DNA of 64,000 nucleotides from Microvirga zambiensis WSM3693 (GTDB taxonomy: Bacteria; Pseudomonadota; Alphaproteobacteria; Rhizobiales; Beijerinckiaceae), in NCBI RefSeq assembly GCF_016735695.1, contig NZ_JAERQD010000029.1:1-64000 (forward strand), in the 5' to 3' direction. The notes below the pieces were generated by a model. That model was not told the DNA's origin, did not search any database, and saw only the letters and a list, made by a program, of their open reading frames with translations. Of this stretch, positions 1-64,000 are shown one piece after another. A program made the position numbers and the translations under genes. Positions within the stretch are counted from its first letter, which is position 1. Every line of letters begins with the position of its first letter.

Positions 1-158
1 CTGGAGATGCTGACGGTGCCGTTATAGGTACCGGCACCGACGAGCACGGTGTCGCCGGCCTTGGCCATCTGCGCCGCCTTGGTGATGGATTTCACCGGGC
101 TGCCGGAGGCGCCGGAGTTGGAGTCGCTGCCCGTGGTCGAGACATAAATGGTTGCCAT
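1..158 (-). CDS. Right-handed beta-helix repeat protein, N-terminal fragment
   Basis: The gene is cut by the left edge; only its first 52 codons are visible. The ATG is at 158-156 and the protein begins MATIYVSTTGSDSNSG, continuing through KSITKAAQMAKAGDTVLVGAGTY. This 'YVSxxGsDsNsGt...P..si..A...a..GDtV.v..GtY' opening is typical of extracellular parallel beta-helix proteins such as polysaccharide lyases, epimerases and glycan-binding helices. The mature N-terminus of the secreted beta-helix protein at 11505-12515 has the same pattern. Unlike that paralogue, this one has no signal peptide before the motif, so it may leave the cell by type I secretion or act elsewhere. Which enzyme it is cannot be told from this fragment. 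A GAGA element lies just upstream of the ATG. Confidence 0.75.
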   Translation of the reverse strand, partial: MATIYVSTTGSDSNSGASGSPVKSITKAAQMAKAGDTVLVGAGTYNGTVSIS

Positions 159-1300
159 AGCTTTTCTCGCTTTTTTCTGGTTTCAAAATGCAAGGGAATA
201 TTCTTGAGCGCAGACTAAGCCGCCAGCGCTCCTTCTTCCGCAGGGAAGAACATCGATTTATGTGAATCGCAGCGAAAGCTGCTTCAGCACATTAATGGTT
301 TTGGTGATGTAATATGTGAAATGGTAAGGCCCCTTTTGTTTTATATAAAATTATAAAGTCTTCTTATTATCGAGATACTGCTTGTTAAAACAATCGCTCG
401 TTCATTTTTTATTTATCAATCACTCTCGCCTTCCTTCGTTTCGAAATTGGGCAAGAGAATGACCGAACTCTATTTTATCGATCGCCAGGAAAAGACATCG
501 GCAAATCGCAGACAATACCGGCAGACGTTCGGGAAAGCGTCTTGAATGCCGCCGCTATCGGCTTCCTTCCGATCTCTGATACCGAAGGTGCTTTGTCAGG
601 GATCTATTCTCGCAAGCCAAGTCAGATCGAAGACCACGGACCGAAAAAGCCCGCTCATGCGCTGCGAAGCAGAAGCACGATGTTCTTATGCCGAAGGGAG
701 AAATAGACGAAAAGCCTTGGATCGGCTTTCAGCAAAGCAGCCGTATGGATGGCATGCCAAAGAACGGCGAATGATGTGCTTAATAGATTATATTAAGCAA
801 ATTCATGGCTGCATATAAATGCGATTTGATGTCATTGGATACCCCTAGCGTTTGTTTGTTGAGTGTTCTTATGAACTTGTTGATGCAAGAGGTATACGTC
901 TAAATATGACATCAATAAGGCAATACTGAAACGAACTCACATCTCATCTTTATCGTGAGATAATGAAGCTTGTATTCCTAGCGATGATCGAAGAGAAAAA
1001 GGAAAATTATTCTATCTATACTGCAGTTTCATTTCTGCAGCGCAGCAATAACGACGCATCGATTTGAGCTTATCGATCCCCCCTCGCCTTCTCTGCTCCC
1101 TGATGACGGGTTGTCGGCTCGCTGAACACGAAGGTCGTGAGGAGTTACGCGCCGGTTCGTCCAACGAACGCGAAAACCGACCATCACAATCGACGTTGCG
1201 CGCTGATGCTGTCGGCGCACCGAGGGACGATCGTGGAGAAGCTCCAAAGAAACACCGACAAGGAGCCTTGGACCTTGTCCAATCGCCCGCGCTGCCCTCA
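159..1300. other. Long AT-rich intergenic region, no supported gene
   Basis: About 1.1 kb lies between the truncated beta-helix gene and the ExoF-like gene. Much of 300-1020 is clearly AT-rich compared with the genes around it. Several short open frames exist but none has a Shine-Dalgarno site, a recognisable domain or consistent codon use. It probably contains the promoter of the left-edge gene. No terminator, RNA gene or mobile-element end could be identified. Confidence 0.5.
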
Positions 1301-1330
1301 TGCATTGCGCGTCAGTCGACGCGCAATGCA
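1301..1330 (-). terminator. Perfect 13-bp hairpin overlapping the stop codon of the exoF-like gene
   Basis: The arms TGCATTGCGCGTC and GACGCGCAATGCA are perfect inverted repeats around the 4-nt loop AGTC. The TGA stop codon of the exoF-like gene (1314-1312) falls in the loop region, so the last codons of the gene form one arm. No U-tract follows on the minus strand. It could be a terminator, a processing site or an mRNA 3'-end stabiliser. Confidence 0.5.
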
Positions 1331-2571
1331 ACCTCAACCACATCGCCCGGCAAGAGCTCCGTGTTTTCTCCGGACACGATCTTCTCGTAGCGGTCGTTCA
1401 CCCTCCTTGAAATGGAGATCTCCGGACGGGCATTGGAATTTTGGGACGATTGAGAACGGATGCTGCCCGTATAGGCAAGAAGCTTCTGCTGAAGCCCCGC
1501 TAGCCGTGGGCGTATGGAGGACAGCTGGAGCGTAGCAGTCTGCAACTGCTGCAGGAGGTCATCGCGCCGCGCCTCGTCGATCTTGGCCAGATTCCGCACG
1601 ACCTCCTCACGCTCCTTCCGCGCCTGCTCCAGCAGCGCCATCGTTTGAAGATGCCTTGACGCCGATACGAGACTTGCGCGCTTTGCATCCATAACCCGGG
1701 TGACTGGAACAGTTCCACGATCATGGAGATCCTTCAGGTTCTTCAGATCGTCGAGGTCGCTCTGCATCGCCTCCTTTTCTTTCTGCTGCTGCTCGGTCAG
1801 GATCGAGATCTGGGTATCGGACTGCGCAATCCTGCGCTCCATATAGCTCTTCTCTTTCTTGATATTCTCCGTGCGGCTGGACAAGCGATCGCTCTCGACC
1901 GCGGAAATCTGCATCAGCAGCGTCTCAGGGATGCGCACGCTGTCGATTTCCTTGTCGTCGGCATCGGAGCTCTCTCCCAACTCCGCTTTCAGACGCTTTG
2001 CCTGCAGCATCACTTGAACGTACTGCACCTGAAGGGTCTCATACTCGCTTCTCGAATCCACCAGCTGCGTGAGCGGGCTGTCGGACCTGAGCCTGATGGT
2101 GTCATAGCCGCCGGCAACCGCGAGGGCCTGTCGAACGGTCATACCCGGCCGGAAAGGCTGCTCGCCCGGCTTTGACACGTCGCCGTTGATATAGACCGGG
2201 CGGTACTCGACGATGTTGAGCGTGACCTCTTCCGGCATCACGGCGAAGATTAGCTCGCGGCCTTCGTTCGTCCTCTGACGCATCATCCTCTTTGGGATCT
2301 CGGCGCTGATCTTCGCCCGAAGCTCCGAGAGCGTAAGCCCCGCGGCCTTGATCTCGCCCATCACGGGAAGCGAAACGGTGCCATCGAGGCCAAGCACGGC
2401 TCTCTGCTGCATCGGCGTCGTGCCCGCGATGGAAATCTCTATCGTATCACCGGAGGCGAGCCTGTATTCCGCAGCTACGCTGCCATTTGCGAAAAGCAGG
2501 CAGCTTCCGAGAAACGCAAGCAGTGCCGCAATCGGCCTCTTTGTCGGGTTTGCCATCATTTTCATAGCCAT
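1312..2571 (-). CDS. Polysaccharide export protein, ExoF/Wza-type (OPX family)
   Basis: A 419-residue protein. An N-terminal Sec signal (about residues 10-34, hydrophobic LLAFLGSCLLFANG, cut near SVAA|EYRL) is followed by a polysaccharide export domain (YRLASGDTIEISIAG... GEIKAAGLTLSEL, about 35-115). Next comes an SLBB-like segment (VYINGDVSKPGEQPF, about 126-160) and a long coiled coil rich in E, K and Q (about 175-350). This layout matches ExoF of rhizobial exopolysaccharide systems, a periplasmic/outer-membrane export component working with a Wzz-type co-polymerase. The start is supported by a GGGGG element 5 nt upstream. It is the last gene of the leftward set and ends inside a strong hairpin. 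The exact polysaccharide is unknown. Confidence 0.85.
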   Translation of the reverse strand: MAMKMMANPTKRPIAALLAFLGSCLLFANGSVAAEYRLASGDTIEISIAGTTPMQQRAVLGLDGTVSLPVMGEIKAAGLTLSELRAKISAEIPKRMMRQRTNEGRELIFAVMPEEVTLNIVEYRPVYINGDVSKPGEQPFRPGMTVRQALAVAGGYDTIRLRSDSPLTQLVDSRSEYETLQVQYVQVMLQAKRLKAELGESSDADDKEIDSVRIPETLLMQISAVESDRLSSRTENIKKEKSYMERRIAQSDTQISILTEQQQKEKEAMQSDLDDLKNLKDLHDRGTVPVTRVMDAKRASLVSASRHLQTMALLEQARKEREEVVRNLAKIDEARRDDLLQQLQTATLQLSSIRPRLAGLQQKLLAYTGSIRSQSSQNSNARPEISISRRVNDRYEKIVSGENTELLPGDVVEVALRVD

Positions 2572-2636
2572 TCTTACCCCCTATGTCCCAGCTGATGCCT
2601 CAAAGCCTCTGTCAACCTCAAGGCATCGATAACCTT

Positions 2637-4016
2637 CTATCGTCCCAATGCATCGGCAACTTGCGAAGGACCGCTATGGCCGCCTCGAATGCGCCCTCGC
2701 CCGAGAACTGCTTCCGCCGAAGCAGAGGCAGGCTCTTCGATCACTGACGCCAGATACGTTTTCCATTTCGTCTCAGCCCGCTGCTGGCCGAAGTTGGCTT
2801 CGGCCCAGACGCGCGCATTCTCCGCGATCGCAGGCAGGTTCTCGTCATTGCCTCGAATGCGCTTCAATAGACCAGCGAGATCCTCTGATGTTTTCCAGGT
2901 CAGAACATTGACGCCGGACTCCATGCCCATTCCCGTGATTGCCGATTCATGGGCGAGAACGACAGTTCCGTTCAGGGCCGCATGGACGACCTTCGTCTTG
3001 ATGCCGCCCTGCAGCAATTCCGGAACCAGCATCGCCTTGTATTTCTGCAATTCCTCGTCGAGATCATCGACATAACCCTCGAAGCGAATGCTCGGCGAGA
3101 AGTCATAACCGATGCCCTTCTCTCCGACGACATGGAGATCGATATCCCTCAAGCCACGGGAATTAAGATCCAGTCTGATCCTGCTGTCGAACGTCTGGAC
3201 AGCATCCCGGTTGGGTTGATAGGAAAACGCGCCGAGAAAGACCAGATCGCGCCGGCGATCCTCGAATGGAGCAATTCGCGCCGGCCCTTTCACCCTCAGC
3301 GGAGCCGTCGAAATCGATCTCGATGAGGCGAAGGCAAGAGTTTCCGCCTCAGTTGGACTGACAGTCAGCGTCACGCCGGCCTGTTGAGCTACGGCTATCT
3401 CACGGCGTACGAGAATCGCCGCCTCTCTGCGAAGAACCATCTCCAGTATCGGCCGAACGAGCGGGCTTAAGGAACGGATTGCAGGAGCCTTGTGATAACC
3501 AAGCAATCCGTCCAGCCCCCTCCGTTCTTTCGCGAGAAGGCTGTACCGCAACGACAGAAGATCATCGAGATCCGCTATCCAAGGCAGACGCAGGGACTCG
3601 CCATAGACGGCAGTTCTCACCATGTCGGTGATGACGACATCCACCCTCTCGGAACGCACAATGTCACGAAGAGACGCCTGGGCACGCTTACTGAAGTAAA
3701 GGCATTCGTTCAGCGACTTTCGGCCAGGGAGGAAGCCGACGCAGAGCTGGATCATCAACTCCCATGGGCGAGGACCATCGATCCTGATGTGCCGAACCTG
3801 ATTATATTCTTCGGACGGTCCGGCGGTATTCTCAGATGTGTCGGCACCGAAATGTGCGACAATCACACGATGCCCCAGTCCCACCAGGCTTTCCACGGTC
3901 GTCCGCAATACGGACTTGCGCCCTGTCAATTGACCGCGCAGATCACGGGTCGCCACCAAGAGTACGGTCAGCCGCCGATTTCCACCCGATTTTTCGTTCG
4001 AACCGTCTGTGCTCAT
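2637..4016 (-). CDS. Glycosyltransferase, GT4-like
   Basis: A 459-residue GT-B type enzyme expected to transfer a sugar from a nucleotide donor to the lipid-linked repeat unit at the cytoplasmic face. The N-terminal Rossmann half starts LTVLLVATRDLRG and the C-terminal half has LVFLGAFSYQPNRDAV followed by VPELLQGGIKTKVVHAALN. That last stretch sits where GT4 enzymes carry their donor-binding E-x7-E motif; it is more divergent here than in the two upstream GTs. The final 30 residues are low complexity. It overlaps the upstream glycosyltransferase gene by 4 bp (ATGA), so the two are translationally coupled. Donor and acceptor sugars cannot be predicted. Confidence 0.75.
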   Translation of the reverse strand: MSTDGSNEKSGGNRRLTVLLVATRDLRGQLTGRKSVLRTTVESLVGLGHRVIVAHFGADTSENTAGPSEEYNQVRHIRIDGPRPWELMIQLCVGFLPGRKSLNECLYFSKRAQASLRDIVRSERVDVVITDMVRTAVYGESLRLPWIADLDDLLSLRYSLLAKERRGLDGLLGYHKAPAIRSLSPLVRPILEMVLRREAAILVRREIAVAQQAGVTLTVSPTEAETLAFASSRSISTAPLRVKGPARIAPFEDRRRDLVFLGAFSYQPNRDAVQTFDSRIRLDLNSRGLRDIDLHVVGEKGIGYDFSPSIRFEGYVDDLDEELQKYKAMLVPELLQGGIKTKVVHAALNGTVVLAHESAITGMGMESGVNVLTWKTSEDLAGLLKRIRGNDENLPAIAENARVWAEANFGQQRAETKWKTYLASVIEEPASASAEAVLGRGRIRGGHSGPSQVADALGR

Positions 4017-5203
4017 TTTGCTTGCTTCCGCTGAGCGCTCTGAAAATAAGCGGATTGCAATTCCTCGGAGTAGCTCTCGAGATCGGTGTATTTTCTGACT
4101 GCCTTCGTTCCACGATCCGAAAGCGCGATCCGCAAATCTGGGTTGCTCACGACCTCACTCAGCGCATCCGCCAAATGCCCTTCATCGCCGGGACCGACGA
4201 GAATTCCGGCACCATCCTTTATGACTGTGGAAACGTCGCCCACATCCGTCGCGACAACGGGCAATCCGGCCCCCATGGCTTCGAGCAACACCATTGGGAG
4301 GCCTTCCCAGAGCGATGGCAAGGCGAAAGCATCCGACGCAGCCATCAGCCTGCCGACGTCAGACCGAGGTCCGGTCAACTGGACACATCGCTCGGTGCCA
4401 GATGCATTCATGACTTTGACAAGCCGGGCGTAATCGTCGCCGCCACCGACGATGAGAAGTTTGGCATCCGGGTATTTTGCGACAACCTGGCGAAACGCCT
4501 TGATCAATATGTCGAAACCCTTATCGACCGCCAGTCGACCAACCGAGATGACGACGATGTCGTCAGGGCCATACCCGAGAGAAGATCTCACTTGAGATCG
4601 CTCATCGGCACTCAACGATGGGGGCGTATCAATCCGGTTTTCGATGATGTTCATAGGCGTGCGGCCTACGCGCTTGGACTGCATCTTCGCCACGCGCGGA
4701 CCGCACGCGACGACCAGATCCGAGCAATAACTCAGGGCCAGCCGCTCCAGGAAGTTCTTCACATGGTCACGCCACCCCTGCCCGATAGGCCCCTGACTGT
4801 GGAGGGTCACGATGAAACGCGATTGGGCCATCTTTGCGAGGATCGCACCCACGATCGTTGCGTGAACAAGATGCGCGTGAATGACCCGCGGTCGCCACTT
4901 CTTGATAACGCTGCTTAAAACTTTCCAAGACTCCAGGTCGAACAGGCCATTCTGCTGAATCTCTACCAGCTCGATTCCCAACGCCCTTACTTTTTCGGAC
5001 GCAGGAGTCGGCTTGGACAGGTTTATGACGCGGATTGAACAATTTCCGTGCTGCATTGCACGAAGTTGAACGTCGAGTACACGCTGAGCTCCACCGATTC
5101 CGAGGTCATCGATGATGAGAACCACATCGCTTTCACGCGGCTGCGCGTTGGTTCGGCTATCGGCGTGGTTTTCCTCTGGTCGCATGAGTACAGTTGCAGT
5201 CAT
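4013..5203 (-). CDS. Glycosyltransferase family 4
   Basis: A 396-residue GT-B glycosyltransferase. The start chosen is the ATG at 5203-5201, which shares a base with the stop of the upstream gene (TAATG). A longer reading would run 33 codons back over the neighbour's 3' end. The N-terminal half has VVLIIDDLGIGGAQRVLDVQ, a typical 'GGAxR' nucleotide-sugar loop. The C-terminal half has VISVGRLAVDKGFDILIKAF and the catalytic/donor-binding EGLPMVLLEAMGAGLPVVAT. It belongs to a set of three overlapping GT genes, presumably adding successive sugars to the exopolysaccharide repeat. Substrates are not predictable. Confidence 0.85.
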   Translation of the reverse strand: MTATVLMRPEENHADSRTNAQPRESDVVLIIDDLGIGGAQRVLDVQLRAMQHGNCSIRVINLSKPTPASEKVRALGIELVEIQQNGLFDLESWKVLSSVIKKWRPRVIHAHLVHATIVGAILAKMAQSRFIVTLHSQGPIGQGWRDHVKNFLERLALSYCSDLVVACGPRVAKMQSKRVGRTPMNIIENRIDTPPSLSADERSQVRSSLGYGPDDIVVISVGRLAVDKGFDILIKAFRQVVAKYPDAKLLIVGGGDDYARLVKVMNASGTERCVQLTGPRSDVGRLMAASDAFALPSLWEGLPMVLLEAMGAGLPVVATDVGDVSTVIKDGAGILVGPGDEGHLADALSEVVSNPDLRIALSDRGTKAVRKYTDLESYSEELQSAYFQSAQRKQAK

Positions 5204-6501
5204 TACTTTAGGTTCTTCTCGATGGAGGAATCGATCAACGACAGAAGTGCATCGGCGTTCTTGTTCTGGTCGAATTGGGCGAGAACGAGCTCTCTTCCAC
5301 ACAAGGCGCGACGCTGGGCCTCTTCCGGATCGCCACGGACTTCCTCGAGCGCGTAAGCCAACCCCTGCACGTCATCGACTTCGAACAGCCAGCCGGTCAC
5401 GCCGTGGACAATAATCTCAGGGATGCCTGTTAAACGAGCTGCGATGACCGGCCTCTGGTGGGCAAGAGCCTCGACGATAACGGTGGGCAGCCCCTCCGTC
5501 TGGTTTCTCGGCCCGATCCGGCTCGGAACAACCATGACGCTTGCCCGCGCCATGGCCTGCGCGACACGCTCATTGGGCTGCGGGCCGTGAAACGTCACCC
5601 GGTCGGAGAGCCCCAATTCCGCTGTGAGCGCCTCAAGCCTTTGGCGCTCCGGACCGCCTCCCACGATATCCAGGTGCCAATCTCCCAAACTGGCTTTGGT
5701 CAGGGCGCGGAGCAGGACGTCGATCCCCTTCCGAAGCTCCAGGGAGCCGACATAAAGCACTCGCATCTTCTCGGACTGGGACGGCGCCGGTGAAGCCAGA
5801 TTTTCGAGGAATGCTCCGACATGGATGATGACCGGCGGCTTCGTCGCGAGCGCCGGAATGTGGCGGAGGATATATTTGCGATTGTACTCGCTGATCGTGC
5901 GCACGAAGTCCGCCTCGGGAAGCTTGGTGCTCAGAAGCGCCTGCGTTTCGAAGATGTCATGCGCGTGGCAACTGACGCTGAATGGCACATCGGCAACCCG
6001 GCGTATCATCCAGGCGCTTGTCGCGGGATGCCCCGCATAGGCCGCGTGAACATGATCGCCGCCCCACTCGCGAATATCCTCGGCAATTCGCAGAGACTTG
6101 GGGAGGATGAACAGAGATTTGAGCATCATCACGGGGTCGCGTCGGCAACCCACGAGGATGTCACGCACCATGCGTCCGAGAACGCGGGGCTTTCTCCACA
6201 GGGCGCGAAAGCAGGCACCGATCACATCCGGTGAAGCAAAATACGCAAAATCCCTCGACCAGGGGATCGTCTGCTGCGCAAAATCGTGAACAACCTCGCG
6301 CCGGTTGAAATGTGTGAGATGATATATCCGGATATCATAGCCGCTTTTCGAGAACGCAACCACATCCCTCATAATGAAGGTTTCAGTCGTCTTCGGAAAT
6401 TCGGTGACAATAACGGCCAAACGTCGCGGCTCAGGCGTTATGCCCGGCCACTCTGCGACCATGCTGGGAGAGTCCATTTTCTTGATGGGCTGGCTAGTCA
6501 A
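5203..6501 (-). CDS. Glycosyltransferase family 4
   Basis: A 432-residue GT4 enzyme. Motifs include LAVIVTEFPKTTETFIMRD near the N-terminus (as in colanic-acid WcaL-like enzymes), VLYVGSLELRKGIDVLLRAL and EGLPTVIVEALAHQRPVIAA in the donor-binding half. The start is uncertain. TTG at 6501 has a good AAGGGAAG element 7 nt upstream, while the first ATG (6477) has only a weak one. It is first in the three-GT overlapping set, with about 340 bp to the next upstream gene, so a promoter probably lies in that gap. It likely acts in assembly of the surface-polysaccharide repeat unit. Confidence 0.82.
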   Translation of the reverse strand: MTSQPIKKMDSPSMVAEWPGITPEPRRLAVIVTEFPKTTETFIMRDVVAFSKSGYDIRIYHLTHFNRREVVHDFAQQTIPWSRDFAYFASPDVIGACFRALWRKPRVLGRMVRDILVGCRRDPVMMLKSLFILPKSLRIAEDIREWGGDHVHAAYAGHPATSAWMIRRVADVPFSVSCHAHDIFETQALLSTKLPEADFVRTISEYNRKYILRHIPALATKPPVIIHVGAFLENLASPAPSQSEKMRVLYVGSLELRKGIDVLLRALTKASLGDWHLDIVGGGPERQRLEALTAELGLSDRVTFHGPQPNERVAQAMARASVMVVPSRIGPRNQTEGLPTVIVEALAHQRPVIAARLTGIPEIIVHGVTGWLFEVDDVQGLAYALEEVRGDPEEAQRRALCGRELVLAQFDQNKNADALLSLIDSSIEKNLK

Positions 6502-6787
6502 TGCACGTCTTCCCTTGATCGTCGGCCGCTCAAAGCGACATGGTCGAAATACTTTCCTTGACTAAGAAATACGAAGTCTTTTCCAAATTTATGTGAGCTT
6601 CATTACTTATTATTCGAGCAGTGATCATAGCATCTCAAACGATACGCTTCTAATCAGCCTGAAGGGGTATGACTTTACGGGCCTTTTTCAAAACGCCGGC
6701 ACTGTGCCCGGTCTCAAACACGACGAGAGCGCCACCGAACAGGTCGAATTGTCTCTCTGAACGCGGTCGCTCCGCCCGTCGGTTGTC
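6502..6787. other. Intergenic region upstream of the three-GT set
   Basis: The stretch is AT-rich between about 6540 and 6660 and contains no credible gene. It probably holds the leftward promoter of the GT set, but no convincing -35/-10 pair could be fixed. Confidence 0.4.
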
Positions 6788-6827
6788 GGCTGGTCTCGGA
6801 TCCGAACGCTCGGAAGTGAGACCAGCC
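6788..6827 (-). terminator. Long hairpin just downstream of the wzy-wzz fusion gene
   Basis: Perfect 10-bp arms (GGCTGGTCTC / GAGACCAGCC) enclose a 3x3 internal loop and an inner 5-bp stem (TCCGA / TCGGA) with tetraloop ACGC. It starts 16 nt after the stop codon at 6844. No clear U-tract follows on the minus strand, so it is a likely terminator or 3'-end structure rather than a textbook intrinsic terminator. Confidence 0.5.
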
Positions 6828-6843
6828 TGCGTACCTTCCAATG

Positions 6844-9495
6844 CTACGAGAGGCTCGAAGGATTGGAGTAGACCTTGACCCGCGGCGGCTCCAAGGTTTC
6901 AGGGACCATGGGCTCGGGCTGCACGCTCTCCTTCCTGCGGCCGATCATGGCCATGCCGACGAGGAAGCCCGTCACGAGGAGAAACCCTATCGCACCGCCC
7001 AGGATCATGCGCATCGGTCGGGACAAACCGGATGGGCGAGCACTGAATGCTGCCGGCTCAACGATCTCGATCGTCGGTCCGAGCTCCCGAACGTAGGCGT
7101 TATCGAGGCGCCAGCGGCTCTGCTCCTGCAGCATTCTCTCAAGATTCTCGGCAACGCTCTTGTAGCGCCCCTCCAAGAGCTTGGTCGCAGCCGTCAGGGA
7201 GTTGAGATCGAACAGCGCCTCGCGGGTATCCTTGAGATCTTTCTGAAGGACTGGGACGTCCGGCTGCCTCATTCCCTGCCGCTGACGTTCCAAGGCGATA
7301 AGCCGGTCGGAAAGTACCGAATGCTCGATGGACTCGTCCGGCACACCCTGCTCGAGACGCAGAGAGGTGATTTTCTCGGCGATGCCGTTCAGTTCGGTCT
7401 GTGCCTTCTCGATCTCGCTGCTGTAGAACTTCGACGGATCCCGCTCGAACAGCTGCTGCCGTTTACGCAGATATGACTCGACGTGGGCGGTTATTATTTT
7501 CTCCGCCACTTCGGGATCGGGATCCTGAATGCCGACGGCGATGAGCGCCGCGCCCTCTACGCGCCGGATCCGCAGTCTCTCGGAAAGATCTTTGGCCGCT
7601 GCGACAACGGGATCGACGGCACGCTTCGGCACATCCGAGCTGGATCCGAAATCGACCAGCCCGCCAAGTGACATCATGCCTTTCACGAAGCCGGAGACTT
7701 GAGACTGAACGCCCGACAGGAACGTGTCACGCGAAGGCGTTAGCTTATCCAGGCCGACGTCATTGACCGTGGCTTCCATGACTTCGCGACTGCGGAGGAG
7801 ATGCATCTCCGTGAAGAGCGCCGCGTCCAACGACACCTGGACGTTCTCGCCCCAGTTTCGACGCTCCTCGCCGGGACGTATGGGGAAGTATTCCCGCCCG
7901 AAGCGATAGAGGAGAGTGCTTTCGGCCACGGATTGCGCTGACTGTACAAGCGGCACCAGCATGAATGCCAGAGTAACGCCTGCGATCAGAACCTTGCGTT
8001 GTCGAACAATGCCGAGCACGTCGGCGGGTAACAGCGCTCTCTGCAGCATTTTCGAACTCCGTCCTTTTATACCACTCACTGGGCCCGATCGCTGGCCCAC
8101 AGCAGCACTGACCTGCCAAAGCGACAGGAGAAGTGCGATTTCGATCCAAAAGAAGCGCATGAACGCGCCATGAAGAAAGATGGCGGTCGCCAGGTATCCG
8201 ATGAAGCCAATGCAAAGGCTGGTGGCGATCGCGGCATCTCGGTTCTCGCCCTTCGCATAGAGCAGCTTGACCGCGCGGATAGCGACCATCAGGGGAATCA
8301 CGACGAGGGCAGCCAATTTGGCGAACCCGAGAATCCCCTCCTCCGACAATGTCTCCAGAAACAGGTTATGCGGATGAGGCGCAGCTCCGGGGTCGACTCC
8401 CGAGGCAAGCGCATACTGGCCGTATTGGCCGGCATATTGTCCCAATCCAATTCCGACGAACGGGTGATCGGCGAATATGCGCAGGGCCGTGCTCATCACG
8501 GCAATCCGGCCGTTCAGAGAAGGGTCACTTACAGCCTGCTCTCCGGTGATCAGGATATGCGCGGCTTGAGCTATCAAAGCGACGCGATCGACAAAGGCGC
8601 TCGGCAGCGCAATTATTCCCACTGCAGCCAGCACGCAGGCCGCGCCAAGCAGCTTCCACCTTGCCCGAAGTGTCAGCGTTGCGGCGACGACCATTACGGC
8701 AATCGCAAATAGCGCCCCTCTCGAGAAGGTGAACAACGATGCAGCGAGGATCGCCAGTGCGCATAGAAGATACGCAATGCGCACGATCACCCGTTTCTCG
8801 ATGATCGCGAGGCAACATGCGAGCGGCAGCGCCATGACCAGAACTTGGCCGTAATAGTTCGGATCAGGCAGGGTGCCGGAAATTCTCCACCTCTGAACTT
8901 CGCCGGCGATCTGCTTTATCGAGGCCTGCGCGAGACCATAGACGTCGTTGCCGAAGTCGCTGCTCAGGTATTGTCTCACGCTTACGAGAGCGATCACTCC
9001 CAGGCACAGCACGGTCGCGCGGATCGTCGTCAGTAACCGCTCTCTTGACGTGATGAATGCGATGATCACCACGACGGTCGTCAGATCCTTCGCCAATTCG
9101 ATCAGCTTCTCGAGGGTCGGATCGAGGTTCTCGATATGGACTAGGGACAACAGGGAGACCCCAAAAGCGCAAATCAGCAGCGGGGCGAAGATCCGGGCAG
9201 CAGCCAAATCCTCCTTCCCGGAAACCCACCGGATCAGTAAGACCGCTGCGAGAGCGAACGTCAGCGGCACCTGAATTCCGGGCAGGCCATGCACATTCGA
9301 CGCGACGCCAAACAGGTTCGAAACGGTTCCGGCCACGAGCAGCGCAACGCCATATTGAGGCCAGCGAAAGAAAATCCAGGCTCCGAGGACAGCGGCTATC
9401 GCCAGAAGGGTCACCAATGGGCCCAACACCCCGCACGCGACGAATGCCGCGAGCAAAATTGCCCCAATCGACTTGTGAGACAATACTGGCGTCAT
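6844..9495 (-). CDS. Fusion: O-antigen ligase/Wzy-like polymerase plus Wzz-like chain-length domain
   Basis: An 883-residue inner-membrane protein. The N-terminal part (about 1-480) has some ten hydrophobic segments. It carries Wzy/WaaL features: DPNYYGQVLVMALPL, FSRGAL and HPFVGIGLGQYAGQYG followed by PHPHNLFLETLSEEGILG. The C-terminal part (about 483-883) has one membrane segment (VLIAGVTLAFMLVP), a periplasmic coiled coil and a closing P-rich membrane segment (SARPSGLSRPMRMILGGA). That is the layout of Wzz/PCP chain-length regulators, but without a Walker-type tyrosine kinase tail. The start is ATG 9495, with GGGAG 8 nt upstream; an upstream reading would run into the neighbouring gene. 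Inside the linker an ATG at 8049 has GGAG 7 nt before it, suggesting a separate Wzz product. It would polymerise repeat units and set chain length. Confidence 0.8.
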   Translation of the reverse strand: MTPVLSHKSIGAILLAAFVACGVLGPLVTLLAIAAVLGAWIFFRWPQYGVALLVAGTVSNLFGVASNVHGLPGIQVPLTFALAAVLLIRWVSGKEDLAAARIFAPLLICAFGVSLLSLVHIENLDPTLEKLIELAKDLTTVVVIIAFITSRERLLTTIRATVLCLGVIALVSVRQYLSSDFGNDVYGLAQASIKQIAGEVQRWRISGTLPDPNYYGQVLVMALPLACCLAIIEKRVIVRIAYLLCALAILAASLFTFSRGALFAIAVMVVAATLTLRARWKLLGAACVLAAVGIIALPSAFVDRVALIAQAAHILITGEQAVSDPSLNGRIAVMSTALRIFADHPFVGIGLGQYAGQYGQYALASGVDPGAAPHPHNLFLETLSEEGILGFAKLAALVVIPLMVAIRAVKLLYAKGENRDAAIATSLCIGFIGYLATAIFLHGAFMRFFWIEIALLLSLWQVSAAVGQRSGPVSGIKGRSSKMLQRALLPADVLGIVRQRKVLIAGVTLAFMLVPLVQSAQSVAESTLLYRFGREYFPIRPGEERRNWGENVQVSLDAALFTEMHLLRSREVMEATVNDVGLDKLTPSRDTFLSGVQSQVSGFVKGMMSLGGLVDFGSSSDVPKRAVDPVVAAAKDLSERLRIRRVEGAALIAVGIQDPDPEVAEKIITAHVESYLRKRQQLFERDPSKFYSSEIEKAQTELNGIAEKITSLRLEQGVPDESIEHSVLSDRLIALERQRQGMRQPDVPVLQKDLKDTREALFDLNSLTAATKLLEGRYKSVAENLERMLQEQSRWRLDNAYVRELGPTIEIVEPAAFSARPSGLSRPMRMILGGAIGFLLVTGFLVGMAMIGRRKESVQPEPMVPETLEPPRVKVYSNPSSLS

Positions 9496-9518
9496 AGGGC
9501 CCGCTCCCATGGTCGCAG

Positions 9519-10985
9519 TCACTGTGACAACAGTGGCTGCCGCTTCAACCGCGTGAAGACAGCGACTGCGGACAGGAGAGATGGAGCAGTTACTGAAAGC
9601 ACAAGAACATAGCTTATGCATCCAACTCCAACCAGAACGATCAACCGTAAGAGCGATCCTTCAATATGAACGAGCTTGTCGATGCCTATCGTTGCTCCCG
9701 CCATCAGCAGGGTCGAGAGCACAGGCCACCTCAGGGCGCGCAGGAAAATCCTAGGACCGATTCCTACCATCCGATCGGCGATCAAGAGGCGTAGGAGCGA
9801 AACTGCGGACATCAGAAAGATCAGGCCGAAAGCAAATCCTACGAGGCCCCAGCGGGTCGAAATGAAGGCGACGACCGGAGAGAGCATCAGCCCGAGAACA
9901 TTCGTCCATGTCAGCACCCACGGCCGCCCGACAGCTTTGAACAGGTCGCCGAGATTGAAAGCCACGGAATGCACCATCGTGTACATGGCAAGAACCTGTA
10001 CGACCGGGACGACTTGGCTCCATTTATCGCCATAGAGAACGTGCACGAGAGGATCGGCGACGATTGCCAAGCCGGCCGCCGCAGGCAACGTCAGGGCTGC
10101 GATTCCGGTCAAGCTGTCTTCGTACGAGCGACGCAGAGCCGGCAAATCCGCCTGAATGGCACCGTAGGCGGGAAACAGGGCCTGGCTCGCAGCCCAGCAA
10201 ATCCCCAGAATGATCTGATCCGTCAGCGAGAAAGCCAGAACATAGATGCCCAGCGCAGCCACATCCAGGAAGTGCCCGATCAGCATGTAATCGACGTTCT
10301 TGCTCAACACGCTCAGAATGGTGACGAGCGTCATCTGGATCCCGAACGGGAGAATGGCCGAGACTGTCTCTCTGTCCAGCGACAGATGCGGCTTCCATTT
10401 CGACAACCACCAGAGAGCCAGGACACCGACGACCATTCCGGCAATGTGACCATAGACAAGGCTCCAGGCGCCGAAGCCTGACAGCGCCAGCAATACGCCC
10501 ACCACCGTTTTGGTGATCGCCTTGAGGACCTCCGGGATGACTCTCTTTCGAAAGGCAAGATCCCGCTGCAGAATCCCAATGAAGACCGAGGAAGGTCCCG
10601 ACAGAATGAGACATACGGACAATGCGCGTATGATCTCAACGGACCGGTGATCGAAGAAAGCATCGGCAATGAGCGGCGCAGCAAAAAATGCAACGCCTCC
10701 GATCAGCACCGCGCTGATAAGGCTGATCGTCATGGCGACCGCGGCCGTTTTCTCGGGATCCTGACGGCGCCATACAACCGAGGCTCCCACACCGCCTTCC
10801 GAGACTGCCTCAAGAAGAGCAAGAACGGCCAAGCCTGCGGCCACCAGGCCAAAGTCGTCCGTTCCCAATATGCGCGCGAGAACCGCAATATTGACGAGGG
10901 TGATGAGTCTTGTGCTTACGAACGCGAGGTGTGTCCAAAACGCGCCTGCAGCAATTTTTTGGTTCAGCTCCTGCCGAGAAAACAT
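9519..10985 (-). CDS. Polysaccharide flippase, Wzx/MOP superfamily
   Basis: A 488-residue integral membrane protein with about 12-14 hydrophobic segments. It starts FSRQELNQKIAAGAFWTHLA and continues with the ILGTDDFGLVAAGLAVLALL pattern typical of polysaccharide biosynthesis C-terminal/MviN-like exporters (RfbX, WzxC type). It should flip lipid-linked repeat units from cytoplasm to periplasm, where the polymerase domain of the next gene acts. The two genes are 23 bp apart and co-directional, so they are probably co-transcribed. The final residues are more basic than the rest. Assignment to the MOP flippase family is firm; the cargo is not known. Confidence 0.88.
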   Translation of the reverse strand: MFSRQELNQKIAAGAFWTHLAFVSTRLITLVNIAVLARILGTDDFGLVAAGLAVLALLEAVSEGGVGASVVWRRQDPEKTAAVAMTISLISAVLIGGVAFFAAPLIADAFFDHRSVEIIRALSVCLILSGPSSVFIGILQRDLAFRKRVIPEVLKAITKTVVGVLLALSGFGAWSLVYGHIAGMVVGVLALWWLSKWKPHLSLDRETVSAILPFGIQMTLVTILSVLSKNVDYMLIGHFLDVAALGIYVLAFSLTDQIILGICWAASQALFPAYGAIQADLPALRRSYEDSLTGIAALTLPAAAGLAIVADPLVHVLYGDKWSQVVPVVQVLAMYTMVHSVAFNLGDLFKAVGRPWVLTWTNVLGLMLSPVVAFISTRWGLVGFAFGLIFLMSAVSLLRLLIADRMVGIGPRIFLRALRWPVLSTLLMAGATIGIDKLVHIEGSLLRLIVLVGVGCISYVLVLSVTAPSLLSAVAVFTRLKRQPLLSQ

Positions 10986-11504
10986 CGATGCGCTACCACA
11001 GCCCGCGTATCTGCGACGTAGTCATGGGAACTCTGGGCATCGTCACTCCTCTTGGCTTTAGGAAATCGAGAACATCCCTGCGCTGATATCGTAGTTCTCG
11101 GGCAGCGGATTGCCGTCAAAACTCTTGCGTTACACGGTGCAAATTTACCTCGGCCCCTCCGCACCCCGCATTGATCTTCCGAGTTATCCCCCTGCTACTT
11201 ATTCTCCCTGCGTTCATTGGAGCCTCAAATGCTCCCAAAGGTTGCGGGCCAAGTGGCGAATTCGGGTACCGGCAACGGGATTGCAGGCTAGAATTCCTAT
11301 GACTTCTTATGGCGGGCCTGGAGATGCATGACGCGACGGAGATGCCTCGTCATTTTTAATCCGCATCCGATCGAAGGAGCGTAGGTGTGCGATACCTTCT
11401 GGCCGCGCGGTCGCTCTTGGACCTCGGCCGACGCAGAGTCGGCCCGACTCAACAAGGTTCGAGAACGAGATCGCCGATGAGGCAGGCCGAGTGAAAACCG
11501 GCGG
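10986..11504. other. Intergenic region between the beta-helix gene and the flippase gene
   Basis: About 520 bp with no supported gene. It likely holds the promoter of the flippase/polymerase unit. A small hairpin at 11426-11444 is listed separately. Confidence 0.4.
11426..11444 (-). terminator. Possible terminator hairpin after the beta-helix gene
   Basis: GGCCGAC and GTCGGCC form a perfect 7-bp stem around loop GCAGA, about 60 nt downstream of the stop codon at 11505. There is no U-tract, so the call is weak. Confidence 0.3.
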
Positions 11505-12515
11505 TCAGTTCGGCTTCTGTCCCTGCCAGAGCGGCTCGGGATTGTCCGTGACAGTGTTCAGATTGATCTCGCTGTTGATCAATCCGGACGCCCGCTGATA
11601 GTCGCCGTAAACGACTCTGCCGACGCCCGCCAGAGTGTTTCGGGTCACGTTGATATCCCTCGATGGCAGTTCTATCTCGGTATATTCATTCGCGATCATG
11701 ATCCCGACCGCAGGCTTGCCGTAGCGATAAAAGTCTTTCGCATATGTGTGATAGACTTTGTTCTCCTGGACGACGGTAGAAGGTGCGTTGTCGAGATAGA
11801 TGTTGACGCTGTAATTGTCGAAGACGTCATTCCCTAAGATCTGAACACCTTTGGTGGACAGCGTTCCGATGCCCTCGCCGTAGTTGCGGTATACGCGATT
11901 GCCGATCACTGTGCTTTTGTCCGACGCCTGGAGACTGATGCCTTGTGGCCAACCGCCGTCGATCGCGCGCGACTTATATTCCAGGCAATTGTTCCACACT
12001 TCGTTGCGCGCGATAACGTTCGCATAGGAGTGCCCGGCTTCCGTATGACCGATCCAGATCCCGGCCTTCTGGCTCCCCTGGATTCGGTTATCCGAAATCT
12101 CAACGTCATGAACTCCCCATGCGGCGATGCCCCCGCGCGTGGCGTTTCGAACCGTAAAGCCTCTGAAAGTCACGTAGCTCGCATTAATCTGGACCAGGTT
12201 CGTATCGGGCGGCGAACCCGCGCCATCGATGATGACCTCCTCCCCCGAGGCGGGTTCGATGGTGACAGGAAGCTCCGCCGTTCCACCCGACGGGATGACG
12301 ACGACCTCTTTGTACACTCCTCCCAGGACCGTGACCCTCGACCCAGGCTTTGCTTCCTCGGCGGCCTTTGAAATCGATCGGAATGGAAGGGCGACCGTTC
12401 CTGGATTCTTGTCGTCGCCGGCGCTCGAGACGTATAGCGTCGTCGCCAGTGCCGGCATGGACTGAAGTGCCGTCATCGCCACGATCAATGCAACGCGGGT
12501 CTTGCCGATCATCAT
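11505..12515 (-). CDS. Secreted right-handed parallel beta-helix protein
   Basis: A 336-residue protein. A Sec signal peptide (about 1-24, VALIVAMTALQSMPALA, cut before TTLYVS) precedes a beta-helix. Turns such as YVTFRGFTVRNATRGGIAAW, VEISDNRIQGSQKAGIWIG, NVIARNEVWNN and VQILGNDVFDNYSVNIYLD are PbH1-type. The family includes polysaccharide lyases, C5-epimerases and the periplasmic AlgG/AlgK-like helices that accompany exopolysaccharide secretion. Here it probably binds, edits or trims the locus's own polymer. A strong GAGGGGGGA precedes the ATG. It lies 7 bp from the acetyltransferase-like gene upstream, implying one transcript. Catalytic residues could not be assigned. Confidence 0.8.
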   Translation of the reverse strand: MMIGKTRVALIVAMTALQSMPALATTLYVSSAGDDKNPGTVALPFRSISKAAEEAKPGSRVTVLGGVYKEVVVIPSGGTAELPVTIEPASGEEVIIDGAGSPPDTNLVQINASYVTFRGFTVRNATRGGIAAWGVHDVEISDNRIQGSQKAGIWIGHTEAGHSYANVIARNEVWNNCLEYKSRAIDGGWPQGISLQASDKSTVIGNRVYRNYGEGIGTLSTKGVQILGNDVFDNYSVNIYLDNAPSTVVQENKVYHTYAKDFYRYGKPAVGIMIANEYTEIELPSRDINVTRNTLAGVGRVVYGDYQRASGLINSEINLNTVTDNPEPLWQGQKPN

Positions 12516-12522
12516 TCCCCCC

Positions 12523-13560
12523 TCACCTCAACCTGGCACGCCGGTTGAACTCCTGATAAAGCCTGTGAGCCGGCATCAACATGGATTTTATGATCGGCGC
12601 ACCCCGTACGAATTGTCGGAGACCCGACTTGCAGCGCCAGATCATGGGGTTTGCGACGGCAGTCCCCTCGATGAGCGGCACCCTCCGGTTGGAAATCCGG
12701 AGCTTGTAGTCGTTATCGCCTCTCCCGAAATCGATCAGATTGATGCCGATCTTGGGAGCACCCGCCATCATCTCCAGCAGCAAAAGTATTCCTGGAGAAT
12801 GGCGCTGAAACTGTGGATCGTAAGTCGGGAACCAATAGTGCCAGACATTGCCGGACCGCAGGCCGAAATGAGCCGCAATGGGCTGCCCACCGGCACGCAT
12901 GACCGACAGCATTCCAGCGAACTCCGGCTTTCTCTCCGAAGCGATCACATCCATCAGCGCTCTCGCCCAGGGTCTTTCGAAGAGATCTGGTGTGCCGATG
13001 CGATGGTAATGCGCCGATTTCCATTTGAGGCAGAAATCGAGCATAGCCGGATCGGTCGACTGCAGTTCAACCTCGACCTCGCCCACCTCGCGCTCGAGTC
13101 GGCGCCTTTTGCGTCGATGGTCGGCGTAAAGCGCGGTAGATCCTGGAGCCTCGCTTTGAGTCAGATCGACAACCGGAGATTCCGTATCGATCAAACGCCA
13201 AGGTGCGAACATCGTTTGCGGCGCCGGTACGTGATCGAAGCTCCAGGCGCGCAGTTTGCATGCCCGCATAAGAGCGGGAGCATCGCAATCGTAGTCCGGT
13301 TCCGCAATCAGGCCGTGATAATCCGAAACCGGGCCGCCGACGGGCTTGCCCTGCCCTAGCGCGTTTCGCTGGAACGGAAAGAAAGCAGCCCCACCATCAA
13401 GGATGGCGACAAAAACGTCATCCCGGACCTTGGCAACAGACCTCGTGAATTCAGGCCTGAAAAAAGGACTGAAAAGCGTTGAATTCCGCTCCTGAATATT
13501 AGCCCAGCGAGCAATCAGATCTTCCGGCAGCTCATTGGCGGGAACAACAGTTGCTCGCAT
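12523..13560 (-). CDS. GNAT/FemAB-like transferase (BioF2-like acetyltransferase domain)
   Basis: Residues from the ATG at 13560 form a 345-residue protein; an ATG at 13650 would add 30 poorly conserved residues. The C-terminal half has HRRKRRRLEREVGEVEVEL, then FEGMLS-like FAGMLSVMRAGGQPIAAHFGL and HYWFPTYDPQFQRHSPGIL, a pattern of the 'CelD/BcsL' acetyltransferase group (PF13480-like, GNAT fold related to FemAB). Such proteins are common in exopolysaccharide loci and are presumed to acylate sugars or intermediates. A second, divergent member lies at 19905-21083. No signal peptide is seen, so it should act in the cytoplasm. The acyl or aminoacyl donor is unknown. Confidence 0.7.
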   Translation of the reverse strand: MRATVVPANELPEDLIARWANIQERNSTLFSPFFRPEFTRSVAKVRDDVFVAILDGGAAFFPFQRNALGQGKPVGGPVSDYHGLIAEPDYDCDAPALMRACKLRAWSFDHVPAPQTMFAPWRLIDTESPVVDLTQSEAPGSTALYADHRRKRRRLEREVGEVEVELQSTDPAMLDFCLKWKSAHYHRIGTPDLFERPWARALMDVIASERKPEFAGMLSVMRAGGQPIAAHFGLRSGNVWHYWFPTYDPQFQRHSPGILLLLEMMAGAPKIGINLIDFGRGDNDYKLRISNRRVPLIEGTAVANPMIWRCKSGLRQFVRGAPIIKSMLMPAHRLYQEFNRRARLR

Positions 13561-13685
13561 CAATAGATCCACGTTCAAAAATTCAGAGGGAATTCCGCCT
13601 CTTGCGCCAATGCCGTCAGCCAATGTGCAGGAGTCGGCGTCATCAGGCATTTCCGGTCGAGATGCCGTCTCCCCGGACAGGCCAC

Positions 13686-14855
13686 CTAGAAAAGCGGCGC
13701 TCCGAGTACTGCTGCCGTCGATGTCCGAACCTTGAAAAGCGCATTGCCGTCCGTGACCCCGACGTGATGGCGCCGAACATTGTAGCAGCTCGTCTTTCCG
13801 GCAATATTCTTACCGCCATGGAACGAGAACGCGATCCGGTACCCCGCCCTGCGAAGCGCCTCCTGCGTATGTTCGTTGAAGCTGTCCGGCGCGCCGACGG
13901 GATAGGCTAGAGACTGAATCTCGATGCCGAGATCCTGTTCGAGCATCTGCTTCGAAAGACTCACCTCCTCCAATTGAAGCTCGGGGCTCAAATGGCTCAG
14001 CAAGGGATGAGAGTGAGTATGGGAGCCGACTGCCATTCCATTGTCGGACATCTCCTTCAGCTCTGCTTTATTCATGAAAATACGCTCGCAGGGGCGCTCA
14101 TCACCGGTCCCGGTGGACCGAGCGATCTCTCGGAGAAACTTATCCTTATCGAGATTGTGCTTCGTCTTGTAGATGCACAGGAGACGGTTCAATGCCTGCA
14201 GCTTGCCGTCATCGAGATCGAGGGTCAGCGGCTCAGGATAATTCAAGACTACCTTTGAGTTTCGCGACGTCTTTATCATAAAGGCAATCTGGTCCCACCA
14301 GGGCAGCTGCGAACTGCCGAGGTAGGAAGTGCAGATGAAGAACGTCCCCTCGACTCTGTGCTTGTGCAGGATAGGAAATGCATAATCGTAATTGTCTTTG
14401 TACCCATCGTCGAAGGTGAGCAGGATCCCCGCCTTGCGAAGGGTTGTTTTTCCCTCAACAAAAGCAATGGCTTCATCCAGCGTGCTGATATGATAGCGCT
14501 GCTTGATCCACCTGACCTGTTCCTCGAGGTCGCTCGGAGTCGCGGAGTACAGATTGGGATCTCCGACGGTGTCGCTCGGAGAGCCGATACGATGATAGTT
14601 GAGGACAACCAGGCAGTTCTGTTGCGGAAGCCGCTCTAGAATTCTCAATCCGCCCGTTGCCGCTATGAGCGAGGCAAGCCGTTGCCGCTTCGACTTTCTA
14701 GACGAGGGCACTGCGCCAGATTGCCTGAGATGAAGGTTCATCCGATCTATAGCCGCCGTCAACTGAGCAACTCCTCCGACTAGGAAATCATCGCTCGCCT
14801 GCCCACCCGATCGGAAAGCTTCGGCGAGTTTTTTCGATCTGTGTTCTAAAAGCAT
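13686..14855 (-). CDS. Polysaccharide deacetylase, NodB homology domain
   Basis: The open frame extends to a TTG at 15005, but that codon lies inside a terminator-like hairpin, so I take the ATG at 14855 (389 residues). An ATG at 14741 is also possible, and no start has a good ribosome site. NodB motifs are clear: LLTFDDGYKDNYDYAF (catalytic Asp and metal Asp), GSHTHSHPLLSHL (metal His pair) and LAYPVGAPDSF. The N-terminal LVVLNYHRIG segment is typical of extracellular polysaccharide deacetylases. It would remove N- or O-acetyl groups from the polymer or a lipid-linked intermediate. No obvious signal peptide is seen with any start, which leaves its compartment open. Confidence 0.82.
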   Translation of the reverse strand: MLLEHRSKKLAEAFRSGGQASDDFLVGGVAQLTAAIDRMNLHLRQSGAVPSSRKSKRQRLASLIAATGGLRILERLPQQNCLVVLNYHRIGSPSDTVGDPNLYSATPSDLEEQVRWIKQRYHISTLDEAIAFVEGKTTLRKAGILLTFDDGYKDNYDYAFPILHKHRVEGTFFICTSYLGSSQLPWWDQIAFMIKTSRNSKVVLNYPEPLTLDLDDGKLQALNRLLCIYKTKHNLDKDKFLREIARSTGTGDERPCERIFMNKAELKEMSDNGMAVGSHTHSHPLLSHLSPELQLEEVSLSKQMLEQDLGIEIQSLAYPVGAPDSFNEHTQEALRRAGYRIAFSFHGGKNIAGKTSCYNVRRHHVGVTDGNALFKVRTSTAAVLGAPLF

Positions 14856-15003
14856 TCTAAACCATGGGCCAGGGACATAAAATAAGCAGTCAAGCTTCTT
14901 AAAAGTTACCTCATCCGCGCCGCTGGATGGACTGATGTTTCCCTTGGATCCCGGTCTCACTGCAGCGAAGGGGCGCTTGGCCGAATGATGCTTACTCGCG
15001 ATC

Positions 15004-15032
15004 AAGCCCGGAGCTTACTCGGCTCCGGGCTT
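15004..15032 (-). terminator. Terminator-like hairpin after exoY-like gene
   Basis: AAGCCCGGAGC and GCTCCGGGCTT form a perfect 11-bp GC-rich stem around a 7-nt loop, 26 nt downstream of the exoY-like stop codon. Only two U residues follow, so it may attenuate rather than stop transcription into the deacetylase gene. Confidence 0.55.
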
Positions 15033-15057
15033 GGAGAGCTGCAAGCTGGGCTTTTCG

Positions 15058-15705
15058 TCAGCAGGATCCGTCCATCTTGATCACGCAGACCACCGTTTTC
15101 AGGAGAATCATGATGTCGCGCCTGAAGGTCCAGTTCTTAACGTAGTCCTCGTCGAGCTTCACACGCTGCGAGTACGAGACTTTGTTTCGCCCGCTGATTT
15201 GCCAGAGACCGGTTATTCCGGGCCGGGTCTGATAATAGAGATGCATTGCCTTGTTGTAGTGCGGGACTTCCGCAGATGTTATGGGCCGCGGACCGACCAG
15301 GCTCATGTGGCCCAACAGGACATTGAACAGTTGGGGAAGCTCATCGAGACTGGTCTTGCGCAGTATCGCTCCGAGCGGCGTGATACGAGGATCGTTCTGC
15401 AGCTTGTGGTTCTGCAGCCATTCCTCCCGGGCCTCCGGGTCGTTTTCGAGGTGGCGTGCCAGCACATCGGCCGCATCGACGACCATTGTTCGAAATTTCA
15501 GACACGGAAACACGGTGCCTGAAGGGCCCAGACGCATGTGCTTGATCACCGCGGGCCCGCCGTCGGTTATCAGGATCAGGAGATAGACCGCTATCATGAG
15601 CGGCGACAGGAGGAGGATGGCGAGAGCACTTACGATAAAGTCGAAGATTCGCTTGGAATCTCCGCCAGTCAGCTTCAAACGAAGAATTTGGGTTGCTTCA
15701 TGCAT
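15058..15705 (-). CDS. Undecaprenyl-phosphate sugar-1-phosphate transferase, ExoY-like
   Basis: A 215-residue polyprenyl-phosphate sugar phosphotransferase that starts repeat-unit synthesis by loading the first sugar-1-phosphate on undecaprenyl phosphate. An N-terminal membrane hairpin (RIFDFIVSALAILLLSPLMI, about 19-48) is followed by CLKFRTMV, DPRITPLGAILRKTSLDELP, LFNVLLGHMSLVGPRPI and RPGITGLWQISGRNKVSYS. All are hallmarks of the bacterial sugar transferase family. The length matches short ExoY/WcaJ-C-type enzymes. It stands at the upstream end of the leftward polysaccharide set and is followed by a strong hairpin. Whether it uses UDP-Gal or UDP-Glc cannot be told. Confidence 0.9.
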   Translation of the reverse strand: MHEATQILRLKLTGGDSKRIFDFIVSALAILLLSPLMIAVYLLILITDGGPAVIKHMRLGPSGTVFPCLKFRTMVVDAADVLARHLENDPEAREEWLQNHKLQNDPRITPLGAILRKTSLDELPQLFNVLLGHMSLVGPRPITSAEVPHYNKAMHLYYQTRPGITGLWQISGRNKVSYSQRVKLDEDYVKNWTFRRDIMILLKTVVCVIKMDGSC

Positions 15706-16143
15706 CGATTACATCCAGTACAAATGCAAGAGTACTTTGGTCGATGGGAGAGAGTGCCGGGCAACCGGCGCTTAAGCACTTTGGTTCGCTGATGCCGGAA
15801 TCTAGTTGCTTCGTACGGGGCTGAACAAGCAATCAACGGCATTACAACTTAAGGGGTCGGAGCCGTTCTGAACGCGATGGCGATCGGGCAAGATCCTCAT
15901 GAAGTAGCCCTGAATAGATCGGGCGGACTCTCTCACCTCCGGCAGATCACGCGACATGACAGCATATTGGGGTTTCGTGGCGGTAGCTGTTCTGATCGGA
16001 CCGGCGGTAGGATCGCTCGTGCGTCATGCCTCTCTCACCCATTTCTCCGGATGGGGACGAGCGAAGACCGACAGAGCGGTCTTGAGCGCCGGGTAGCGCG
16101 CGTTGTCGATTCTGTTCCGGCATGTGCGGTACTTACGAAAAGG
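15706..16143. other. Intergenic region between exoY-like gene and the tRNA
   Basis: Holds the leader of the exoY-like gene. A stem at 15753-15772 (AGTGCCGG / CCGGCGCT with GCAA tetraloop, one wobble) lies 48 nt upstream of its ATG. The octamer ACTTTGGT occurs on either side of that stem. One doubtful short reading frame is listed separately. Confidence 0.4.
15956..16096 (+). CDS. Possible 46-aa single-pass membrane microprotein (doubtful)
   Basis: ATG at 15956 opens a 46-codon frame starting MTAYWGFVAVAVLIGPAVG, one plausible membrane helix, followed by a polar basic tail. No good Shine-Dalgarno sequence precedes it and nothing is known of homologues from the sequence alone. It is reported because its hydrophobicity pattern is not what chance usually gives; it may still be spurious. 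Confidence 0.22.
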   Translation: MTAYWGFVAVAVLIGPAVGSLVRHASLTHFSGWGRAKTDRAVLSAG

Positions 16144-16228
16144 TGGCTCCCAGAGAGGGCCTCGAACCCCCACGCCTTGCGGCGGCGCGTCAACAGCACG
16201 CTGCGTCTTCCAATTTCGCCATCTGGGA
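16144..16228 (-). tRNA. Atypical type II tRNA, anticodon GUU (leucine-like body, asparagine-like identity)
   Basis: Read on the minus strand, an 85-nt sequence folds as a complete cloverleaf with encoded CCA. The acceptor stem is TCCCAGA/TCTGGGA (7 of 7 pairs) and the discriminator is G73. The D-arm is GCG-AAATTGGAAGA-CGC, closely resembling tRNA-Leu. The anticodon stem is GCGTG/CGCGC with loop CTGTTGA, which puts GTT at 34-36. A long variable arm follows (CGCC-GCAA-GGCG), then T-arm GGGGG-TTCGAGG-CCCTC. D, variable and T arms are as in alphaproteobacterial tRNA-Leu. The U1-A72 pair, C2-G71, C3-G70, G73 and anticodon are as in tRNA-Asn. Position 37 is G, not the A expected for an ANN-reading tRNA. 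CCTTTTC follows the CCA. The pairing is intact, so decay is unlikely. Charging and function are unknown. Confidence 0.8.
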
Positions 16229-16593
16229 TCGTACGCGGTGTTTTCTGGCCGGCAACTGACTGCAACGGTATAGTTCACTATGTTGTGTGCTTACAGCCGA
16301 TCGCCTCGTTAAGAATCTATTATCGGGCCGTTCCCAATAGCAAGATTGTGATCTTAGCTATTATGAATTACTCCAAATCATGAATGTTTCTGCCCGCGAT
16401 CTGCCGCGAGGATTTCCGGTTGAAGACTGCTCTTTTGCGCTGTGGCACCGGTGAAGCCGCACGTGAAAATGGATGTATTACCCTATTTGAGCTCGCTGGC
16501 TCTGTTCGCGCGCCATCGTTGCGGATCGATCTGACCGATGAACAGTCCAAAAGAGCCATGCCCGTTTGCAGGAGGATCGGTTAGATCGTTCAC
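16229..16593. other. Intergenic region upstream of tRNA and vanZ-like gene
   Basis: About 365 bp, divergent between the leftward tRNA and the rightward VanZ-like gene, so it should hold both promoters. A small palindrome ATAGT-GA-ACTAT lies at 16270-16281. AGGAGG at 16570-16575 is 18 nt from the VanZ ATG, further than usual. No clear -35/-10 pair could be fixed. Confidence 0.35.
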
Positions 16594-16938
16594 ATGACTC
16601 CTAAAGTCTTCTTTCGTTGCGTCGCATGGCTTCTCATCGGCGCCATCGCGGTCTTCACCCTTTCGCCCATCGAGCTGCGGCCCATGACCGGGGCGCCGGC
16701 CAACCTGGAGCGGGTTGCCGCCTTCGTCGCCATTGGAGCCGCGTTCTGCCTCGGTTATCCAAGACATCGGCTCTCCATCCTCGTCCTGCTGATAGCGGCC
16801 GTCGGCCTCCTCGAGATCGCCCAGAATCACGTTCCGGGTCGCCATGGTCGCCTTCCGGACGGCTTGGTGAAGGTATCGGGGGTTCTTCTCGGAGCGGCCT
16901 TCGCCACGTTTGCGACCCGCTGGAAACAATTGCCCTAA
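16594..16938 (+). CDS. VanZ-like membrane protein
   Basis: A 114-residue protein with three to four membrane segments (WLLIGAIAVFTLSPIELRP at about 11-30, VAAFVAIGAAFCLGY, LSILVLLIAAVGLLEIAQ, LVKVSGVLLGAAFATFA). The sequence 'FTLSPIELRP' followed by 'LLEIAQNHVPGRHGRLPDGL' fits the VanZ-like family, whose C-terminal E-x-x-Q...R-x-x-x...D signature is visible. VanZ-like proteins often occur in polysaccharide loci, but their role there is not defined. The ATG at 16594 has its nearest purine-rich site (AGGAGG) 18 nt away. It converges with the GNAT gene, with two hairpins between. Confidence 0.78.
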   Translation: MTPKVFFRCVAWLLIGAIAVFTLSPIELRPMTGAPANLERVAAFVAIGAAFCLGYPRHRLSILVLLIAAVGLLEIAQNHVPGRHGRLPDGLVKVSGVLLGAAFATFATRWKQLP

Positions 16939-16978
16939 AGACGCCCAGCGAAGGCGTCTCCTGTCGCCAGACGACAGG
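16939..16978. terminator. Tandem hairpins between convergent vanZ-like and GNAT genes
   Basis: Two perfect 7-bp stems stand back to back: AGACGCC/GGCGTCT (16939-16959) and CCTGTCG/CGACAGG (16960-16978). Their position between convergent genes fits a bidirectional terminator, although U-tracts are poor. Confidence 0.5.
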
Positions 16979-16991
16979 CCTTCCTGCTGGC

Positions 16992-17681
16992 TTAATCCGA
17001 CATTTTTGAAGAGTCGATGGCGATGCGGAACAGATTTCTCCCGCCGGGGCTGGAATAGGACAAGCGCGGCAGATCCCGTCCCAGAACGAGTGCCTTCCCG
17101 ATGGTCCTGAAGCCGATCCGCTTAAGCGCCTTCAGCGACGGTTGATTGTGTATCTCGATATAGCTGACGAGTCCTCTACAGCTTCCCTCGCCTGTCAGAG
17201 CCCGGAAAGCTTGAGCGACTCCGGTGCCGCAGAGCCGCCGGCCTCGGAAGGCCATCGCCGTAAAGGTCTTGTACATATAGATATAGTCCCGCTGGACATG
17301 TGCCGTCAGCTGCTCGGAGACAGGTGTCGGGCGCGTCGCATACCAGGCATAGGCGCCTAATATTCCATTCTCGACAAAACCGTAGCATCGGTCCCCTCGA
17401 TCGAAAGCTGCGGAAAGGAAGCCGGCATCCAGCTCAAGCGACGGATCCTGCTCTGCTAAGAGCCCAAGTTCGTCGAAGCCCAGGAACTTCCAACGCTCAT
17501 CGAGGTCTGTCACCAAGCTCCAGTCCATATCGCCGCGCTCCAGCGTGACGATCTGGAGAAGGAGCATTGTGACAATGCTGTTGGCATAGCGGTAGACAAC
17601 ATAAAGAACGGCATAGGCAATGCCATGATACACGAGATAGCGACGTAGCCCGCCATACGCCCTCCTCAGCCACAAACGCAT
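16992..17681 (-). CDS. GNAT-fold N-acetyltransferase with N-terminal membrane segment
   Basis: A 229-residue protein. Residues about 20-42 form a hydrophobic helix (GIAYAVLYVVYRYANSIV), unusual for a soluble acetyltransferase and suggesting membrane association. The C-terminal two thirds has a GNAT-like core: YIYMYKTFTAMAFRGRRLCG, GTGVAQAFRALTG (acetyl-CoA loop) and YIEIHNQPSLKALKRIGFRT, which is the classic 'N..S...Y...GF' end of the fold. AGGAAG 4 nt upstream supports the start. It is likely part of the polysaccharide accessory set, modifying a sugar or lipid at the membrane, but the substrate is not known. Confidence 0.65.
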   Translation of the reverse strand: MRLWLRRAYGGLRRYLVYHGIAYAVLYVVYRYANSIVTMLLLQIVTLERGDMDWSLVTDLDERWKFLGFDELGLLAEQDPSLELDAGFLSAAFDRGDRCYGFVENGILGAYAWYATRPTPVSEQLTAHVQRDYIYMYKTFTAMAFRGRRLCGTGVAQAFRALTGEGSCRGLVSYIEIHNQPSLKALKRIGFRTIGKALVLGRDLPRLSYSSPGGRNLFRIAIDSSKMSD

Positions 17682-18175
17682 GTCGCTTCCTAACTGCTAC
17701 CGAACCACGCCGTTGATCCGGAACCCGCGAAAAGCTCAGATCCAGCAATCCTGCGCCGCGGCGAATGGGGAGAAAATCCTGGACACAGCCTGCCGCAGCA
17801 TCAAGCCCTTAAGCCTAGCCATCGGTTGCGATCACGTCAGATGATCTTCAGCGGTAACACCAGGCTGACGGCCGGTCGCCCGAGACCCGCAGCTGAAATG
17901 GAATGATTGACGGGCGTCTGCGGCGGACTTGGCCTTGTTGGAGTTGTTAGGGCTTTGAATACCGCACAGGCGCGAAAATCGTCTGGCTGTTTGGGACAGG
18001 TTAAGCGGACGGGCGTCTCCTAGGAACGGAGATTGTCATATCTCAACGCCGGGATCCGTGACCCGTGCGCACGGATCGACAGGAAAATCTACCTGCAAGC
18101 ATTTCTGCGTATTCCGACTGGACAGTCGAATAGGGATTACCTCATAGTAGTGGGGCGACTGCACAGAGGATTGGG
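17682..18175. other. Intergenic region, no supported gene
   Basis: About 490 bp between the divergent GNAT gene and the small membrane protein gene. It presumably contains their promoters. Nothing else could be recognised. Confidence 0.35.
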
Positions 18176-18349
18176 ATGGTCTTGTTACTGGCTTCTGCCC
18201 TCCTGGGCGGATCTATCACTTTCGTAACGCTTTTGTCCTACGGGATACTTCCTGCGCTTGCGGGGGCTCCTTTCGGCGGAAGTTTTCTGGCCCTTTTGGC
18301 CGGCCTTCTCCTCGCCTCTCTGAGAACCGCGGCGGAACGCTCCGCTTAG
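18176..18349 (+). CDS. Small two-helix membrane protein, 57 aa
   Basis: ATG at 18176, preceded by GAGG with a 6-nt spacer (GAGGATTGGGATG), opens a 57-codon frame ending at TAG 18349. The product starts MVLLLASALLGGSITFVTLL and continues SYGILPALAGAPFGGSF and LALLAGLLLASLR. It has two hydrophobic helices separated by a Gly/Pro-rich hinge and a short charged tail (TAAERSA). Good ribosome site, codon use and hydrophobic pattern all argue that it is real. No function can be assigned. It sits alone between a GNAT gene and the RTX gene. Confidence 0.6.
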   Translation: MVLLLASALLGGSITFVTLLSYGILPALAGAPFGGSFLALLAGLLLASLRTAAERSA

Positions 18350-19041
18350 CGCAAGTTCACGATGTCTGAAGCGTCTTGCAATGCTCATTGGTTCGCAGCG
18401 TGCGACGCGGGCAATGACTGGTGGGCCCAGCCCGCTCGAACGCCTGTCAAGCAACGGTTTATCGCCTGATCCAGGTCTCTGGAAAATCGGCTTCTCATGA
18501 TAATACCGCGAAGCGGGCGACGCCAATGACGGAGCACACGTCTGACGACGACGCGTGGCTTCCGTTCCTCAATGGAAACTATTGAATCGCCTTAATCCGA
18601 CACGCCGGAGGCTCACCGATCAGCAACGGCTTTTTGCGCTCTTCAAAGAGTGGAGCGTCGGATTGAATCCCAAAGTAGGTCCACTTTTGGATGCGATGTT
18701 CTAGGTCTTCATACCCACAATGACATCCCCGTTTAGACTATTCGGCAGGGAACAAATTGGCTGCCCGATAGTAAAGCGCAATGGCCAACGAAATGCTGCG
18801 ACTGGCCGATGGAGTTAGCGAAGGGGACTAAGTATTAGGTCCACCTCTATGTTGAGGTAGAGCTTATATCCTATTAAGAGCTATTTTTTCTCACTCGCTA
18901 TTATCAATATACTTTCTCATGCTGTGTATCTGCAGGGCAGGCTGAAGCTTTTACCCTGGAGAATGCTGCTGACTTTTAGTTGTTTGCCGAAATGGGGCGC
19001 TCGGCACTTCTCAGCGCTCAGCTCTGAACGAGGCTAGCACC
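18350..19041. other. Intergenic region upstream of the RTX gene, partly AT-rich
   Basis: About 690 bp. The part from 18830 to 18930 is very AT-rich and may contain the RTX gene promoter. A short ACCTC-TATGTT-GAGGT stem lies near 18850. No transposase fragment or RNA gene was recognised. Confidence 0.35.
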
Positions 19042-19890
19042 ATGCAGTATCTTAGTTGGAGTGGTACATTCAATCTCAACCCTTGGGGAGATCTTGGCAG
19101 CCCGGGCGACCCGCCAAGAAGCGGCCCTCCCGGAGGCGAAGTAGCAGGCATCTCAAATAATCTCGTTTGGGGCGGAGCCAGTGATCTTTATACGATCTAT
19201 GGCACAGCGGATATCGACGTCATTTTTCTTGATGTAAAAGGTTATGACACTCCGCGGCTGGTCAACGTCACACAATTCTTCGGCGGAACCGGCAATGATT
19301 TGATCGACATGACTTCCGACCGCTTCACGTACGGAGCGGTAACGATCAATGGTGGAACCGGAAACGACTGGCTTTTCGGAAATGCAGGACGCGATCGCCT
19401 GTATGGGTCGTCCGGAGCCGACTATCTGAAGGGTTACGGCGGCAACGACTACCTGAGCGGCGGAGACAACAACGACCGTCTCTTTGGCGGTCGCGGAAAC
19501 GATAAGCTGAGTGGTGGATCGGGACACGATTATCTGTACGGAGAGTACGGACAAGACATTCTGACCGGTGGAAAGGGCAACGACCGGTTCGTTTTTGATG
19601 TTTCACCCATCAAAGCGAATTTGGACACGATTACCGATTTCTCCGTGCGGGACGACACCATCCAACTTGCCCGATCCGTCTTCACCAAGGTGGGCCCGAA
19701 AGGCGCCCTGAAGGCAGGCGCCTTTTGGATCGGGTCTGAGGCGCACGACGCAAGCGACCGGGTCATCTACAACGAAAACACCGGCTATCTCTATTATGAC
19801 CCCGACGGCACAGGCGGAGCCCATCAGCAGGCCATCGCGAAGCTGTCGAAGGGCCTCGACATGACGCACAAGGACCTCTTCATCATCTAA
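19042..19890 (+). CDS. RTX-type calcium-binding protein, probable type I secretion substrate
   Basis: A 282-residue acidic protein without a Sec signal. Residues 1-80 match no domain I recognise. From about 81 to 183 there are RTX nonapeptides of the GGxGxDxLx type, such as GGTGNDWLFG, GNAGRDRLYG, GYGGNDYLSG, GGRGNDKLSG and GGKGNDRFVF, which fold into a Ca2+-bound beta-roll outside the cell. The C-terminal 95 residues (DTITDFSVRDDTIQL ... YYDPDGTGG ... DLFII) resemble the C-terminal region of serralysins and other type I secreted proteins, ending in a hydrophobic signal. No metalloprotease motif is present. No type I exporter lies in the window. A role in binding or organising the exopolysaccharide is plausible but inferred. 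Confidence 0.85.
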   Translation: MQYLSWSGTFNLNPWGDLGSPGDPPRSGPPGGEVAGISNNLVWGGASDLYTIYGTADIDVIFLDVKGYDTPRLVNVTQFFGGTGNDLIDMTSDRFTYGAVTINGGTGNDWLFGNAGRDRLYGSSGADYLKGYGGNDYLSGGDNNDRLFGGRGNDKLSGGSGHDYLYGEYGQDILTGGKGNDRFVFDVSPIKANLDTITDFSVRDDTIQLARSVFTKVGPKGALKAGAFWIGSEAHDASDRVIYNENTGYLYYDPDGTGGAHQQAIAKLSKGLDMTHKDLFII

Positions 19891-19904
19891 CCGGAAGTCG
19901 TCAG

Positions 19905-21083
19905 GTGCAGGAAGAGAGCTCCTCCATATCCAGGGCTGACAAGTCAGCCAAGGTCGAGGTGATCGGCGAGCTGCCACGGCTTGAAGCACTCGAAGAGCAG
20001 TGGCATGCGCTGGCCCGCGATATTCCATGGCCTATGGCGCAGTTTGAATGGATTATCACGGCGGCTCAAACCTATCGCGACGATAGATTCTGCGTTGTAA
20101 TCGTACAAGAGGCAGGCGTCCTTCAGGCCGTCGCGCCTCTTGTACTCCGGCGCTACGGCTTCACACATCGATTGGAAAGCCTCGACTACATGCTGGCCGA
20201 GCCGCAGCGGCTGATTGCCCGTGACGAGCGCCATCTGCAGCTTTTGTTCAAGGCCCTGAAAGCACTGCGCTACCCTTTCATCCTTCAAGGCGTTATCGCG
20301 GAGTGTCAGGACGACCAGTGTTTCAGAACGTTTTCCGGCGCCGGTTTGAGAATGGTGGCGGCGAGCGGCAGCAAGGATTCATTCGTGCCGTTCGACGATC
20401 CAAGGGGCGATCTTGAAGGGCGCATGTCGTCAAGTCGGCGCTGCACGCTGAGGCGCAAACGCAAGGCAGCCGAAAAGCATGGCCCCGTTCGGTTCAACAT
20501 CCTGAGGCCATCGACCGACGAGCTTCCTGAGCTTCTCGACGAGCTCTTTCGGGTCGAGTCTTCCGGATGGAAAGGAAGGGCCGCAACGGGCCTGCGCTAC
20601 GACGCACAACGCGCTTCGTTTTTTCGCATGTACTGCGACCGGATGGCTCGCGAGGGCACGCTACGCCTGGGCTTCATGACGATCGGTGAAGCAACGGCGG
20701 CCGTCCGCATCGATGTCGTGTGGGGCGGAAAATCATGGGAGCTCAAGATCGGTTACGATGAGCGCTTCGCCAACTGCTCGCCCGGGTTGCTGTTGAGTCA
20801 CGAGGCTCTCAAGCATGGCCAGGCGGAGGGCCTCCTCGGACATCATTTTCTCGGTGAGGCCGAGGCTTGGCACGAAACCTGGGCTGCCAAGTCGATGAAC
20901 CGAGTGACGCTCCGATATTATCCGACATCGCTGCCAGGGATGCTCACGCTCCTTCACGACGCAAGCTCTCATTTCGCGCGAATTATCGAGAGTCGTTCGA
21001 ATGCCTTTTCATTTCGCGGTCGAGGCATACTCAGCAAAGCGGCAGCCCCTCCTCTGAAGGGAGCAGAAGGCCCCGTTCTATGA
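19905..21083 (+). CDS. GNAT/FemAB-like transferase (BioF2-like acetyltransferase domain)
   Basis: A 392-residue protein. It starts at GTG 19905, which has GGAAG 7 nt upstream, 15 bp after the RTX gene, so the two are co-transcribed. N-terminal: LPRLEALEEQWHALARDIPW and MAQFEWIITAAQTY, typical of the COG5653 group. C-terminal: the GNAT/FemAB-like core with RRCTLRRKRKAAEKHGPV, ESSGWKGRAATGL, LRLGFMTIGEATAAVRIDV and KIGYDERFANCSPGLLLSHE. The W(K)GRAGTA-like element and 'G.Y.......SPG.LL' are characteristic. It is presumed to transfer an acyl group in polysaccharide assembly; the donor is unknown. It is cytoplasmic and is the second such protein in this locus. Confidence 0.72.
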   Translation: MQEESSSISRADKSAKVEVIGELPRLEALEEQWHALARDIPWPMAQFEWIITAAQTYRDDRFCVVIVQEAGVLQAVAPLVLRRYGFTHRLESLDYMLAEPQRLIARDERHLQLLFKALKALRYPFILQGVIAECQDDQCFRTFSGAGLRMVAASGSKDSFVPFDDPRGDLEGRMSSSRRCTLRRKRKAAEKHGPVRFNILRPSTDELPELLDELFRVESSGWKGRAATGLRYDAQRASFFRMYCDRMAREGTLRLGFMTIGEATAAVRIDVVWGGKSWELKIGYDERFANCSPGLLLSHEALKHGQAEGLLGHHFLGEAEAWHETWAAKSMNRVTLRYYPTSLPGMLTLLHDASSHFARIIESRSNAFSFRGRGILSKAAAPPLKGAEGPVL

Positions 21084-21565
21084 CTATGAGGAGAGAAGCA
21101 TTTCGGAGGTCCGCTCGACGCCATTGCCCGAGCGGCGATTACAACCTCTACGCACTCTCTACCACCAAGTTTCACTAATCCGGAGCCCGTCGGCGAGGGT
21201 AAGCTATCGCTCCGAACTGCGTGACAGCTCCAACAAGGGCTTTGCGCAAAGTAATGGTAATGCATTGATTTTTCATATTAATCGGAAAGCTGCGGACAAA
21301 CGGCTCTTGGTATGTCCATGATGCAAACGTCCTTGCTCACAGATGCGGCAGCGGAAAACGGGCAGATTTCCAAAGCACAAGAACTGGTATGGGATGGAGC
21401 TGATTGGTGTCGATAGAAACTCCGCTGAGATGGCTCCGAACCAATTCCTTGATACGAAAATCATATGCGACGCCGTTGAAGAAACATCACTTCCGCAGAA
21501 TTCGCATGGCAGGACCATCGCGAGAAAATTGCGGTGAAAATGAATGCAGGGGACAAAACGGCGTC
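21084..21565. other. Intergenic region, no supported gene
   Basis: About 480 bp with lower GC than its neighbours. The open frame of the downstream glycosyltransferase extends back to 21404, but the extra residues look non-coding. No promoter or RNA could be fixed. Confidence 0.35.
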
Positions 21566-22705
21566 ATGCGGATCGCACTTTTTATAAACAGCCTGGACGG
21601 AGGTGGAGGCGAGCGGGCCCATGTGATGCTCGCGAACGCGTTGGTGGCGAGAGGCCATGACGTCGAACTCATCGTCGTCCGTCGCACTGGGCCTTGCGAG
21701 GCCCTCGTCTCCCCTGCCGTTCGCATTACGGAATTGGGAACCGGCCGCGCCGCCTTGAGTCTGCCGAAGCTCATTCGCGCGCTGCGCGCCTCTCGTCCCG
21801 ACATCCTGGTATCGGCGATGGCCGCAGCCAACGTTCTGGCTGCACTCGCCGGCAAGGTCCTTCGACAGCTGCCCATGATCGCAATCGAGCATGGCGACAT
21901 GAACGCCGTCTATCACGTCGAGAAAAAGCAATTCGCCGCGCGAATGGCATACATGATCACGCCATGGGTCTATAGCCGCTTCGCTCGCATATTCTGCGTC
22001 GATCAGAGCAGCTTGCTCTCCGTAGCCGCATTCACGCGGCGGCAGGATCTTCCGTTGTCGGTGATGCCCAATGCCGTGATCGGAGACGATATCGACCTCT
22101 TGACCGCCCAGGATCCCAACCATCCATGGATGGCGGACGACATACCGGTGTTTCTCAACATCGGACGAATGGTCAGCCAGAAGAACCACTCCCTGCTTCT
22201 TCAAGCCTTCGCTCGCGTCATCGCCCAACGGCCTGCTCGCTTGATCATCCTCGGCGACGGCCCGCTCAGGCCGGAGCTGGAGCAGGAAGCCCGTGAGCTG
22301 GGGCTGCAGGATCACATGGATATGCCGGGGTTCCGCAACCCCTTCCCTTTTCTGGCTTCCGCCTCTGCCCTCGTGCTGAGTTCCCGATGGGAGGCGCTGC
22401 CCACGGTCATCATCGAGGCCTTCTACGTCGGCTGCCCGGTCGTCGTCACGAAAGCCTCGATGGGTACCCTCGAACTGGTCGGCTTCGGGCGCTACGGACG
22501 GATTGCCGAGCAGGATTCTCCCGAAGCCCTGGCGCAGGAAATGCTCGCGGCGCTCGACGCGAAGGTGGATAAGGCCTCGTTGAAGTCGGAAGGTGCCAGG
22601 TACAGCGGCAGCGCTGTGGCGAGCATCTACGAGCGGGAATTCGCGGCCGTCATCCGCGAGGCTGCAGGGGGCGACGGACGCTGGGTGCCGACGTCTCAGG
22701 CTTGA
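21566..22705 (+). CDS. Glycosyltransferase family 4
   Basis: A 379-residue GT4 enzyme. The ATG at 21566 is preferred because family similarity begins there (MRIALFINSLDGGGGERAHV, the nucleotide-sugar loop). A 54-codon upstream extension is basic and unlike the family. The C-terminal half has FLNIGRMVSQKNHSLLLQAF, LIILGDGPLRPELEQEA and the E-x7-E region in EALPTVIIEAFYVGCPVVVT. The overall likeness is to polysaccharide GTs of the WcaA/ExoL type acting on lipid-linked sugars. It is the only GT gene of the locus on the plus strand and stands apart from the three overlapping GT genes, so it may be separately regulated. Confidence 0.85.
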   Translation: MRIALFINSLDGGGGERAHVMLANALVARGHDVELIVVRRTGPCEALVSPAVRITELGTGRAALSLPKLIRALRASRPDILVSAMAAANVLAALAGKVLRQLPMIAIEHGDMNAVYHVEKKQFAARMAYMITPWVYSRFARIFCVDQSSLLSVAAFTRRQDLPLSVMPNAVIGDDIDLLTAQDPNHPWMADDIPVFLNIGRMVSQKNHSLLLQAFARVIAQRPARLIILGDGPLRPELEQEARELGLQDHMDMPGFRNPFPFLASASALVLSSRWEALPTVIIEAFYVGCPVVVTKASMGTLELVGFGRYGRIAEQDSPEALAQEMLAALDAKVDKASLKSEGARYSGSAVASIYEREFAAVIREAAGGDGRWVPTSQA

Positions 22706-23035
22706 TCGCGGGCTCATCAGGGAAGCCAGGCCCTACCATTCCAGCCGACGTGGCACGGCCGCGCTTTGTGTCTCCTGCGATCAAGCAGCGCCGGAGATAT
22801 GGATCCGCGTCAAGACCGGATGTTGTAAAGACCGACCCGGTGTAGTAAAGGCACGCCCGCGTCCTAAGTCGCGTGCCCCTGTCGTGTTGGGGCGCCGCTG
22901 GGCGCTGGATCGATCCAGGCGACAAAAGTCCCTGCCCTCGGTCGACGGGTTTTCCGGCCAGAATTCGCGATAGACGCGGCCTTAGGCGGGCACCTCCGGA
23001 TTGTCAGTTTCGATGGAAGATTGGATTTTTTGCGG
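22706..23035. other. Intergenic region upstream of rimO
   Basis: About 330 bp without a credible gene. It marks the boundary between the polysaccharide locus and core genes and should contain the rimO promoter. No specific element was recognised. Confidence 0.35.
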
Positions 23036-24352
23036 ATGAATGCTCCCGCGCCGAAAGTCTCGTTCGTTTCCCTGGGCTGCCCCAAGGCCCTGGTCGATTC
23101 CGAGCGCATCATCACCCAGCTTCGCGCCCAAGGTTACCAGCTGACCAAGGAGCATGACGGGGCGGACGTGGTGATCGTCAACACCTGCGGCTTCCTGGAC
23201 AGCGCCAAGGCCGAGTCACTCGAGGCCATCGGCGATGCCATGGCCGAGAACGGCAAGGTCATCGTCACCGGCTGCATGGGCGCCGAGCCGGAGCAGATCC
23301 GCGAGCATTTCCCTAACGTGCTCGCCATCACCGGCCCGCAGGCCTACGAGTCTGTGGTCTCCGCCGTCCACGAGGCGGCCCCGCCCGCCCATGACCCGTT
23401 CATCGATCTCGTGCCGCCCCAGGGCGTGAAGCTGACGCCGCGGCATTATGCCTATCTGAAGATCTCCGAGGGCTGCAACAACCGCTGCTCCTTCTGCATC
23501 ATCCCGAAGCTGCGCGGCGATCTCGTCAGCCGTCCCATCGGCGACGTGCTGCGCGAGGCCGAAAAGCTCGCCCGGGCCGGCGTCAAGGAGCTCCTGGTGA
23601 TCTCGCAGGACACCAGCGCCTACGGCCTCGACATCAAGTACCAGCCGAGCCTGTGGAAGGACAGGGAGGTCCGCACCCGCTTCTTCGAGCTCGCCAAGGA
23701 GCTCGGCGAACTCGGCATGTGGGTGCGCATGCACTACGTCTACCCCTACCCGCATGTGGACGAGGTCATCCCGCTGATGGCGGAGGGCAAGATCCTCCCC
23801 TATCTCGACATCCCGTTCCAGCACGCCTCGCCGCGCGTCCTGAAGTCCATGCGCCGCCCCGGCAACCAGGAGAAGACCCTGGAGCGCATCCGCAAGTGGC
23901 GCGAGATCTGCCCGGACCTCGCCATCCGCTCGACCTTCATCGTCGGCTTCCCCGGCGAGACGGAGGAGGATGTGGACTTCCTGATGCAATGGCTGAAGGA
24001 CGCCAAGATCGACCGCGCCGGCTGCTTCCAGTACGAGCCGGTCCAGGGCGCGCCCGCCAACGACATCGACGGCGCGGTTCCGCCGGAGGTGAAGGAGGAG
24101 CGCTGGCACCGCTTCATGCAGACCCAGCAGAAGGTCAGCGCGAAGATCCTCAAGTCGAAAGTCGGCAGGACGCTTCCCGTCATCATCGACGAGCAGGGCG
24201 CGACGGTGGCCACCGGCCGCACCAAGTACGACGCCCCCGAGATCGACGGCGCCGTCTACGTGGCCTCGAAGACGCCGCTCAAGCCGGGCGAGATCGTCAA
24301 CGTGAAGATCGAGAGTTCGGACGAGTACGACCTGCATGGGTCGGTGGTTTAA
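23036..24352 (+). CDS. rimO: Ribosomal protein S12 methylthiotransferase RimO
   Basis: A 438-residue radical SAM enzyme that adds a methylthio group to an Asp of ribosomal protein S12. It has the N-terminal UPF0004 domain ([18 protein letters not shown], with Cys in NTCGFL and GCMGAE for the second Fe-S cluster). The radical SAM core follows, with [19 protein letters not shown] (CxxxCxxC). The C-terminal TRAM domain covers about 375-438 ([12 protein letters not shown] ... [18 protein letters not shown]). The SLGCPKxxVDSE signature separates RimO from the tRNA enzyme MiaB. ATG 23036 is preferred over a TTG 15 nt upstream, although the TTG has the closer GGAAG. Length is normal for the family. 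Confidence 0.95.
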
Positions 24353-24375
24353 GAATTCTTAGGCCCCTCGACGCC

Positions 24376-24462
24376 GTCATCCCCGGGCTCGTCCCGGGGA
24401 CCCACGTCTTTGCAGCGTTGCGGTCCGAAAACGTGGGTGGCCGCAACAAGTGCGGCCATGAC
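24376..24462 (+). repeat. 87-bp compound palindrome, copy A
   Basis: The element runs from GTCAT to ATGAC. It contains an arm-hairpin CCCCGGG-CTCGT-CCCGGGG, a central inverted repeat ACCCACGT ... ACGTGGGT, and a second arm-hairpin GGCCGCA-ACAAG-TGCGGCC. Copy B at 43654-43740 is the same element in the opposite orientation. It sits between the convergent rimO and pncA genes, where it may also help termination. Confidence 0.8.
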
Positions 24463-24487
24463 GGCGAGGGGATGTCTCAAAACCTGC

Positions 24488-25138
24488 TCAAGCGCCCACG
24501 ACCCGGTCGCTCGTGATCATGCGAACGCCCGCCGCCGCCATCTCCTGCCTCGCCTTTTCAAGCGACCCGTTCGTGTCGATGGCCCGGGAGGCATCCTCGA
24601 TCACATGGGTCTCGAAGCCGGCTTCGGCCGCGTCGAGCGCGGTCCAGGCGACGCAGAAATCCAAGGCGAGCCCCACACAGAAGACCCGTTTGAAGCCGCG
24701 CTCCTTCAGGTAGCCTGCGAGACCGGTCGAGGTTTCGCGGTCCGCCTCCTTGAAGCCTGAATAGCTGTCGATTCCGGCATTGTACCCTTTGCGGATGACG
24801 AGCTGGGCATGCGGGATCTTCAGATCACGCGAGATCTCCGCCCCCTCCGTTCCCTGAACGCAATGGTTAGGCCACAGCACCTGGGAACCATAATGCAGTT
24901 CCGTCATCTCGAAGGGCTGCTTGGCGGGATGCGTGGATGCGAAGGAGGCATGTCCCTCGGGATGCCAGTCCTGCGTCAGCACGACATGGCGGAAGGCTTG
25001 AGCGAGACGGTTGATCGGCGCGATCACGGCATCACCGTCCGGCACCGCCAGCGCGCCGCCGGGCAGGAAGTCGTACTGAACGTCCACGACGATCAGGATG
25101 TCGCCTTCGCCCGGCATGATCGGTGCCTGTTCGGCCAT
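24488..25138 (-). CDS. pncA: Nicotinamidase PncA
   Basis: A 216-residue cysteine hydrolase that deamidates nicotinamide to nicotinate for NAD salvage. The start at 25138 has AAGGG 6 nt upstream; an ATG two codons earlier is possible. The catalytic triad is visible as D19 (VVDVQYDF), K117 (VIRKGYN) and C162 (LALDFCVAW). Metal ligands fit DWHPEGH (D57, H59, H63). The oxyanion cis-peptide region and the HCVQGTEGAE loop are also typical. It lies 74 bp after a BMP-family ABC importer operon on the same strand. That suggests the importer may bring in a nicotinamide-related nucleoside, although this link is only inferred. Confidence 0.93.
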   Translation of the reverse strand: MAEQAPIMPGEGDILIVVDVQYDFLPGGALAVPDGDAVIAPINRLAQAFRHVVLTQDWHPEGHASFASTHPAKQPFEMTELHYGSQVLWPNHCVQGTEGAEISRDLKIPHAQLVIRKGYNAGIDSYSGFKEADRETSTGLAGYLKERGFKRVFCVGLALDFCVAWTALDAAEAGFETHVIEDASRAIDTNGSLEKARQEMAAAGVRMITSDRVVGA

Positions 25139-25211
25139 GGCCATCCCTTGACGAGAAAAAGGCAGCCGATCGCTCGGCTGCCCCTGAATATGCCGACGAT
25201 GTCACTGCCGC

Positions 25212-26294
25212 TTATTGCGGGATCTTGTCGTCGATGCCCTTCACGTAGAAGTTCATGCCGAGCACCTGCTCGTCCGAGAGGGCGCCCTTGCCCTTGCACT
25301 CGATCTCCTTGCCGTCCTGGCCGATGACCGGGCACTTGAAGGGATTGAGCGTGCCAGCCTTGATGGCGGCTTCGGTGTCCTGGGCCATCTTCTTCACGTC
25401 GTCGGGCATGTTCTTGTAGGGCGTCATCACGACCATGTGGGCGTCGATGCCGCCCCAGGTGTCTTCCGACTTCCAGGTGCCGTCGAGAACCGCCTTGGCG
25501 CGGGCGACGTAATAGTCGGACCAGTTGTCGGTGATGGCGGTCAGCTGCGCCTTCGGGGCGAAGCGCTCCATGTCGGAGGCCTGGCCGAAGCCGAAGCGGC
25601 CGCGGGCCTCGGCGGCCTGAATCGGAGCCGGGCTGTCGGTGTGCTGGGCCAGAATGTCGACGCCCTGGTCGAGCAGCGCCTTGGCGGCATCGCCTTCCTT
25701 CGCGGGGTCATACCAGGAATTGGCCCATACGACCTTGATCTTGACGTTCGGGTTCACCGACTGCGCGCCGAGGAAATAAGCGTTGATGCCGGAGATCACT
25801 TCCGGGATCGGGAAGGCGCCCACATAGCCGATGACATTGGACTTCGTCATCTTGCCGGCGATCACGCCGGTGATGTAGCGGCCCTCGTGGAACTTCGCCG
25901 CATAGGTCGAGAGGTTCGGCGCGCGCTTGAAGCCGGTGGCGTGCTCGAACTTGATGTTCGGATACTTCTTGGCGACCTTCACGGTCGGCTCCATGAAGCC
26001 GAAGGAGGTCGTGAAGATCAGGTCGTGGCCTGTGCGGGCGAGCTGCTCGATGGCGCGCTCGGAATCGGCCTCCGGCACGCTCTCAACGAAGGTGGTCGTC
26101 ACCTTGCCCGGAAAGGCCTTCTCGATGGCCTGGCGGCCCTGATCGTGCTGATAGCTCCAGCCGAAGTCGCCGACGGGACCGACATAGATGAAGCCGACCT
26201 TGATCTTGTCCTTCGCCTGCGCGAATGCGCCGGTCGCGGACAGAGCCAGAACCGCCGCTCCCGCCACGGCTCCGAAGACTTTCCCTGAAAACAT
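25212..26294 (-). CDS. BMP-family ABC transporter substrate-binding protein
   Basis: A 360-residue periplasmic protein. The signal peptide (about 1-24, VAGAAVLALSATGAFAQ) precedes a Bmp/Med-type fold: DKIKVGFIYVGPVGDFGWSY, HDLIFTTSFGFMEPTVKVAK, KFEHATGFKRAPN and FPIPEVISGINAYFLGAQ. The family (PnrA, BmpA) binds nucleosides and feeds the permease-ATPase set encoded just upstream. The start at 26294 has GAGGGAA 5 nt before it; a longer open frame upstream is not credible. The gene order ATPase-permease-permease-binding protein is normal for this class. The ligand (purine nucleoside, nicotinamide riboside or other) cannot be read from the sequence. Confidence 0.9.
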   Translation of the reverse strand: MFSGKVFGAVAGAAVLALSATGAFAQAKDKIKVGFIYVGPVGDFGWSYQHDQGRQAIEKAFPGKVTTTFVESVPEADSERAIEQLARTGHDLIFTTSFGFMEPTVKVAKKYPNIKFEHATGFKRAPNLSTYAAKFHEGRYITGVIAGKMTKSNVIGYVGAFPIPEVISGINAYFLGAQSVNPNVKIKVVWANSWYDPAKEGDAAKALLDQGVDILAQHTDSPAPIQAAEARGRFGFGQASDMERFAPKAQLTAITDNWSDYYVARAKAVLDGTWKSEDTWGGIDAHMVVMTPYKNMPDDVKKMAQDTEAAIKAGTLNPFKCPVIGQDGKEIECKGKGALSDEQVLGMNFYVKGIDDKIPQ

Positions 26295-26397
26295 GCTCGT
26301 TCCCTCGAGGTTTGATTTCAAACATTCCGTCGCAGGTCTTAAGGCTTCTGGCAAGAATTCCTCTGCCTACACTTTGGTCAGATTAACACCAGTTTGC

Positions 26398-27315
26398 TCA
26401 TCGGTCAGGCACGAACGGAACCCCGAGGGAACCGGGTGCTCCGATGGCCCTGCCATGGCGCAGGGAGAGGAGCAGCAGGGCAAGGATCGTCGCAAGATAC
26501 GGCACCGCCGACAGGACCTGGGGCGGCACGCCGAACTGGGCGGCCTGGGCATGGAGCTGCAGCACCGTCGCGGCGCCGAAAATGTAGGCTCCGACCAGAA
26601 GCCAGCCCGGTCGCCAGGCCGCGAAGACCACGAGGGCGAGGGCGATCCAGCCGCGTCCCGCCGTCATGCCGGGCGACCAGAAGCGGGTATAGACGAGCGC
26701 GAGATAGGCCCCCGCCAGGCCGGCGCAGGCGCCGCCGAACAGGATCGCCCAGAACCGCACGCGCCAGACCGGCAGGCCGAGCGCATTGGCCGAGGTGTGG
26801 TTCTCGCCGATGGAGCGCAGGGTCAGTCCGGAGCGGGTCCGGGTGAGATAGATCGCCACCAGGATCGTCAGCGCGATGGAGGCATAGACGAAGAGATCCT
26901 GCTCAAAAAACAGGCGGCCGATGACGGGGATATCGCTCAAGCCCGGAATGTCGATATGGGCCACCGGATCTCGCCGTGCGCCGACGAAGGGAGCGCCGAT
27001 CAGGCCCGAGAGACCAAGGCCGAAAATGGTCAGGGCAAGCCCGGATCCGACCTGGTTCGCGGCAAAGCCCAGCACCACCAGGGCGAACAGGGACGCCATC
27101 AGCGCACCCGCCAGGATTCCAGCGCCGACGCCGAGAAGCGTCGAGTCGAACGTCACGGCGGCGGCAAAGCTGCAGGCGGCGCCCATCGCCATCATGCCCT
27201 CGACGCCGAGATTGAGCACACCCGAGCGCTCCGCCACGAGTTCGCCCAGGGCCGCGATCAGCAGCGGGGTGGAGGCGGTGACGATGGTGAGAAGAATGGC
27301 CTCGAAAGTGGTCAT
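26398..27315 (-). CDS. ABC transporter permease, nucleoside-type (second permease)
   Basis: A 305-residue inner-membrane permease with about 8-9 hydrophobic segments. It starts MTTFEAILLTIVTASTPLLI and carries LGELVAERSGVLNLGVEGMM, the signature of the BPD_transp_2 (branched-chain/sugar/nucleoside) permease family and of NupQ/YufQ-like proteins. SIGENHTSANALGLPVWRVR forms the cytoplasmic loop contacting the ATPase. Its ATG overlaps the stop of the first permease gene by 4 bp, indicating coupling. A longer overlapping frame (to 28218) reads the other permease out of frame and is spurious. Confidence 0.9.
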   Translation of the reverse strand: MTTFEAILLTIVTASTPLLIAALGELVAERSGVLNLGVEGMMAMGAACSFAAAVTFDSTLLGVGAGILAGALMASLFALVVLGFAANQVGSGLALTIFGLGLSGLIGAPFVGARRDPVAHIDIPGLSDIPVIGRLFFEQDLFVYASIALTILVAIYLTRTRSGLTLRSIGENHTSANALGLPVWRVRFWAILFGGACAGLAGAYLALVYTRFWSPGMTAGRGWIALALVVFAAWRPGWLLVGAYIFGAATVLQLHAQAAQFGVPPQVLSAVPYLATILALLLLSLRHGRAIGAPGSLGVPFVPDR

Positions 27316-28388
27316 TTGCCCCCTCCCCGTGTCACGAAGCGAATCCGGTAGCTGACGAGCGCATCGCCTGCCAGAACGCAGAGCAGCAGGATGCCCTGGA
27401 AGGCCTGGGTGAGATCGAGCGGCAGCTTCAAGAGGATCTGCGCGCTCTCGCCGCCGATGAAAGTCAGCGCCACCACCAAAGCGGCGATCAGGATGCCGAT
27501 GGGGTTGAGGCGGCCGAGGAAGGCGACCGTGATCGCCGTGAAGCCATAGCCGGGAGAGATCGACGGCTGCAGCTGTCCGATCTGGCCCGAAACCTCGGTG
27601 ATGCCGGCAAGTCCCGCCAAACCGCCTGAGATCGCGAAAACCGCCATCGTGGTCGACTTGGAGCTGAAGCCGGCAAAGCGCGCCGCCCGCGGCGCGTCGC
27701 CGGTGAGCTTCAGGCGATAGCCGAACAGGGTGCGCCCCAGGATCACCGCCGTCGCCAGAACGGCGATGAGCGCGAACAGGGCGCCGAAGTGAACGCGGCC
27801 GCCCTCGAAGATCGGATGCAGCGTCGCGGAGGGGTCGAAGGTCACCGATTGCGGGAAGTTGAAGCCCTTCGGATCGCGCCAGGGGCCGCGCACCAGATAA
27901 TCGAGCACGAGCTGCGCCACATAGACCAGCATCAGGCTCGTGAGGATCTCGTTGACGCCGAAGCGCGTCTTGAGAAAGGCCGGGATCAATCCCCAGAGCG
28001 CGCCGCCGATGATGCCGAGCAGCAGCATCAGCGGCAGCACCCACAGACCGGCTTCGGTGCCATGGGTCTTCAGCGCAAGCCAGCTGCCGAGCACCGCGCC
28101 GATGACGTATTGCCCCTCGGCGCCGATGTTCCAGAGATTGGCGCGAAAGCAATAGGACAGACCGATGGCGATGAGCGCCAGCGGCGTCGCCTTTACGACG
28201 AGTTCCTGCAGCGACCACGGATCGCTGAGCGGCTGAAGCACATAGACGTCGAAGGCGGCGGCAGGCGAGCGCCCCATGAGCCAGATGACGAGGCCTGCGA
28301 TGAGAAAGGCCGTGATGAAGGCCGCGACCGGCGCGAGCGCGCGCATCACGGGCGATACGTTCGGGCGAGGCGTCAGCTCAAACCGCAT
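27312..28388 (-). CDS. ABC transporter permease, nucleoside-type (first permease)
   Basis: A 358-residue permease with about ten hydrophobic segments. It shows the NupP/YufP pattern: an N-terminal membrane helix, SWLALK and FRANLWNIGAEGQYVIGAVL (the 'NIGxEGQ' signature), VNEILTSLMLVYVAQLVLDY and SPGYGFTAITVAFLGRLNPI. It should pair with the second permease to form the membrane channel of the importer. Its 5' end overlaps the ATPase gene by 11 bp and its 3' end overlaps the second permease by 4 bp, so all three are translated as one operon. Confidence 0.9.
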   Translation of the reverse strand: MRFELTPRPNVSPVMRALAPVAAFITAFLIAGLVIWLMGRSPAAAFDVYVLQPLSDPWSLQELVVKATPLALIAIGLSYCFRANLWNIGAEGQYVIGAVLGSWLALKTHGTEAGLWVLPLMLLLGIIGGALWGLIPAFLKTRFGVNEILTSLMLVYVAQLVLDYLVRGPWRDPKGFNFPQSVTFDPSATLHPIFEGGRVHFGALFALIAVLATAVILGRTLFGYRLKLTGDAPRAARFAGFSSKSTTMAVFAISGGLAGLAGITEVSGQIGQLQPSISPGYGFTAITVAFLGRLNPIGILIAALVVALTFIGGESAQILLKLPLDLTQAFQGILLLCVLAGDALVSYRIRFVTRGGGK

Positions 28389-29925
28389 GAACGCCTCCGG
28401 AGGCTTGCGCGACGCCTAGCATTTCAAGGCCCACGGCCTCCTTGGTCCATTCCCCGATGGGCTTGAGCGGGCTCAATGTTCCCTGGTGGATCACGGCCAT
28501 CCGGTCGGCCACCTCGAACAATTCGTCGAGATCCTGGCTCACCACCACGACGGCGCTGCCCTGTCGGGCGAGATCGACGAGAGCCTGGCGGATGAGGCGC
28601 GCTGCGCCGGCATCGACGCCCCAGGTCGGCTGGTCGACGACGATCAGCTTCGGCTTGCGGATGATCTCGCGGCCGATCACGAATTTCTGCAGGTTGCCGC
28701 CGGAGAGTTTTCGCGCCTGCGGATCGCCTTCCGGTGTGCGCACGTCGAAACTCTGGACGATCGTGCGGGCGAGCCGCCTCGCGGCATTGACCAGGATGAA
28801 GCCGGAGCGGCTGACTTCCGCCGCAGCATGCGAGATCAGGGTGTTCTCGCTCAGTCGATGGGTCGGCGCCGCCGCATGGCCGAGGCGCTCCTCGGGAACG
28901 AAGGCCGCGCCCAGCCGGCGCCTGCCGTCGATCCCCGTCGTACCGACCGGTCTGCCGGCGATGACCACGGCATCCGGCCCGCCCGCGAGCCGTTCGCCCG
29001 AGAGCGCCGCAAACAGCTCGGTCTGGCCATTGCCCGCGATGCCGGCAATGCCGACGACCTCGCCGGCCCGGGCTGTCAGGTCGATGTCCCGCAACGACTG
29101 GCCGTGCATTCCGGCAGGCGGCAGGTTGAGAGACGCGACCTTGAGCATCTCGCCTTCCGGGTGGTGCGGCGCATCGGTGCGGATCTCGCCGACCTCGCTG
29201 CCGACCATGAGCGCTGCGATCTCGCGGGCACTGCTGGCGCGTGGATCGATGGTCGCGACGACGCGTCCGGCGCGCAGAATCGTGGCGCGGCGGCAAAGGC
29301 GGCGCACCTCCTCCAGCTTGTGGGAGATGTAGAGAATCGAGCAACCCTCGGCCGAGAGCCGATCGAGGGTCGTGAAGAGATGCTCCGCTTCCTGCGGGGT
29401 GAGCACGGAGGTCGGCTCGTCAAGGATGAGCAGGCGCGGGTTCTGGAGCAGGCAGCGGACGATCTCGATGCGCTGCCGCTCGCCCGCCGACAGGGTCCAG
29501 ACCGCCCGGTCGGCGTCGAGCGCCAGACCATAGGTGCGGCTGATCTCTCCGAGCTTGCCGCGCACGGTCGCGAGATCCCAGTCGCCGGAAAGCGCCACTG
29601 CGATGTTCTCGGCCACCGTCAGCTCGTCGAAGAGCGAGAAATGCTGAAAAACCATCCCGAGGCCGAGATTTCGTGCCTCCACCGGCGAGCCGATGGAGAC
29701 CGGACGGCCCTCCCAGCGGATCTCGCCGGCGCTCGGCTCGATGACGCCGTAGAGGATCTTCACCAGCGTCGACTTGCCGGCTCCGTTCTCTCCGAGAAGC
29801 GCGTGGATTTCCCCCGGCTCGATCGAAAGATCGATCCCGTCATTGGCGAGAAGATCGCCATAGCGCTTGCTGATCCCTTTAAGCTCGACGAGGGGAGGCC
29901 CCGAGGATGATACGTCTGCCTTCAC
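28378..29925 (-). CDS. ABC transporter ATP-binding protein, two-domain, nucleoside-type
   Basis: A 515-residue protein with two fused ABC modules, as in the NupO/YufO/RbsA group. Module 1 has Walker A GENGAGKSTLVKILYG, signature LSAGERQRIEIVR and Walker B LLILDEPTSVLTPQE. Module 2 has a degenerate Walker A (GIAGNGQTELFAALSG), signature LSGGNLQKFVIGREI and VVDQPTWGVDAGAA. Such asymmetry is usual in this group. Translation starts at a GTG (29925). It powers the two permeases encoded downstream. The 225 bp upstream, shared with the divergent ubiH-like gene, holds three TTGGCAAGT repeats that may be an operator. Confidence 0.92.
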   Translation of the reverse strand: MKADVSSSGPPLVELKGISKRYGDLLANDGIDLSIEPGEIHALLGENGAGKSTLVKILYGVIEPSAGEIRWEGRPVSIGSPVEARNLGLGMVFQHFSLFDELTVAENIAVALSGDWDLATVRGKLGEISRTYGLALDADRAVWTLSAGERQRIEIVRCLLQNPRLLILDEPTSVLTPQEAEHLFTTLDRLSAEGCSILYISHKLEEVRRLCRRATILRAGRVVATIDPRASSAREIAALMVGSEVGEIRTDAPHHPEGEMLKVASLNLPPAGMHGQSLRDIDLTARAGEVVGIAGIAGNGQTELFAALSGERLAGGPDAVVIAGRPVGTTGIDGRRRLGAAFVPEERLGHAAAPTHRLSENTLISHAAAEVSRSGFILVNAARRLARTIVQSFDVRTPEGDPQARKLSGGNLQKFVIGREIIRKPKLIVVDQPTWGVDAGAARLIRQALVDLARQGSAVVVVSQDLDELFEVADRMAVIHQGTLSPLKPIGEWTKEAVGLEMLGVAQASGGVHAV

Positions 29926-29994
29926 ACAAGCGTCTCTGACTTAAGGGTTGCAGCTGGATAGGAATATGCACATGGATGACGGCCCGCGCCGAAC

Positions 29995-30029
29995 TTGGCA
30001 AGTGACCTTGGCAAGTCATCTTGGCAAGT
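29995..30029. promoter_or_regulatory. Three TTGGCAAGT direct repeats at 13-bp spacing
   Basis: TTGGCAAGT occurs at 29995-30003, 30008-30016 and 30021-30029, always preceded by C. The period is exactly 13 bp and the 4 bp between repeats vary. The array lies in the gap between the divergent ABC-importer operon and the ubiH-like gene, so it is placed to act on either promoter. It could be a regulator binding array or a simple tandem duplication. Confidence 0.5.
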
Positions 30030-30150
30030 GCCGGGCGGTACGCTCTCCCCTGTGGATCGATCATAGGGAGGCGGCGCGCCGGTCGGCAATGGCGAATCCG
30101 TGCTTTACTGTGAGTGAGCAAGCCGTCCACAACCTGATGGTGAAAGCCCC

Positions 30151-31359
30151 GTGACCGAGAGGACCTATAACATTGCCGTGGTCGGTGCCGGAGCAGTCGG
30201 CTTAAGCGCCGCCATCGCCTTTGCCCGCGACGGGTTCGATACCGTGCTCATCGGCGGGCTCGATACGCGCCGCGATGGCCGCACCGTCGCGCTGCTGAAC
30301 GGCTCGGTGCGCTTCCTGGAAGCGCTCGGGGTCTGGCCGGCGCTGGCCGGCAACGCCGCGCCCCTCGAGACGATGCGCATCGTCGACGATACCGGCAGCC
30401 TGTTCCGCCCGCCGCCGGCCTCCTTCCGGGCGGGGGAGATCGGCCTCGACGCCTTCGGGTGGAACATCGAGAACGTGGCTCTCGTCGAGACGATGGCCGA
30501 AGCGGCGCGCGCCGTCGCCAACCTGACCCTCGTTCCGGCCTTCGCGACCGGGTTCGACACCGATGAGGCCGGCGCCCGTCTCACGCTCGCCGACGGCACG
30601 ACGATCCGCGCCAGCCTCGTGGTCGCGGGCGACGGCCGCAATTCGAAGCTGCGCCAGATCGCCGGGATCGAAACCCAGACATGGTCCTATCCGCAATCCG
30701 CGGTCACCGTCATTCTGGCGCACGACAGGGAGCATCGGGACACCTCGACCGAGTTCCACACCCGCCATGGACCCTTCACCCTCGTTCCCCTGCCCGGTCG
30801 CCGCTCGAGCCTCGTCTGGGTGACGAGCAAGAGCGAGGCGGAACGGCTTTCGCAGCTCGACGATTCCGCCCTGGCGCTCGCCATCGAACGGCAGGCGCAG
30901 TCGCATCTGGGCGCCATGCGCATCGACGGCCCGCGCGGGCTCGTGCCGATGAGCGGCCTCTCGGTCAATCGCTACCGGGCGCAGAACCTCGCCCTCGTCG
31001 GCGAGGCCGCGCACGTCTTCCCGCCGATAGGCGCACAGGGCCTCAATCTCGGCTTCCGCGATGTGGCGTCTCTCAGGGACGCGGTGGTGGATGGGCGTGA
31101 CGCGGGGCAGGATCCGGGATCGAACGAGACGCTGGACCGCTATCAGCGCAGCCGCGACCTCGACGTCCGCCTGCGCACGGCCGCTGTGGACGGGCTCAAC
31201 CGAACGCTTCTGACCTGCATGCTCCCCACGGACTTCCTGCGCGGCGCAGGCCTTCTCGCGCTCAGCAATATCGGTCCCTTACGCCGGATCGTCATGCGCG
31301 AGGGCGTGCTCCCGCGCTTCGGCGTGCCCCGGCTGATGCGGGGAGAGGGTTCCGCATAA
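30151..31359 (+). CDS. UbiH/UbiF/Coq6-family FAD-dependent hydroxylase
   Basis: A 402-residue flavoprotein of the ubiquinone-biosynthesis hydroxylase group, expected to hydroxylate the benzoquinone ring of a ubiquinone precursor at the inner membrane. It has the N-terminal FAD dinucleotide motif VVGAGAVGLSAAIAFARDG, the mid-protein GDGRNSKLR, and the C-terminal ALVGEAAHVFPPIGAQGLNL, all diagnostic of the family. It starts with GTG at 30151. Alphaproteobacteria often use one broad enzyme (UbiL or UbiM) or several; which ring position this one acts on cannot be decided. It stands alone, divergent from the importer operon, and is followed by palindromic repeats. Confidence 0.88.
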   Translation: MTERTYNIAVVGAGAVGLSAAIAFARDGFDTVLIGGLDTRRDGRTVALLNGSVRFLEALGVWPALAGNAAPLETMRIVDDTGSLFRPPPASFRAGEIGLDAFGWNIENVALVETMAEAARAVANLTLVPAFATGFDTDEAGARLTLADGTTIRASLVVAGDGRNSKLRQIAGIETQTWSYPQSAVTVILAHDREHRDTSTEFHTRHGPFTLVPLPGRRSSLVWVTSKSEAERLSQLDDSALALAIERQAQSHLGAMRIDGPRGLVPMSGLSVNRYRAQNLALVGEAAHVFPPIGAQGLNLGFRDVASLRDAVVDGRDAGQDPGSNETLDRYQRSRDLDVRLRTAAVDGLNRTLLTCMLPTDFLRGAGLLALSNIGPLRRIVMREGVLPRFGVPRLMRGEGSA

Positions 31360-31367
31360 GCCCTCGT

Positions 31368-31464
31368 GTCATTCCCGGCCGGAGCGCAGCGGAGGGGAAG
31401 GGAATCCAATGGCGCTGTGCTTGATCGTGGATCCCCTTCCCGCGCTTCGCTCGCCGGGGATGAC
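31368..31464. repeat. GTCAT...ATGAC palindromic element, third type
   Basis: A 97-bp element beginning GTCATTCCCGGC and ending GCCGGGGATGAC, with GGAAGGGAATCC near one arm and GGATCCCCTTCCC near the other. The ends are inverted repeats. Boundaries match those of the other GTCAT...ATGAC elements here, but the interior differs. Confidence 0.65.
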
Positions 31465-31474
31465 ACCTCCTCAC

Positions 31475-31581
31475 GTCATGGCCGGGCTCGTCCCGGCCAT
31501 CTCGATACGGAGAAGCGCCGCACCTCGTTCAATTGGGATCACCGGCACTGATCCCCGGATCAAGTCCGGGGAGGTGATGAC
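31475..31581 (+). repeat. GTCAT...ATGAC compound palindrome, second family, copy A
   Basis: A 107-bp element: GTCATGGCCGGG-CTCGT-CCCGGCCAT forms a 9-bp stem, an AGAAGCG segment lies centrally, GGATCACCGGCAC follows, and the end is GTGATGAC. An inserted CCCCGGA-TCAAG-TCCGGGG stem near its end makes it longer than copy B (41022-41109, opposite orientation). Confidence 0.7.
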
Positions 31582-31590
31582 ATGAGAGGC

Positions 31591-32562
31591 TTACGGAAAC
31601 AGGTCGTAGGGCAACGCGCCGGTCTTGGTGGTGAGGTAGAGAATCCCCGTCAGCGTGAACATCGACACCAGCGTGCCGATGAGGATGCAGGCGGAGGCGC
31701 GCTCCACGCCCACATTGTACTGCGTCGAGATCACGAAGATGTTCAGGGCCGGCGGCAGGGCCGCCATGATCATCGCCGCATAGGTCCAGGCCGGCCCGAA
31801 ATCGCCCACGGCCGAGAGCACCACCCACACCAGAAGCGGGTGCAGGATCAGCTTGATGAAGACCAGGATCGGCACTTCGCCCGGCATCTGCCGCATGGGT
31901 CTGAGGGCCACCGTCACGCCGAGGATGAACAGGGCGCAGGGCGCGGCCGCTCCTGAGAGCCAGGTCACGATCTGATCGAGGGATTGCGGCAGCCGCAGAT
32001 GCAGATAGCTCGCCGCGATCCCGGCGGCGGTCGCCACGTTGAAGGGATGCGTCAGGACCCGCCAGACGATCCGGCGGATCGTCGCCGGCAGGGTCAGCTT
32101 GTCGAGTCCCGCCATCGACATGAGAAGCGGCACGACCGAGAACAGGAACAGGTTGTCGAAGACGAAGATCAGAACGACCGGAGCGCTGGCAGCCGTGCCG
32201 ATCGCCGCCAGGATCAGCGGCGGCCCCATATAGCCGATATTGGAATAGGACCCGGCCACGCCCTGCACCACGGACTGCGCCATGTCCCGCGTGTAGCGCC
32301 AGCCGGTGGCGAAGGAGAGCACGAAGGCGCAAGCCGTAGAAAACGTGGTCGCGGCGATGAAGGGCCAGTTGGCCAGCTCGTTAAGCGGTTTGTCGGCGAT
32401 GAGCCGGTAGAACAGGCAGGGCAGCGCCACGTAGATCAGGAAGAACTGCATCCAGGCGAGCCCGGCCTCGGGCTGCTTCACCACCCTGCCGCAGAAGAAG
32501 CCGAGCCCGATCAGGCCGAAGAAAGGAACGAGCAGGTTGAACAGCCCGACCAGATCGGACAT
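31591..32562 (-). CDS. AEC-family transporter (auxin efflux carrier fold)
   Basis: A 323-residue inner-membrane protein with about ten hydrophobic segments. It begins MSDLVGLFNLLVPFFGLIGL with a GxxxxR pattern after the first helix. The crossover-like regions SYSNIGYMGPPLILAAIG and LSGAAAPCALFILGVTVALR are characteristic of AEC permeases such as MdcF and YfdV. The start at 32562 has GGAG 6 nt upstream; the open frame extends 25 codons further but without support. Substrates of the family are small carboxylates or are unknown. There are no linked metabolic genes to suggest one. Confidence 0.85.
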   Translation of the reverse strand: MSDLVGLFNLLVPFFGLIGLGFFCGRVVKQPEAGLAWMQFFLIYVALPCLFYRLIADKPLNELANWPFIAATTFSTACAFVLSFATGWRYTRDMAQSVVQGVAGSYSNIGYMGPPLILAAIGTAASAPVVLIFVFDNLFLFSVVPLLMSMAGLDKLTLPATIRRIVWRVLTHPFNVATAAGIAASYLHLRLPQSLDQIVTWLSGAAAPCALFILGVTVALRPMRQMPGEVPILVFIKLILHPLLVWVVLSAVGDFGPAWTYAAMIMAALPPALNIFVISTQYNVGVERASACILIGTLVSMFTLTGILYLTTKTGALPYDLFP

Positions 32563-32724
32563 CGGCGTCTCCAAATGGAAGGAATTGGCAGGCCTGAAAT
32601 GACAGCTTGTTCTGGCAAGGTTCCAACCTTGCGACAATCCCAGCTTTTGGAAGGCCAGCTTTCCTAGAACGCAGGGCTCCCGCCCAGGTACCGCCCCGCT
32701 CTCCTCATCGTGAGAGGCGCCGAT

Positions 32725-32753
32725 TTGGAGAATCCGGCCAGGATCTCTATATG
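32725..32753 (+). promoter_or_regulatory. Possible promoter of hspQ
   Basis: TTGGAG, a 17-bp spacer and TATATG resemble a housekeeping -35/-10 pair 21 nt upstream of the hspQ start, which has its own AAGGAG ribosome site. A heat-shock sigma site could not be recognised with confidence. Confidence 0.35.
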
Positions 32754-32773
32754 AAGATCAAGGAGTTAAGACC

Positions 32774-33103
32774 ATGAAAGCGAGTTTAGCAAAATTCGCG
32801 ATCGGCCAAGTGGTAAAGCACCGGGTGTTCGATTTCAGGGGGCTGATCTTCGATGTCGATCCCGAATTCGACAACACCGAGGAATGGTGGCTGTCGATTC
32901 CCGAGGAGGTCCGGCCCCGCAAGGACCAGCCCTTCTATCACCTCTTCGCCGAAAACGCGGAAACCGAGTACATCGCCTATGTCTCCGAGCAGAACCTGCT
33001 GCCGGACCATTCCGGCGAGCCCCTGCGCAATCCGATGATTTCGGAAATGTTCACGCGGGATAAGAACGGGAGCTACAAGGCCCATCCGATCCTGGCCAAC
33101 TGA
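32774..33103 (+). CDS. hspQ: Heat shock protein HspQ (hemimethylated-DNA-binding family)
   Basis: A 109-residue protein of the YccV/HspQ family. The core KFAIGQVVKHRVFDFRGLIF, VDPEFDNTEEWWLSIP and QPFYHLFAENAETEYIAYVS followed by EQNL is highly typical. Known roles of the family are promoting degradation of denatured DnaA and specifying substrates of Lon protease in enterobacteria; whether both hold here is unknown. AAGGAG 8 nt before the ATG gives a strong start. A powerful bidirectional terminator follows it. Confidence 0.93.
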   Translation: MKASLAKFAIGQVVKHRVFDFRGLIFDVDPEFDNTEEWWLSIPEEVRPRKDQPFYHLFAENAETEYIAYVSEQNLLPDHSGEPLRNPMISEMFTRDKNGSYKAHPILAN

Positions 33104-33125
33104 GAATTTCCATCTTGGACTCAAA

Positions 33126-33158
33126 AGAAAACGCCGGGCTGTTGGCCCGGCGTTTTCT
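33126..33158. terminator. Bidirectional intrinsic terminator between hspQ and ialB
   Basis: AGAAAACGCCGGGC and GCCCGGCGTTTTCT form a perfect 14-bp stem around loop TGTTG. The A- and T-runs at the stem ends provide U-tracts on both strands, fitting the convergent genes on either side. Confidence 0.9.
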
Positions 33159-33180
33159 GTTTGCCGATTGCTGCAAGCCC

Positions 33181-33975
33181 TTACGGCTTGGGGGCAGCCG
33201 GAGCCGCAGCGCCAAGAGCAGGAGCGCCGGGAGCAGCAGTGCCGCTCTGGCCCTGAAGCATCTTCTGACGCATCTCTTCGCTCTTCTTCTGCAGCTCTTC
33301 CTGAAGCTTCTTCTGCTGTTCCTCGAGCACCTTCGGATCGATCGGAGGACCGTCGAAGGCCTTGCCGAAGCCGGCGGCGGGAACGGCGAAGGTGATCTCG
33401 CGGCCCATCTGGTTCTGGACGCTGACGTTCAGGTTGCTGCCCTTCTTGATCGCGGCGATGAAGTCGTCCTTCACCTGAGCCTCGGCGAAGCAGCCGTTGG
33501 GCAGGCACATGACATAGCGGCCGGGGGTGGCCTGACCCTGATCGACGGCGAAGCGCAGGCCCGGCTGCAGCAGCAGGCCGAGCGGCATCACGAAGCGGAC
33601 GACCTTCTGCGGCTGCTGGCCCTTCACGTCATAGACGGCGAGAGCGAGAACCGGCTGACCCTGATCCGAGACGAAGTCGCGGGTGGTGTAGCAGATCTCG
33701 GTGTTGGTGTTCTGGTCCTTGCCGCAGACCTTGGTCCATTCCGGCTGGGACGGCTCGGCCTTCACCTGCACGACGGTCGGGCCGGCATTCTGCTGCGCCG
33801 GAGCAGCGCCCGGAGCGGGCTGCTGCGGGGCTGGAGCGGCGGGACGGGCCGGCTGCGCGGCCGGGCGCTGGGCCGGAGCGGTCTGAGCCAGAACGGGTGC
33901 GCTCACCAGAAGAGCCAAGGCGGTCGCCAGGCCACGGGTCCCCCCCAGGCTCGCGAAGCGTGTCGCGAAAGACAT
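33181..33975 (-). CDS. Invasion-associated locus B (IalB) family protein
   Basis: A 264-residue exported protein. The signal peptide (about 1-30, ATALALLVSAPVLAQ) precedes a Pro/Ala/Gln-rich linker (about 32-65) and the IalB domain (WTKVCGKDQNTNTEICYTTR ... LGLLLQPGLRFAVDQG ... YVMCLPNGCFAEAQV). Its paired Cys residues likely form disulfides. After it comes a helical KKLQEELQKKSEEMRQKM tail and a second Ala/Pro stretch. The family is widespread in rhizobia and was named for Bartonella erythrocyte invasion, but its general role in the periplasm is unknown. The start at 33975 has AGAGG 9 nt upstream; a longer frame is unlikely. Confidence 0.88.
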   Translation of the reverse strand: MSFATRFASLGGTRGLATALALLVSAPVLAQTAPAQRPAAQPARPAAPAPQQPAPGAAPAQQNAGPTVVQVKAEPSQPEWTKVCGKDQNTNTEICYTTRDFVSDQGQPVLALAVYDVKGQQPQKVVRFVMPLGLLLQPGLRFAVDQGQATPGRYVMCLPNGCFAEAQVKDDFIAAIKKGSNLNVSVQNQMGREITFAVPAAGFGKAFDGPPIDPKVLEEQQKKLQEELQKKSEEMRQKMLQGQSGTAAPGAPALGAAAPAAPKP

Positions 33976-34191
33976 ATGTTTGATCCTCTTCAGTCGAAAG
34001 ACCGGCTTTCGAATAGGCCGTTTATCCGGCGCGTTCTTAACCTGCGATGACGTGGTCAAATCCTTGCCGAATGTGGCGAAGACAAGACGTGTGGCGCTCC
34101 TTTAACCTTTCGCGTGCTAGGTTTCCAGTCACCCTGGGCAATTTTCTGTACAACATTGCCCCTAGAGTCATCGTCTCGTACCGGGAACGTC

Positions 34192-36003
34192 ATGGGCCGC
34201 TGGCTTATACGGAAATTGCTGTTTTGTGCTGCCTTCGCCTTGTCGGGCCATAACCTCGCTTCCGCAGAGGGGGTGGAGACGCTGCGGCATGGCATCGCGA
34301 TGCATGGGCAGCCCTCCCTCGCGCCCGATTTCGATCACCTGCCCTACGCGAATCCGCAGGCCCCGAAAGGCGGACGAATCACGCTGGCGCTCCAGGGCAC
34401 CTTCGACAGCCTCAACCCGCTGATCGTGCTCGGCGTCGCTCCCGATGTGGTGCCGCGCTACGTGCTCCAGAGCCTGATGCTGCGCTCCACGGACGAACCG
34501 TTCACCGTCTACGGTCTCGTTGCCCGCTCGGTCGAGATGCCTGAGGATCGGAGTTCGATCACCTTCCACCTCGACCCTCGCGCCCGCTTCTCCGACGGCC
34601 ATCTGCTGACCGCCGAGGACGTGCGCTTCTCGTTCGAGATGCTGAAGAAGTACGGAAAGCCGTTCCACCGGTCGAGCTTCGGCCAGGTCAAAGCGGTCGA
34701 GATCCTCGACCCGCACCGGATCCGGTTCGATCTGACCGGCTCGAACGACCGGGAATTGCCCCTGATCATCGGGACGATGGCGATCTTTCCGGCGCATGCG
34801 ACGAACCCTGAGACGTTCGACAAGACGTCGCTCGCCCCACCTATCGGCTCCGGCCCTTATGCCCTGACCGAGGTCAGGCCGGGCGAGCGGGTCGTGCTAA
34901 AGAGCCGCGAGGACTATTGGGGCAAGGATCTGCCGGTCACCCGGGGCCTCTATAATTTCGATGAGATCCGCTACGATTTCTATCGCGACGCCAACAGCTT
35001 GTTCGAGGCCTTTAAGGCAGGACTTTACGATTTCAGGATCGAGGGCGATCCTGGGCAATGGGCAACGGGCTACGACATCCCGGCAGTCAGAGACGGCCGC
35101 ATCGTCCGGGAGACCATGACCACCCGGGTCCCCAAGGGCATGAACGGCTTCGTCTTCAACACGCGCAAACCGCTTTTCGCGGATATTCGGGTGCGCGAGG
35201 CCCTGACCTACCTGTTCGACTTCGACTGGGTGAACCGCAACCTGTATTTCGGTCAGCTGACCCGCTCGAACAGCTATTTCTCCGGGTCGGATCTCGCCGC
35301 CGCCAGCAGACCGGCGGATGATCGGGAACGTGCCTTGCTGGCTCCCTTCCCCGATGCCGTCCGGCCGGACATCCTCGAAGGCCGTTGGGAGCCTCCAGCC
35401 GGCGACGGATCGGGCCGGGACCGGGAGATGGCACGGCGTGCCCTCGCCCTGCTCTCCGAAGTCGGCTGGACGCTCGACAACGACGTTCTGCGCAAGAAGG
35501 GAACCGGAGAGGCCTTCGCCTTCGAGATGCTCGTCAATTCCCGCCAGCAGGAGCGGCTCGCGCTCAATTTCTCGCAATCCTTAAGCCGTATAGGCATCCA
35601 GGCGCGCGTGCGCCTCGTCGACGACGTGCAATACTGGCGCCGTCTCGCCCGGTTCGACTTCGACATGGTGCAATGGCTCTGGCCCGGGACACCCTCTCCC
35701 GGCAACGAACAGCGCAACCGCTGGGGCTCGGCGGCGGCGCAAAGGAGTGGGTCGCTCAACCACGCCGGGATTACCTCAGCTGCCATCGACCGGCTCCTCG
35801 ACGCCCTTTTGGAGGCGAGAAGCCGGGACGATTTCGTATCGGCCGTTCGCGCCCTCGACCGTGCGCTGCTGTCAGGATTTTATGCTGTCCCCCTGTTTTA
35901 TCTGAAAGATCAATGGCTTGCCTATAGCAGCGACCTCCGGCGCCCGGAGAAGACGCCATTGATGGGAACGAATATCGACACCTGGTGGAGGCAGCCGAAA
36001 TAG
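34192..36003 (+). CDS. Extracellular solute-binding protein, family 5 (YejA-like)
   Basis: A 603-residue periplasmic binding protein. A signal peptide (about 1-24, KLLFCAAFALSGHNLASA) is followed by HGIAMHGQPSLAPDFDHLPY and ANPQAPKGGRITLALQGTFD, the opening of the oligopeptide/microcin C-binding YejA group. Further family marks are SDGHLLTAEDVRFSFEML, GSGPYALTEVRPG and GFVFNTRKPLFADIRVREAL. Such proteins deliver peptides to YejBEF permeases, but no permease or ATPase gene adjoins it here, so it is an orphan that may share a transporter encoded elsewhere. The start at 34192 has GGGAA 4 nt upstream. Confidence 0.88.
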   Translation: MGRWLIRKLLFCAAFALSGHNLASAEGVETLRHGIAMHGQPSLAPDFDHLPYANPQAPKGGRITLALQGTFDSLNPLIVLGVAPDVVPRYVLQSLMLRSTDEPFTVYGLVARSVEMPEDRSSITFHLDPRARFSDGHLLTAEDVRFSFEMLKKYGKPFHRSSFGQVKAVEILDPHRIRFDLTGSNDRELPLIIGTMAIFPAHATNPETFDKTSLAPPIGSGPYALTEVRPGERVVLKSREDYWGKDLPVTRGLYNFDEIRYDFYRDANSLFEAFKAGLYDFRIEGDPGQWATGYDIPAVRDGRIVRETMTTRVPKGMNGFVFNTRKPLFADIRVREALTYLFDFDWVNRNLYFGQLTRSNSYFSGSDLAAASRPADDRERALLAPFPDAVRPDILEGRWEPPAGDGSGRDREMARRALALLSEVGWTLDNDVLRKKGTGEAFAFEMLVNSRQQERLALNFSQSLSRIGIQARVRLVDDVQYWRRLARFDFDMVQWLWPGTPSPGNEQRNRWGSAAAQRSGSLNHAGITSAAIDRLLDALLEARSRDDFVSAVRALDRALLSGFYAVPLFYLKDQWLAYSSDLRRPEKTPLMGTNIDTWWRQPK

Positions 36004-36131
36004 CGGCATCCTTCCGGTTTCGGCTCCATATTGTTGAGCTTGCGTTCATGTAGCCCGTGAAACTAATGCTCTGCTTCGACGTTGGTGAACACCTCCTGTC
36101 TCACTGTCGCGTCTCATCGCAGGGTATCGCC

Positions 36132-36476
36132 ATGAATGGAATGCCGAAGGTCCTCGTCGTCGATAACGGCGAGCGTGCTCCCGAGAGCGCTCTGTCCGCA
36201 GAGCTCGCCGGCATGGGATACGCGAGCGTGACGACGCCCTTCGAGACCGCCGATGACGTCCTGGCCCTGATCCCGAGCCCGGCGGCGGTGGTGCTGCAGA
36301 TGCCGCGCCATGCCGGATGGGCGGAGCGCCGGCGCTTCCTCGGCCTCGCCCGTCGTCTGCGCAAGAACATGGCGGAGAGCGGCACCCCTGTCATCATCAC
36401 GGGCGGGGTGGCAGGAGCCGCGACGATGCTGCAGAACGAACTCGGCGTTCGGACAGTCGCGTCACCCGACTTCTAG
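36132..36476 (+). CDS. Receiver-like protein lacking the phospho-acceptor (hypothetical)
   Basis: A 114-residue protein. The ATG at 36132 has AGGG 7 nt upstream; the open frame extends further back without support. PKVLVVDNGERAPESALSAE looks like the first strand-helix of a response-regulator receiver, and VVLQMPRHAGWAERRRFL takes the place of the strand bearing the phosphorylated Asp, here Gln. PVIITGGVAGAATML resembles the Thr-bearing strand, while the conserved Lys is missing near the end (VRTVASPDF). It is therefore probably a pseudo-receiver acting by protein contact. Its last 4 bp overlap the end of the convergent hydrolase gene. Function is unknown. Confidence 0.65.
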   Translation: MNGMPKVLVVDNGERAPESALSAELAGMGYASVTTPFETADDVLALIPSPAAVVLQMPRHAGWAERRRFLGLARRLRKNMAESGTPVIITGGVAGAATMLQNELGVRTVASPDF

Positions 36477-37348
36477 TCCCTCAGCAAGGCAAAAGCCTCT
36501 TCTTCAGTGCAGGCCTCATTTTCGCTCGTCCGGAAATACGCGGCTGTCTGCGTGTTCCCTTGTTCCTGCTTCCGATAGACGGCAATCGTGCTGCCCGGTC
36601 CGCCTCCCGTATGTCCAACGACCTTCAGACCACCTGTCGTTTGTCCGGTCATGACGCCGAGGCCGTATCCCGGGATGGCCCAGGGTCGCCCCGGCACCGG
36701 ACCGGGAAGCACCAACGGGGACAGCATTTCCTGCTTGAGATCCGACGGCAGCAGGTCGCCGGCGAATAGCCGATCGAGCAGATACGCCGCCTCCTCGACA
36801 GGTCCCACCAGCAGGCCGTGATAAACCCAGCCGGGATGATACCCCGCGGCGTTTCCCATGGTCGCCGAGTCGAGATCCGCCCTCGTGCGCGCAAAGCAAG
36901 CGCCTTCGATACCGAGCGGCTTCAAAACAAGACGCTGCAATGCCTCGCCGATGTCTGCGCCCGTTGCGACCTCAATCTGCCGAGCGACGAACAGGTAGCC
37001 GATATTGGAGTAGGCCCACCCCTCGCCCACGGGATAGCGAAGGCGGTCGGCATCGAGCCGGTCCAGAAGGTGCGGAACCTGCCAGGGCTCGTCGCCGCGT
37101 TCCACGGCCTCATGGTAGGGGCGAAAGCCGCCGTAATTCGTCAGCCCGGATCGATGCTGCAGCAGATGGCGCAAGGTATAGGGTTTGCCTTCGAGCGGCT
37201 CGTCCAAAGCGACCGCTCCGTCGCGCACGAGCGACAGAGCCGCAGCAGCAAGAACCGTCTTGGTAAAGCTCCACCAGGGTACGATCCTCCGGGAATCGCG
37301 CGCACCGACCACGCACCCGTCTTCGATCGAGGCCCAAGCTTCCACCAT
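36473..37348 (-). CDS. Serine hydrolase, class C beta-lactamase-like
   Basis: A 291-residue member of the penicillin-binding-protein/beta-lactamase family. It has the catalytic SFTK (S-x-x-K), YSN (Y-x-N) in the middle of the sequence, and HTGG (K/H-T-G) near the C-terminus. It is shorter than typical AmpC or EstB enzymes, with no signal peptide and little before the SxxK motif, so it is probably a cytoplasmic esterase or peptidase rather than a beta-lactamase. Its ATG shares one base with the mfd stop (TGATG), so it is translated after mfd. The biological substrate is unknown. Confidence 0.82.
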   Translation of the reverse strand: MVEAWASIEDGCVVGARDSRRIVPWWSFTKTVLAAAALSLVRDGAVALDEPLEGKPYTLRHLLQHRSGLTNYGGFRPYHEAVERGDEPWQVPHLLDRLDADRLRYPVGEGWAYSNIGYLFVARQIEVATGADIGEALQRLVLKPLGIEGACFARTRADLDSATMGNAAGYHPGWVYHGLLVGPVEEAAYLLDRLFAGDLLPSDLKQEMLSPLVLPGPVPGRPWAIPGYGLGVMTGQTTGGLKVVGHTGGGPGSTIAVYRKQEQGNTQTAAYFRTSENEACTEEEAFALLRD

Positions 37349-40300
37349 CAGGCCGCCTTCTTCTCCGCAATACGCACGAGGCTGCGCAGGATCGTCGTCG
37401 AGGCCTTAAGCCGCTCGTCCGGCGTCTCGACGTCGCGGACGAACACGATCTTCATGTCGGGACGCACCTTCGCGAAGGAGGCCTGCTCCGTGACATAGGA
37501 GATGAGGCCGGTCGGATTGGCGAAGGAGTTGTCGCGGAAGGAGATGATGATGCCCTTCGGCCCGCCATCCACCTTCTCCACATTGGCGCGGCGGCAGAGC
37601 ACCTTGATCGCCATGATCTTGAGCAGCTGATCGACCTCCGACGGCACCGGCCCGAACCGGTCGACGAGCTCCGCCCGGAAGGCATCGATCTCCTGGTCGG
37701 TCTCGAAGGTCGAAAGGCGCCGATAAAGCCCGAGCCGCAGCTGCAGGTCGGCGATATAGCTCTCCGGGATCATCACTGGCGCGCCGACGGCGATGGTGGG
37801 CGACCATTGATCCTCCGTCGGCTCCTCGATGCCGGCCTTCAGCTGCGCCACCGCCTCTTCCAGCATCTGCTGATAGAGCTCGTAGCCGACCTCCTTGATA
37901 TGGCCGGATTGCTCCTCGCCCAGAAGATTGCCCGCGCCGCGGATGTCGAGATCGTGCGAGGCGAGCTGGAAGCCTGCACCGAGAGTATCCAGCGTCTGCA
38001 GAACTTTAAGACGCCGCTCGGCCTGCACCGTCAGCGATTTGTTGGCCGGCACCGAGAACAGGGCATAGGCGCGCGTCTTGGAACGCCCGACGCGCCCGCG
38101 CAGCTGGTAGAGCTGCGACAGGCCGAACATGTCGGCGCGATGGACGATCAGCGTGTTGGCGGTCGGGATATCGAGGCCCGATTCCACGATGGTCGTCGAG
38201 AGCAGGATGTCGTACTTGCCCTCGTAGAAGGCGGTCATGACGTCTTCGAGCTGCCCCGCCGCCATCTGGCCATGCGCAACCGCCACCTTCGCCTCCGGCA
38301 CCTCCTTGTCGAGAAAGGCCTTCACGTCGCCGAGATCGTCGAGACGCGGTACCACGTAGAAGGCTTGGCCCCCGCGATAGCGCTCGCGCAGCAGCGCCTC
38401 GCGGATGAGAAGCGGATCGAACGGCGTGATGAAGGTGCGCACCGCGAGGCGATCGACCGGCGGCGTCGTGATCAACGAGAGCTCGCGTACGCCTGTCAGG
38501 GCCAGCTGCAGGGTGCGCGGGATCGGCGTTGCCGACAGCGTCAGCACGTGAACCTCGGCACGAAGCTCCTTCAGGCGCTCCTTGTGAGACACGCCGAAAT
38601 GCTGCTCCTCATCGACGATGATAAGGCCGAGATCCTTGAACTTGATGGTCTTGCCAAGAAGCGCATGGGTGCCGATGACGATGTCGACCGAGCCGTCGGC
38701 CAGGCCCTCTTTCGTCTTCTTCATCTCGGCGGCCGGCACGAAGCGCGAAGCCTGCGCGACGTTGAGCGGCAGGCCGCGGAAGCGGTCGCAGAAGGTGCGG
38801 TAATGCTGGCGGGAAAGAAGCGTCGTCGGCACCACCACGGCCACCTGCTTGCCGCCCATGGCGGCGACGAAGGCCGCGCGCAAAGCCACCTCCGTCTTGC
38901 CGAAGCCGACGTCGCCGCAGACGAGGCGATCCATCGGACGGCCGGAAGCCATGTCGTCGAGGACCGCCTCGATGGCGTTGAGCTGGTCCTCGGTTTCGTC
39001 ATAGGGGAAACGGGCAGCGAACTCGTCGTAGAGCCCTTCCGGCGGCGTCAGGCGCGGCGCGTCCTTGAGAATTCGCGCGGCGGCGATCTTCATGAGCGCG
39101 CCCGCCATCTCACGGATGCGCTGCTTCATGCGCGCCTTGCGCGCCTGCCAGGCTCCGCCACCGAGCTTATCGAGCTGGACTTCCGTCTCTTCCGACCCGT
39201 AGCGGGTCAGAAGATCGATGTTCTCGACCGGCAGGAAAAGCCGGTCGCCGCCGGCATAATGCAGCTCGAGGCAGTCGTGCGGCGCACCTGCGGCCTCGAT
39301 GGTCTTCAGCCCCTCGAAGCGCCCGATGCCGTGATCCACGTGGACGACCAGATCGCCCGGCGTAAGCGCCGCAACCTCGGTCAAAAAGTCCTGCGGCCGC
39401 TTGGACTTGCGTTTCTGGCGCACGAGACGGTCGCCGAGAATGTCCTGCTCGCTGATGACGGCGAGGTCCGCCGTCTCGAAGCCCGATTCCAAGGGCCAGA
39501 TGCCGACCGGGATCTCATTGCGCGGATAGGCCATCGCGTCCGAGAAGCGCGCGATCGGCTTGGTCTGGCGCAGGTCGTGATCCTGCAGCACGTGGGATAA
39601 CCGCTCGCGCGAGCCTTCCGTCCAGGCGCCGAGCATCACGCGTTTCTTAGCCGCCTGCAGGTCGCGGATATGGCGAATGACGGCCTCGAACACGTTGGCG
39701 TTCTCGTCCGCCCGTTCGGCGATGAAGTTGCGGCCCTGTCGCGCCTCGCAGTCGATGACGAGCTTTCCAGGCGATTCCGGGATCGCGAAAGGTGTCAGAC
39801 GCGCAAGCGGAAGTTTCGCGGTGCGCTCAGACCATTCCTCCGGCTTGAAGTAGAGGGCATCCGGCGGCAGCGGGCGATAAGGCGCGACACCAGGCTGGTT
39901 CTGCCCCATCGCCTCCCGGCGGGCATCGTAATAGTCCTTCACCTGCGAAAGCCGCTCGCCGGCTGCATCGTCGGCCAGCGCATCGAACACCACCGGCACG
40001 TCGGGCAGATAATCGAACAGGGTATCGAGATGGTCGTGGAACAGCGGCATCCAGTGCTCGAGGCCCGGGTAGCGCCGCCCCTCGCTGATCGCCTCATAGA
40101 GCCGGTCGTCGCGGGTCGGCGCGCCGAAGGCCGCCACATAGGCCTGCCGGAAGCGCTTGATGCTCTCGGTGGTGAGCTGCACCTCGCTCATGGGCACGAG
40201 GTCGAGGGAGCGCAGGGTGCCGACCGTGCGCTGGGTCTCCGGATCGAAGGCGCGGATCGATTCCAGCGCGTCGCCGAAGAAGTCGAGGCGGACCGGATTG

Positions 40301-40869
40301 GGCAGGCCTGCCGGGAAGAGATCGATGATGCCGCCGCGCACCGCGTATTCGCCCGTGTCCCGAACCGTGCCGGTGCGCAGGAAGCCGTTGGCCTCGAGCC
40401 AGCCGATCAGCTGGGTCGTGTCGACCACGTTGCCGGGGGCGGCGGAAAAGGTTTCGGCCGCGATGCGGGCCTTCGGCGGCACGCGCTGAACGAGGGCGTT
40501 CACTGTCGTCGAGAGGATGCGCGGCTTGTCCTCCGAAGTCTTCGACCGGGCCAGACGCGCCAGGGTCGTCATGCGCTGCGCGGTGATCGCGGTGTTGGGC
40601 GACACGCGGTCGTAGGGCTGGCAGTCCCAGGCCGGGAACGTGAGGATCTCGACCTCGGGCGCAATGAAGGCGAGGCTGTTGGCGAAATTCTGCTGCCGCT
40701 GCCCGTCGCGGGCCACATGCACCAGGACCGCCGGCCCCTCCACCTGCCCGGAGAGGCCGCGTGCGAGATCGGCGACGGCAAGCGCGTCGAAGCCGTCGGG
40801 CACGCCGGACAACGTCAGGCTTTGGCCCTTCTTCAGGGCATCGAGGGCACGGGTCAGGGCTGGCTTCAT
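37348..40869 (-). CDS. mfd: Transcription-repair coupling factor Mfd
   Basis: A 1173-residue ATP-dependent translocase that removes RNA polymerase stalled at DNA lesions and recruits UvrA. Domains in order: UvrB-like region (about 1-400), the RNAP-interaction domain (GDLVVHVDHGIGRFEGL, about 500-560), a RecG-like helicase with Walker A GDVGFGKTEVALRAAF and box II DEEQHFG, motif III TLSATPIPRTLQL, motif VI LYQLRGRVGRSKTRAYA, and the C-terminal TRCF domain. The full length is normal. It starts at ATG 40869 with about 270 bp of repeat-bearing DNA upstream. The serine hydrolase gene is coupled to its stop. Confidence 0.97.
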   Translation of the reverse strand: MKPALTRALDALKKGQSLTLSGVPDGFDALAVADLARGLSGQVEGPAVLVHVARDGQRQQNFANSLAFIAPEVEILTFPAWDCQPYDRVSPNTAITAQRMTTLARLARSKTSEDKPRILSTTVNALVQRVPPKARIAAETFSAAPGNVVDTTQLIGWLEANGFLRTGTVRDTGEYAVRGGIIDLFPAGLPNPVRLDFFGDALESIRAFDPETQRTVGTLRSLDLVPMSEVQLTTESIKRFRQAYVAAFGAPTRDDRLYEAISEGRRYPGLEHWMPLFHDHLDTLFDYLPDVPVVFDALADDAAGERLSQVKDYYDARREAMGQNQPGVAPYRPLPPDALYFKPEEWSERTAKLPLARLTPFAIPESPGKLVIDCEARQGRNFIAERADENANVFEAVIRHIRDLQAAKKRVMLGAWTEGSRERLSHVLQDHDLRQTKPIARFSDAMAYPRNEIPVGIWPLESGFETADLAVISEQDILGDRLVRQKRKSKRPQDFLTEVAALTPGDLVVHVDHGIGRFEGLKTIEAAGAPHDCLELHYAGGDRLFLPVENIDLLTRYGSEETEVQLDKLGGGAWQARKARMKQRIREMAGALMKIAAARILKDAPRLTPPEGLYDEFAARFPYDETEDQLNAIEAVLDDMASGRPMDRLVCGDVGFGKTEVALRAAFVAAMGGKQVAVVVPTTLLSRQHYRTFCDRFRGLPLNVAQASRFVPAAEMKKTKEGLADGSVDIVIGTHALLGKTIKFKDLGLIIVDEEQHFGVSHKERLKELRAEVHVLTLSATPIPRTLQLALTGVRELSLITTPPVDRLAVRTFITPFDPLLIREALLRERYRGGQAFYVVPRLDDLGDVKAFLDKEVPEAKVAVAHGQMAAGQLEDVMTAFYEGKYDILLSTTIVESGLDIPTANTLIVHRADMFGLSQLYQLRGRVGRSKTRAYALFSVPANKSLTVQAERRLKVLQTLDTLGAGFQLASHDLDIRGAGNLLGEEQSGHIKEVGYELYQQMLEEAVAQLKAGIEEPTEDQWSPTIAVGAPVMIPESYIADLQLRLGLYRRLSTFETDQEIDAFRAELVDRFGPVPSEVDQLLKIMAIKVLCRRANVEKVDGGPKGIIISFRDNSFANPTGLISYVTEQASFAKVRPDMKIVFVRDVETPDERLKASTTILRSLVRIAEKKAA

Positions 40870-41021
40870 GGCGAATTATCGGATCGTAGATAACAAGAAC
40901 GCGGGCTGGTCGGACCGGTTCGTTGGATGAGAGAAAAGAGGGACGATGTAGTCCGATGCCGGGCTATCTGTCATCCCCGGTTGAAGTTGCCTTTTCTCCC
41001 CTCGGGGAGACGCCCTCCCAC

Positions 41022-41109
41022 GTCATCACAGGCCTTGTGCCGGTGATCCAGATCGTGTGAGGCGCCTCGCTTCTCGCATCGGGATGGCCGGGACAAGCCC
41101 GGCCATGAC
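41022..41109 (-). repeat. GTCAT...ATGAC compound palindrome, second family, copy B
   Basis: An 88-bp element whose reverse complement starts GTCATGGCCGGG, has the stem with CCCGGCCAT, a central AGAAGCG and GGATCACCGGCAC, and ends GTGATGAC. It matches copy A at 31475-31581 in the opposite orientation. It lies in the gap between the mfd start and the sdhE stop. A further GTCATCCCCGG fragment near 40970 may be a degenerate relative. Confidence 0.7.
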
Positions 41110-41140
41110 GGGAAGCAACAGCGGCTCGCACCTCTTTATC

Positions 41141-41437
41141 TCAGCTATGGATCGGCGAGGTATGGGTGTGGAACGCCTTCAACCGCCGGAACAGGGGTGT
41201 GTCGTAGTTCTGCGGCGTTTCGATCTCGCCGGTAATCCAGCCGAGAAGATCCCGGTCGGTCACCTCGATCAGGCGCTCGAATTCGGCCAGATCCTCCTCG
41301 GAAAGCTCCCCGATCTCCGCATCGGCGAAGCGGCCCATGATTAGGTCCATCTCCCGCATGCCGCGGTGCCAGGAGCGATACAGGATCTGCCTGCGGCGGG
41401 TGTCGAGGCCGGCGCTGCTGCGTGTCGTTCCGCTCAT
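41141..41437 (-). CDS. sdhE: FAD assembly factor SdhE (succinate dehydrogenase assembly factor 2)
   Basis: A 98-residue protein of the SdhE/YgfY/Sdh5 family, which helps covalent attachment of FAD to the succinate dehydrogenase flavoprotein. The key motif is present as RRRQILYRSWHRGMREMDLI followed by MGRFAD. The RGxxE-type loop reads RGMREMD, and W in LLGWITG and a C-terminal NYDTPLFRRL complete the family pattern. It diverges from recG with 86 bp between starts, a gene arrangement common in alphaproteobacteria. Length is normal. Confidence 0.9.
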   Translation of the reverse strand: MSGTTRSSAGLDTRRRQILYRSWHRGMREMDLIMGRFADAEIGELSEEDLAEFERLIEVTDRDLLGWITGEIETPQNYDTPLFRRLKAFHTHTSPIHS

Positions 41438-41523
41438 GATTGCTCCGATCCGATAAGATTACGTCGCCTCAGGGCGGCTTGGCGGCTATATAACCATCTC
41501 CCTCCGACTTGCTACCCGTTTGA

Positions 41524-43641
41524 ATGTCATTGCGTCCCTCGATTCTCGATCCCTTATTCGCCCCTGCCACCTCATTGCCGGGTGTCGGGCCGAAGATTGT
41601 CCCCCTCCTCGACCGGCTCCTCGGCGAGCCCGGCAAGCCTGCGCGCGTCGCGGATCTCCTCTTTCATGTGCCCACCAGCGGCATCTCGCGGGAGATGAAG
41701 GGCTCGGTGGCCGACGCACCCGTGGGCGAGCCGGTCACGCTCTCCGTCACCGTCGTGGGCCATCGCCCCCCGCCTCCGGGCCGCCGGGCGCCCTACCGGA
41801 TCCTCGTGGAGGATGAGACGGGCGATGTGACCCTGGTCTTCTTCAATGGCCAGAAGGCACGCCTCGAGAAGATCCTGCCCGTGGGCGAACGCCGCTACGT
41901 TTCCGGCAAGATCGAGCTGTGGGACGGACGGCGCCAGATGGTGCATCCCGACCGTATCCTCGACGACAAAAGCATCGAGAACCTGCCGGCGGTGGAAGCC
42001 GTCTACGGGCTCACCGAGGGCCTCTCATCGCGCATGGTCGGCCGCTATATCGGCGCGGCGCTCGACAAGGTCCCCCGCCTGCCCGAATGGCAGGACCCGG
42101 CCTGGCTCGACCGCAACGCCCTGCCCGATTTCCAACAAGCGCTCCTCGCCCTTCACCGGCCGGACAACGCGGCGCAGCTTTCCGATGAAGCCATCGCCAA
42201 ATCGACCCCGCGCCGGCGCCTCGCCTATGACGAACTGCTCGCGTCCCAGCTTGCCCTCGCGCTTGTCAGAAGCCGCATGCGGCGCCTGCCCGGCCGGGTG
42301 AATGCGGGCGACGGCCATCTGGTCGAGCGGCTGAAATCCGCCCTGCCCTTCGGGCTCACCGGCTCGCAGGCGCAGGCGATCGAGGACATCCGGCGCGACC
42401 TCGTCTCCGACAAGAAGATGCTGCGCCTGCTCCAGGGCGATGTGGGCTCGGGTAAGACCGTCGTTGGTCTTCTCACCATGGCAAGCGCCATCGAGGCCGG
42501 GCGCCAGGCCGCCATGATGGCGCCGACCGAAATCCTCGCCCGCCAGCACTACGAGCGCCTTGCTCCCATGGCCGAGCAGGCGGGCCTGACCATCGCCCTG
42601 CTCACCGGACGCGAGAAAGGCGTCGCGCGCAGGACCATTCTCGCCGGCCTCGCCGACGGCAGCATCCAGATCGCGGTCGGCACCCACGCCCTGTTCCAGG
42701 AGGGCGTGGCCTTCCAGGACCTCGGCGTTGCGGTGGTGGACGAGCAGCACCGCTTCGGCGTCCATCAGCGCCTTGCGCTCGGCTCCAAGGGCGAGGCCGT
42801 CGATATCCTGGTCATGACGGCGACGCCGATCCCGAGAACTCTGGCGCTCACCTATTTCGGCGACATGGACGTGTCGGTGCTGAACGAGAAGCCGGCCGGC
42901 CGCAAGCCCATCGCAACCAAGCTCATCGCCATCGACCGGCTCGACGAGGTCGTCGGCGGCATCGGGCGGGCCATTGCCAACGGCGATCAGGTTTATTGGG
43001 TCTGCCCGCTCGTCGGCGAATCCGAATCCATCGACCTCGCGGCGGCCGAGGAGCGGTTCGAGTTGCTCAAGGGCTTATTCGGCGATCAGGTGGGCCTCGT
43101 GCACGGCAAGATGGCCGGCAGGGACAAGGACGCCGCCATGGAGCGGTTTTCGAGCGGGGAGACGAAGGTTCTTATCTCCACCACGGTGATCGAGGTCGGC
43201 GTCGACGTGCCGAACGCCACGATCATGGTGATCGAGCATGCCGAGCGCTTCGGTCTCGCGCAGCTCCACCAGCTGCGCGGACGTATCGGACGCGGCTCGA
43301 AATCCTCGACCTGCCTGCTGGTCTACAAGGGCCCGCTCGGTCAGGTCGCGCAGGCGCGGCTGGAGATGATGCGCCAGACGGAGGACGGCTTCCGCATCGC
43401 CGAGGAGGACCTGCGGCTGCGCGGCGAAGGCGAGGTTCTGGGCACGCGCCAGTCCGGAACGCCCGGCTTCAAGCTCGCCCGCCTCGAGGTCGACGGCGAT
43501 CTTCTCGGCGCCGCCCGCGACGATGCCCGCCTGATCGTGGATCGCGACCCCGATCTCGTGAGCGAGCGCGGTCAGGCGCTGAGGGTGCTGCTCTACCTGT
43601 TCGAGCGCGATTCCGCGATCCGGCTGCTGCGGGCGGGGTAG
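41524..43641 (+). CDS. recG: ATP-dependent DNA helicase RecG
   Basis: A 705-residue branch-migration helicase that regresses stalled replication forks. The N-terminal wedge/OB domain (about 1-200) includes LLDRLLGEPGKPARVADLLF and VLFFNGQ-like TLVFFNGQKARLEKIL. The helicase core has Walker A LLQGDVGSGKTVVGLL, VVDEQHRFGVHQRLAL (box II), MTATPIPRTLALTYFGDMDV (motif III) and LHQLRGRIGRGSKSSTCLLV (motif VI). The C-terminal wedge-clamp segment is intact. The start at ATG 41524 is divergent from sdhE. It is followed by a compound palindrome and the convergent glmS. Confidence 0.96.
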   Translation: MSLRPSILDPLFAPATSLPGVGPKIVPLLDRLLGEPGKPARVADLLFHVPTSGISREMKGSVADAPVGEPVTLSVTVVGHRPPPPGRRAPYRILVEDETGDVTLVFFNGQKARLEKILPVGERRYVSGKIELWDGRRQMVHPDRILDDKSIENLPAVEAVYGLTEGLSSRMVGRYIGAALDKVPRLPEWQDPAWLDRNALPDFQQALLALHRPDNAAQLSDEAIAKSTPRRRLAYDELLASQLALALVRSRMRRLPGRVNAGDGHLVERLKSALPFGLTGSQAQAIEDIRRDLVSDKKMLRLLQGDVGSGKTVVGLLTMASAIEAGRQAAMMAPTEILARQHYERLAPMAEQAGLTIALLTGREKGVARRTILAGLADGSIQIAVGTHALFQEGVAFQDLGVAVVDEQHRFGVHQRLALGSKGEAVDILVMTATPIPRTLALTYFGDMDVSVLNEKPAGRKPIATKLIAIDRLDEVVGGIGRAIANGDQVYWVCPLVGESESIDLAAAEERFELLKGLFGDQVGLVHGKMAGRDKDAAMERFSSGETKVLISTTVIEVGVDVPNATIMVIEHAERFGLAQLHQLRGRIGRGSKSSTCLLVYKGPLGQVAQARLEMMRQTEDGFRIAEEDLRLRGEGEVLGTRQSGTPGFKLARLEVDGDLLGAARDDARLIVDRDPDLVSERGQALRVLLYLFERDSAIRLLRAG

Positions 43642-43653
43642 GAAACCTCCATC

Positions 43654-43740
43654 GTCATGGCCGCACTTGTTGCGGCCACCCACGTCTGGAGAACCTCACC
43701 GTAGAAAGACGTGGGTGCCCGGGACAAGCCCGGGCATGAC
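43654..43740 (-). repeat. 87-bp compound palindrome, copy B
   Basis: Same element as copy A at 24376-24462 but inverted: GTCAT, stem GGCCGCA-CTTGT-TGCGGCC, ACCCACGTC, a variable centre, GACGTGGGT, stem GCCCGGG-ACAAG-CCCGGGC, ATGAC. The length (87 bp) is identical. Only the centre and a few stem bases differ. It lies between the convergent recG and glmS genes. Confidence 0.8.
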
Positions 43741-43753
43741 GAGGATTGTTTTC

Positions 43754-45580
43754 TCACTCCACCGTCACGGATTTCGCGAGATTGCGCGGCTGATCCACGT
43801 CCTTCCCCATGAAGACCGCCGTGTGATAGGCGAGCAGCTGGATCGGAACGGCGTTCAGGATCGGCGCCACGATCGGGTGTACGGACGGCATCACGATGGT
43901 CGCCATCGTGTCGAGACCGGCTTCCAGAGCCCCACGCTCGTCCGTGATCAGGATGATCCGGCCGCCGCGGGCCGCGACCTCCTGCATGTTCGAAACGGTC
44001 TTCTCGAAAATCTCGTCGTGCGGCGCGATCACGATGACCGGCATGGTCTCGTCGATGAGCGCGATGGGGCCGTGCTTGAGCTCGCCGGCCGCATAGCCTT
44101 CGGCGTGGATGTAGGAGATTTCCTTGAGCTTCAGGGCCCCTTCCATCGCCAGCGGATAGGAGGTGCCGCGCCCGAGATAGAGCACGTCCTTAGCCTTGGA
44201 GAGATCGCGGGACAGGATCTCGATCTGATGCTCCCGCTTCATCGCCTCGGTCATCTGGCCGGGAATGGCAATCAGGGCATTCACCAGCTCCTTCTCATCC
44301 TCGACGCTCAGCGTGCCGCGTGCGCGGCCGGCCGCGATGGCGAGCGACAGAAGCACGGTCAGCTGGCAGGTGAAGGCCTTGGTCGAGGCGACGCCCACCT
44401 CGACGCCGGCGAGCGTTTGCGCGATGACATTGCTCTCGCGGGCCATGGTGGAGGTCGGCACATTGACGACCGACAGCGTATGCTGCTTTTCCGACGTGGC
44501 GTAGCGAAGCGAGGCGAGCGTATCCGCCGTCTCTCCCGACTGGGAGACGAACAGGGCGAGGCCGCCCGGCTCGAGCGGGGCTTCGCGGTAGCGGAACTCG
44601 GAGGCGACATCGATCTCCACCGGGATCCGCGCAAGACGCTCGAACCAGTATTTCGAGATCAGGCCGGCGAGATAGGCCGTTCCGCAGGCCGAAATCGAGA
44701 TGCGCTTCAGGTCCCTGAAGTCGAACGGCAGTTCGATCGGCAATTCAATCCGTTCCGAGGCAAAGTTCGCATAATGGGCGAGCGTGCGCCCCACCACTTC
44801 AGCCTGCTCGTGGATCTCCTTGGCCATGAAATGCCGGTAATTGCCCTTGTCGGCGAGGAAGGAGCCGACGGGGATCTTGTGGCGGGTCCGGTGTACCGGC
44901 TTGCCCGTTTCGTCATGGATATCGGCGCCCTTCCGGGTCAGGATGGCCCAATCGCCATCTTCCAGATAGGCAACCTCGTTGGTGAAGGGAGCGAGCGCCA
45001 GAGCGTCGGAGCCGAGATACATCTCGCCCTCGCCGTAGCCGATGGCGAGCGGCGCGCCATGGCGCGCACCGATCAGCAGGTCGTCTTCACCGGAGAACAG
45101 GAAGCCGAGGGCGAAGGCGCCGCGCAGGCGCGGCAGGGTCACGGCGACGGCCTCGATGGGCAGGCGGCCCTGGCGGATCTCATAGGTGACGAGCTGGGCC
45201 ACCACTTCCGTATCCGTCTCGGTCTCGAACCGGATGCCCTTGGACTCAAGCCCGGTCTTGAGCTCGCGGAAGTTCTCGATGATCCCGTTATGGACCACCG
45301 CCAGCTTGTCGGTGGCATGGGGGTGGGCATTAGTCTCGTTCGGCTTGCCGTGGGTCGCCCAGCGGGTATGGCCGATGCCGATCACGCCCGACAGAGGGGC
45401 CTGGGACAGCTTCGTCTCCAGGTTGCGCAGCTTGCCCTCGGCCCGGCGGCGGTCGAGCCGGCCATCTTCCAGAGTAGCGACCCCCGCGGAATCGTAACCG
45501 CGGTATTCAAGCCGTTTGAGAGCCTCGACAATCTGCGGCGCAACAGGAGTCTTTCCAACAATTCCAACGATTCCGCACAT
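43754..45580 (-). CDS. glmS: Glutamine--fructose-6-phosphate aminotransferase GlmS
   Basis: A 608-residue enzyme making glucosamine-6-phosphate from fructose-6-phosphate and glutamine, the entry to UDP-GlcNAc. The start at 45580 gives MCGIVGIVGKTPVA, placing the catalytic Cys next to the initiator Met as required. A longer frame would bury it. The N-terminal glutaminase domain (about 1-225, with GIGHTRWATHG) is followed by two SIS domains (about 285-600, with ISACGTAYLAGL and FVSQSGETADTLASL). The C-terminus is PRNLAKSVTVE, the classic end. glmU follows the same strand 111 bp upstream, forming a UDP-GlcNAc supply pair. No glmS ribozyme was recognised. Confidence 0.97.
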   Translation of the reverse strand: MCGIVGIVGKTPVAPQIVEALKRLEYRGYDSAGVATLEDGRLDRRRAEGKLRNLETKLSQAPLSGVIGIGHTRWATHGKPNETNAHPHATDKLAVVHNGIIENFRELKTGLESKGIRFETETDTEVVAQLVTYEIRQGRLPIEAVAVTLPRLRGAFALGFLFSGEDDLLIGARHGAPLAIGYGEGEMYLGSDALALAPFTNEVAYLEDGDWAILTRKGADIHDETGKPVHRTRHKIPVGSFLADKGNYRHFMAKEIHEQAEVVGRTLAHYANFASERIELPIELPFDFRDLKRISISACGTAYLAGLISKYWFERLARIPVEIDVASEFRYREAPLEPGGLALFVSQSGETADTLASLRYATSEKQHTLSVVNVPTSTMARESNVIAQTLAGVEVGVASTKAFTCQLTVLLSLAIAAGRARGTLSVEDEKELVNALIAIPGQMTEAMKREHQIEILSRDLSKAKDVLYLGRGTSYPLAMEGALKLKEISYIHAEGYAAGELKHGPIALIDETMPVIVIAPHDEIFEKTVSNMQEVAARGGRIILITDERGALEAGLDTMATIVMPSVHPIVAPILNAVPIQLLAYHTAVFMGKDVDQPRNLAKSVTVE

Positions 45581-45691
45581 CCCCAGCAACTTCCTTAATT
45601 CAATGCAGTCAACGCTACGCTTGTCGCTTCTCATATAGAGAAGCGGTCCCCGGGCGGAATCAACTTGCGTAACCTATTGTGACAGGTGGTG

Positions 45692-47068
45692 TTATTTCTT
45701 CTTCGCGGCCTGGGCCTTTTCCCGGAAATCGATGGCCCAGCCTTCCTTTACAATCTGACGTCCACGCCCCAGACCCAAGGCGTCATCTGGTATATCGTCC
45801 GTAATAACTGAGCCGGATCCCACGAATGCGCCCTTGCCGATGCGGATGGGGGCCACGAGGGCGGAATTCGAACCGATGAAGGCGCCCTCGCCGACCACAG
45901 TGCGATGTTTGCCGAATCCGTCGTAGTTACAGGTGATGGTCCCTGCGCCGATATTGGCCCCGGCACCGATGCTGGCATCGCCGAGATAGGTCAGGTGGCT
46001 GACCTTCGCTCCGGCGCCGAGTTCCGTGTTCTTGATCTCGACGAAGTTGCCGACCTTGGCCTTGGGGCCGATTGAGGCGCCGGGACGCAGGCGGGCGAAT
46101 GGGCCGACGCCTGCTCCGGAGGCGATCCGGGTGCCTTCCAGATGGCTGAAGCTGTGGATGACCACCCCGGCCTCGACGACCACGCCGGGGCCGAAGACCA
46201 CATGCGGCTCCACCACCACGTCCTGGCCGAGCCTAGTATCGTGGCTGAAGAAGACCGTCTCCGGTGCGACAAGGGTTACGCCCGCCGCCATGGCCTCGTG
46301 GCGCAGGCGCTCCTGGATCATGCGCTCGGCGGCCGCGAGCTGAGCCCGGTCGTTGATACCGTGGACCTCCTCTTCCGGAACCACGGCGATGGCGGTCCGG
46401 TGCCCGAGGTCGCGGGCGATCTCGACGAGGTCCGTCAGGTAGTACTCAGCCTTGGCGTTGTCGTTCTTCACCCGGTCGAGAAGGGCAAGGGCCAGATCGC
46501 CGCGGATGGCCATCAGGCCGCCGTTGCAAAGCGTGATTGTCCGTTCGGCTTCCGTCGCGTCCTTATGCTCGCGAATGGCCAGAAGCTGATCACCGGACGT
46601 GATGAAACGGCCGTATCCGGTCGGGTCCTTCGCCTCGAAGCCCATCGCGACGATAGCGGCTCCGTCGGTCAGGGGAGCGCGCAGCTTGGCGAAGGTCTCC
46701 GGCAGAACGAGCGGCGTATCGCCATACGCAACGATCACGTCGTCCGTCTTCTGTTCCAGCGCCTCGCGCGCACTCAGAACCGCATGAGCCGTGCCAAGCC
46801 GGTCCCTCTGCACGAAGATGCGGGCCTCCGGCAGGATCCTGTTCGCTTCCTTCGCCACGTCCTCGCGGTCGGGCCCGATAACGACGGCGGCATCCGTGGC
46901 GCCGCCTGCTTTCAAGGCCGCGAGTACATGTCCCAGCATGGAACGGTTGGCGACCTGATGGAGCACTTTCGGCATGCCGGACTTCATCCGGGTACCTTCG
47001 CCCGCGGCGAGCACGATGGCGAGGCAGGTGCGAGCGGAAGACGTCTTGGAGGTATCGATCGAGGTCAT
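45692..47068 (-). CDS. glmU: Bifunctional UDP-N-acetylglucosamine pyrophosphorylase / GlcN-1-P N-acetyltransferase GlmU
   Basis: A 458-residue two-domain enzyme. The N-terminal uridylyltransferase has [20 protein letters not shown] (the nucleotide loop G-x-G-T-R-M-x-S...P-K) and [11 protein letters not shown]. The C-terminal left-handed beta-helix (about 250-440) shows hexapeptide repeats ([49 protein letters not shown]) and acetylates glucosamine-1-phosphate. It feeds peptidoglycan and lipopolysaccharide synthesis, and possibly the nearby polysaccharide locus. It is co-directional with glmS downstream, so they are probably one operon. Confidence 0.97.
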
Positions 47069-47252
47069 AAAGTTTCAATCCGGTGGCGCATGGCGCTCGA
47101 GCTGGATCCGAAGAGGTATCTCTGCAGACATTTGGTGAGCGATGAGGCGGTTTCCTGCTTAGGCGTCGTTTACTTCATGCTCACGATTGACGATATGTAT
47201 AAGGCATTCCAACTGTCTGGCTGAAAAGCCTCGTTCACACAAGAGTATCGCT

Positions 47253-48824
47253 GTGCCGGTTCCGCCAAAGGGCCCGTCCCCCTTTCACCCTCGCCGGCGC
47301 GACATGCTGGCCTATATCGGCGCCTCCGTCGCTGGGCTGGCCTACGCGCGGGCCGCATGGGCTCAAACTCCCCAGGCGACGATTGCCGCAAGGATGGGCG
47401 AGAATCAGCGGTTCGACCCGGCGACCGTGATCGACATCGCGCGACAGCTCTCCAAGAAGCCGTTCGTGCCCGCTCCCAACGACCTGCCGGACGTGTTCGG
47501 GAATCTCAATCAGGAACAATATTCCGCCATCCGCTATACGCAGCCGCCGATTTGGAGCAATGAAGCCCGTGGCATTTCCGTGGAGCCCCTCCATCGGGGC
47601 TTCGTGTTCAGAGATGCGGTCGATTTGTATCTGGTCGAGGACGGCGCCGTCAGGCGTATCGGGTACAACCCGTCTCATTTCGAGTTCGGCCGCATCACGC
47701 TACCGAACAACATAGCGGATATCGGCTATTCGGGCTTCAAGCTGATCGCCCAGATCGGAAACGGCAGGCCGTTCGATTTTGCCCTCGTCCAGGGCGGAAC
47801 GTTCTTCCGCGCCATCGCGCGGGGGCAGACCTACGGTGCGATTGCGCGCGCACTGACCCTCAGGCCGGCGGAAGCGAGGGGCGAAGAATTCCCCGTCTTC
47901 CGCGCCTTCTGGCTTGAACGCCCGGCCGTCGGCAGCAACGCCATCACCGTGCATGGCGTGCTGGACTCGGAATCGACATCCGGCGCCGTCCGGATGACGT
48001 TCCGTCCCGGCGACATGACCATCGTCGATGTGGAAACGACGCTCTTCCCGCGCGTCAATCTCGAACATGTGGGCCTCGGCGGAATCGCCTCGACCTATCT
48101 TTACGGGCCGAACGACCTGCTCAATTCCGACGATATTCGCCCTGCGGTCTACGAATCCTCCGGTCTGCAGATGTTCAACGGCTCGGGCGAGTGGCTCTGG
48201 CGTCCGCTGCACAACCCGGAAACCCTGCAGATCTCCGCTTTCGTCGACAACTCGCCGCGCGGCTTCGGCCTGCTGCAGCGGGAGCGCTCGTATGAGGCGT
48301 TCCAGGACGACGACCAGCGCTTCGAGCGCCGTCCGAGCGTGTGGATCGAGCCGCTCGGCGATTGGGGCCAGGGCAGCGTCCAGCTGCTGGAGATCCCCAC
48401 CGACGCCGAGATCAACGATAACATCCTCACCTATTGGCGCCCGAAGGCCCCGATGGCGGTGGGATCCGAAGTGCCGGTGGCCTATCGGCAGTATTGGGGC
48501 TGGAACTCGCCCGAGCGTCCTCCGCTCGCCACTGTGTCCTCCACCCGTTCCGGCCGCGGCAGCGGTGGCCGGCGGCGCCGATTCACCGTCGACTTTTCGG
48601 GGGATATGCTGGGTGACAATTTGCCGGCGGACCTTAAATCGGTTCTAACCGTTGGCCCCGGAACGTTCCAAAACCTCAAACTTTTGCCATATCCGGAACG
48701 AAAGACGGTACGTGTTGCGTTCGAGCTTGACCCGGGCAACGAAAACGCGTGTGAGATGCGCCTGATCCTAGAAGCAGGCGGGAAACCGATTAGCGAGACA
48801 TGGCTTTATCGTTGGACACCGTAA
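47253..48824 (+). CDS. opgG: Periplasmic glucan biosynthesis protein OpgG/MdoG
   Basis: A 523-residue periplasmic protein needed for osmoregulated glucan branching or release. I chose GTG 47253 with AAGAG about 7 nt upstream; a TTG at 47187 is possible. The N-terminus carries HPRRRDMLAYIGASVAGLAY, a twin-arginine-type signal, followed by a cleavage site near AWAQ. The mature part shows the MdoG family pattern: FDPATVIDIARQLSKKPF, YSAIRYTQPPIWSN, VEPLHRGFVFRDAVDLYLV and the C-terminal immunoglobulin-like domain. It overlaps opgH by 25 bp, giving the usual opgGH pair. Export by Tat (as in OpgD) rather than Sec is inferred from the RRRDML motif. Confidence 0.93.
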   Translation: MPVPPKGPSPFHPRRRDMLAYIGASVAGLAYARAAWAQTPQATIAARMGENQRFDPATVIDIARQLSKKPFVPAPNDLPDVFGNLNQEQYSAIRYTQPPIWSNEARGISVEPLHRGFVFRDAVDLYLVEDGAVRRIGYNPSHFEFGRITLPNNIADIGYSGFKLIAQIGNGRPFDFALVQGGTFFRAIARGQTYGAIARALTLRPAEARGEEFPVFRAFWLERPAVGSNAITVHGVLDSESTSGAVRMTFRPGDMTIVDVETTLFPRVNLEHVGLGGIASTYLYGPNDLLNSDDIRPAVYESSGLQMFNGSGEWLWRPLHNPETLQISAFVDNSPRGFGLLQRERSYEAFQDDDQRFERRPSVWIEPLGDWGQGSVQLLEIPTDAEINDNILTYWRPKAPMAVGSEVPVAYRQYWGWNSPERPPLATVSSTRSGRGSGGRRRRFTVDFSGDMLGDNLPADLKSVLTVGPGTFQNLKLLPYPERKTVRVAFELDPGNENACEMRLILEAGGKPISETWLYRWTP

Positions 48825-50995
48825 GCCCCGACGCGAACCCGAATGTTGCCGCCCTTGAGCGGCCCGCATCCGCTATGCCCCCCGAAAAGCACCTCGATAT
48901 GCCGACCCAGTCGCTCCGGCGCTGGTCGGCCTCGGAGGAGCGCAAGCCTGTTCTGCAGCATCCGCGCCTCGGCACATGGCTCGCGCGGCTGTTCGTGTTC
49001 GGCGGCGGCTTGCTGCTGACGGCCTACGGCACCTACGAGATGTACCAGGTCGTGTCGGTGAGCCGCACGACGGCGCTTCAGTGGGTGTTGGTCGGCCTGT
49101 TCACGGTCAATTTCTCCTGGATCGCCGTTGCCTTCACGAGCGCGCTCCTTGGCTTCCTCGCGCTCCTGAGGCGCCCCGGCCATCGCGGTCCGCTGCCCGC
49201 CTCTCTGCAACAACGCACTGCGGTCGTCATGCCCGTCTATAACGAGCAGACCGACCGCACCTTCGCGGCGCTGGAGGCGATCTACGAGTCGGTCCAGGCA
49301 ACCGGTCTCGGCGCACACTTCGATTATTTCATCCTCTCCGACACGACCAACCCGGACGCCTGGATCGCCGAGGAGCGCGCTTTCCTTGCCCTAAGGGAGC
49401 GACTCGGCCCCGGCGCGCGGTTCTATTACCGTCACCGGCAGAAGAACCATCACCGCAAGGCCGGGAATATTGCCGATTTCGTGTCTCGTTGGGGCGGCCA
49501 TTACGAGCACATGCTCGTGCTGGATGCGGACAGCCTCATGACCGGCGACTGCATCGTGCGCCTCGCCGCCGCCATGGAGGCCGATCCCGATGCCGGCATC
49601 ATCCAGTCGCTGCCGCTGATCATCAACCGCAACACGCTCTTCGCGCGCCTTCAGCAATATGCCGCCCGCGTCACCGGCCCGGTCATCGCCATGGGCCTTG
49701 CCGTCTGGATGGGACGCGACGGCAATTACTGGGGCCACAATGCGATCATTCGCACAAAAGCCTTCGCTGCCCAGGGCGGCCTGCCGGATCTGAAGGGCAA
49801 ACCGCCCTTCGGCGGCCATATCCTGAGCCATGACTTCGTCGAGGCCGCTCTGCTTCGCCGTGCCGGTTGGTCGGTCTACATGCTGGCCGACCTCCAGGGC
49901 TCCTATGAGGAGAGCCCGCCCTCGCTGATCGATCTGTCCGCCCGCGACCGGCGCTGGTGCCAGGGCAATCTCCAGCATATGCGGGTTATCGGCGCCAAGG
50001 GCCTGAAGCTGCCGACGCGCCAGCATTTCGCCACCGGCATCATGTCGTATCTGGCGTCGCCGTTCTGGCTGTTCCAGCTGATCGTCGGTATCGCGCTGGT
50101 CCTGCAGACGACCTACATCCGGCCGGAATATTTCGCCCGCGACTTCCGCCTCTATCCGATCTGGCCTCGGTTCGATCCCGAGCGAGCCCTTGCGCTGTTC
50201 GCGCTCACCATGGGGATCCTGCTAGCGCCGAAGGTGTTCGGCCTTCTGCTCATGCTCATCCGCGGCGAAGACCGTCGTGCCTCCGGAGGCGGTATCAGGC
50301 TGATCGTTTCATCCACGATCGAGATCATTCTGTCCGCCCTTCTGGCGCCGATCCTGATGCTGATTCAGTCGGGCTCCGTGTTCCAGATCCTGCTCGGCCG
50401 CGATACGGGCTGGCAGCCGCAGCGCCGCGACGACGGGTCGATCCCCTTCAGGGACATCGTCCGCCGGCATCGCGCTCACACGGTTCTCGGCGCTCTTGCG
50501 GGCATCTCGGCCTTCATGATCGCCACGTCCCTGTTCCTGTGGATGTCGCCGACGATCATCGGCCTGCTGCTCGCAATTCCGCTCTCCTGGCTCAGCGGCC
50601 AGCTCGGTGCGGGCCTGGCCCTGAAGCGGCTCGGGCTTCTTCGCACGCCTGAGGAGTACCGCCCGCCGGACATCGCCGTCCGCGCCAATGAGCTTCAGGC
50701 CCGCAATGCCGGTTTCGGCTTCGACGATGCCGACAGCCTCAGGGCAATCTTCGCGGATGGGACCTTGAGGGAGCGCCACATCGAGATGCTTCCGCACGCC
50801 GCTCCCCGCAAGCGTGGCGTCATCGAGACCGAACGAGCTCTGGCCGAGGCCAAGATCGTTGATGCCGAGACCATCGAGGATGCGGTGGAATGGCTGCACA
50901 ACAAGGAGCGGATGGTGGTTCTTCACGACCGCGCCCTGCTCGACATGCTGGTTCATCTCAAGCCGAAGCCGATCGAAGCACAAGCAGCCGAGTGA
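48800..50995 (+). CDS. opgH: Glucans biosynthesis glucosyltransferase OpgH/MdoH
   Basis: A 731-residue inner-membrane GT2 enzyme that polymerises the linear beta-glucan backbone from UDP-glucose and moves it into the periplasm. N-terminal membrane segments (about 65-130) precede the catalytic domain with VVMPVYNEQTDRTFAALEAI, LVLDADSLMTGDCIVRLAAA (DxD) and LIDLSARDRRWCQGNLQH (the Q/R-x-x-R-W motif). C-terminal membrane segments lie at about 430-615, then a cytoplasmic tail (HNKERMVVLHDRALLDMLVHL). Translation is coupled to opgG by a 25-bp overlap. The length is close to other alphaproteobacterial OpgH. A terminator hairpin follows. Confidence 0.95.
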   Translation: MALSLDTVSPDANPNVAALERPASAMPPEKHLDMPTQSLRRWSASEERKPVLQHPRLGTWLARLFVFGGGLLLTAYGTYEMYQVVSVSRTTALQWVLVGLFTVNFSWIAVAFTSALLGFLALLRRPGHRGPLPASLQQRTAVVMPVYNEQTDRTFAALEAIYESVQATGLGAHFDYFILSDTTNPDAWIAEERAFLALRERLGPGARFYYRHRQKNHHRKAGNIADFVSRWGGHYEHMLVLDADSLMTGDCIVRLAAAMEADPDAGIIQSLPLIINRNTLFARLQQYAARVTGPVIAMGLAVWMGRDGNYWGHNAIIRTKAFAAQGGLPDLKGKPPFGGHILSHDFVEAALLRRAGWSVYMLADLQGSYEESPPSLIDLSARDRRWCQGNLQHMRVIGAKGLKLPTRQHFATGIMSYLASPFWLFQLIVGIALVLQTTYIRPEYFARDFRLYPIWPRFDPERALALFALTMGILLAPKVFGLLLMLIRGEDRRASGGGIRLIVSSTIEIILSALLAPILMLIQSGSVFQILLGRDTGWQPQRRDDGSIPFRDIVRRHRAHTVLGALAGISAFMIATSLFLWMSPTIIGLLLAIPLSWLSGQLGAGLALKRLGLLRTPEEYRPPDIAVRANELQARNAGFGFDDADSLRAIFADGTLRERHIEMLPHAAPRKRGVIETERALAEAKIVDAETIEDAVEWLHNKERMVVLHDRALLDMLVHLKPKPIEAQAAE

Positions 50996-51004
50996 CGGCC
51001 TTAT

Positions 51005-51034
51005 CGAAACCGGGGCATCAAGTCCCGGTTTTCG
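51005..51034. terminator. Bidirectional terminator between opgH and the LysR gene
   Basis: AAACCGGG and CCCGGTTT form an 8-bp stem with a 9-nt loop (GCATCAAGT) that contains the LysR gene's stop codon. CGAAA and TTTTCG flank it on either side, giving U-rich ends in both directions between convergent genes. Confidence 0.7.
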
Positions 51035-51953
51035 TTTGGATGGCAGGCTTGGACATTTCGCTGTCGCCCGCCACCTCGCTCAGCACCCAATCCCGGAACG
51101 CCTGGACCTTGGCGGATCTCCTGCGGCCTTTCGGATAAACGAGCCAATAGCTGCGATCCGTTGTGGCCAGCAGATCGAACGGCTTGACGAGTCGGCCTGA
51201 CGCAAGGTCGTCCGGAAAGAAGAAGGGATTGATCAGCGCCACGCCCTGGCCCGCAATGGCCGCCATGCCCTCGAACTGCTGCACCCCGAGAGAATTGTCC
51301 GGGCGGTGCGAGAGGTCGACGTCCTGCACGCCTGCTGCGGCGAACCAATCCAGCCACCACGGATCGCTCGGCGAGATGAGCGGAAGTTTGAGAATGTCGA
51401 CAGGCTCGCGCAACTCCACATCCTGCAGCAGCTCCGGGCTGCAGACAGGCGTGAACTGGTTGGGGAACAGCATGTGCGCCTCGACGCCGGACCATTCTCC
51501 CGTGCCGCTCCTGATCCCAATGTCGAACTCGCTCCGCGTGATCTCGACGATGTCGGTCGAGACCGACACCTGAACAGCGATGTTCGGATGGAGCTGCCGG
51601 AAGCGTCCGAGGCGCGGAACAAGCCAGTTTGAGGCGAAAGTCGAGAGTGTGGTGATCGAGAGGACCGTCTGAACCGCCTCCTCGACGCCGGCGAAAGCAT
51701 TCCGCAAAGCCTCGAAAGCCTCGGTCACGGCTGGCGCAAGCTGCCGCCCCTTGGGAGTCAGCGTCACCTGGCGCGGCAAGCGGATGAAAAGCGGCGCGCC
51801 GATCCGGTCCTCGAGGATCTTGATCTGATAGCTCACGGCAGCCTGCGTCATCCCGAGCTCCTCGGCGGCCCTGGTGAAGCTCTGATGGCGCGCCGCCGCC
51901 TCGAAGACACGGACGGCACTCATGGGAGGAAGTTTGGAAGGCGTTTTCGGCAT
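51018..51953 (-). CDS. LysR-family transcriptional regulator, GcvA-like
   Basis: A 311-residue regulator. The N-terminal winged helix-turn-helix reads LPPMSAVRVFEAAARHQSFT, RAAEELGMTQAAVSYQIKIL and EDRIGAPLFIRLPRQVTLTP, matching GcvA-like LysR proteins. The C-terminal effector domain (about 95-300) has LVPRLGRFRQLHPNIAVQVS and the IEITRSEFDIGIRSGTGEW pattern typical of this subgroup. Its target is unknown. It diverges from the DUF1127 gene, 127 bp away, which is a candidate target. The stop codon lies in the loop of a terminator hairpin. Confidence 0.9.
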   Translation of the reverse strand: MPKTPSKLPPMSAVRVFEAAARHQSFTRAAEELGMTQAAVSYQIKILEDRIGAPLFIRLPRQVTLTPKGRQLAPAVTEAFEALRNAFAGVEEAVQTVLSITTLSTFASNWLVPRLGRFRQLHPNIAVQVSVSTDIVEITRSEFDIGIRSGTGEWSGVEAHMLFPNQFTPVCSPELLQDVELREPVDILKLPLISPSDPWWLDWFAAAGVQDVDLSHRPDNSLGVQQFEGMAAIAGQGVALINPFFFPDDLASGRLVKPFDLLATTDRSYWLVYPKGRRRSAKVQAFRDWVLSEVAGDSEMSKPAIQTKTGT

Positions 51954-52080
51954 CGTCGATCCATAAGGGCACCTTATGCCAGCCCATTGGCATTTGCTTT
52001 GTCAAGCTCCCCGCTCAGGCGCATTCTCGGGACATCACAGAGGGCAAGGACGCCCTCGGCAAACAACCATGTAGGCTGTC

Positions 52081-52305
52081 ATGAGATACGAAGATGTCCG
52101 CCGCCTGCGCGGCGTTGAGAGCGCTTGGATGCACCTGAAGCTCTGGTTCAGGCCTGCCTTCCGGCATACCGGCCCGGTCATTTCGGACCTGAGCCACCTC
52201 TCAGACCACGAGAGGCGCGATATCGGCCTCCCCGAGCAGGTCCGCTATATGGATGGCGAGCCTGTCCGCTCGCTGGACTGGCATAGTCTGAAGGACCTGC
52301 GGTAA
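52081..52305 (+). CDS. DUF1127-like small protein
   Basis: A 74-residue basic protein. The central part VISDLSHLSDHERRDIGLPE fits the DUF1127 (YjiS-like) pattern 'L..L.d.eL.DIGl.r', and an Arg/Trp-rich helix precedes it. Members in alphaproteobacteria are small RNA-binding proteins involved in phosphate, carbon or stress responses. This one ends 6 bp before the end of the convergent Na/Pi cotransporter gene, which is suggestive given the phosphate link but may be chance. Start at ATG 52081 without a strong ribosome site. Confidence 0.72.
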   Translation: MRYEDVRRLRGVESAWMHLKLWFRPAFRHTGPVISDLSHLSDHERRDIGLPEQVRYMDGEPVRSLDWHSLKDLR

Positions 52306-52311
52306 GCACCA

Positions 52312-53955
52312 TCAGGACGTCAGGCGGCTCGGCTTCAGGTCTCCGCTCTTTTCGAGCAGCGAATGCCCCGTCGAGGCGATATGAGCCTCGATGCGCTTGA
52401 GATCGCGCACGATGTCGAGTTGGAGCGCGCTGGTGTCCCCGGCCGACCGGCCCGACCGGAGCTGATCGAGATGCTTCTGGGCGACCGCGCGTTCGAGATC
52501 GCGGAAGCGCTCCTTCTCGGAGACGAGCCTGCGCGCCGAGCCGATGTCCTGGAACATCAGCACGGACGCCGCGAGCTGCAGATGCTCCAGGAGCTTTCCG
52601 TGCATGCCGGTGATGTCGTCCAGACTGTCCTTCGGCAGGCGCAAGTGGTTCTTGATGCGCTTGGCGGCAAGCTCCATCAGGTTCTTGTCGATGATGTCGC
52701 CCACGTGCTCGAGATTGATCGCGAAGGCGAGAATGTCCGACAGGCGCTTGGCTTCTTCCTCGCTTAGGGCCTCGTGATTGATGGAGCTCAGGTAGCGGCG
52801 AATCGCGCTGAAGAGGCGATCAAGCACGTCGTCGGTGCGGCTGACCTGGTCGACGCGGCCGATATCGTCCTGCCGGAAGAGATCCTGCGAGCTGCGGAGC
52901 ATGGAATCGACCGTGTCGACCATGCGCAGGACTTCACGGGCAGCATTCGACAGCGCAACGGACGGCGTGTCGAGCGCGTCCTTGTCGAGATATTGCGGCG
53001 TGCCGGGATCCGACGCCCGGAGCTTCTCTGGAAAGAGCTTGAGCAGCAGCTCCGCGATCCATGGCAGCGGCAGGATGAAGATCGCCGCGACCGCGACATT
53101 GAACAGCGTATGGAAATTCGCCGCCAGACGAGCAGGATTCGGTTCGAAGATCGACATGGCCCCCAGAATCGGGTCGATCAGCGGCAGCGCCACGAGGCAG
53201 CCGAGAACCCGCATGGCGAAGTTGCCGAACGGCACCCGTAGCTTGACCGGGTCACCGCTTGTGCCCTCCAGCAGCGGATTAAGAGAACTCCCCAGATTGG
53301 CGCCGAGCACCATCACCATTGCCGAATGAGCGTCGATCACGCCTGCCGTCGCCAGGGACATGATGAACAGCATGGCGGCGACGCTGGAATGGGCGAGCCA
53401 TGCGAAGGCCGCCGATAGAAGGACGAGAATCAGCGGATCGGGCGCGATCACCGCAAGAAGATCCTTGAGGACCTGCGACGACTCGATCGGACGAACCGTC
53501 TCCCCGAGAAGATGCAGCGAAAGCAGCATCAGCCCCAGGCCGATGGTCACGCGGCCGAGATCCTTGACGCGGCTCGTCCGGCCTCTCCGGTAGGCGATGA
53601 ACCCGCCGAAAACCAGGGCCGGAAAGATCAGTGAGACATCAAAGGACAGGACCTGCACGATCAACGTGGTGCCCACATTCGCACCGAGCATGACGGCCAG
53701 GGCCGGCACCATGTCAACGGCGCCGCCTGCCGTAAAGGACGCCACCATCAGTGCGGTAGCGGTACTGCTTTGCAGAACCGTCGTGACGCCGACGCCGGCA
53801 AGGAAGGCCTGGAGGCGCGTTCTCAGAGCAGTTCCGAGGATCCAGCGCAGATCGCTGCCGAAGGCGCGTTGAACCCCGCTATTGACCATGGTGATTCCCC
53901 ACAGAAGCAGGGCAATCTCACCGAGAAGATGGATCAGGACGGAGGTCGCGGACAT
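52312..53955 (-). CDS. Na+/Pi cotransporter family protein with PhoU-like tail
   Basis: A 547-residue membrane protein. The N-terminal half has two inverted NptA-like repeats with the QSST signature (TTVLQSSTATALMVASF, and AWLAHSSVAAMLFIMSLA in the second). These take up phosphate with sodium or carry out anion export. Residues about 345-540 are a helical PhoU-like domain (AREVLRMVDTVDSMLRSSQD, FAINLEHVGDIIDKNLMELA) implicated in control. It fits the Na/Pi cotransporter (YjbB/NptA) group. Start ATG 53955. The upstream gap of about 410 bp should contain its promoter; no Pho box was recognised. Confidence 0.9.
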   Translation of the reverse strand: MSATSVLIHLLGEIALLLWGITMVNSGVQRAFGSDLRWILGTALRTRLQAFLAGVGVTTVLQSSTATALMVASFTAGGAVDMVPALAVMLGANVGTTLIVQVLSFDVSLIFPALVFGGFIAYRRGRTSRVKDLGRVTIGLGLMLLSLHLLGETVRPIESSQVLKDLLAVIAPDPLILVLLSAAFAWLAHSSVAAMLFIMSLATAGVIDAHSAMVMVLGANLGSSLNPLLEGTSGDPVKLRVPFGNFAMRVLGCLVALPLIDPILGAMSIFEPNPARLAANFHTLFNVAVAAIFILPLPWIAELLLKLFPEKLRASDPGTPQYLDKDALDTPSVALSNAAREVLRMVDTVDSMLRSSQDLFRQDDIGRVDQVSRTDDVLDRLFSAIRRYLSSINHEALSEEEAKRLSDILAFAINLEHVGDIIDKNLMELAAKRIKNHLRLPKDSLDDITGMHGKLLEHLQLAASVLMFQDIGSARRLVSEKERFRDLERAVAQKHLDQLRSGRSAGDTSALQLDIVRDLKRIEAHIASTGHSLLEKSGDLKPSRLTS

Positions 53956-54366
53956 TCAATCCTCAGGACTCAGATCATTTGCACAAACCTCTTGCTTACC
54001 GGCCAATGAGCGCGGCGGCAATAAGGTTGCCGGCTAATAACGGCCATGTACCGGAATAATCTGCAAAAAATGCCCTTATTTCCGCCCGATCCGAGGCTTC
54101 TGAGGCCAGCTTCCGCAACGGCACAATGCGGCTCCGACGGCCATATTCCCAAGCTTGGCTTAATCCATAGGAATTCACTTCCAACTCCAAAGCTTGCCGA
54201 GATTTTGCTTGGAGCGATTTGGCTACTCCTAACGCATGCCGCCATCCCCTTAAGGACGTCTGCTCTTTTCGGCTGCGAGCCGGTACCCATGAAGTCTCCG
54301 GCTAAGTTCTAAGGCAGTTCTGCGTTGATGGAAAATATCTCACTGGTGGGTGTGCGAGGACGTGAG
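53956..54366. other. Intergenic region, divergent promoters expected
   Basis: About 410 bp between the leftward Na/Pi gene and the rightward hypothetical gene. Competing short open frames on both strands (for example 54046-54312 plus) have no ribosome site or domain. Nothing specific could be identified. Confidence 0.35.
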
Positions 54367-54705
54367 ATGGGTTTGGACGATCCATTTCCGATCGAGAAAT
54401 GCTCCGGACGTGTCCGAGGAGCAATTCTGACGGAGTTTCATGGGCGATGCCCGACAATCCGGGAAGTGGCCAGCATCTCCGATGCTCAATGGCTGACCGT
54501 TCCCAATATCGGCCCGACAACCTTGGAGGAGCTGCGCAGCATGACGCAATCCGTCCCCGACGGGGAAACGTCACCGCATGCGACAGGAATTCCGGACGGT
54601 GAACTGCTCTCGCGGCTCAACCGCCTGCAGCGCGAGCTGAACATCCTCGTCGGCGAAATCCGGGCTAGATTTACCTCCGGCGGCATCAAGCGAAACCCAC
54701 GATAG
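54367..54705 (+). CDS. Hypothetical protein with RNAP alpha-CTD-like helix-hairpin-helix
   Basis: A 112-residue protein. The ATG at 54367 has AGGA 6 nt upstream and is preferred over ATG 54328. Residues about 30-68 read PTIREVASISDAQWLTVPNI then GPTTLEELRS, very like the 'DL...TE.eLLr.pNfG..Sl.EI' helix-hairpin-helix of the RNA polymerase alpha C-terminal domain. The C-terminal third is a predicted coiled helix (LLSRLNRLQRELNILVGEIR). It may bind DNA or another protein. It converges with the receiver-HisKA_2 kinase gene, 20 bp away. Function unknown. Confidence 0.65.
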   Translation: MGLDDPFPIEKCSGRVRGAILTEFHGRCPTIREVASISDAQWLTVPNIGPTTLEELRSMTQSVPDGETSPHATGIPDGELLSRLNRLQRELNILVGEIRARFTSGGIKRNPR

Positions 54706-54725
54706 GGCCAGTCGCCGGCGGGCAG

Positions 54726-55778
54726 TCAAATGGGGAAGGACAGGACGGCGCGCGTTCCCGCATGGTGCCGGTCGTATTCGACGGCGGATTGCAGGTTGGA
54801 TGCCATGGCCCTCACGATCTTCGTACCAAGTCCGCTCCCCTGCACTTCTCCGGTGCCGTTCCACCCGATCCCATCATCCTCGACCACCAGCACCGCCCGC
54901 GTTCCATCGGATGACAGCGCGACGCGGATCTCGCCGTTCGAGCCCAGGGCATAGGCATATTTGAATGCGTTGGTGACGAGCTCGGTCACGATGACGCCGA
55001 CGGAAACGGCTCTGTCGGTCGAAATCGAAACGGGCTCGGCCGTGAGCATGATCGTGTGCTCGCGCCCGGCTGCGCGCATCGCGCCTTCGAGCTCCTCGAC
55101 GAGGCCCTGCAGATAGGTATCCATCTCGACGAAGCGCACGTCGTTCGACGTGTAGAGCCGGCGATGGATCTGTGAGATGGCGGTGATGCGGCTCTGCGTT
55201 TCCGTCAGAGTGTCTCTGGCAACGGTATCGCTGCCGAGTGCGCGCTGCTGCATGGCGACGAGGGAGGCGACGAGCTGGAGGCTGTTTGCGACGCGGTGGT
55301 TGACCTCGCGAAGCAGCATCTCGGCCCGCTCGCGCGCCTCGCGCATCTCCCGTTCGGCCGCATCCTTCTCCCGGCGCAACCGCTCGGCCGCGAGAGCCTG
55401 CTCGGCCGCCGAGCGCAGAAGGTCGAGAAACACCCCGCCGACATCCTTGATCACGTAGTCGGCGGCTCCGGCCTTGAGAGCCGCGACGGCGATCCGGCCC
55501 TCGTCGGCGCCCGTGACGTAGATGACAGGCGGCGGATCGGAGAGCGTCCTGATTTCGGCCAGAACCTCCAGGCCTTCCTTGCCAGGCATGAAGTGATCGA
55601 GCGCAACCACCTCGAACCCTCCGTCGGCAAGCCTGCTCAGACCCTCGTCTCCACTCAGGGCGTGACTGACGTGAAAACCGTGGCGCGACAGCGTGCGCTC
55701 GACGAGGCGGCCCAAACCGGGATCGTCGTCGATGTAAAGCAGCCGGATCGATGAGGTCTCAGCGGTACCTTCGCTCAT
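54726..55778 (-). CDS. Response regulator/sensor kinase hybrid: receiver plus HisKA_2 kinase
   Basis: A 350-residue cytoplasmic protein. An N-terminal receiver (about 10-128; acidic pocket IDDD near residue 17, phospho-acceptor D61 in [13 protein letters not shown], Lys in YVIKD) is followed by a coiled linker and a HisKA_2/HWE-like kinase: H161 in [26 protein letters not shown] (N box), VEDDGIGW (G1) and [16 protein letters not shown] (G2). Such receiver-kinase hybrids in alphaproteobacteria pass phosphate between a sensor and a downstream partner. It overlaps the upstream response regulator by 4 bp (ATGA), so it is third in a coupled kinase-regulator-kinase operon. Confidence 0.88.
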
Positions 55779-56206
55779 TGGGTCTCGGGAACCTGAATGA
55801 CGGACAGGAACAATCCCAGCTGACGGATGGCCTGGGAGAACGATTCATACTCGACGGGCTTGGTGATGTAGACATTGGCGCCGAGATCGTAGCACCGCTG
55901 GACCTCACGCTGATCGTCGGTGGTGGTCAACACGACGACGGGTGCGCGTTTCAGCTTCTCGTCGCTCTTCAACCTGGCGAGGATCTCGACACCGTTCATA
56001 TCGGGCAGGTTGAGATCGAGGAGCACCAGGAACGGACCGTCGTTGCGAACCTCTTCGCTGAACATGTGCTCGAGGGCCTCGGTGCCGCTGGCAAAACCGC
56101 GGATCTCGTTGTAGACCCCTGCGCGCCGGATGTTCTTCTCGATCAGGCGCGCATGCCCCTCGTCGTCCTCGACCATGATGATGGTGACAGGGTGCTGCTG
56201 GGACAT
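55775..56206 (-). CDS. Single-domain response regulator, Rcp1-like
   Basis: A 143-residue stand-alone receiver. Acidic pocket [13 protein letters not shown] (E13-D15), phospho-acceptor D64 in [17 protein letters not shown], Thr in [13 protein letters not shown] and Lys in VYITKPVEY are all in place. The short inserted arm between beta-2 and beta-3 ([12 protein letters not shown]) is typical of the Rcp1 group that partners phytochrome-like or PAS kinases. It lacks an output domain, so it works by protein contact or as a phosphate carrier. It overlaps the kinase upstream by one base (TGATG) and the hybrid kinase downstream by 4 bp. Confidence 0.92.
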
Positions 56207-58704
56207 CAGGCGGCTTCCGAACTCATACTGGCATATTTTGGCAGGACGACCGTGAAGGTCGAGCCTTCCCCCAGCCGGGACGATACGGAGATCGTGCCGC
56301 CGAGCCTTCGCACGAGAGCGCGCACATGTGCAAGCCCGATCCCCTCGCCCTGCTGATCCTGGGCGCCGGAGCGCCGGAAAAGATCGAAAACGCGTTCGAA
56401 ATCCTTGGCGTCGATCCCCCGGCCGTTGTCCTGAATCTCATAGGAGACATTGTCACCGCGATCGTGTCCGCGGATCACGATGCGGCCGGGTCGGGTGGAA
56501 TCCACGTATTTGACCGCGTTGTCGATCAGGTTTCCGAAGATCTGCTCGATGGCCAGCCGGTCGCTCGTCAGGTCGGGGACAGGTTCGATCGTCAGTCCGG
56601 CACCACGCTCCTGGAGCTGGTGTGCGACGCTTTGGCGCTGAGCTTCGAGCAGTTGCTTCATCACGATCGGCTCGGGAGCCAGGACGCGCCGTCCCTCCCG
56701 CGAGAGTTTGAGAATGGCATTGATCAGCTTGTCCATCTTCACCGTCGAGGACCGGATGAACCCGATCGCCTCGGGGAGATCCTCTTCGACAGCCATGCGC
56801 GTTTCTGCGGTGATCAGCTGAGACTGCGCATCGAGAACCTTCCGATAGAATTGCTCGATGGCGGCCTGTGCGCTTTCGAGTTCGCTCGTGAAACCCATGA
56901 CGTTGACGAGCGGCGCGCGCAGGTCGTGGCTGACGATATAGGCAAAGCGCTGGATTTCGTCATTCGCCGCGTCGAGTTCCGCCACGCGCTCCGCGAGGAT
57001 CGAGGCAAGGCGCCGGGTCTCGGCCTCGTTCCGAAGCGCGCGCTCCCGGCTCTCGCGCAGCGCATCCTGCGCCTGCTTCAGTGCATGGATGTCGGTGCAG
57101 CTGCCGTACCAACGCGTGATCCGGCCCTCTTCGTCACGAACCGGCTGCGCCCGACCGAGCACCCAGCGATATTCGCCCGACCGATGCCGCAACCGGTACT
57201 CGATGTGATATGGCTCCCCGGTGGCAAGGCTGTGGCGCCAGATCTTCCAGGCGCGCGGCTGATCCTCGGGATGGAACATGCCGTTCCAGGCCTCACCGTC
57301 CGTGGTCCCTTCCGGCACGCCGGTAAATTCGTACCAGCGCTGGTTGTAATAGTCGTGATAGCCGTCCGGCTGCGTCGACCAGATCATCTGGTCGATGGAA
57401 TTGGCGGTGACGCGGAAACGCTCCTCGCTGTCCCTTAAGGCCTTTTCCGCGCGGCGCGTCTCGGTGACGTCGACATTGACGCCGATCATCCCCAGGAACT
57501 CGCCGCCAGGACTGAAACGGGGCTGCGCATCGGTTCTGACGACGCGGTATTCCACGTCGATGCGCTTGAGCCGTGCCTCGGTCGAGAACGCCGTGTGCGC
57601 CGCCATGGCCTGGCCCAGCGCCCCTCCGAGCACCTCCACGTCGTCGGGATGGATCGTCATTCCCCAATCGAAGACCGGGATGTCCGCCTCGTCGATGCCC
57701 CAGAACTCCCGCTGCGCCCGGTTGAGGTAGACGCACTTGCCGGAATGGTCGCTCATCCACAGCATGACGGGTGCGCTCTCCGCCACCAGCCTGAAGCGTT
57801 GTTCGCTCTCGCGCAGAGCTTCCTCGTTGCGCTTCTGCTCCGTGACGTCGTGCCCCTGAACGAAGATGCCGGACACCTGGCCATTAGGGTCGAAAATCGG
57901 CTGGTAGACGAAATCCAGGAAGCGCTCCTCGTGACCGCTGCCGTCGCTTTGCGCGAGCATGATGCGGATGCTTCGACCGACGAAGGGCTGGCCGCTGCGG
58001 TAGACGCGGTCGAGCAGATCGAGAAAGCCCTGTTCCACGACCTCCGGCAGCGCTTCGCGCACCGGCTTGCCGATGATGTTCTCACGCCCGACCACCTGGA
58101 GATAGGCCAGATTTGCCATCGTGAACACGTGCTCTGGCCCACTGAGGGCCGCCATGAAGCCCGGCGCCTGCTCGAACAACCCCCGCAGACGCTGCCGCTC
58201 CTCGTCGAGCGCCTGATTGGCCTCCTGGACCGCCTGCGCCCGGCGGAGCATGTCGGTCTCGATCAGGGCAGAGTGCCCTGAGGACACAGCCGAACTCTTC
58301 GCCATATTCCGCAGCCGGTGCAGCTCCGTCACGTCCACCGTGTGCTGCAGGATGAAGGTCAGCTCGCCGGCATGGTTGAAAAGCGGCGTATGGGTCGCGC
58401 TCCAGTAGCGTTCCTCGAATCCTCGGCCGTTCGGCAGGGGAATCGCATATTCGATCAGCGGCAGGTGATCGGGCGTCATCTCACGGATGACCTTTTCCAG
58501 AGAACCGCGCAGTTGCCGGTAGCTCGTCGAGTCCGGATCGCTTGGAAACGCATCGAACATGTTGCGCCCGATCAGGTCCTCACGCTCCCGCATGGTGACC
58601 GCGAGATAGGCGTCGTTCATCCCGGCGATATTGAGGGCGAGATCGAGCAGCACATAGGGGTTGGGCGAGGCGCTGAACAGCGCTTCGAAGTTGATTGTTT
58701 TCAA
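56206..58704 (-). CDS. Multi-PAS sensor histidine kinase
   Basis: An 832-residue soluble kinase. There are four PAS domains in order, at about 7-120 (SPNPYVLLDLALNIAGMNDA), 170-290 (FEQAPGFMAALSGPEHVFTM), 305-430 (SAPVMLWMSDHSGKCVYLNR) and 435-555 (NSIDQMIWSTQPDGYHDYYN). A HisKA follows with H593 in FAYIVSHDLRAPLVNVMGF, then the ATPase with IFGNLIDNAVKYV, YEIQDNGRGID and GEGIGLAHVRAL. No transmembrane segment or GAF domain is seen, so it should sense a cytoplasmic signal such as redox, light or a ligand through PAS. It is first of the coupled three-gene signalling set. No conserved flavin-binding Cys motif (NCRFLQ) was found. Confidence 0.9.
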   Translation of the reverse strand: MKTINFEALFSASPNPYVLLDLALNIAGMNDAYLAVTMREREDLIGRNMFDAFPSDPDSTSYRQLRGSLEKVIREMTPDHLPLIEYAIPLPNGRGFEERYWSATHTPLFNHAGELTFILQHTVDVTELHRLRNMAKSSAVSSGHSALIETDMLRRAQAVQEANQALDEERQRLRGLFEQAPGFMAALSGPEHVFTMANLAYLQVVGRENIIGKPVREALPEVVEQGFLDLLDRVYRSGQPFVGRSIRIMLAQSDGSGHEERFLDFVYQPIFDPNGQVSGIFVQGHDVTEQKRNEEALRESEQRFRLVAESAPVMLWMSDHSGKCVYLNRAQREFWGIDEADIPVFDWGMTIHPDDVEVLGGALGQAMAAHTAFSTEARLKRIDVEYRVVRTDAQPRFSPGGEFLGMIGVNVDVTETRRAEKALRDSEERFRVTANSIDQMIWSTQPDGYHDYYNQRWYEFTGVPEGTTDGEAWNGMFHPEDQPRAWKIWRHSLATGEPYHIEYRLRHRSGEYRWVLGRAQPVRDEEGRITRWYGSCTDIHALKQAQDALRESRERALRNEAETRRLASILAERVAELDAANDEIQRFAYIVSHDLRAPLVNVMGFTSELESAQAAIEQFYRKVLDAQSQLITAETRMAVEEDLPEAIGFIRSSTVKMDKLINAILKLSREGRRVLAPEPIVMKQLLEAQRQSVAHQLQERGAGLTIEPVPDLTSDRLAIEQIFGNLIDNAVKYVDSTRPGRIVIRGHDRGDNVSYEIQDNGRGIDAKDFERVFDLFRRSGAQDQQGEGIGLAHVRALVRRLGGTISVSSRLGEGSTFTVVLPKYASMSSEAA

Positions 58705-58747
58705 GCCGTTAAGCTGGGCAGGAGCCCGCCCCCTGGTTGGTCGCGCG

Positions 58748-58777
58748 AAAAGCCTGCCGATATTTAGGCGGCTTTTT
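58748..58777 (-). terminator. Terminator hairpin downstream of purT
   Basis: AAAAGCCTGCC and GGCGGCTTTTT form an 11-bp stem with one wobble and an 8-nt loop. T-runs occur on both strands. On the minus strand it lies about 200 nt past the purT stop and before the sensor kinase gene, separating the two transcripts. A smaller hairpin TTCCAC-GCGG-GTGGAA (58955-58970) lies nearer the purT stop. Confidence 0.6.
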
Positions 58778-58976
58778 GCCGAGTGCCATAGGGCGAAAGA
58801 AAGAGGCTCCGGCCTGTGACCGAAGGGACACGCAAGGGCTGAAGCACCGCTGTGACGGCGTTCAGATCACAAGGGAGCGGCCGCCGGAGCATTTTTCGGC
58901 GAAGTGGCTCCGGTTCGCCGTCAAAAAATGCGGCAAAGCAAAGAGGAGAGTTGATTCCACGCGGGTGGAAACGGCT

Positions 58977-60155
58977 CTAGTCCTCGTAAGCGATCCGTAT
59001 CCGACCGGCCGCCTGCCTGGCCTGTTCGCGCGCCTCTTCGACCGTGCCGCCGGCGGCGAGCGCCACGCCCATGCGCCGGTGCTTGCGGGTGGTCGGCTTG
59101 CCGAAAATGCGCACCTCCACATCGCCCTCTCCCGATCCCAGGGCGAGCGCTTCCTTCAAGCCGTCGATGGAAAAGCGTTCAGCCTCGCGGTCGGCCAGGA
59201 TCACGGCGGACGCGGTCGGACCATTGAGCCGGATGTGGGGGATCGGCAACCCAAGAACCGCACGAGCGTGGAGATCGAACTCGGACAGGTTCTGGGACAG
59301 GAGCGTGACGAGCCCCGTGTCGTGCGGGCGCGGCGAGAGTTCGGAAAAGATCACCTCGTTCTTGGTGACGAAGAATTCGACGCCGAAGATCCCGTAGCCG
59401 CCCAGATTGTCGACCACCTTGCGTGCCATCTCCTTGGCATCGTTGAGCAGTGTCTCGGTCATCGGCGTCGGCTGCCAGGATTCCTGATAATCCCCCCGCT
59501 CCTGCCGGTGACCGATGGGTTCGCAGAACGACACGCCTTCGCGGGAGCGGATCGTCAGCAGCGTGATCTCGTATTCGAAAGCGATGAACTCCTCGACGAT
59601 CACCTTCTTGCGGTCGCCGCGCATGTTCGCCACCGCGTCGTTCCACGCCTGCTCCAGTTCATCGGCCGTGCGAACGGTGCTCTGTCCCTTGCCCGACGAG
59701 GACATGACAGGCTTGATGACGCAGGGCAGTCCGGTGTGCTCGGCGCCGGCGCGCACCTCCTCCAGGCTTTCCGCATAACGGTACTTGGAGGTGCGCAGGC
59801 CCAGTTCAGCTGCGGCCAACTCCCGAATGCGATCGCGGTTCATGGTCAGCGATGCAGCCAGGGCGGAAGGCACCACGATAAAGCCCTTGTCCTCGAAATC
59901 CTGCAGCACTTCGGTGCGGATCGCCTCGATCTCCGGCACGATGAAATCCGGCCGATGCTTCTCGATCGCTGCCTTGAGAGCGTCCGCATCGAGCATGGAG
60001 AACACCTCGGACTCGTCCGCCACCTGCATCGCGGGCGCGTTCGCGTAGCTGTCGCAGGCCACCACGTGGCAGCCGTAGCGTTTGACCGAGATCACGAACT
60101 CCTTGCCGAGTTCGCCTGAGCCGAGGAGGAGGATGCGGGCTGTGAACACGGGCAT
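58977..60155 (-). CDS. purT: Formate-dependent phosphoribosylglycinamide formyltransferase PurT
   Basis: A 392-residue ATP-grasp enzyme that makes formyl-GAR from GAR, formate and ATP in purine synthesis. The ATG at 60155 gives the same length as the E. coli enzyme; an ATG at 60203 would add 16 residues. Motifs: ARILLLGSGELGKEFVISVK (N-terminal), LTMNRDRIRELAAAELGL, CVIKPVMSSSGKGQST (P-loop-like of ATP-grasp), GHRQERGDYQESWQPTPM and SELSPRPHDTGLVTLLSQ (metal site). It stands alone and is followed by hairpins. Confidence 0.95.
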   Translation of the reverse strand: MPVFTARILLLGSGELGKEFVISVKRYGCHVVACDSYANAPAMQVADESEVFSMLDADALKAAIEKHRPDFIVPEIEAIRTEVLQDFEDKGFIVVPSALAASLTMNRDRIRELAAAELGLRTSKYRYAESLEEVRAGAEHTGLPCVIKPVMSSSGKGQSTVRTADELEQAWNDAVANMRGDRKKVIVEEFIAFEYEITLLTIRSREGVSFCEPIGHRQERGDYQESWQPTPMTETLLNDAKEMARKVVDNLGGYGIFGVEFFVTKNEVIFSELSPRPHDTGLVTLLSQNLSEFDLHARAVLGLPIPHIRLNGPTASAVILADREAERFSIDGLKEALALGSGEGDVEVRIFGKPTTRKHRRMGVALAAGGTVEEAREQARQAAGRIRIAYED

Positions 60156-60493
60156 GCCTTTCGTCTGTTTCGCTGGCCGGGCGAGCCTTGTTGCGCCGGA
60201 CATCCTTGGCGCATCGGAATGGAAGGGTCGAGTCCCTGAGCTTTCGATGCGGAGATCTTATTCACATAGGATAATCGACGGCCCAAGAAATTCCCCGCAA
60301 GCGCACGCTTTCTCCGGAAATATCCCGCAGATCGGCCTTTTTCGCGTCGTCTATGGATCCGGCGATCTTCCCACTGCGTTCTTGACATCGGCAGTGGCGC
60401 TGCCGCGCTTGCGTTGAATGCAGCCCTGCCGTCTCAATCGCGCATTACGCATTCGGAAGTTCAATGGGTTAAGGGGTTTATAGGAGAAGCCCG
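60156..60493. other. Intergenic region between divergent purT and a small gene
   Basis: About 340 bp that should hold both promoters. A consensus-like TTGACA stands at 60382-60387 on the plus strand, but no good -10 lies 16-18 bp after it. No PurR-type or riboswitch element was recognised. Confidence 0.35.
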
Positions 60494-60808
60494 ATGCTTG
60501 CGAAGAAAAAGAGAACGTCCGAGAGCCATGGCCAGCGCGTAACGAGGATCGACCCACCGGTCCTCGATGAAGCCATTGTCGCGGCCCAGGGTCTGACGGA
60601 CGACATCGAAAGCCAGATCGAGATTGCAGCGCAGCTCATGGGCATGCCGGAAGACGAGGTGCGGCCGGTTGTTCTGAAGGCCTCGCCCCTGGCACCCGTC
60701 CGCCGGCCCGTGCGTCTGGCGGAGCGTTTTTCGATGCCGGAGCGCCACGAAGGCCCCAAGGTGGTGGTCGTGGAACGCAAGCGCCCTCGCCTCGTCATGC
60801 CGCGATAA
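60494..60808 (+). CDS. Conserved-looking hypothetical protein
   Basis: A 104-residue, very basic protein with AGGAGA 6 nt before the ATG, a strong start. No domain was recognised. The middle (VLDEAIVAAQGLTDDIESQI, then EIAAQLMGMPEDEV) is helical and acidic; the N- and C-termini (MLAKKKRTSESHGQRV, VVVERKRPRLVMPR) are rich in Lys/Arg. The charge pattern could fit nucleic-acid or membrane binding, but that is only a guess. A strong terminator follows at 60834, so it is a single-gene transcript. Confidence 0.62.
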   Translation: MLAKKKRTSESHGQRVTRIDPPVLDEAIVAAQGLTDDIESQIEIAAQLMGMPEDEVRPVVLKASPLAPVRRPVRLAERFSMPERHEGPKVVVVERKRPRLVMPR

Positions 60809-60833
60809 CCCTGTTACCCTGTTGTCCAGCGTA

Positions 60834-60861
60834 GGCGCCGGCCATCTTGGCTGGCGCCTTT
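60834..60861 (+). terminator. Intrinsic terminator after the small basic protein gene
   Basis: GGCGCCGGCCA and TGGCTGGCGCC form an 11-bp stem with one G-U pair and a 3-nt loop, followed by TTT. It lies 26 nt after the stop codon. Confidence 0.7.
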
Positions 60862-60898
60862 CCCTGTGAGCGGGCCCTGCGGCGGAATCTCCCGAAAG

Positions 60899-61819
60899 AT
60901 GGTCAAAGGTATCGTCCTTGCTTTCCTCGCCTTCGCCGTCTTCGCCTGGGGCGACGCGGTGGTGAAGGAGATCGGTCACGATCTCGACCCGTTCGAGGTG
61001 ACCTTCTTCGGCTATCTCATCCCCTTCCTGCTCTCGCCGGTCTTCATGAAGCCGGGCGACAAGCTGGTCGATATCGTGCGCTGGAACAGGCCCTGGCTCA
61101 TGGGCTTAAGGGTGTTCCTGATAGCAGTGACGACCCCGCTCAGCGTCATGGCCTTCCGATCCCTGCCCTTTGCCGAGGCCTTCGCGCTGCTCTTCCTCAT
61201 GCCGAGCCTCGTCACGATCCTCTCCATCTTCATCCTGAAGGAGCACGTGCGCTGGCGGCGCGGACTCGCCGTCTGCGCGGCGTTCATCGGCGTGCTGATC
61301 ATCGTCCGGCCGGGCTTCAAGGAACTCTTGCCCGGACACATCGCTGCCCTCGCGGCTGCTCTTTGCGCGGCAGGCGGCGTGATCACCGGCCGGCTGATCG
61401 GTCAGTCGGAAAAGCGCTTCACCCTGATCGGGACCGTCTTCCTCGCGACCACATTGCTCGCGGGCATTCTGATGATTCCGGGCTTCGCCTGGCCGACGGG
61501 ATATCAATGGATTCTGCTGCTCGCCTTCGCCGCAACCGCCTTCGTAGCGCAGGCCCTGTTCGTCATCGCGACGATGTATGCCCCGGCCGACAGGCTCGGC
61601 GCCGCCCAATACAGCCAGATCCTCTGGGCCCTGGCGATCGGCGCGCTCTTCTTCAACGAATGGCCGGATGCCTGGGCCCTGGTCGGCATTTTCATCGTGG
61701 TCGCCGCCGGCCTCTTCATCTTCGCCCGGGAGCAGACACTCAAGCGTGGCCAGCCTCCGGCGAGTAAGACCGCAGAAACGGCACCGGTCGAAACCACAGC
61801 CAATCCCGGCCTGCATTGA
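60899..61819 (+). CDS. DMT-superfamily transporter (EamA)
   Basis: A 306-residue inner-membrane protein with ten hydrophobic segments arranged as two EamA repeats (about 1-140 and 150-290). Typical features are FAWGDAVVKEIGHDLDPFEV in the first helix pair, TPLSVMAFRSLPFAEAFAL, LLFLMPSLVTILSIFILKEH and the second-repeat YSQILWALAIGALFFNEWPD. The start is ATG 60899; a GTG 33 nt upstream has no better support. The family exports or imports small metabolites; the cargo is unknown. The C-terminal 25 residues are polar. Two helix-capping Pro/Gly motifs are normal for the family. Confidence 0.85.
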   Translation: MVKGIVLAFLAFAVFAWGDAVVKEIGHDLDPFEVTFFGYLIPFLLSPVFMKPGDKLVDIVRWNRPWLMGLRVFLIAVTTPLSVMAFRSLPFAEAFALLFLMPSLVTILSIFILKEHVRWRRGLAVCAAFIGVLIIVRPGFKELLPGHIAALAAALCAAGGVITGRLIGQSEKRFTLIGTVFLATTLLAGILMIPGFAWPTGYQWILLLAFAATAFVAQALFVIATMYAPADRLGAAQYSQILWALAIGALFFNEWPDAWALVGIFIVVAAGLFIFAREQTLKRGQPPASKTAETAPVETTANPGLH

Positions 61820-61937
61820 CGGGGTGCGACTTCTGCGCCTGCCTTCGTTCCCTACCTCGGAGCGCCGCCCTATCTCCAGGGGCCCAGGGTCCTGAGCGCC
61901 CGATATCCGGGCCGGACCGAGGTTGACAGGGTGTTCC

Positions 61938-63020
61938 GTGACAGGCGCGTATATCAACCGGATCGGCACTGCAGTGCCGCAGAACGACGTCCATCAGACC
62001 TTCATCGGCTTCGTCGACCAGTTCCTGCCTGAACGAAAGGACAAGCTTCTCTTCCGGCGGATGGTCCAGCGCTCAGGAATCGAGCACCGCTATTCCACGC
62101 TCACGCCGAGCGAGAATCTGGAGGTGGCAGCCGACAAGGAAGGCTTCTTCCAGCTGGGCCAGTTCGTCGGCACCGGGACCCGGATGGAGCGTTTCGAGAC
62201 CCAGGCAGTCGACCTTGCGGAAGAGGCCATCGAGGCCCTGGAACTTGGCGAGGATCTCGGGTCCGTCACCCACATGGTCGTGGCCTCCTGCACCGGCTTC
62301 ACCGCGCCGGGGCTCGACCAGCAGATCATGGAGCGCCTGAACCTCAATCCATCGCTCGAGCGCACCATGGTGGGCTTCATGGGCTGCGCTGCTGCCGTCA
62401 ATGCTCTGAAGGTCGCCCATCATATCGTCCGCTCCGAGCCGGAATCCCGGGTTCTCGTGGTCAACCTGGAACTCTGCACGCTGCACCTGCAGGAGACCTC
62501 CGACCTCGAGGTGATCCTGAGCGCCCTGCTCTTCGGCGACGGATGCGCGGCGAGCCTCGTCTCGGCCGAACCGAAAGGCATTGCGCTGAAGGACTTTCGC
62601 GTTGCGACGATCCCGGACACCCGCGACCTCATCACCTGGCGCATCGGCGATGCCGGTTTCGAGATGAGCCTCTCTGGAGAGGTCCCTCAGCAGATCGCGC
62701 AGGCGCTTCGCCACGAGGCCACCCGCAACGACGATAGCGGCATCCTGCGCGGGCAGCACAAGGATGACTTCGACCTCTGGGCCGTTCACGCCGGCGGCCG
62801 GACGATCCTGGATGCGGTGGAACAAGGCCTCGACCTTGCTCCCGATGCATTGCGCTGGTCGCGTGGCGTCCTGCGCGATTTCGGCAACATGTCCTCGGCA
62901 ACCCTGATGTTCGTGCTCGACCGAATGATGCATGAGGCTCCGCCGGCCTCGAACGGCTTCGGCATGGCCTTCGGCCCTGGGCTCGTCGCCGAAACTTTCC
63001 GTTTCAACCTGACCGGGTAG
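61938..63020 (+). CDS. Type III polyketide synthase (chalcone/stilbene synthase family)
   Basis: A 360-residue homodimeric ketosynthase that condenses malonyl-CoA units onto an acyl-CoA starter. The start is GTG 61938, with AGGG 6 nt upstream; the open frame runs back to a TTG. The catalytic triad is visible: C118 in VASCTGFTAPGLDQQ, H284 in WAVHAGGRTILDA, N317 in DFGNMSSATLMFV. The MVGFMGCAAAVNAL and GFGMAFGPGLVAETF segments are also standard. It opens a set continued by a methyltransferase and an FAD oxidoreductase. That order recalls bacterial phenolic-lipid (alkylresorcinol/alkylquinone) clusters, but the product cannot be predicted from sequence. Confidence 0.92.
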   Translation: MTGAYINRIGTAVPQNDVHQTFIGFVDQFLPERKDKLLFRRMVQRSGIEHRYSTLTPSENLEVAADKEGFFQLGQFVGTGTRMERFETQAVDLAEEAIEALELGEDLGSVTHMVVASCTGFTAPGLDQQIMERLNLNPSLERTMVGFMGCAAAVNALKVAHHIVRSEPESRVLVVNLELCTLHLQETSDLEVILSALLFGDGCAASLVSAEPKGIALKDFRVATIPDTRDLITWRIGDAGFEMSLSGEVPQQIAQALRHEATRNDDSGILRGQHKDDFDLWAVHAGGRTILDAVEQGLDLAPDALRWSRGVLRDFGNMSSATLMFVLDRMMHEAPPASNGFGMAFGPGLVAETFRFNLTG

Positions 63021-63025
63021 AGCGC

Positions 63026-63739
63026 ATGGCCAGGAGCTTCGCGGAGCGCAGCCGTGAGACGGAGCTGATGGACACGGAGATCGTCAGCCTCGACGATTAC
63101 CGCGCCTGTCTGAAGGACCTCTCCACCGTCAATGCCCTGACCTTCACGCACCGCCCGATCCTGCGATGGCTCGACAATGCCACGCGCAACCTGAAGGAAG
63201 GCGAGCGTGTCAACGTGGTCGACGTCGGATACGGCTATGGCGACTTGCTGCGGAAGATTCATGACTGGAGCCGGCGCCGCAAGAGGCCCGTTGACCTCAT
63301 CGGCGTCGATCTCAATCCCATGAGCGAGCCCATCGCCCGCGCAGCGACGCCGCCGGGCACGACGATCGATTACCGGACCGGCAACGTGTTCGACTTCAGG
63401 CCGGAGCGGCCCATCGATTTCATCATCAGCTCCCAGACGACGCACCACATGTCGAACGCGGAGCTCGCCGTCTTCATCCACTGGATGGAGCAGGTAGCGA
63501 CGCGGGGATGGTATATCGCCGATCTCCACCGCCATCCCGTACCGTTTCATCTCTTCCGTGCCCTGTCCTGGGCCGCGCGCTGGCATCGCTTCGTCCAGCA
63601 TGACGGGCCGGTCTCCATCGCCCGAAGTTTCAGGCGCGAGGAGTGGGAGGGCATTCTCGCGGCTGCCGGACTGCCTGCCGGCGCGGCAAAAATCCGTTGG
63701 CACATCCCCTTCCGCCTCTGCGTGAGCCGCCTGAAATGA
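63026..63739 (+). CDS. Class I SAM-dependent methyltransferase
   Basis: A 237-residue enzyme. SAM-binding motif I is VNVVDVGYGYGDLLRKI, with LIGVDLNPMS (acidic loop) and IDFIISSQTTHHMSN after it. It lies 5 bp after the type III PKS gene and its TGA overlaps the ATG of the next gene (ATGA), so the three are one operon. By context it methylates the polyketide product, most likely on oxygen or an aromatic carbon. The C-terminal part (REEWEGILAAAGL) is as in ubiquinone/phenol O-methyltransferase relatives. Substrate specificity is inferred only from neighbours. Confidence 0.85.
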   Translation: MARSFAERSRETELMDTEIVSLDDYRACLKDLSTVNALTFTHRPILRWLDNATRNLKEGERVNVVDVGYGYGDLLRKIHDWSRRRKRPVDLIGVDLNPMSEPIARAATPPGTTIDYRTGNVFDFRPERPIDFIISSQTTHHMSNAELAVFIHWMEQVATRGWYIADLHRHPVPFHLFRALSWAARWHRFVQHDGPVSIARSFRREEWEGILAAAGLPAGAAKIRWHIPFRLCVSRLK

Positions 63740-64000
63740 GCGCCGCGCGCGAGGAGGATATCGTGATCCTCGGCGGCGGCCTTGCGGGCGCCTCGGCAGC
63801 CTGCATTCTCGCCGATTCCGGACGCTCGCCCCTGCTGCTCGAGCGCGATGCCGAACCGCGGCACAAGGTCTGCGGCGAGTTTTTAAGCATCGAGGCGCAG
63901 GCCTACCTGGCCGATCTCGGCATCGATCTCGATGGCCTGGGAGCAAGCCGCATCGCGCGCGTCCGCCTCGCCCATGGCAGAAACACGACCGAGGCGCACC
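63736..64000 (+). CDS. FAD-dependent oxidoreductase, geranylgeranyl-reductase-like, partial
   Basis: Only the first 88 codons are visible before the right edge. The start at ATG 63736 overlaps the methyltransferase stop by 4 bp. MSAAREEDIVILGGGLAGAS gives the GxGxxG FAD motif, and HKVCGEFLSIEAQAYLADLG matches the 'K.CGefls' element seen in geranylgeranyl reductase-like and halogenase-like flavoproteins. Given the type III PKS and methyltransferase upstream, it probably oxidises or reduces the polyketide-derived ring. Its full length and specificity are outside the window. Confidence 0.8.
   Translation, partial: MSAAREEDIVILGGGLAGASAACILADSGRSPLLLERDAEPRHKVCGEFLSIEAQAYLADLGIDLDGLGASRIARVRLAHGRNTTEAH

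Follow-up and report, generated by a model that had tools for sequence, protein, structure and literature searches.

Transfer RNAs that join a class II body, with its long variable arm, to a class I anticodon have been described from nematodes as nev-tRNAs; in the available part of that report, nev-tRNA-Gly keeps leucine identity and can decode GGG as leucine (PMC4033280). A second precedent is a phage gene. CcrColossus has 28 tRNA genes, its tRNA cluster includes a tRNA-Asn (JX100810) that is found in this phage only among six related Caulobacter phages, and the accessible text of the paper makes no mention of a long arm in this tRNA (PMC3556154). Bacteria that lack AsnRS make Asn-tRNA by means of a non-discriminating AspRS and then GatCAB, which reads the U1-A72 pair (PMC4206432, available text). 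The identity elements for aspartate include G73, G34, and U35, and in bacterial tRNA-Asp the G1-C72 and G2-C71 pairs are described as crucial to aspartate identity (PMC9976931, accessible portion).

Here we describe a class II tRNA-Asn(GUU) gene in Microvirga zambiensis WSM3693, a bacterium of soil and root nodules. We otherwise met class II GUU tRNAs with asparagine marks in phages only. In the parts of the open-access literature that were available, we found no description of a class II or long-arm tRNA-Asn.

Results

A leucine-type tRNA body with asparagine marks

The window, by which we mean the whole stretch of DNA that was analysed (64,000 nt; NZ_JAERQD010000029.1, positions 1 to 64,000), holds a single tRNA, called by ARAGORN as tRNA-Asn with the anticodon gtt (Table 1). 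The complete cloverleaf reported in the initial annotation is borne out by ARAGORN and by the sequence: all 7 acceptor pairs form, including U1-A72 and C2-G71, the D stem has 3 bp, the anticodon stem has 5 bp with one U.G, the T stem has 5 bp with one G.U, and the CCA is encoded. The 12-nt variable arm has a 4-bp stem. The T-run noted on the 3' side is present, merely as CCTTTT; we found no terminator-like site and no sigma-70-like promoter.

Table 1 Features of the class II tRNA-Asn locus, in window coordinates.
Feature	Position	Strand	Basis and remarks
Class II (long variable arm) tRNA-Asn(GUU) gene with encoded CCA	16144..16228	-	ARAGORN, sequence, homologues
Anticodon GTT (G34 U35 U36)	16192..16194	-	ARAGORN; gene position 35
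G37, directly 3' of the anticodon	16191	-	Sequence
Discriminator G73 and encoded CCA	16144..16147	-	Sequence; G73 in 9/9 copies
Long variable arm CGCC-GCAA-GGCG (loop GCAA)	16173..16184	-	Gene positions 45-56; sequence, pair count
Upstream element TTGGAGTAATTCATAATAGCTAA	16354..16376	-	126-148 nt before the tRNA start; alignment of 8 carriers
Stretch still aligning with G004, where the tRNA is located elsewhere	16126..16382	-	About -154 to +102 around the tRNA start

With speed filters on, the Rfam tRNA family RF00005 (at least 29 bits) gives no match for the gene; three tRNA-Leu genes used as controls under the same filters score 52.0-59.3 bits. The minimum-energy fold does not rise above that of shuffled sequences (z = -0.85, 37 of 200 shuffles as good), so the structural case for the gene is the fit to the cloverleaf together with its conservation. 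We regard it as confirmed that this is a real tRNA gene, with a Leu-type body, GUU, U1-A72, and G73.

To place the body of the tRNA we used a covariance model trained on 18 tRNA-Leu genes from the same and related genomes, with filters off. The gene scores 80.9 bits, against 40.8-49.3 bits for the four tRNA-Ser genes of its own genome, 48.0 bits for its tRNA-Tyr, and 41.8 bits for its canonical tRNA-Asn, all of them outside the training set; two tRNA-Leu genes reach 97.9 and 99.5 bits, scores that are flattered because both were used in training. These scores show that the body, with its D arm and variable arm, is of the leucine type, as had been annotated. The T arm, which had been assigned to tRNA-Leu as well, is not plainly so: G60 closes the T loop, as in just 1 of the 18 Leu controls. 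The gene has Leu-type D and variable arms and lacks A73 and a leucine anticodon.

At pair 1-72, position 73, and the anticodon, it matches the canonical tRNA-Asn of its own genome. GUU, G73, and U1-A72 are found, together with C2-G71, G37, and the 12-nt variable arm, in all nine copies known from the genus (see below); the Leu controls have G1-C72 and A73 in 18/18. These data show that the leucine marks (G1-C72, A73, and a leucine anticodon) have been swapped for U1-A72, G73, and GUU in a Leu-type body, and the joint set of asparagine marks proposed at the outset stands. The canonical type I tRNA-Asn also shares G10 with the class II gene and differs in its short variable loop, A37, and a different body (50/85 columns).

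G37 had been described as a replacement of A37. The base is indeed G, but it need not be a special replacement, since 14 of the 18 Leu controls have G37: it is found in 14/14 controls with the anticodons CAG, TAG, or GAG, and A37 in 4/4 with TAA or CAA. G37 is therefore most plausibly a leftover from a parental tRNA-Leu of the CAG/GAG/TAG type. Among the controls, all eight tRNA-Leu(CAG) genes (8/18) have the acceptor core CCCAG (C2 C3 C4 A5 G6) of the class II gene. Across the same and related genera, tRNA-Leu(CAG) is like the class II gene in this core, in G37, in the D arm, and, in some relatives, in the variable arm, but differs in G1-C72, A73, T60, and the anticodon. The best tRNA-Leu is identical to the class II gene at 65 of 87 aligned columns. 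Possibly, then, the gene was either made from a CAG-type tRNA-Leu in the host lineage or derived from a phage.

Distribution and conservation

The initial annotation proposed two look-ups, one for the gene in close genomes and one for a normal type I tRNA-Asn(GUU) elsewhere in this genome, and both came out positive. The class II gene is found in 9 of 48 genomes of the genus: G000 (the window's own genome, counted among the carriers), G003, G004, G017, G021, G023, G031, G036, and G047. Within the genus set, stretches of G047, G041, and G020 match plasmids of Microvirga ossetica, M. terrae, and Microvirga sp. VF16, respectively, with full identity. As for the canonical gene, the Rfam tRNA model marks 51 places in the window's genome, all of which were re-read with ARAGORN (one is without an ARAGORN call), and among these is one tRNA-Asn, the type I gene at C246. 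Across the genus its 75 nt are the same in 46 of 48 genomes, every one of the nine carriers among them (the exceptions are G007, with no match, and G025, with a weak match alone), and so the class II gene is a spare. In the genus comparison the class II gene is the faster-changing of the two. G040 (C23:360639-360687) and G045 (C99:77229-77277) each hold, about 0.4 kb and 15 kb, respectively, from the intact canonical gene, an exact duplicate of its positions 27-75; these are probable attachment-site duplicates of integrated islands.

Beyond the genus, we scanned sampled genomes for a pattern made of the exact Leu-type D arm and the GUU loop, one that other class II designs, like unsampled species, would escape. 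The family scan matched 10 of 397 genomes, eight of them known Microvirga carriers (G031 was outside the sample); the other two matches, in G026 and G755, were rejected because ARAGORN finds no tRNA around either. The class scan (1/385) and the phylum scan (1/398) matched the window's genome alone. In these family, class, and phylum samples, the pattern scans found no bacterial class II tRNA-Asn beyond Microvirga. Within the genus the carriers are dispersed on the AspRS tree, with 8 changes compared to a shuffled mean of 8.4 and 236 of 500 shuffles as low; a distribution this patchy (9/48, unclustered) counts against function.

The copies themselves are well conserved. Those in G000, G047, G017, and G021 are identical over 85 nt, and the others differ from the window's copy at 1 to 5 positions. 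In the four genomes with identical copies, AspRS genes are 93.3-96.0% identical to one another at the DNA level. The G000 and G047 loci share 74.7% identity over 839 alignment columns with the tRNA counted in, or about 72% without it (counted by hand), and at this flank rate the probability of zero change in 85 nt is of the order of 1e-12. Other pairs give either 86-128 columns, hardly beyond the tRNA, or 234-576 columns at 67-77% (G003/G004, 576 columns at 67.7%); G000/G021 align over 1351 columns at 68.4%. Identical tRNA copies between diverged flanks argue for purifying selection. A separate measure of flank identity, made with a gap-tolerant aligner, was no better than its shuffled controls.

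Among the nine copies, 11 columns vary, 6 of them in loops. At 2 others the change leaves a standard pair in place (anticodon stem, U.G to U-A; acceptor, A-U to G.U), and at the last 3 pairing is broken. Counted over the 6 distinct sequences, pairing holds in 141 of 144 cells and fails at the variable-arm pair 45-56 (G036 and G031) and at one T-stem pair (G031). Unpaired stem changes, which had been named as grounds for calling the gene a pseudogene, thus do occur, in G036 and G031 alone; all acceptor, D, anticodon, and T stem pairs are kept in 8/9 copies, in line with the annotated view that this is not simply a decaying pseudogene. We reject a pseudogene as the whole answer for most copies, in which the stems hold while the flanks diverge. 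The G031 copy, with a variable-arm pair and a T-stem pair lost and C56 changed to U, looks damaged. The search for stem covariation, also suggested at the outset, came back empty: there are no compensatory double changes among the nine copies, pairing is 97.9% compared to 98.0% in shuffles, and covariation is not above shuffles. Covariation among the nine copies therefore lends the gene no support.

At position 13, six carriers (G000, G003, G017, G021, G031, and G047) have A and three (G004, G023, and G036) have G. This split corresponds to two groups of the AspRS tree with supports of 97/97 and 94/99, the latter, for the smaller group, being below the starred level. Position 50 in the variable loop (C or A) does not match it, and A15, U48, G18, and G19 are unchanged in all nine copies. 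We read the gene as an old presence in Microvirga with many losses; transfer within the genus may also have occurred.

Genomic context and the possibility of a relic

The window's gene neighbourhood is common to G000, G047, and G021; the other six carriers are not syntenic. In G036 and G004 the tRNA lies near a common operon with an NRPS-like protein (named by reading), in different arrangements; at the loci L043 and L044, the genes concerned are at +1677..4652 and +3853..6834 from the tRNA start. The remaining four carrier loci have neither the window's neighbourhood nor this operon in common. We found no functional tie to neighbour genes, given that the neighbourhood is not common to the carriers as a whole, and the suggested use in stress-specific translation or by a transferase gains nothing from surroundings that three carriers share and six others do not. 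In the window, the tRNA is inside a polysaccharide-type gene cluster (9519-22705) whose genes, by reading of the ORFs, include a sugar transferase, a polysaccharide deacetylase, a flippase-like protein, and a glycosyltransferase. Two acyltransferase-like proteins (12523-13650 and 19905-21083) and an ORF with RTX-type glycine-aspartate repeats (19042-19890) were named in the same way.

A block upstream of the tRNA is present, stronger or weaker, in 8/9 carriers, with weaker forms in G021, G003, and G036; by locus comparison it is absent in G023. A pattern search with the element TTGGAGTAATTCATAATAGCTAA from this block, allowing up to 2 mismatches, gave one match each in 6 of 48 genomes, five of them at the class II tRNA and one, in G007, elsewhere with 2 mismatches. 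The reversed-pattern control gave 4 matches, so that 2-mismatch matches alone could be chance. We rejected the element as a site common to other genes, since the genus matches lie at the tRNA in 5/6 genomes. No known promoter type was recognised in it; it may be a promoter or a regulator site.

In G047 (C1 near 4.70 Mb; L108), the last 23 nt of the class II gene recur on their own. The 3' flank of this copy resembles that of the G004 locus, and no tRNA was called in the 19.5-kb stretch. The copy resembles the distal boundary of an element that had integrated into a class II tRNA gene, or else the remnant of a second copy.

These observations bear on the possibility that the gene is a relic, an ex-phage or duplicated tRNA in the course of being lost that is kept by chance, through recent transfer, or as a landing site for integration. 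We think this unlikely, but the patchy distribution and the damage to the G031 copy keep it among the rivals. That 39 of 48 genus genomes appear to do without the gene, that six of nine loci are not syntenic with the window, and that the class II gene changes where the canonical one is constant in 46/48 genomes would all suit a gene on its way out, and a 23-nt 3' end is what an integrated element could leave behind. A relic would not, however, be expected to show four identical copies despite diverged flanks or a similar upstream block in 8/9 carriers, and the agreement of position 13 with the AspRS-tree groups argues for vertical descent under constraint.

Charging and decoding

Charging by AsnRS, the enzyme named in the initial annotation, is not supported in Microvirga. 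AsnRS (TIGR00457) is over the curated cut-off in 0/48 genus genomes, compared to 7/14 control genomes, and the best partial matches fall on AspRS places. Instead, AspRS (TIGR00459) is over the cut-off in 48/48 genomes and GatB (TIGR00133) in 47/48 (controls 12/14); the sole genome below is G026, where the GatB match is in two pieces (C108:361641-363055). With AsnRS absent, charging of the class II tRNA-Asn should go via a non-discriminating AspRS and GatCAB. The gene has the GUU, G73, and U1-A72 of a tRNA on this route, in genomes with the pathway genes and without AsnRS, and lacks the short variable loop and A37 of tRNA-Asn. Neither the class II nor the canonical tRNA-Asn has the G1-C72 or G2-C71 of tRNA-Asp, which for the class II gene is a point against this reading. 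Five AspRS sequences carry CHRIRDHGG or VHRIRDHGG near the N-terminus, with an H that we take to be typical of non-discriminating AspRS, and we infer that the Microvirga enzyme is non-discriminating.

The t6A modification requires A37, and formation of m1G37 by TrmD requires G36. It follows that G37 is probably unmodified in this tRNA and that decoding is probably weaker.

Alternatively, AspRS may charge the tRNA and GatCAB amidate it poorly or not at all because of the long arm, leading to Asn-to-Asp mistranslation or to an Asp donor for a non-ribosomal transferase. Such a distinct product would explain a second gene in cells whose canonical tRNA-Asn already gives Asn-tRNA, and the NRPS-like protein (by reading) encoded near the gene in G036 and G004 would fit. 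We consider this outcome improbable, since U1-A72, the pair read by GatCAB, would be needless and yet is found in 9/9 copies, and the neighbours are not common to the carriers as a whole. Serine is very unlikely to be the amino acid attached. A long arm combined with G73 is of the serine type and might allow SerRS to put Ser at AAY codons, and replacing A73 by G73 is reported, in different contexts, to switch some tRNA-Leu to serine acceptance; but the same source has G1-C72 and G2-C71 conserved in the tRNA-Ser of E. coli and of most bacteria (PMC9976931, accessible portion). The four tRNA-Ser genes of the window's genome begin GGAG, as opposed to U1-A72 and C2-G71 here, the D arm is Leu-type, and the change to U1-A72 would be without reason. 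We dismiss as highly improbable that LeuRS still charges the tRNA, as in nematode nev-tRNAs, to give Leu at AAY codons: the D arm and variable arm are Leu-type and the invariant A15, U48, G18, and G19 are tied to leucylation in E. coli, but A73, crucial for Leu identity there (PMC9976931, accessible portion), is G in 9/9 copies, and G1-C72 is lost too. The Microvirga gene shares with nev-tRNAs, described from nematodes, the class II body with a class I anticodon; it differs in that the Leu determinant A73 is gone and asparagine marks are present (PMC4033280, available part).

Class II GUU tRNAs in phages

The design is not one of a kind: phages have class II GUU tRNAs with the same marks. One pattern search of viral contigs gave 28 stretches; another, in part less strict, gave 37, including 14 absent from the first. 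At these 42 viral loci ARAGORN called 24 distinct GTT tRNAs of at least 82 nt; the remaining loci are without such a call, several with a much longer variable arm. We aligned 24 viral sequences (alignment A3), made up of 22 from IMG/VR plus CcrColossus and Milchi, leaving out L083 and the second L087 gene, which have no Leu-type D arm, and phiPsa374. G73 is found in 24/24, U1-A72 in 22/24, and A1-U72 in 2/24, although the patterns set no demand on positions 1, 72, and 73; G10-C25, also in 24/24, was demanded. At position 37, 13 have A, 8 have T, 3 have C, and none has G; at position 60, 10/24 have a purine. With G73 in all 24 viral tRNAs and U1-A72 in 22, against G1-C72 and A73 in 18/18 Leu controls, the asparagine marks recur.

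The tRNA-Asn of CcrColossus has, like the Microvirga gene, a class II body, GUU, U1-A72, G73, the T stem GGGGG/CCCTC, and a purine at 60; it differs in A37, the acceptor stem, and the variable arm. In the phage search, CcrPW gives a similar match. The closest sequence that we found is the class II GUU tRNA at L101 (IMG/VR 3300009081_000009), identical at 68 of 87 aligned columns; once the identity positions are masked, the Microvirga genes cluster with this viral tRNA, though at a support of only 61%. It differs in being viral, in A37, and in lying between two type I GUU tRNAs, and this adjacent triplet indicates that in phages as well a class II gene can be retained alongside ordinary tRNA-Asn.

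Database searches gave more distant matches. At E <= 1e-5, the plasmid search returned 4 records with 75-77% identity and no gene annotated there, and the phage search returned 4 Rhizobium phage records. At E <= 1 the phage search reached 127 records; among the 60 matches listed are the tRNA-Asn genes of CcrColossus and CcrPW, many tRNA-Leu, and some matches in protein genes. The 39-nt 5' half of the class II tRNA-Asn has 0 exact matches in the viral contigs. Recent arrival from a phage or plasmid in the collections searched was rejected on the last result and on the 75-77% identity of the plasmid matches.

Three further viral tRNAs differ in design or label. L083:3500-3587 is a GUU tRNA with a long variable arm, a non-Leu D arm, and G1-C72, a possible second route to a class II tRNA-Asn. 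L099:4277-4352 is a tRNA-Asn with a Leu-type D arm and a short variable loop, possibly an intermediate form. In Pseudomonas phage phiPsa374 (L198), a tRNA-Asn annotated as 'tRNA-Pseudo-GTT' looks like the same class II design.

Discussion

We put at roughly 0.55 the probability that this gene encodes a functional, auxiliary tRNA-Asn of class II form that is maintained by purifying selection and may have come from a phage, a reading drawn from sequence comparison. In this mechanism the gene would have been built from a CAG-type tRNA-Leu, or brought by a phage, and then kept. A non-discriminating AspRS would read the anticodon and G73 to form Asp-tRNA, GatCAB would read U1-A72 and amidate the product to Asn-tRNA, and EF-Tu would bring this to the ribosome, as a minor species reading AAC and AAU. 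Decoding of these codons would probably be weaker, since G37 cannot carry t6A.

What such a tRNA might offer the cell is a guess: an Asn tRNA with a different body may, for example, not be recognised by a nuclease or regulator that targets the canonical one. This idea was prompted by a study reporting that phage-encoded tRNA-Tyr and tRNA-Lys can rescue phages whose host cleaves tRNAs; in its available text, tRNA-Asn of E. coli or of phage origin gave no rescue from PrrC170, and nothing was found on a class II tRNA-Asn (PMC11555353). More tentatively, we suggest that class II tRNA-Asn could be a recurrent tRNA type that arises from tRNA-Leu via fixed changes (GUU, G73, and usually U1-A72), spreads in large phages, and has been taken into a bacterial chromosome; in Microvirga it might then be kept in reserve, its foreign body safeguarding Asn decoding should the canonical tRNA-Asn be cut or otherwise disabled.

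Such genes may be under-reported, given that RF00005 gave no report of the Microvirga gene and that a phage gene bears the label 'tRNA-Pseudo-GTT'. According to its available text, tRNAscan-SE 2.0 can flag disagreement between the anticodon and the isotype model (PMC8450103).

The class II tRNA-Asn departs from the usual rule on which tRNAs bear a long extra arm. A conserved bacterial long-arm tRNA-Asn, along with the phage matches, suggests that a natural switch from Leu to Asn takes few positions. The tRNA is also a ready substrate for asking whether a long arm is accepted by AspRS, GatCAB, EF-Tu, and the ribosome. Finally, it provides a natural test of why cells and phages retain redundant tRNAs, with a spare that differs from the canonical tRNA-Asn in its body and at position 37, and not in its anticodon.
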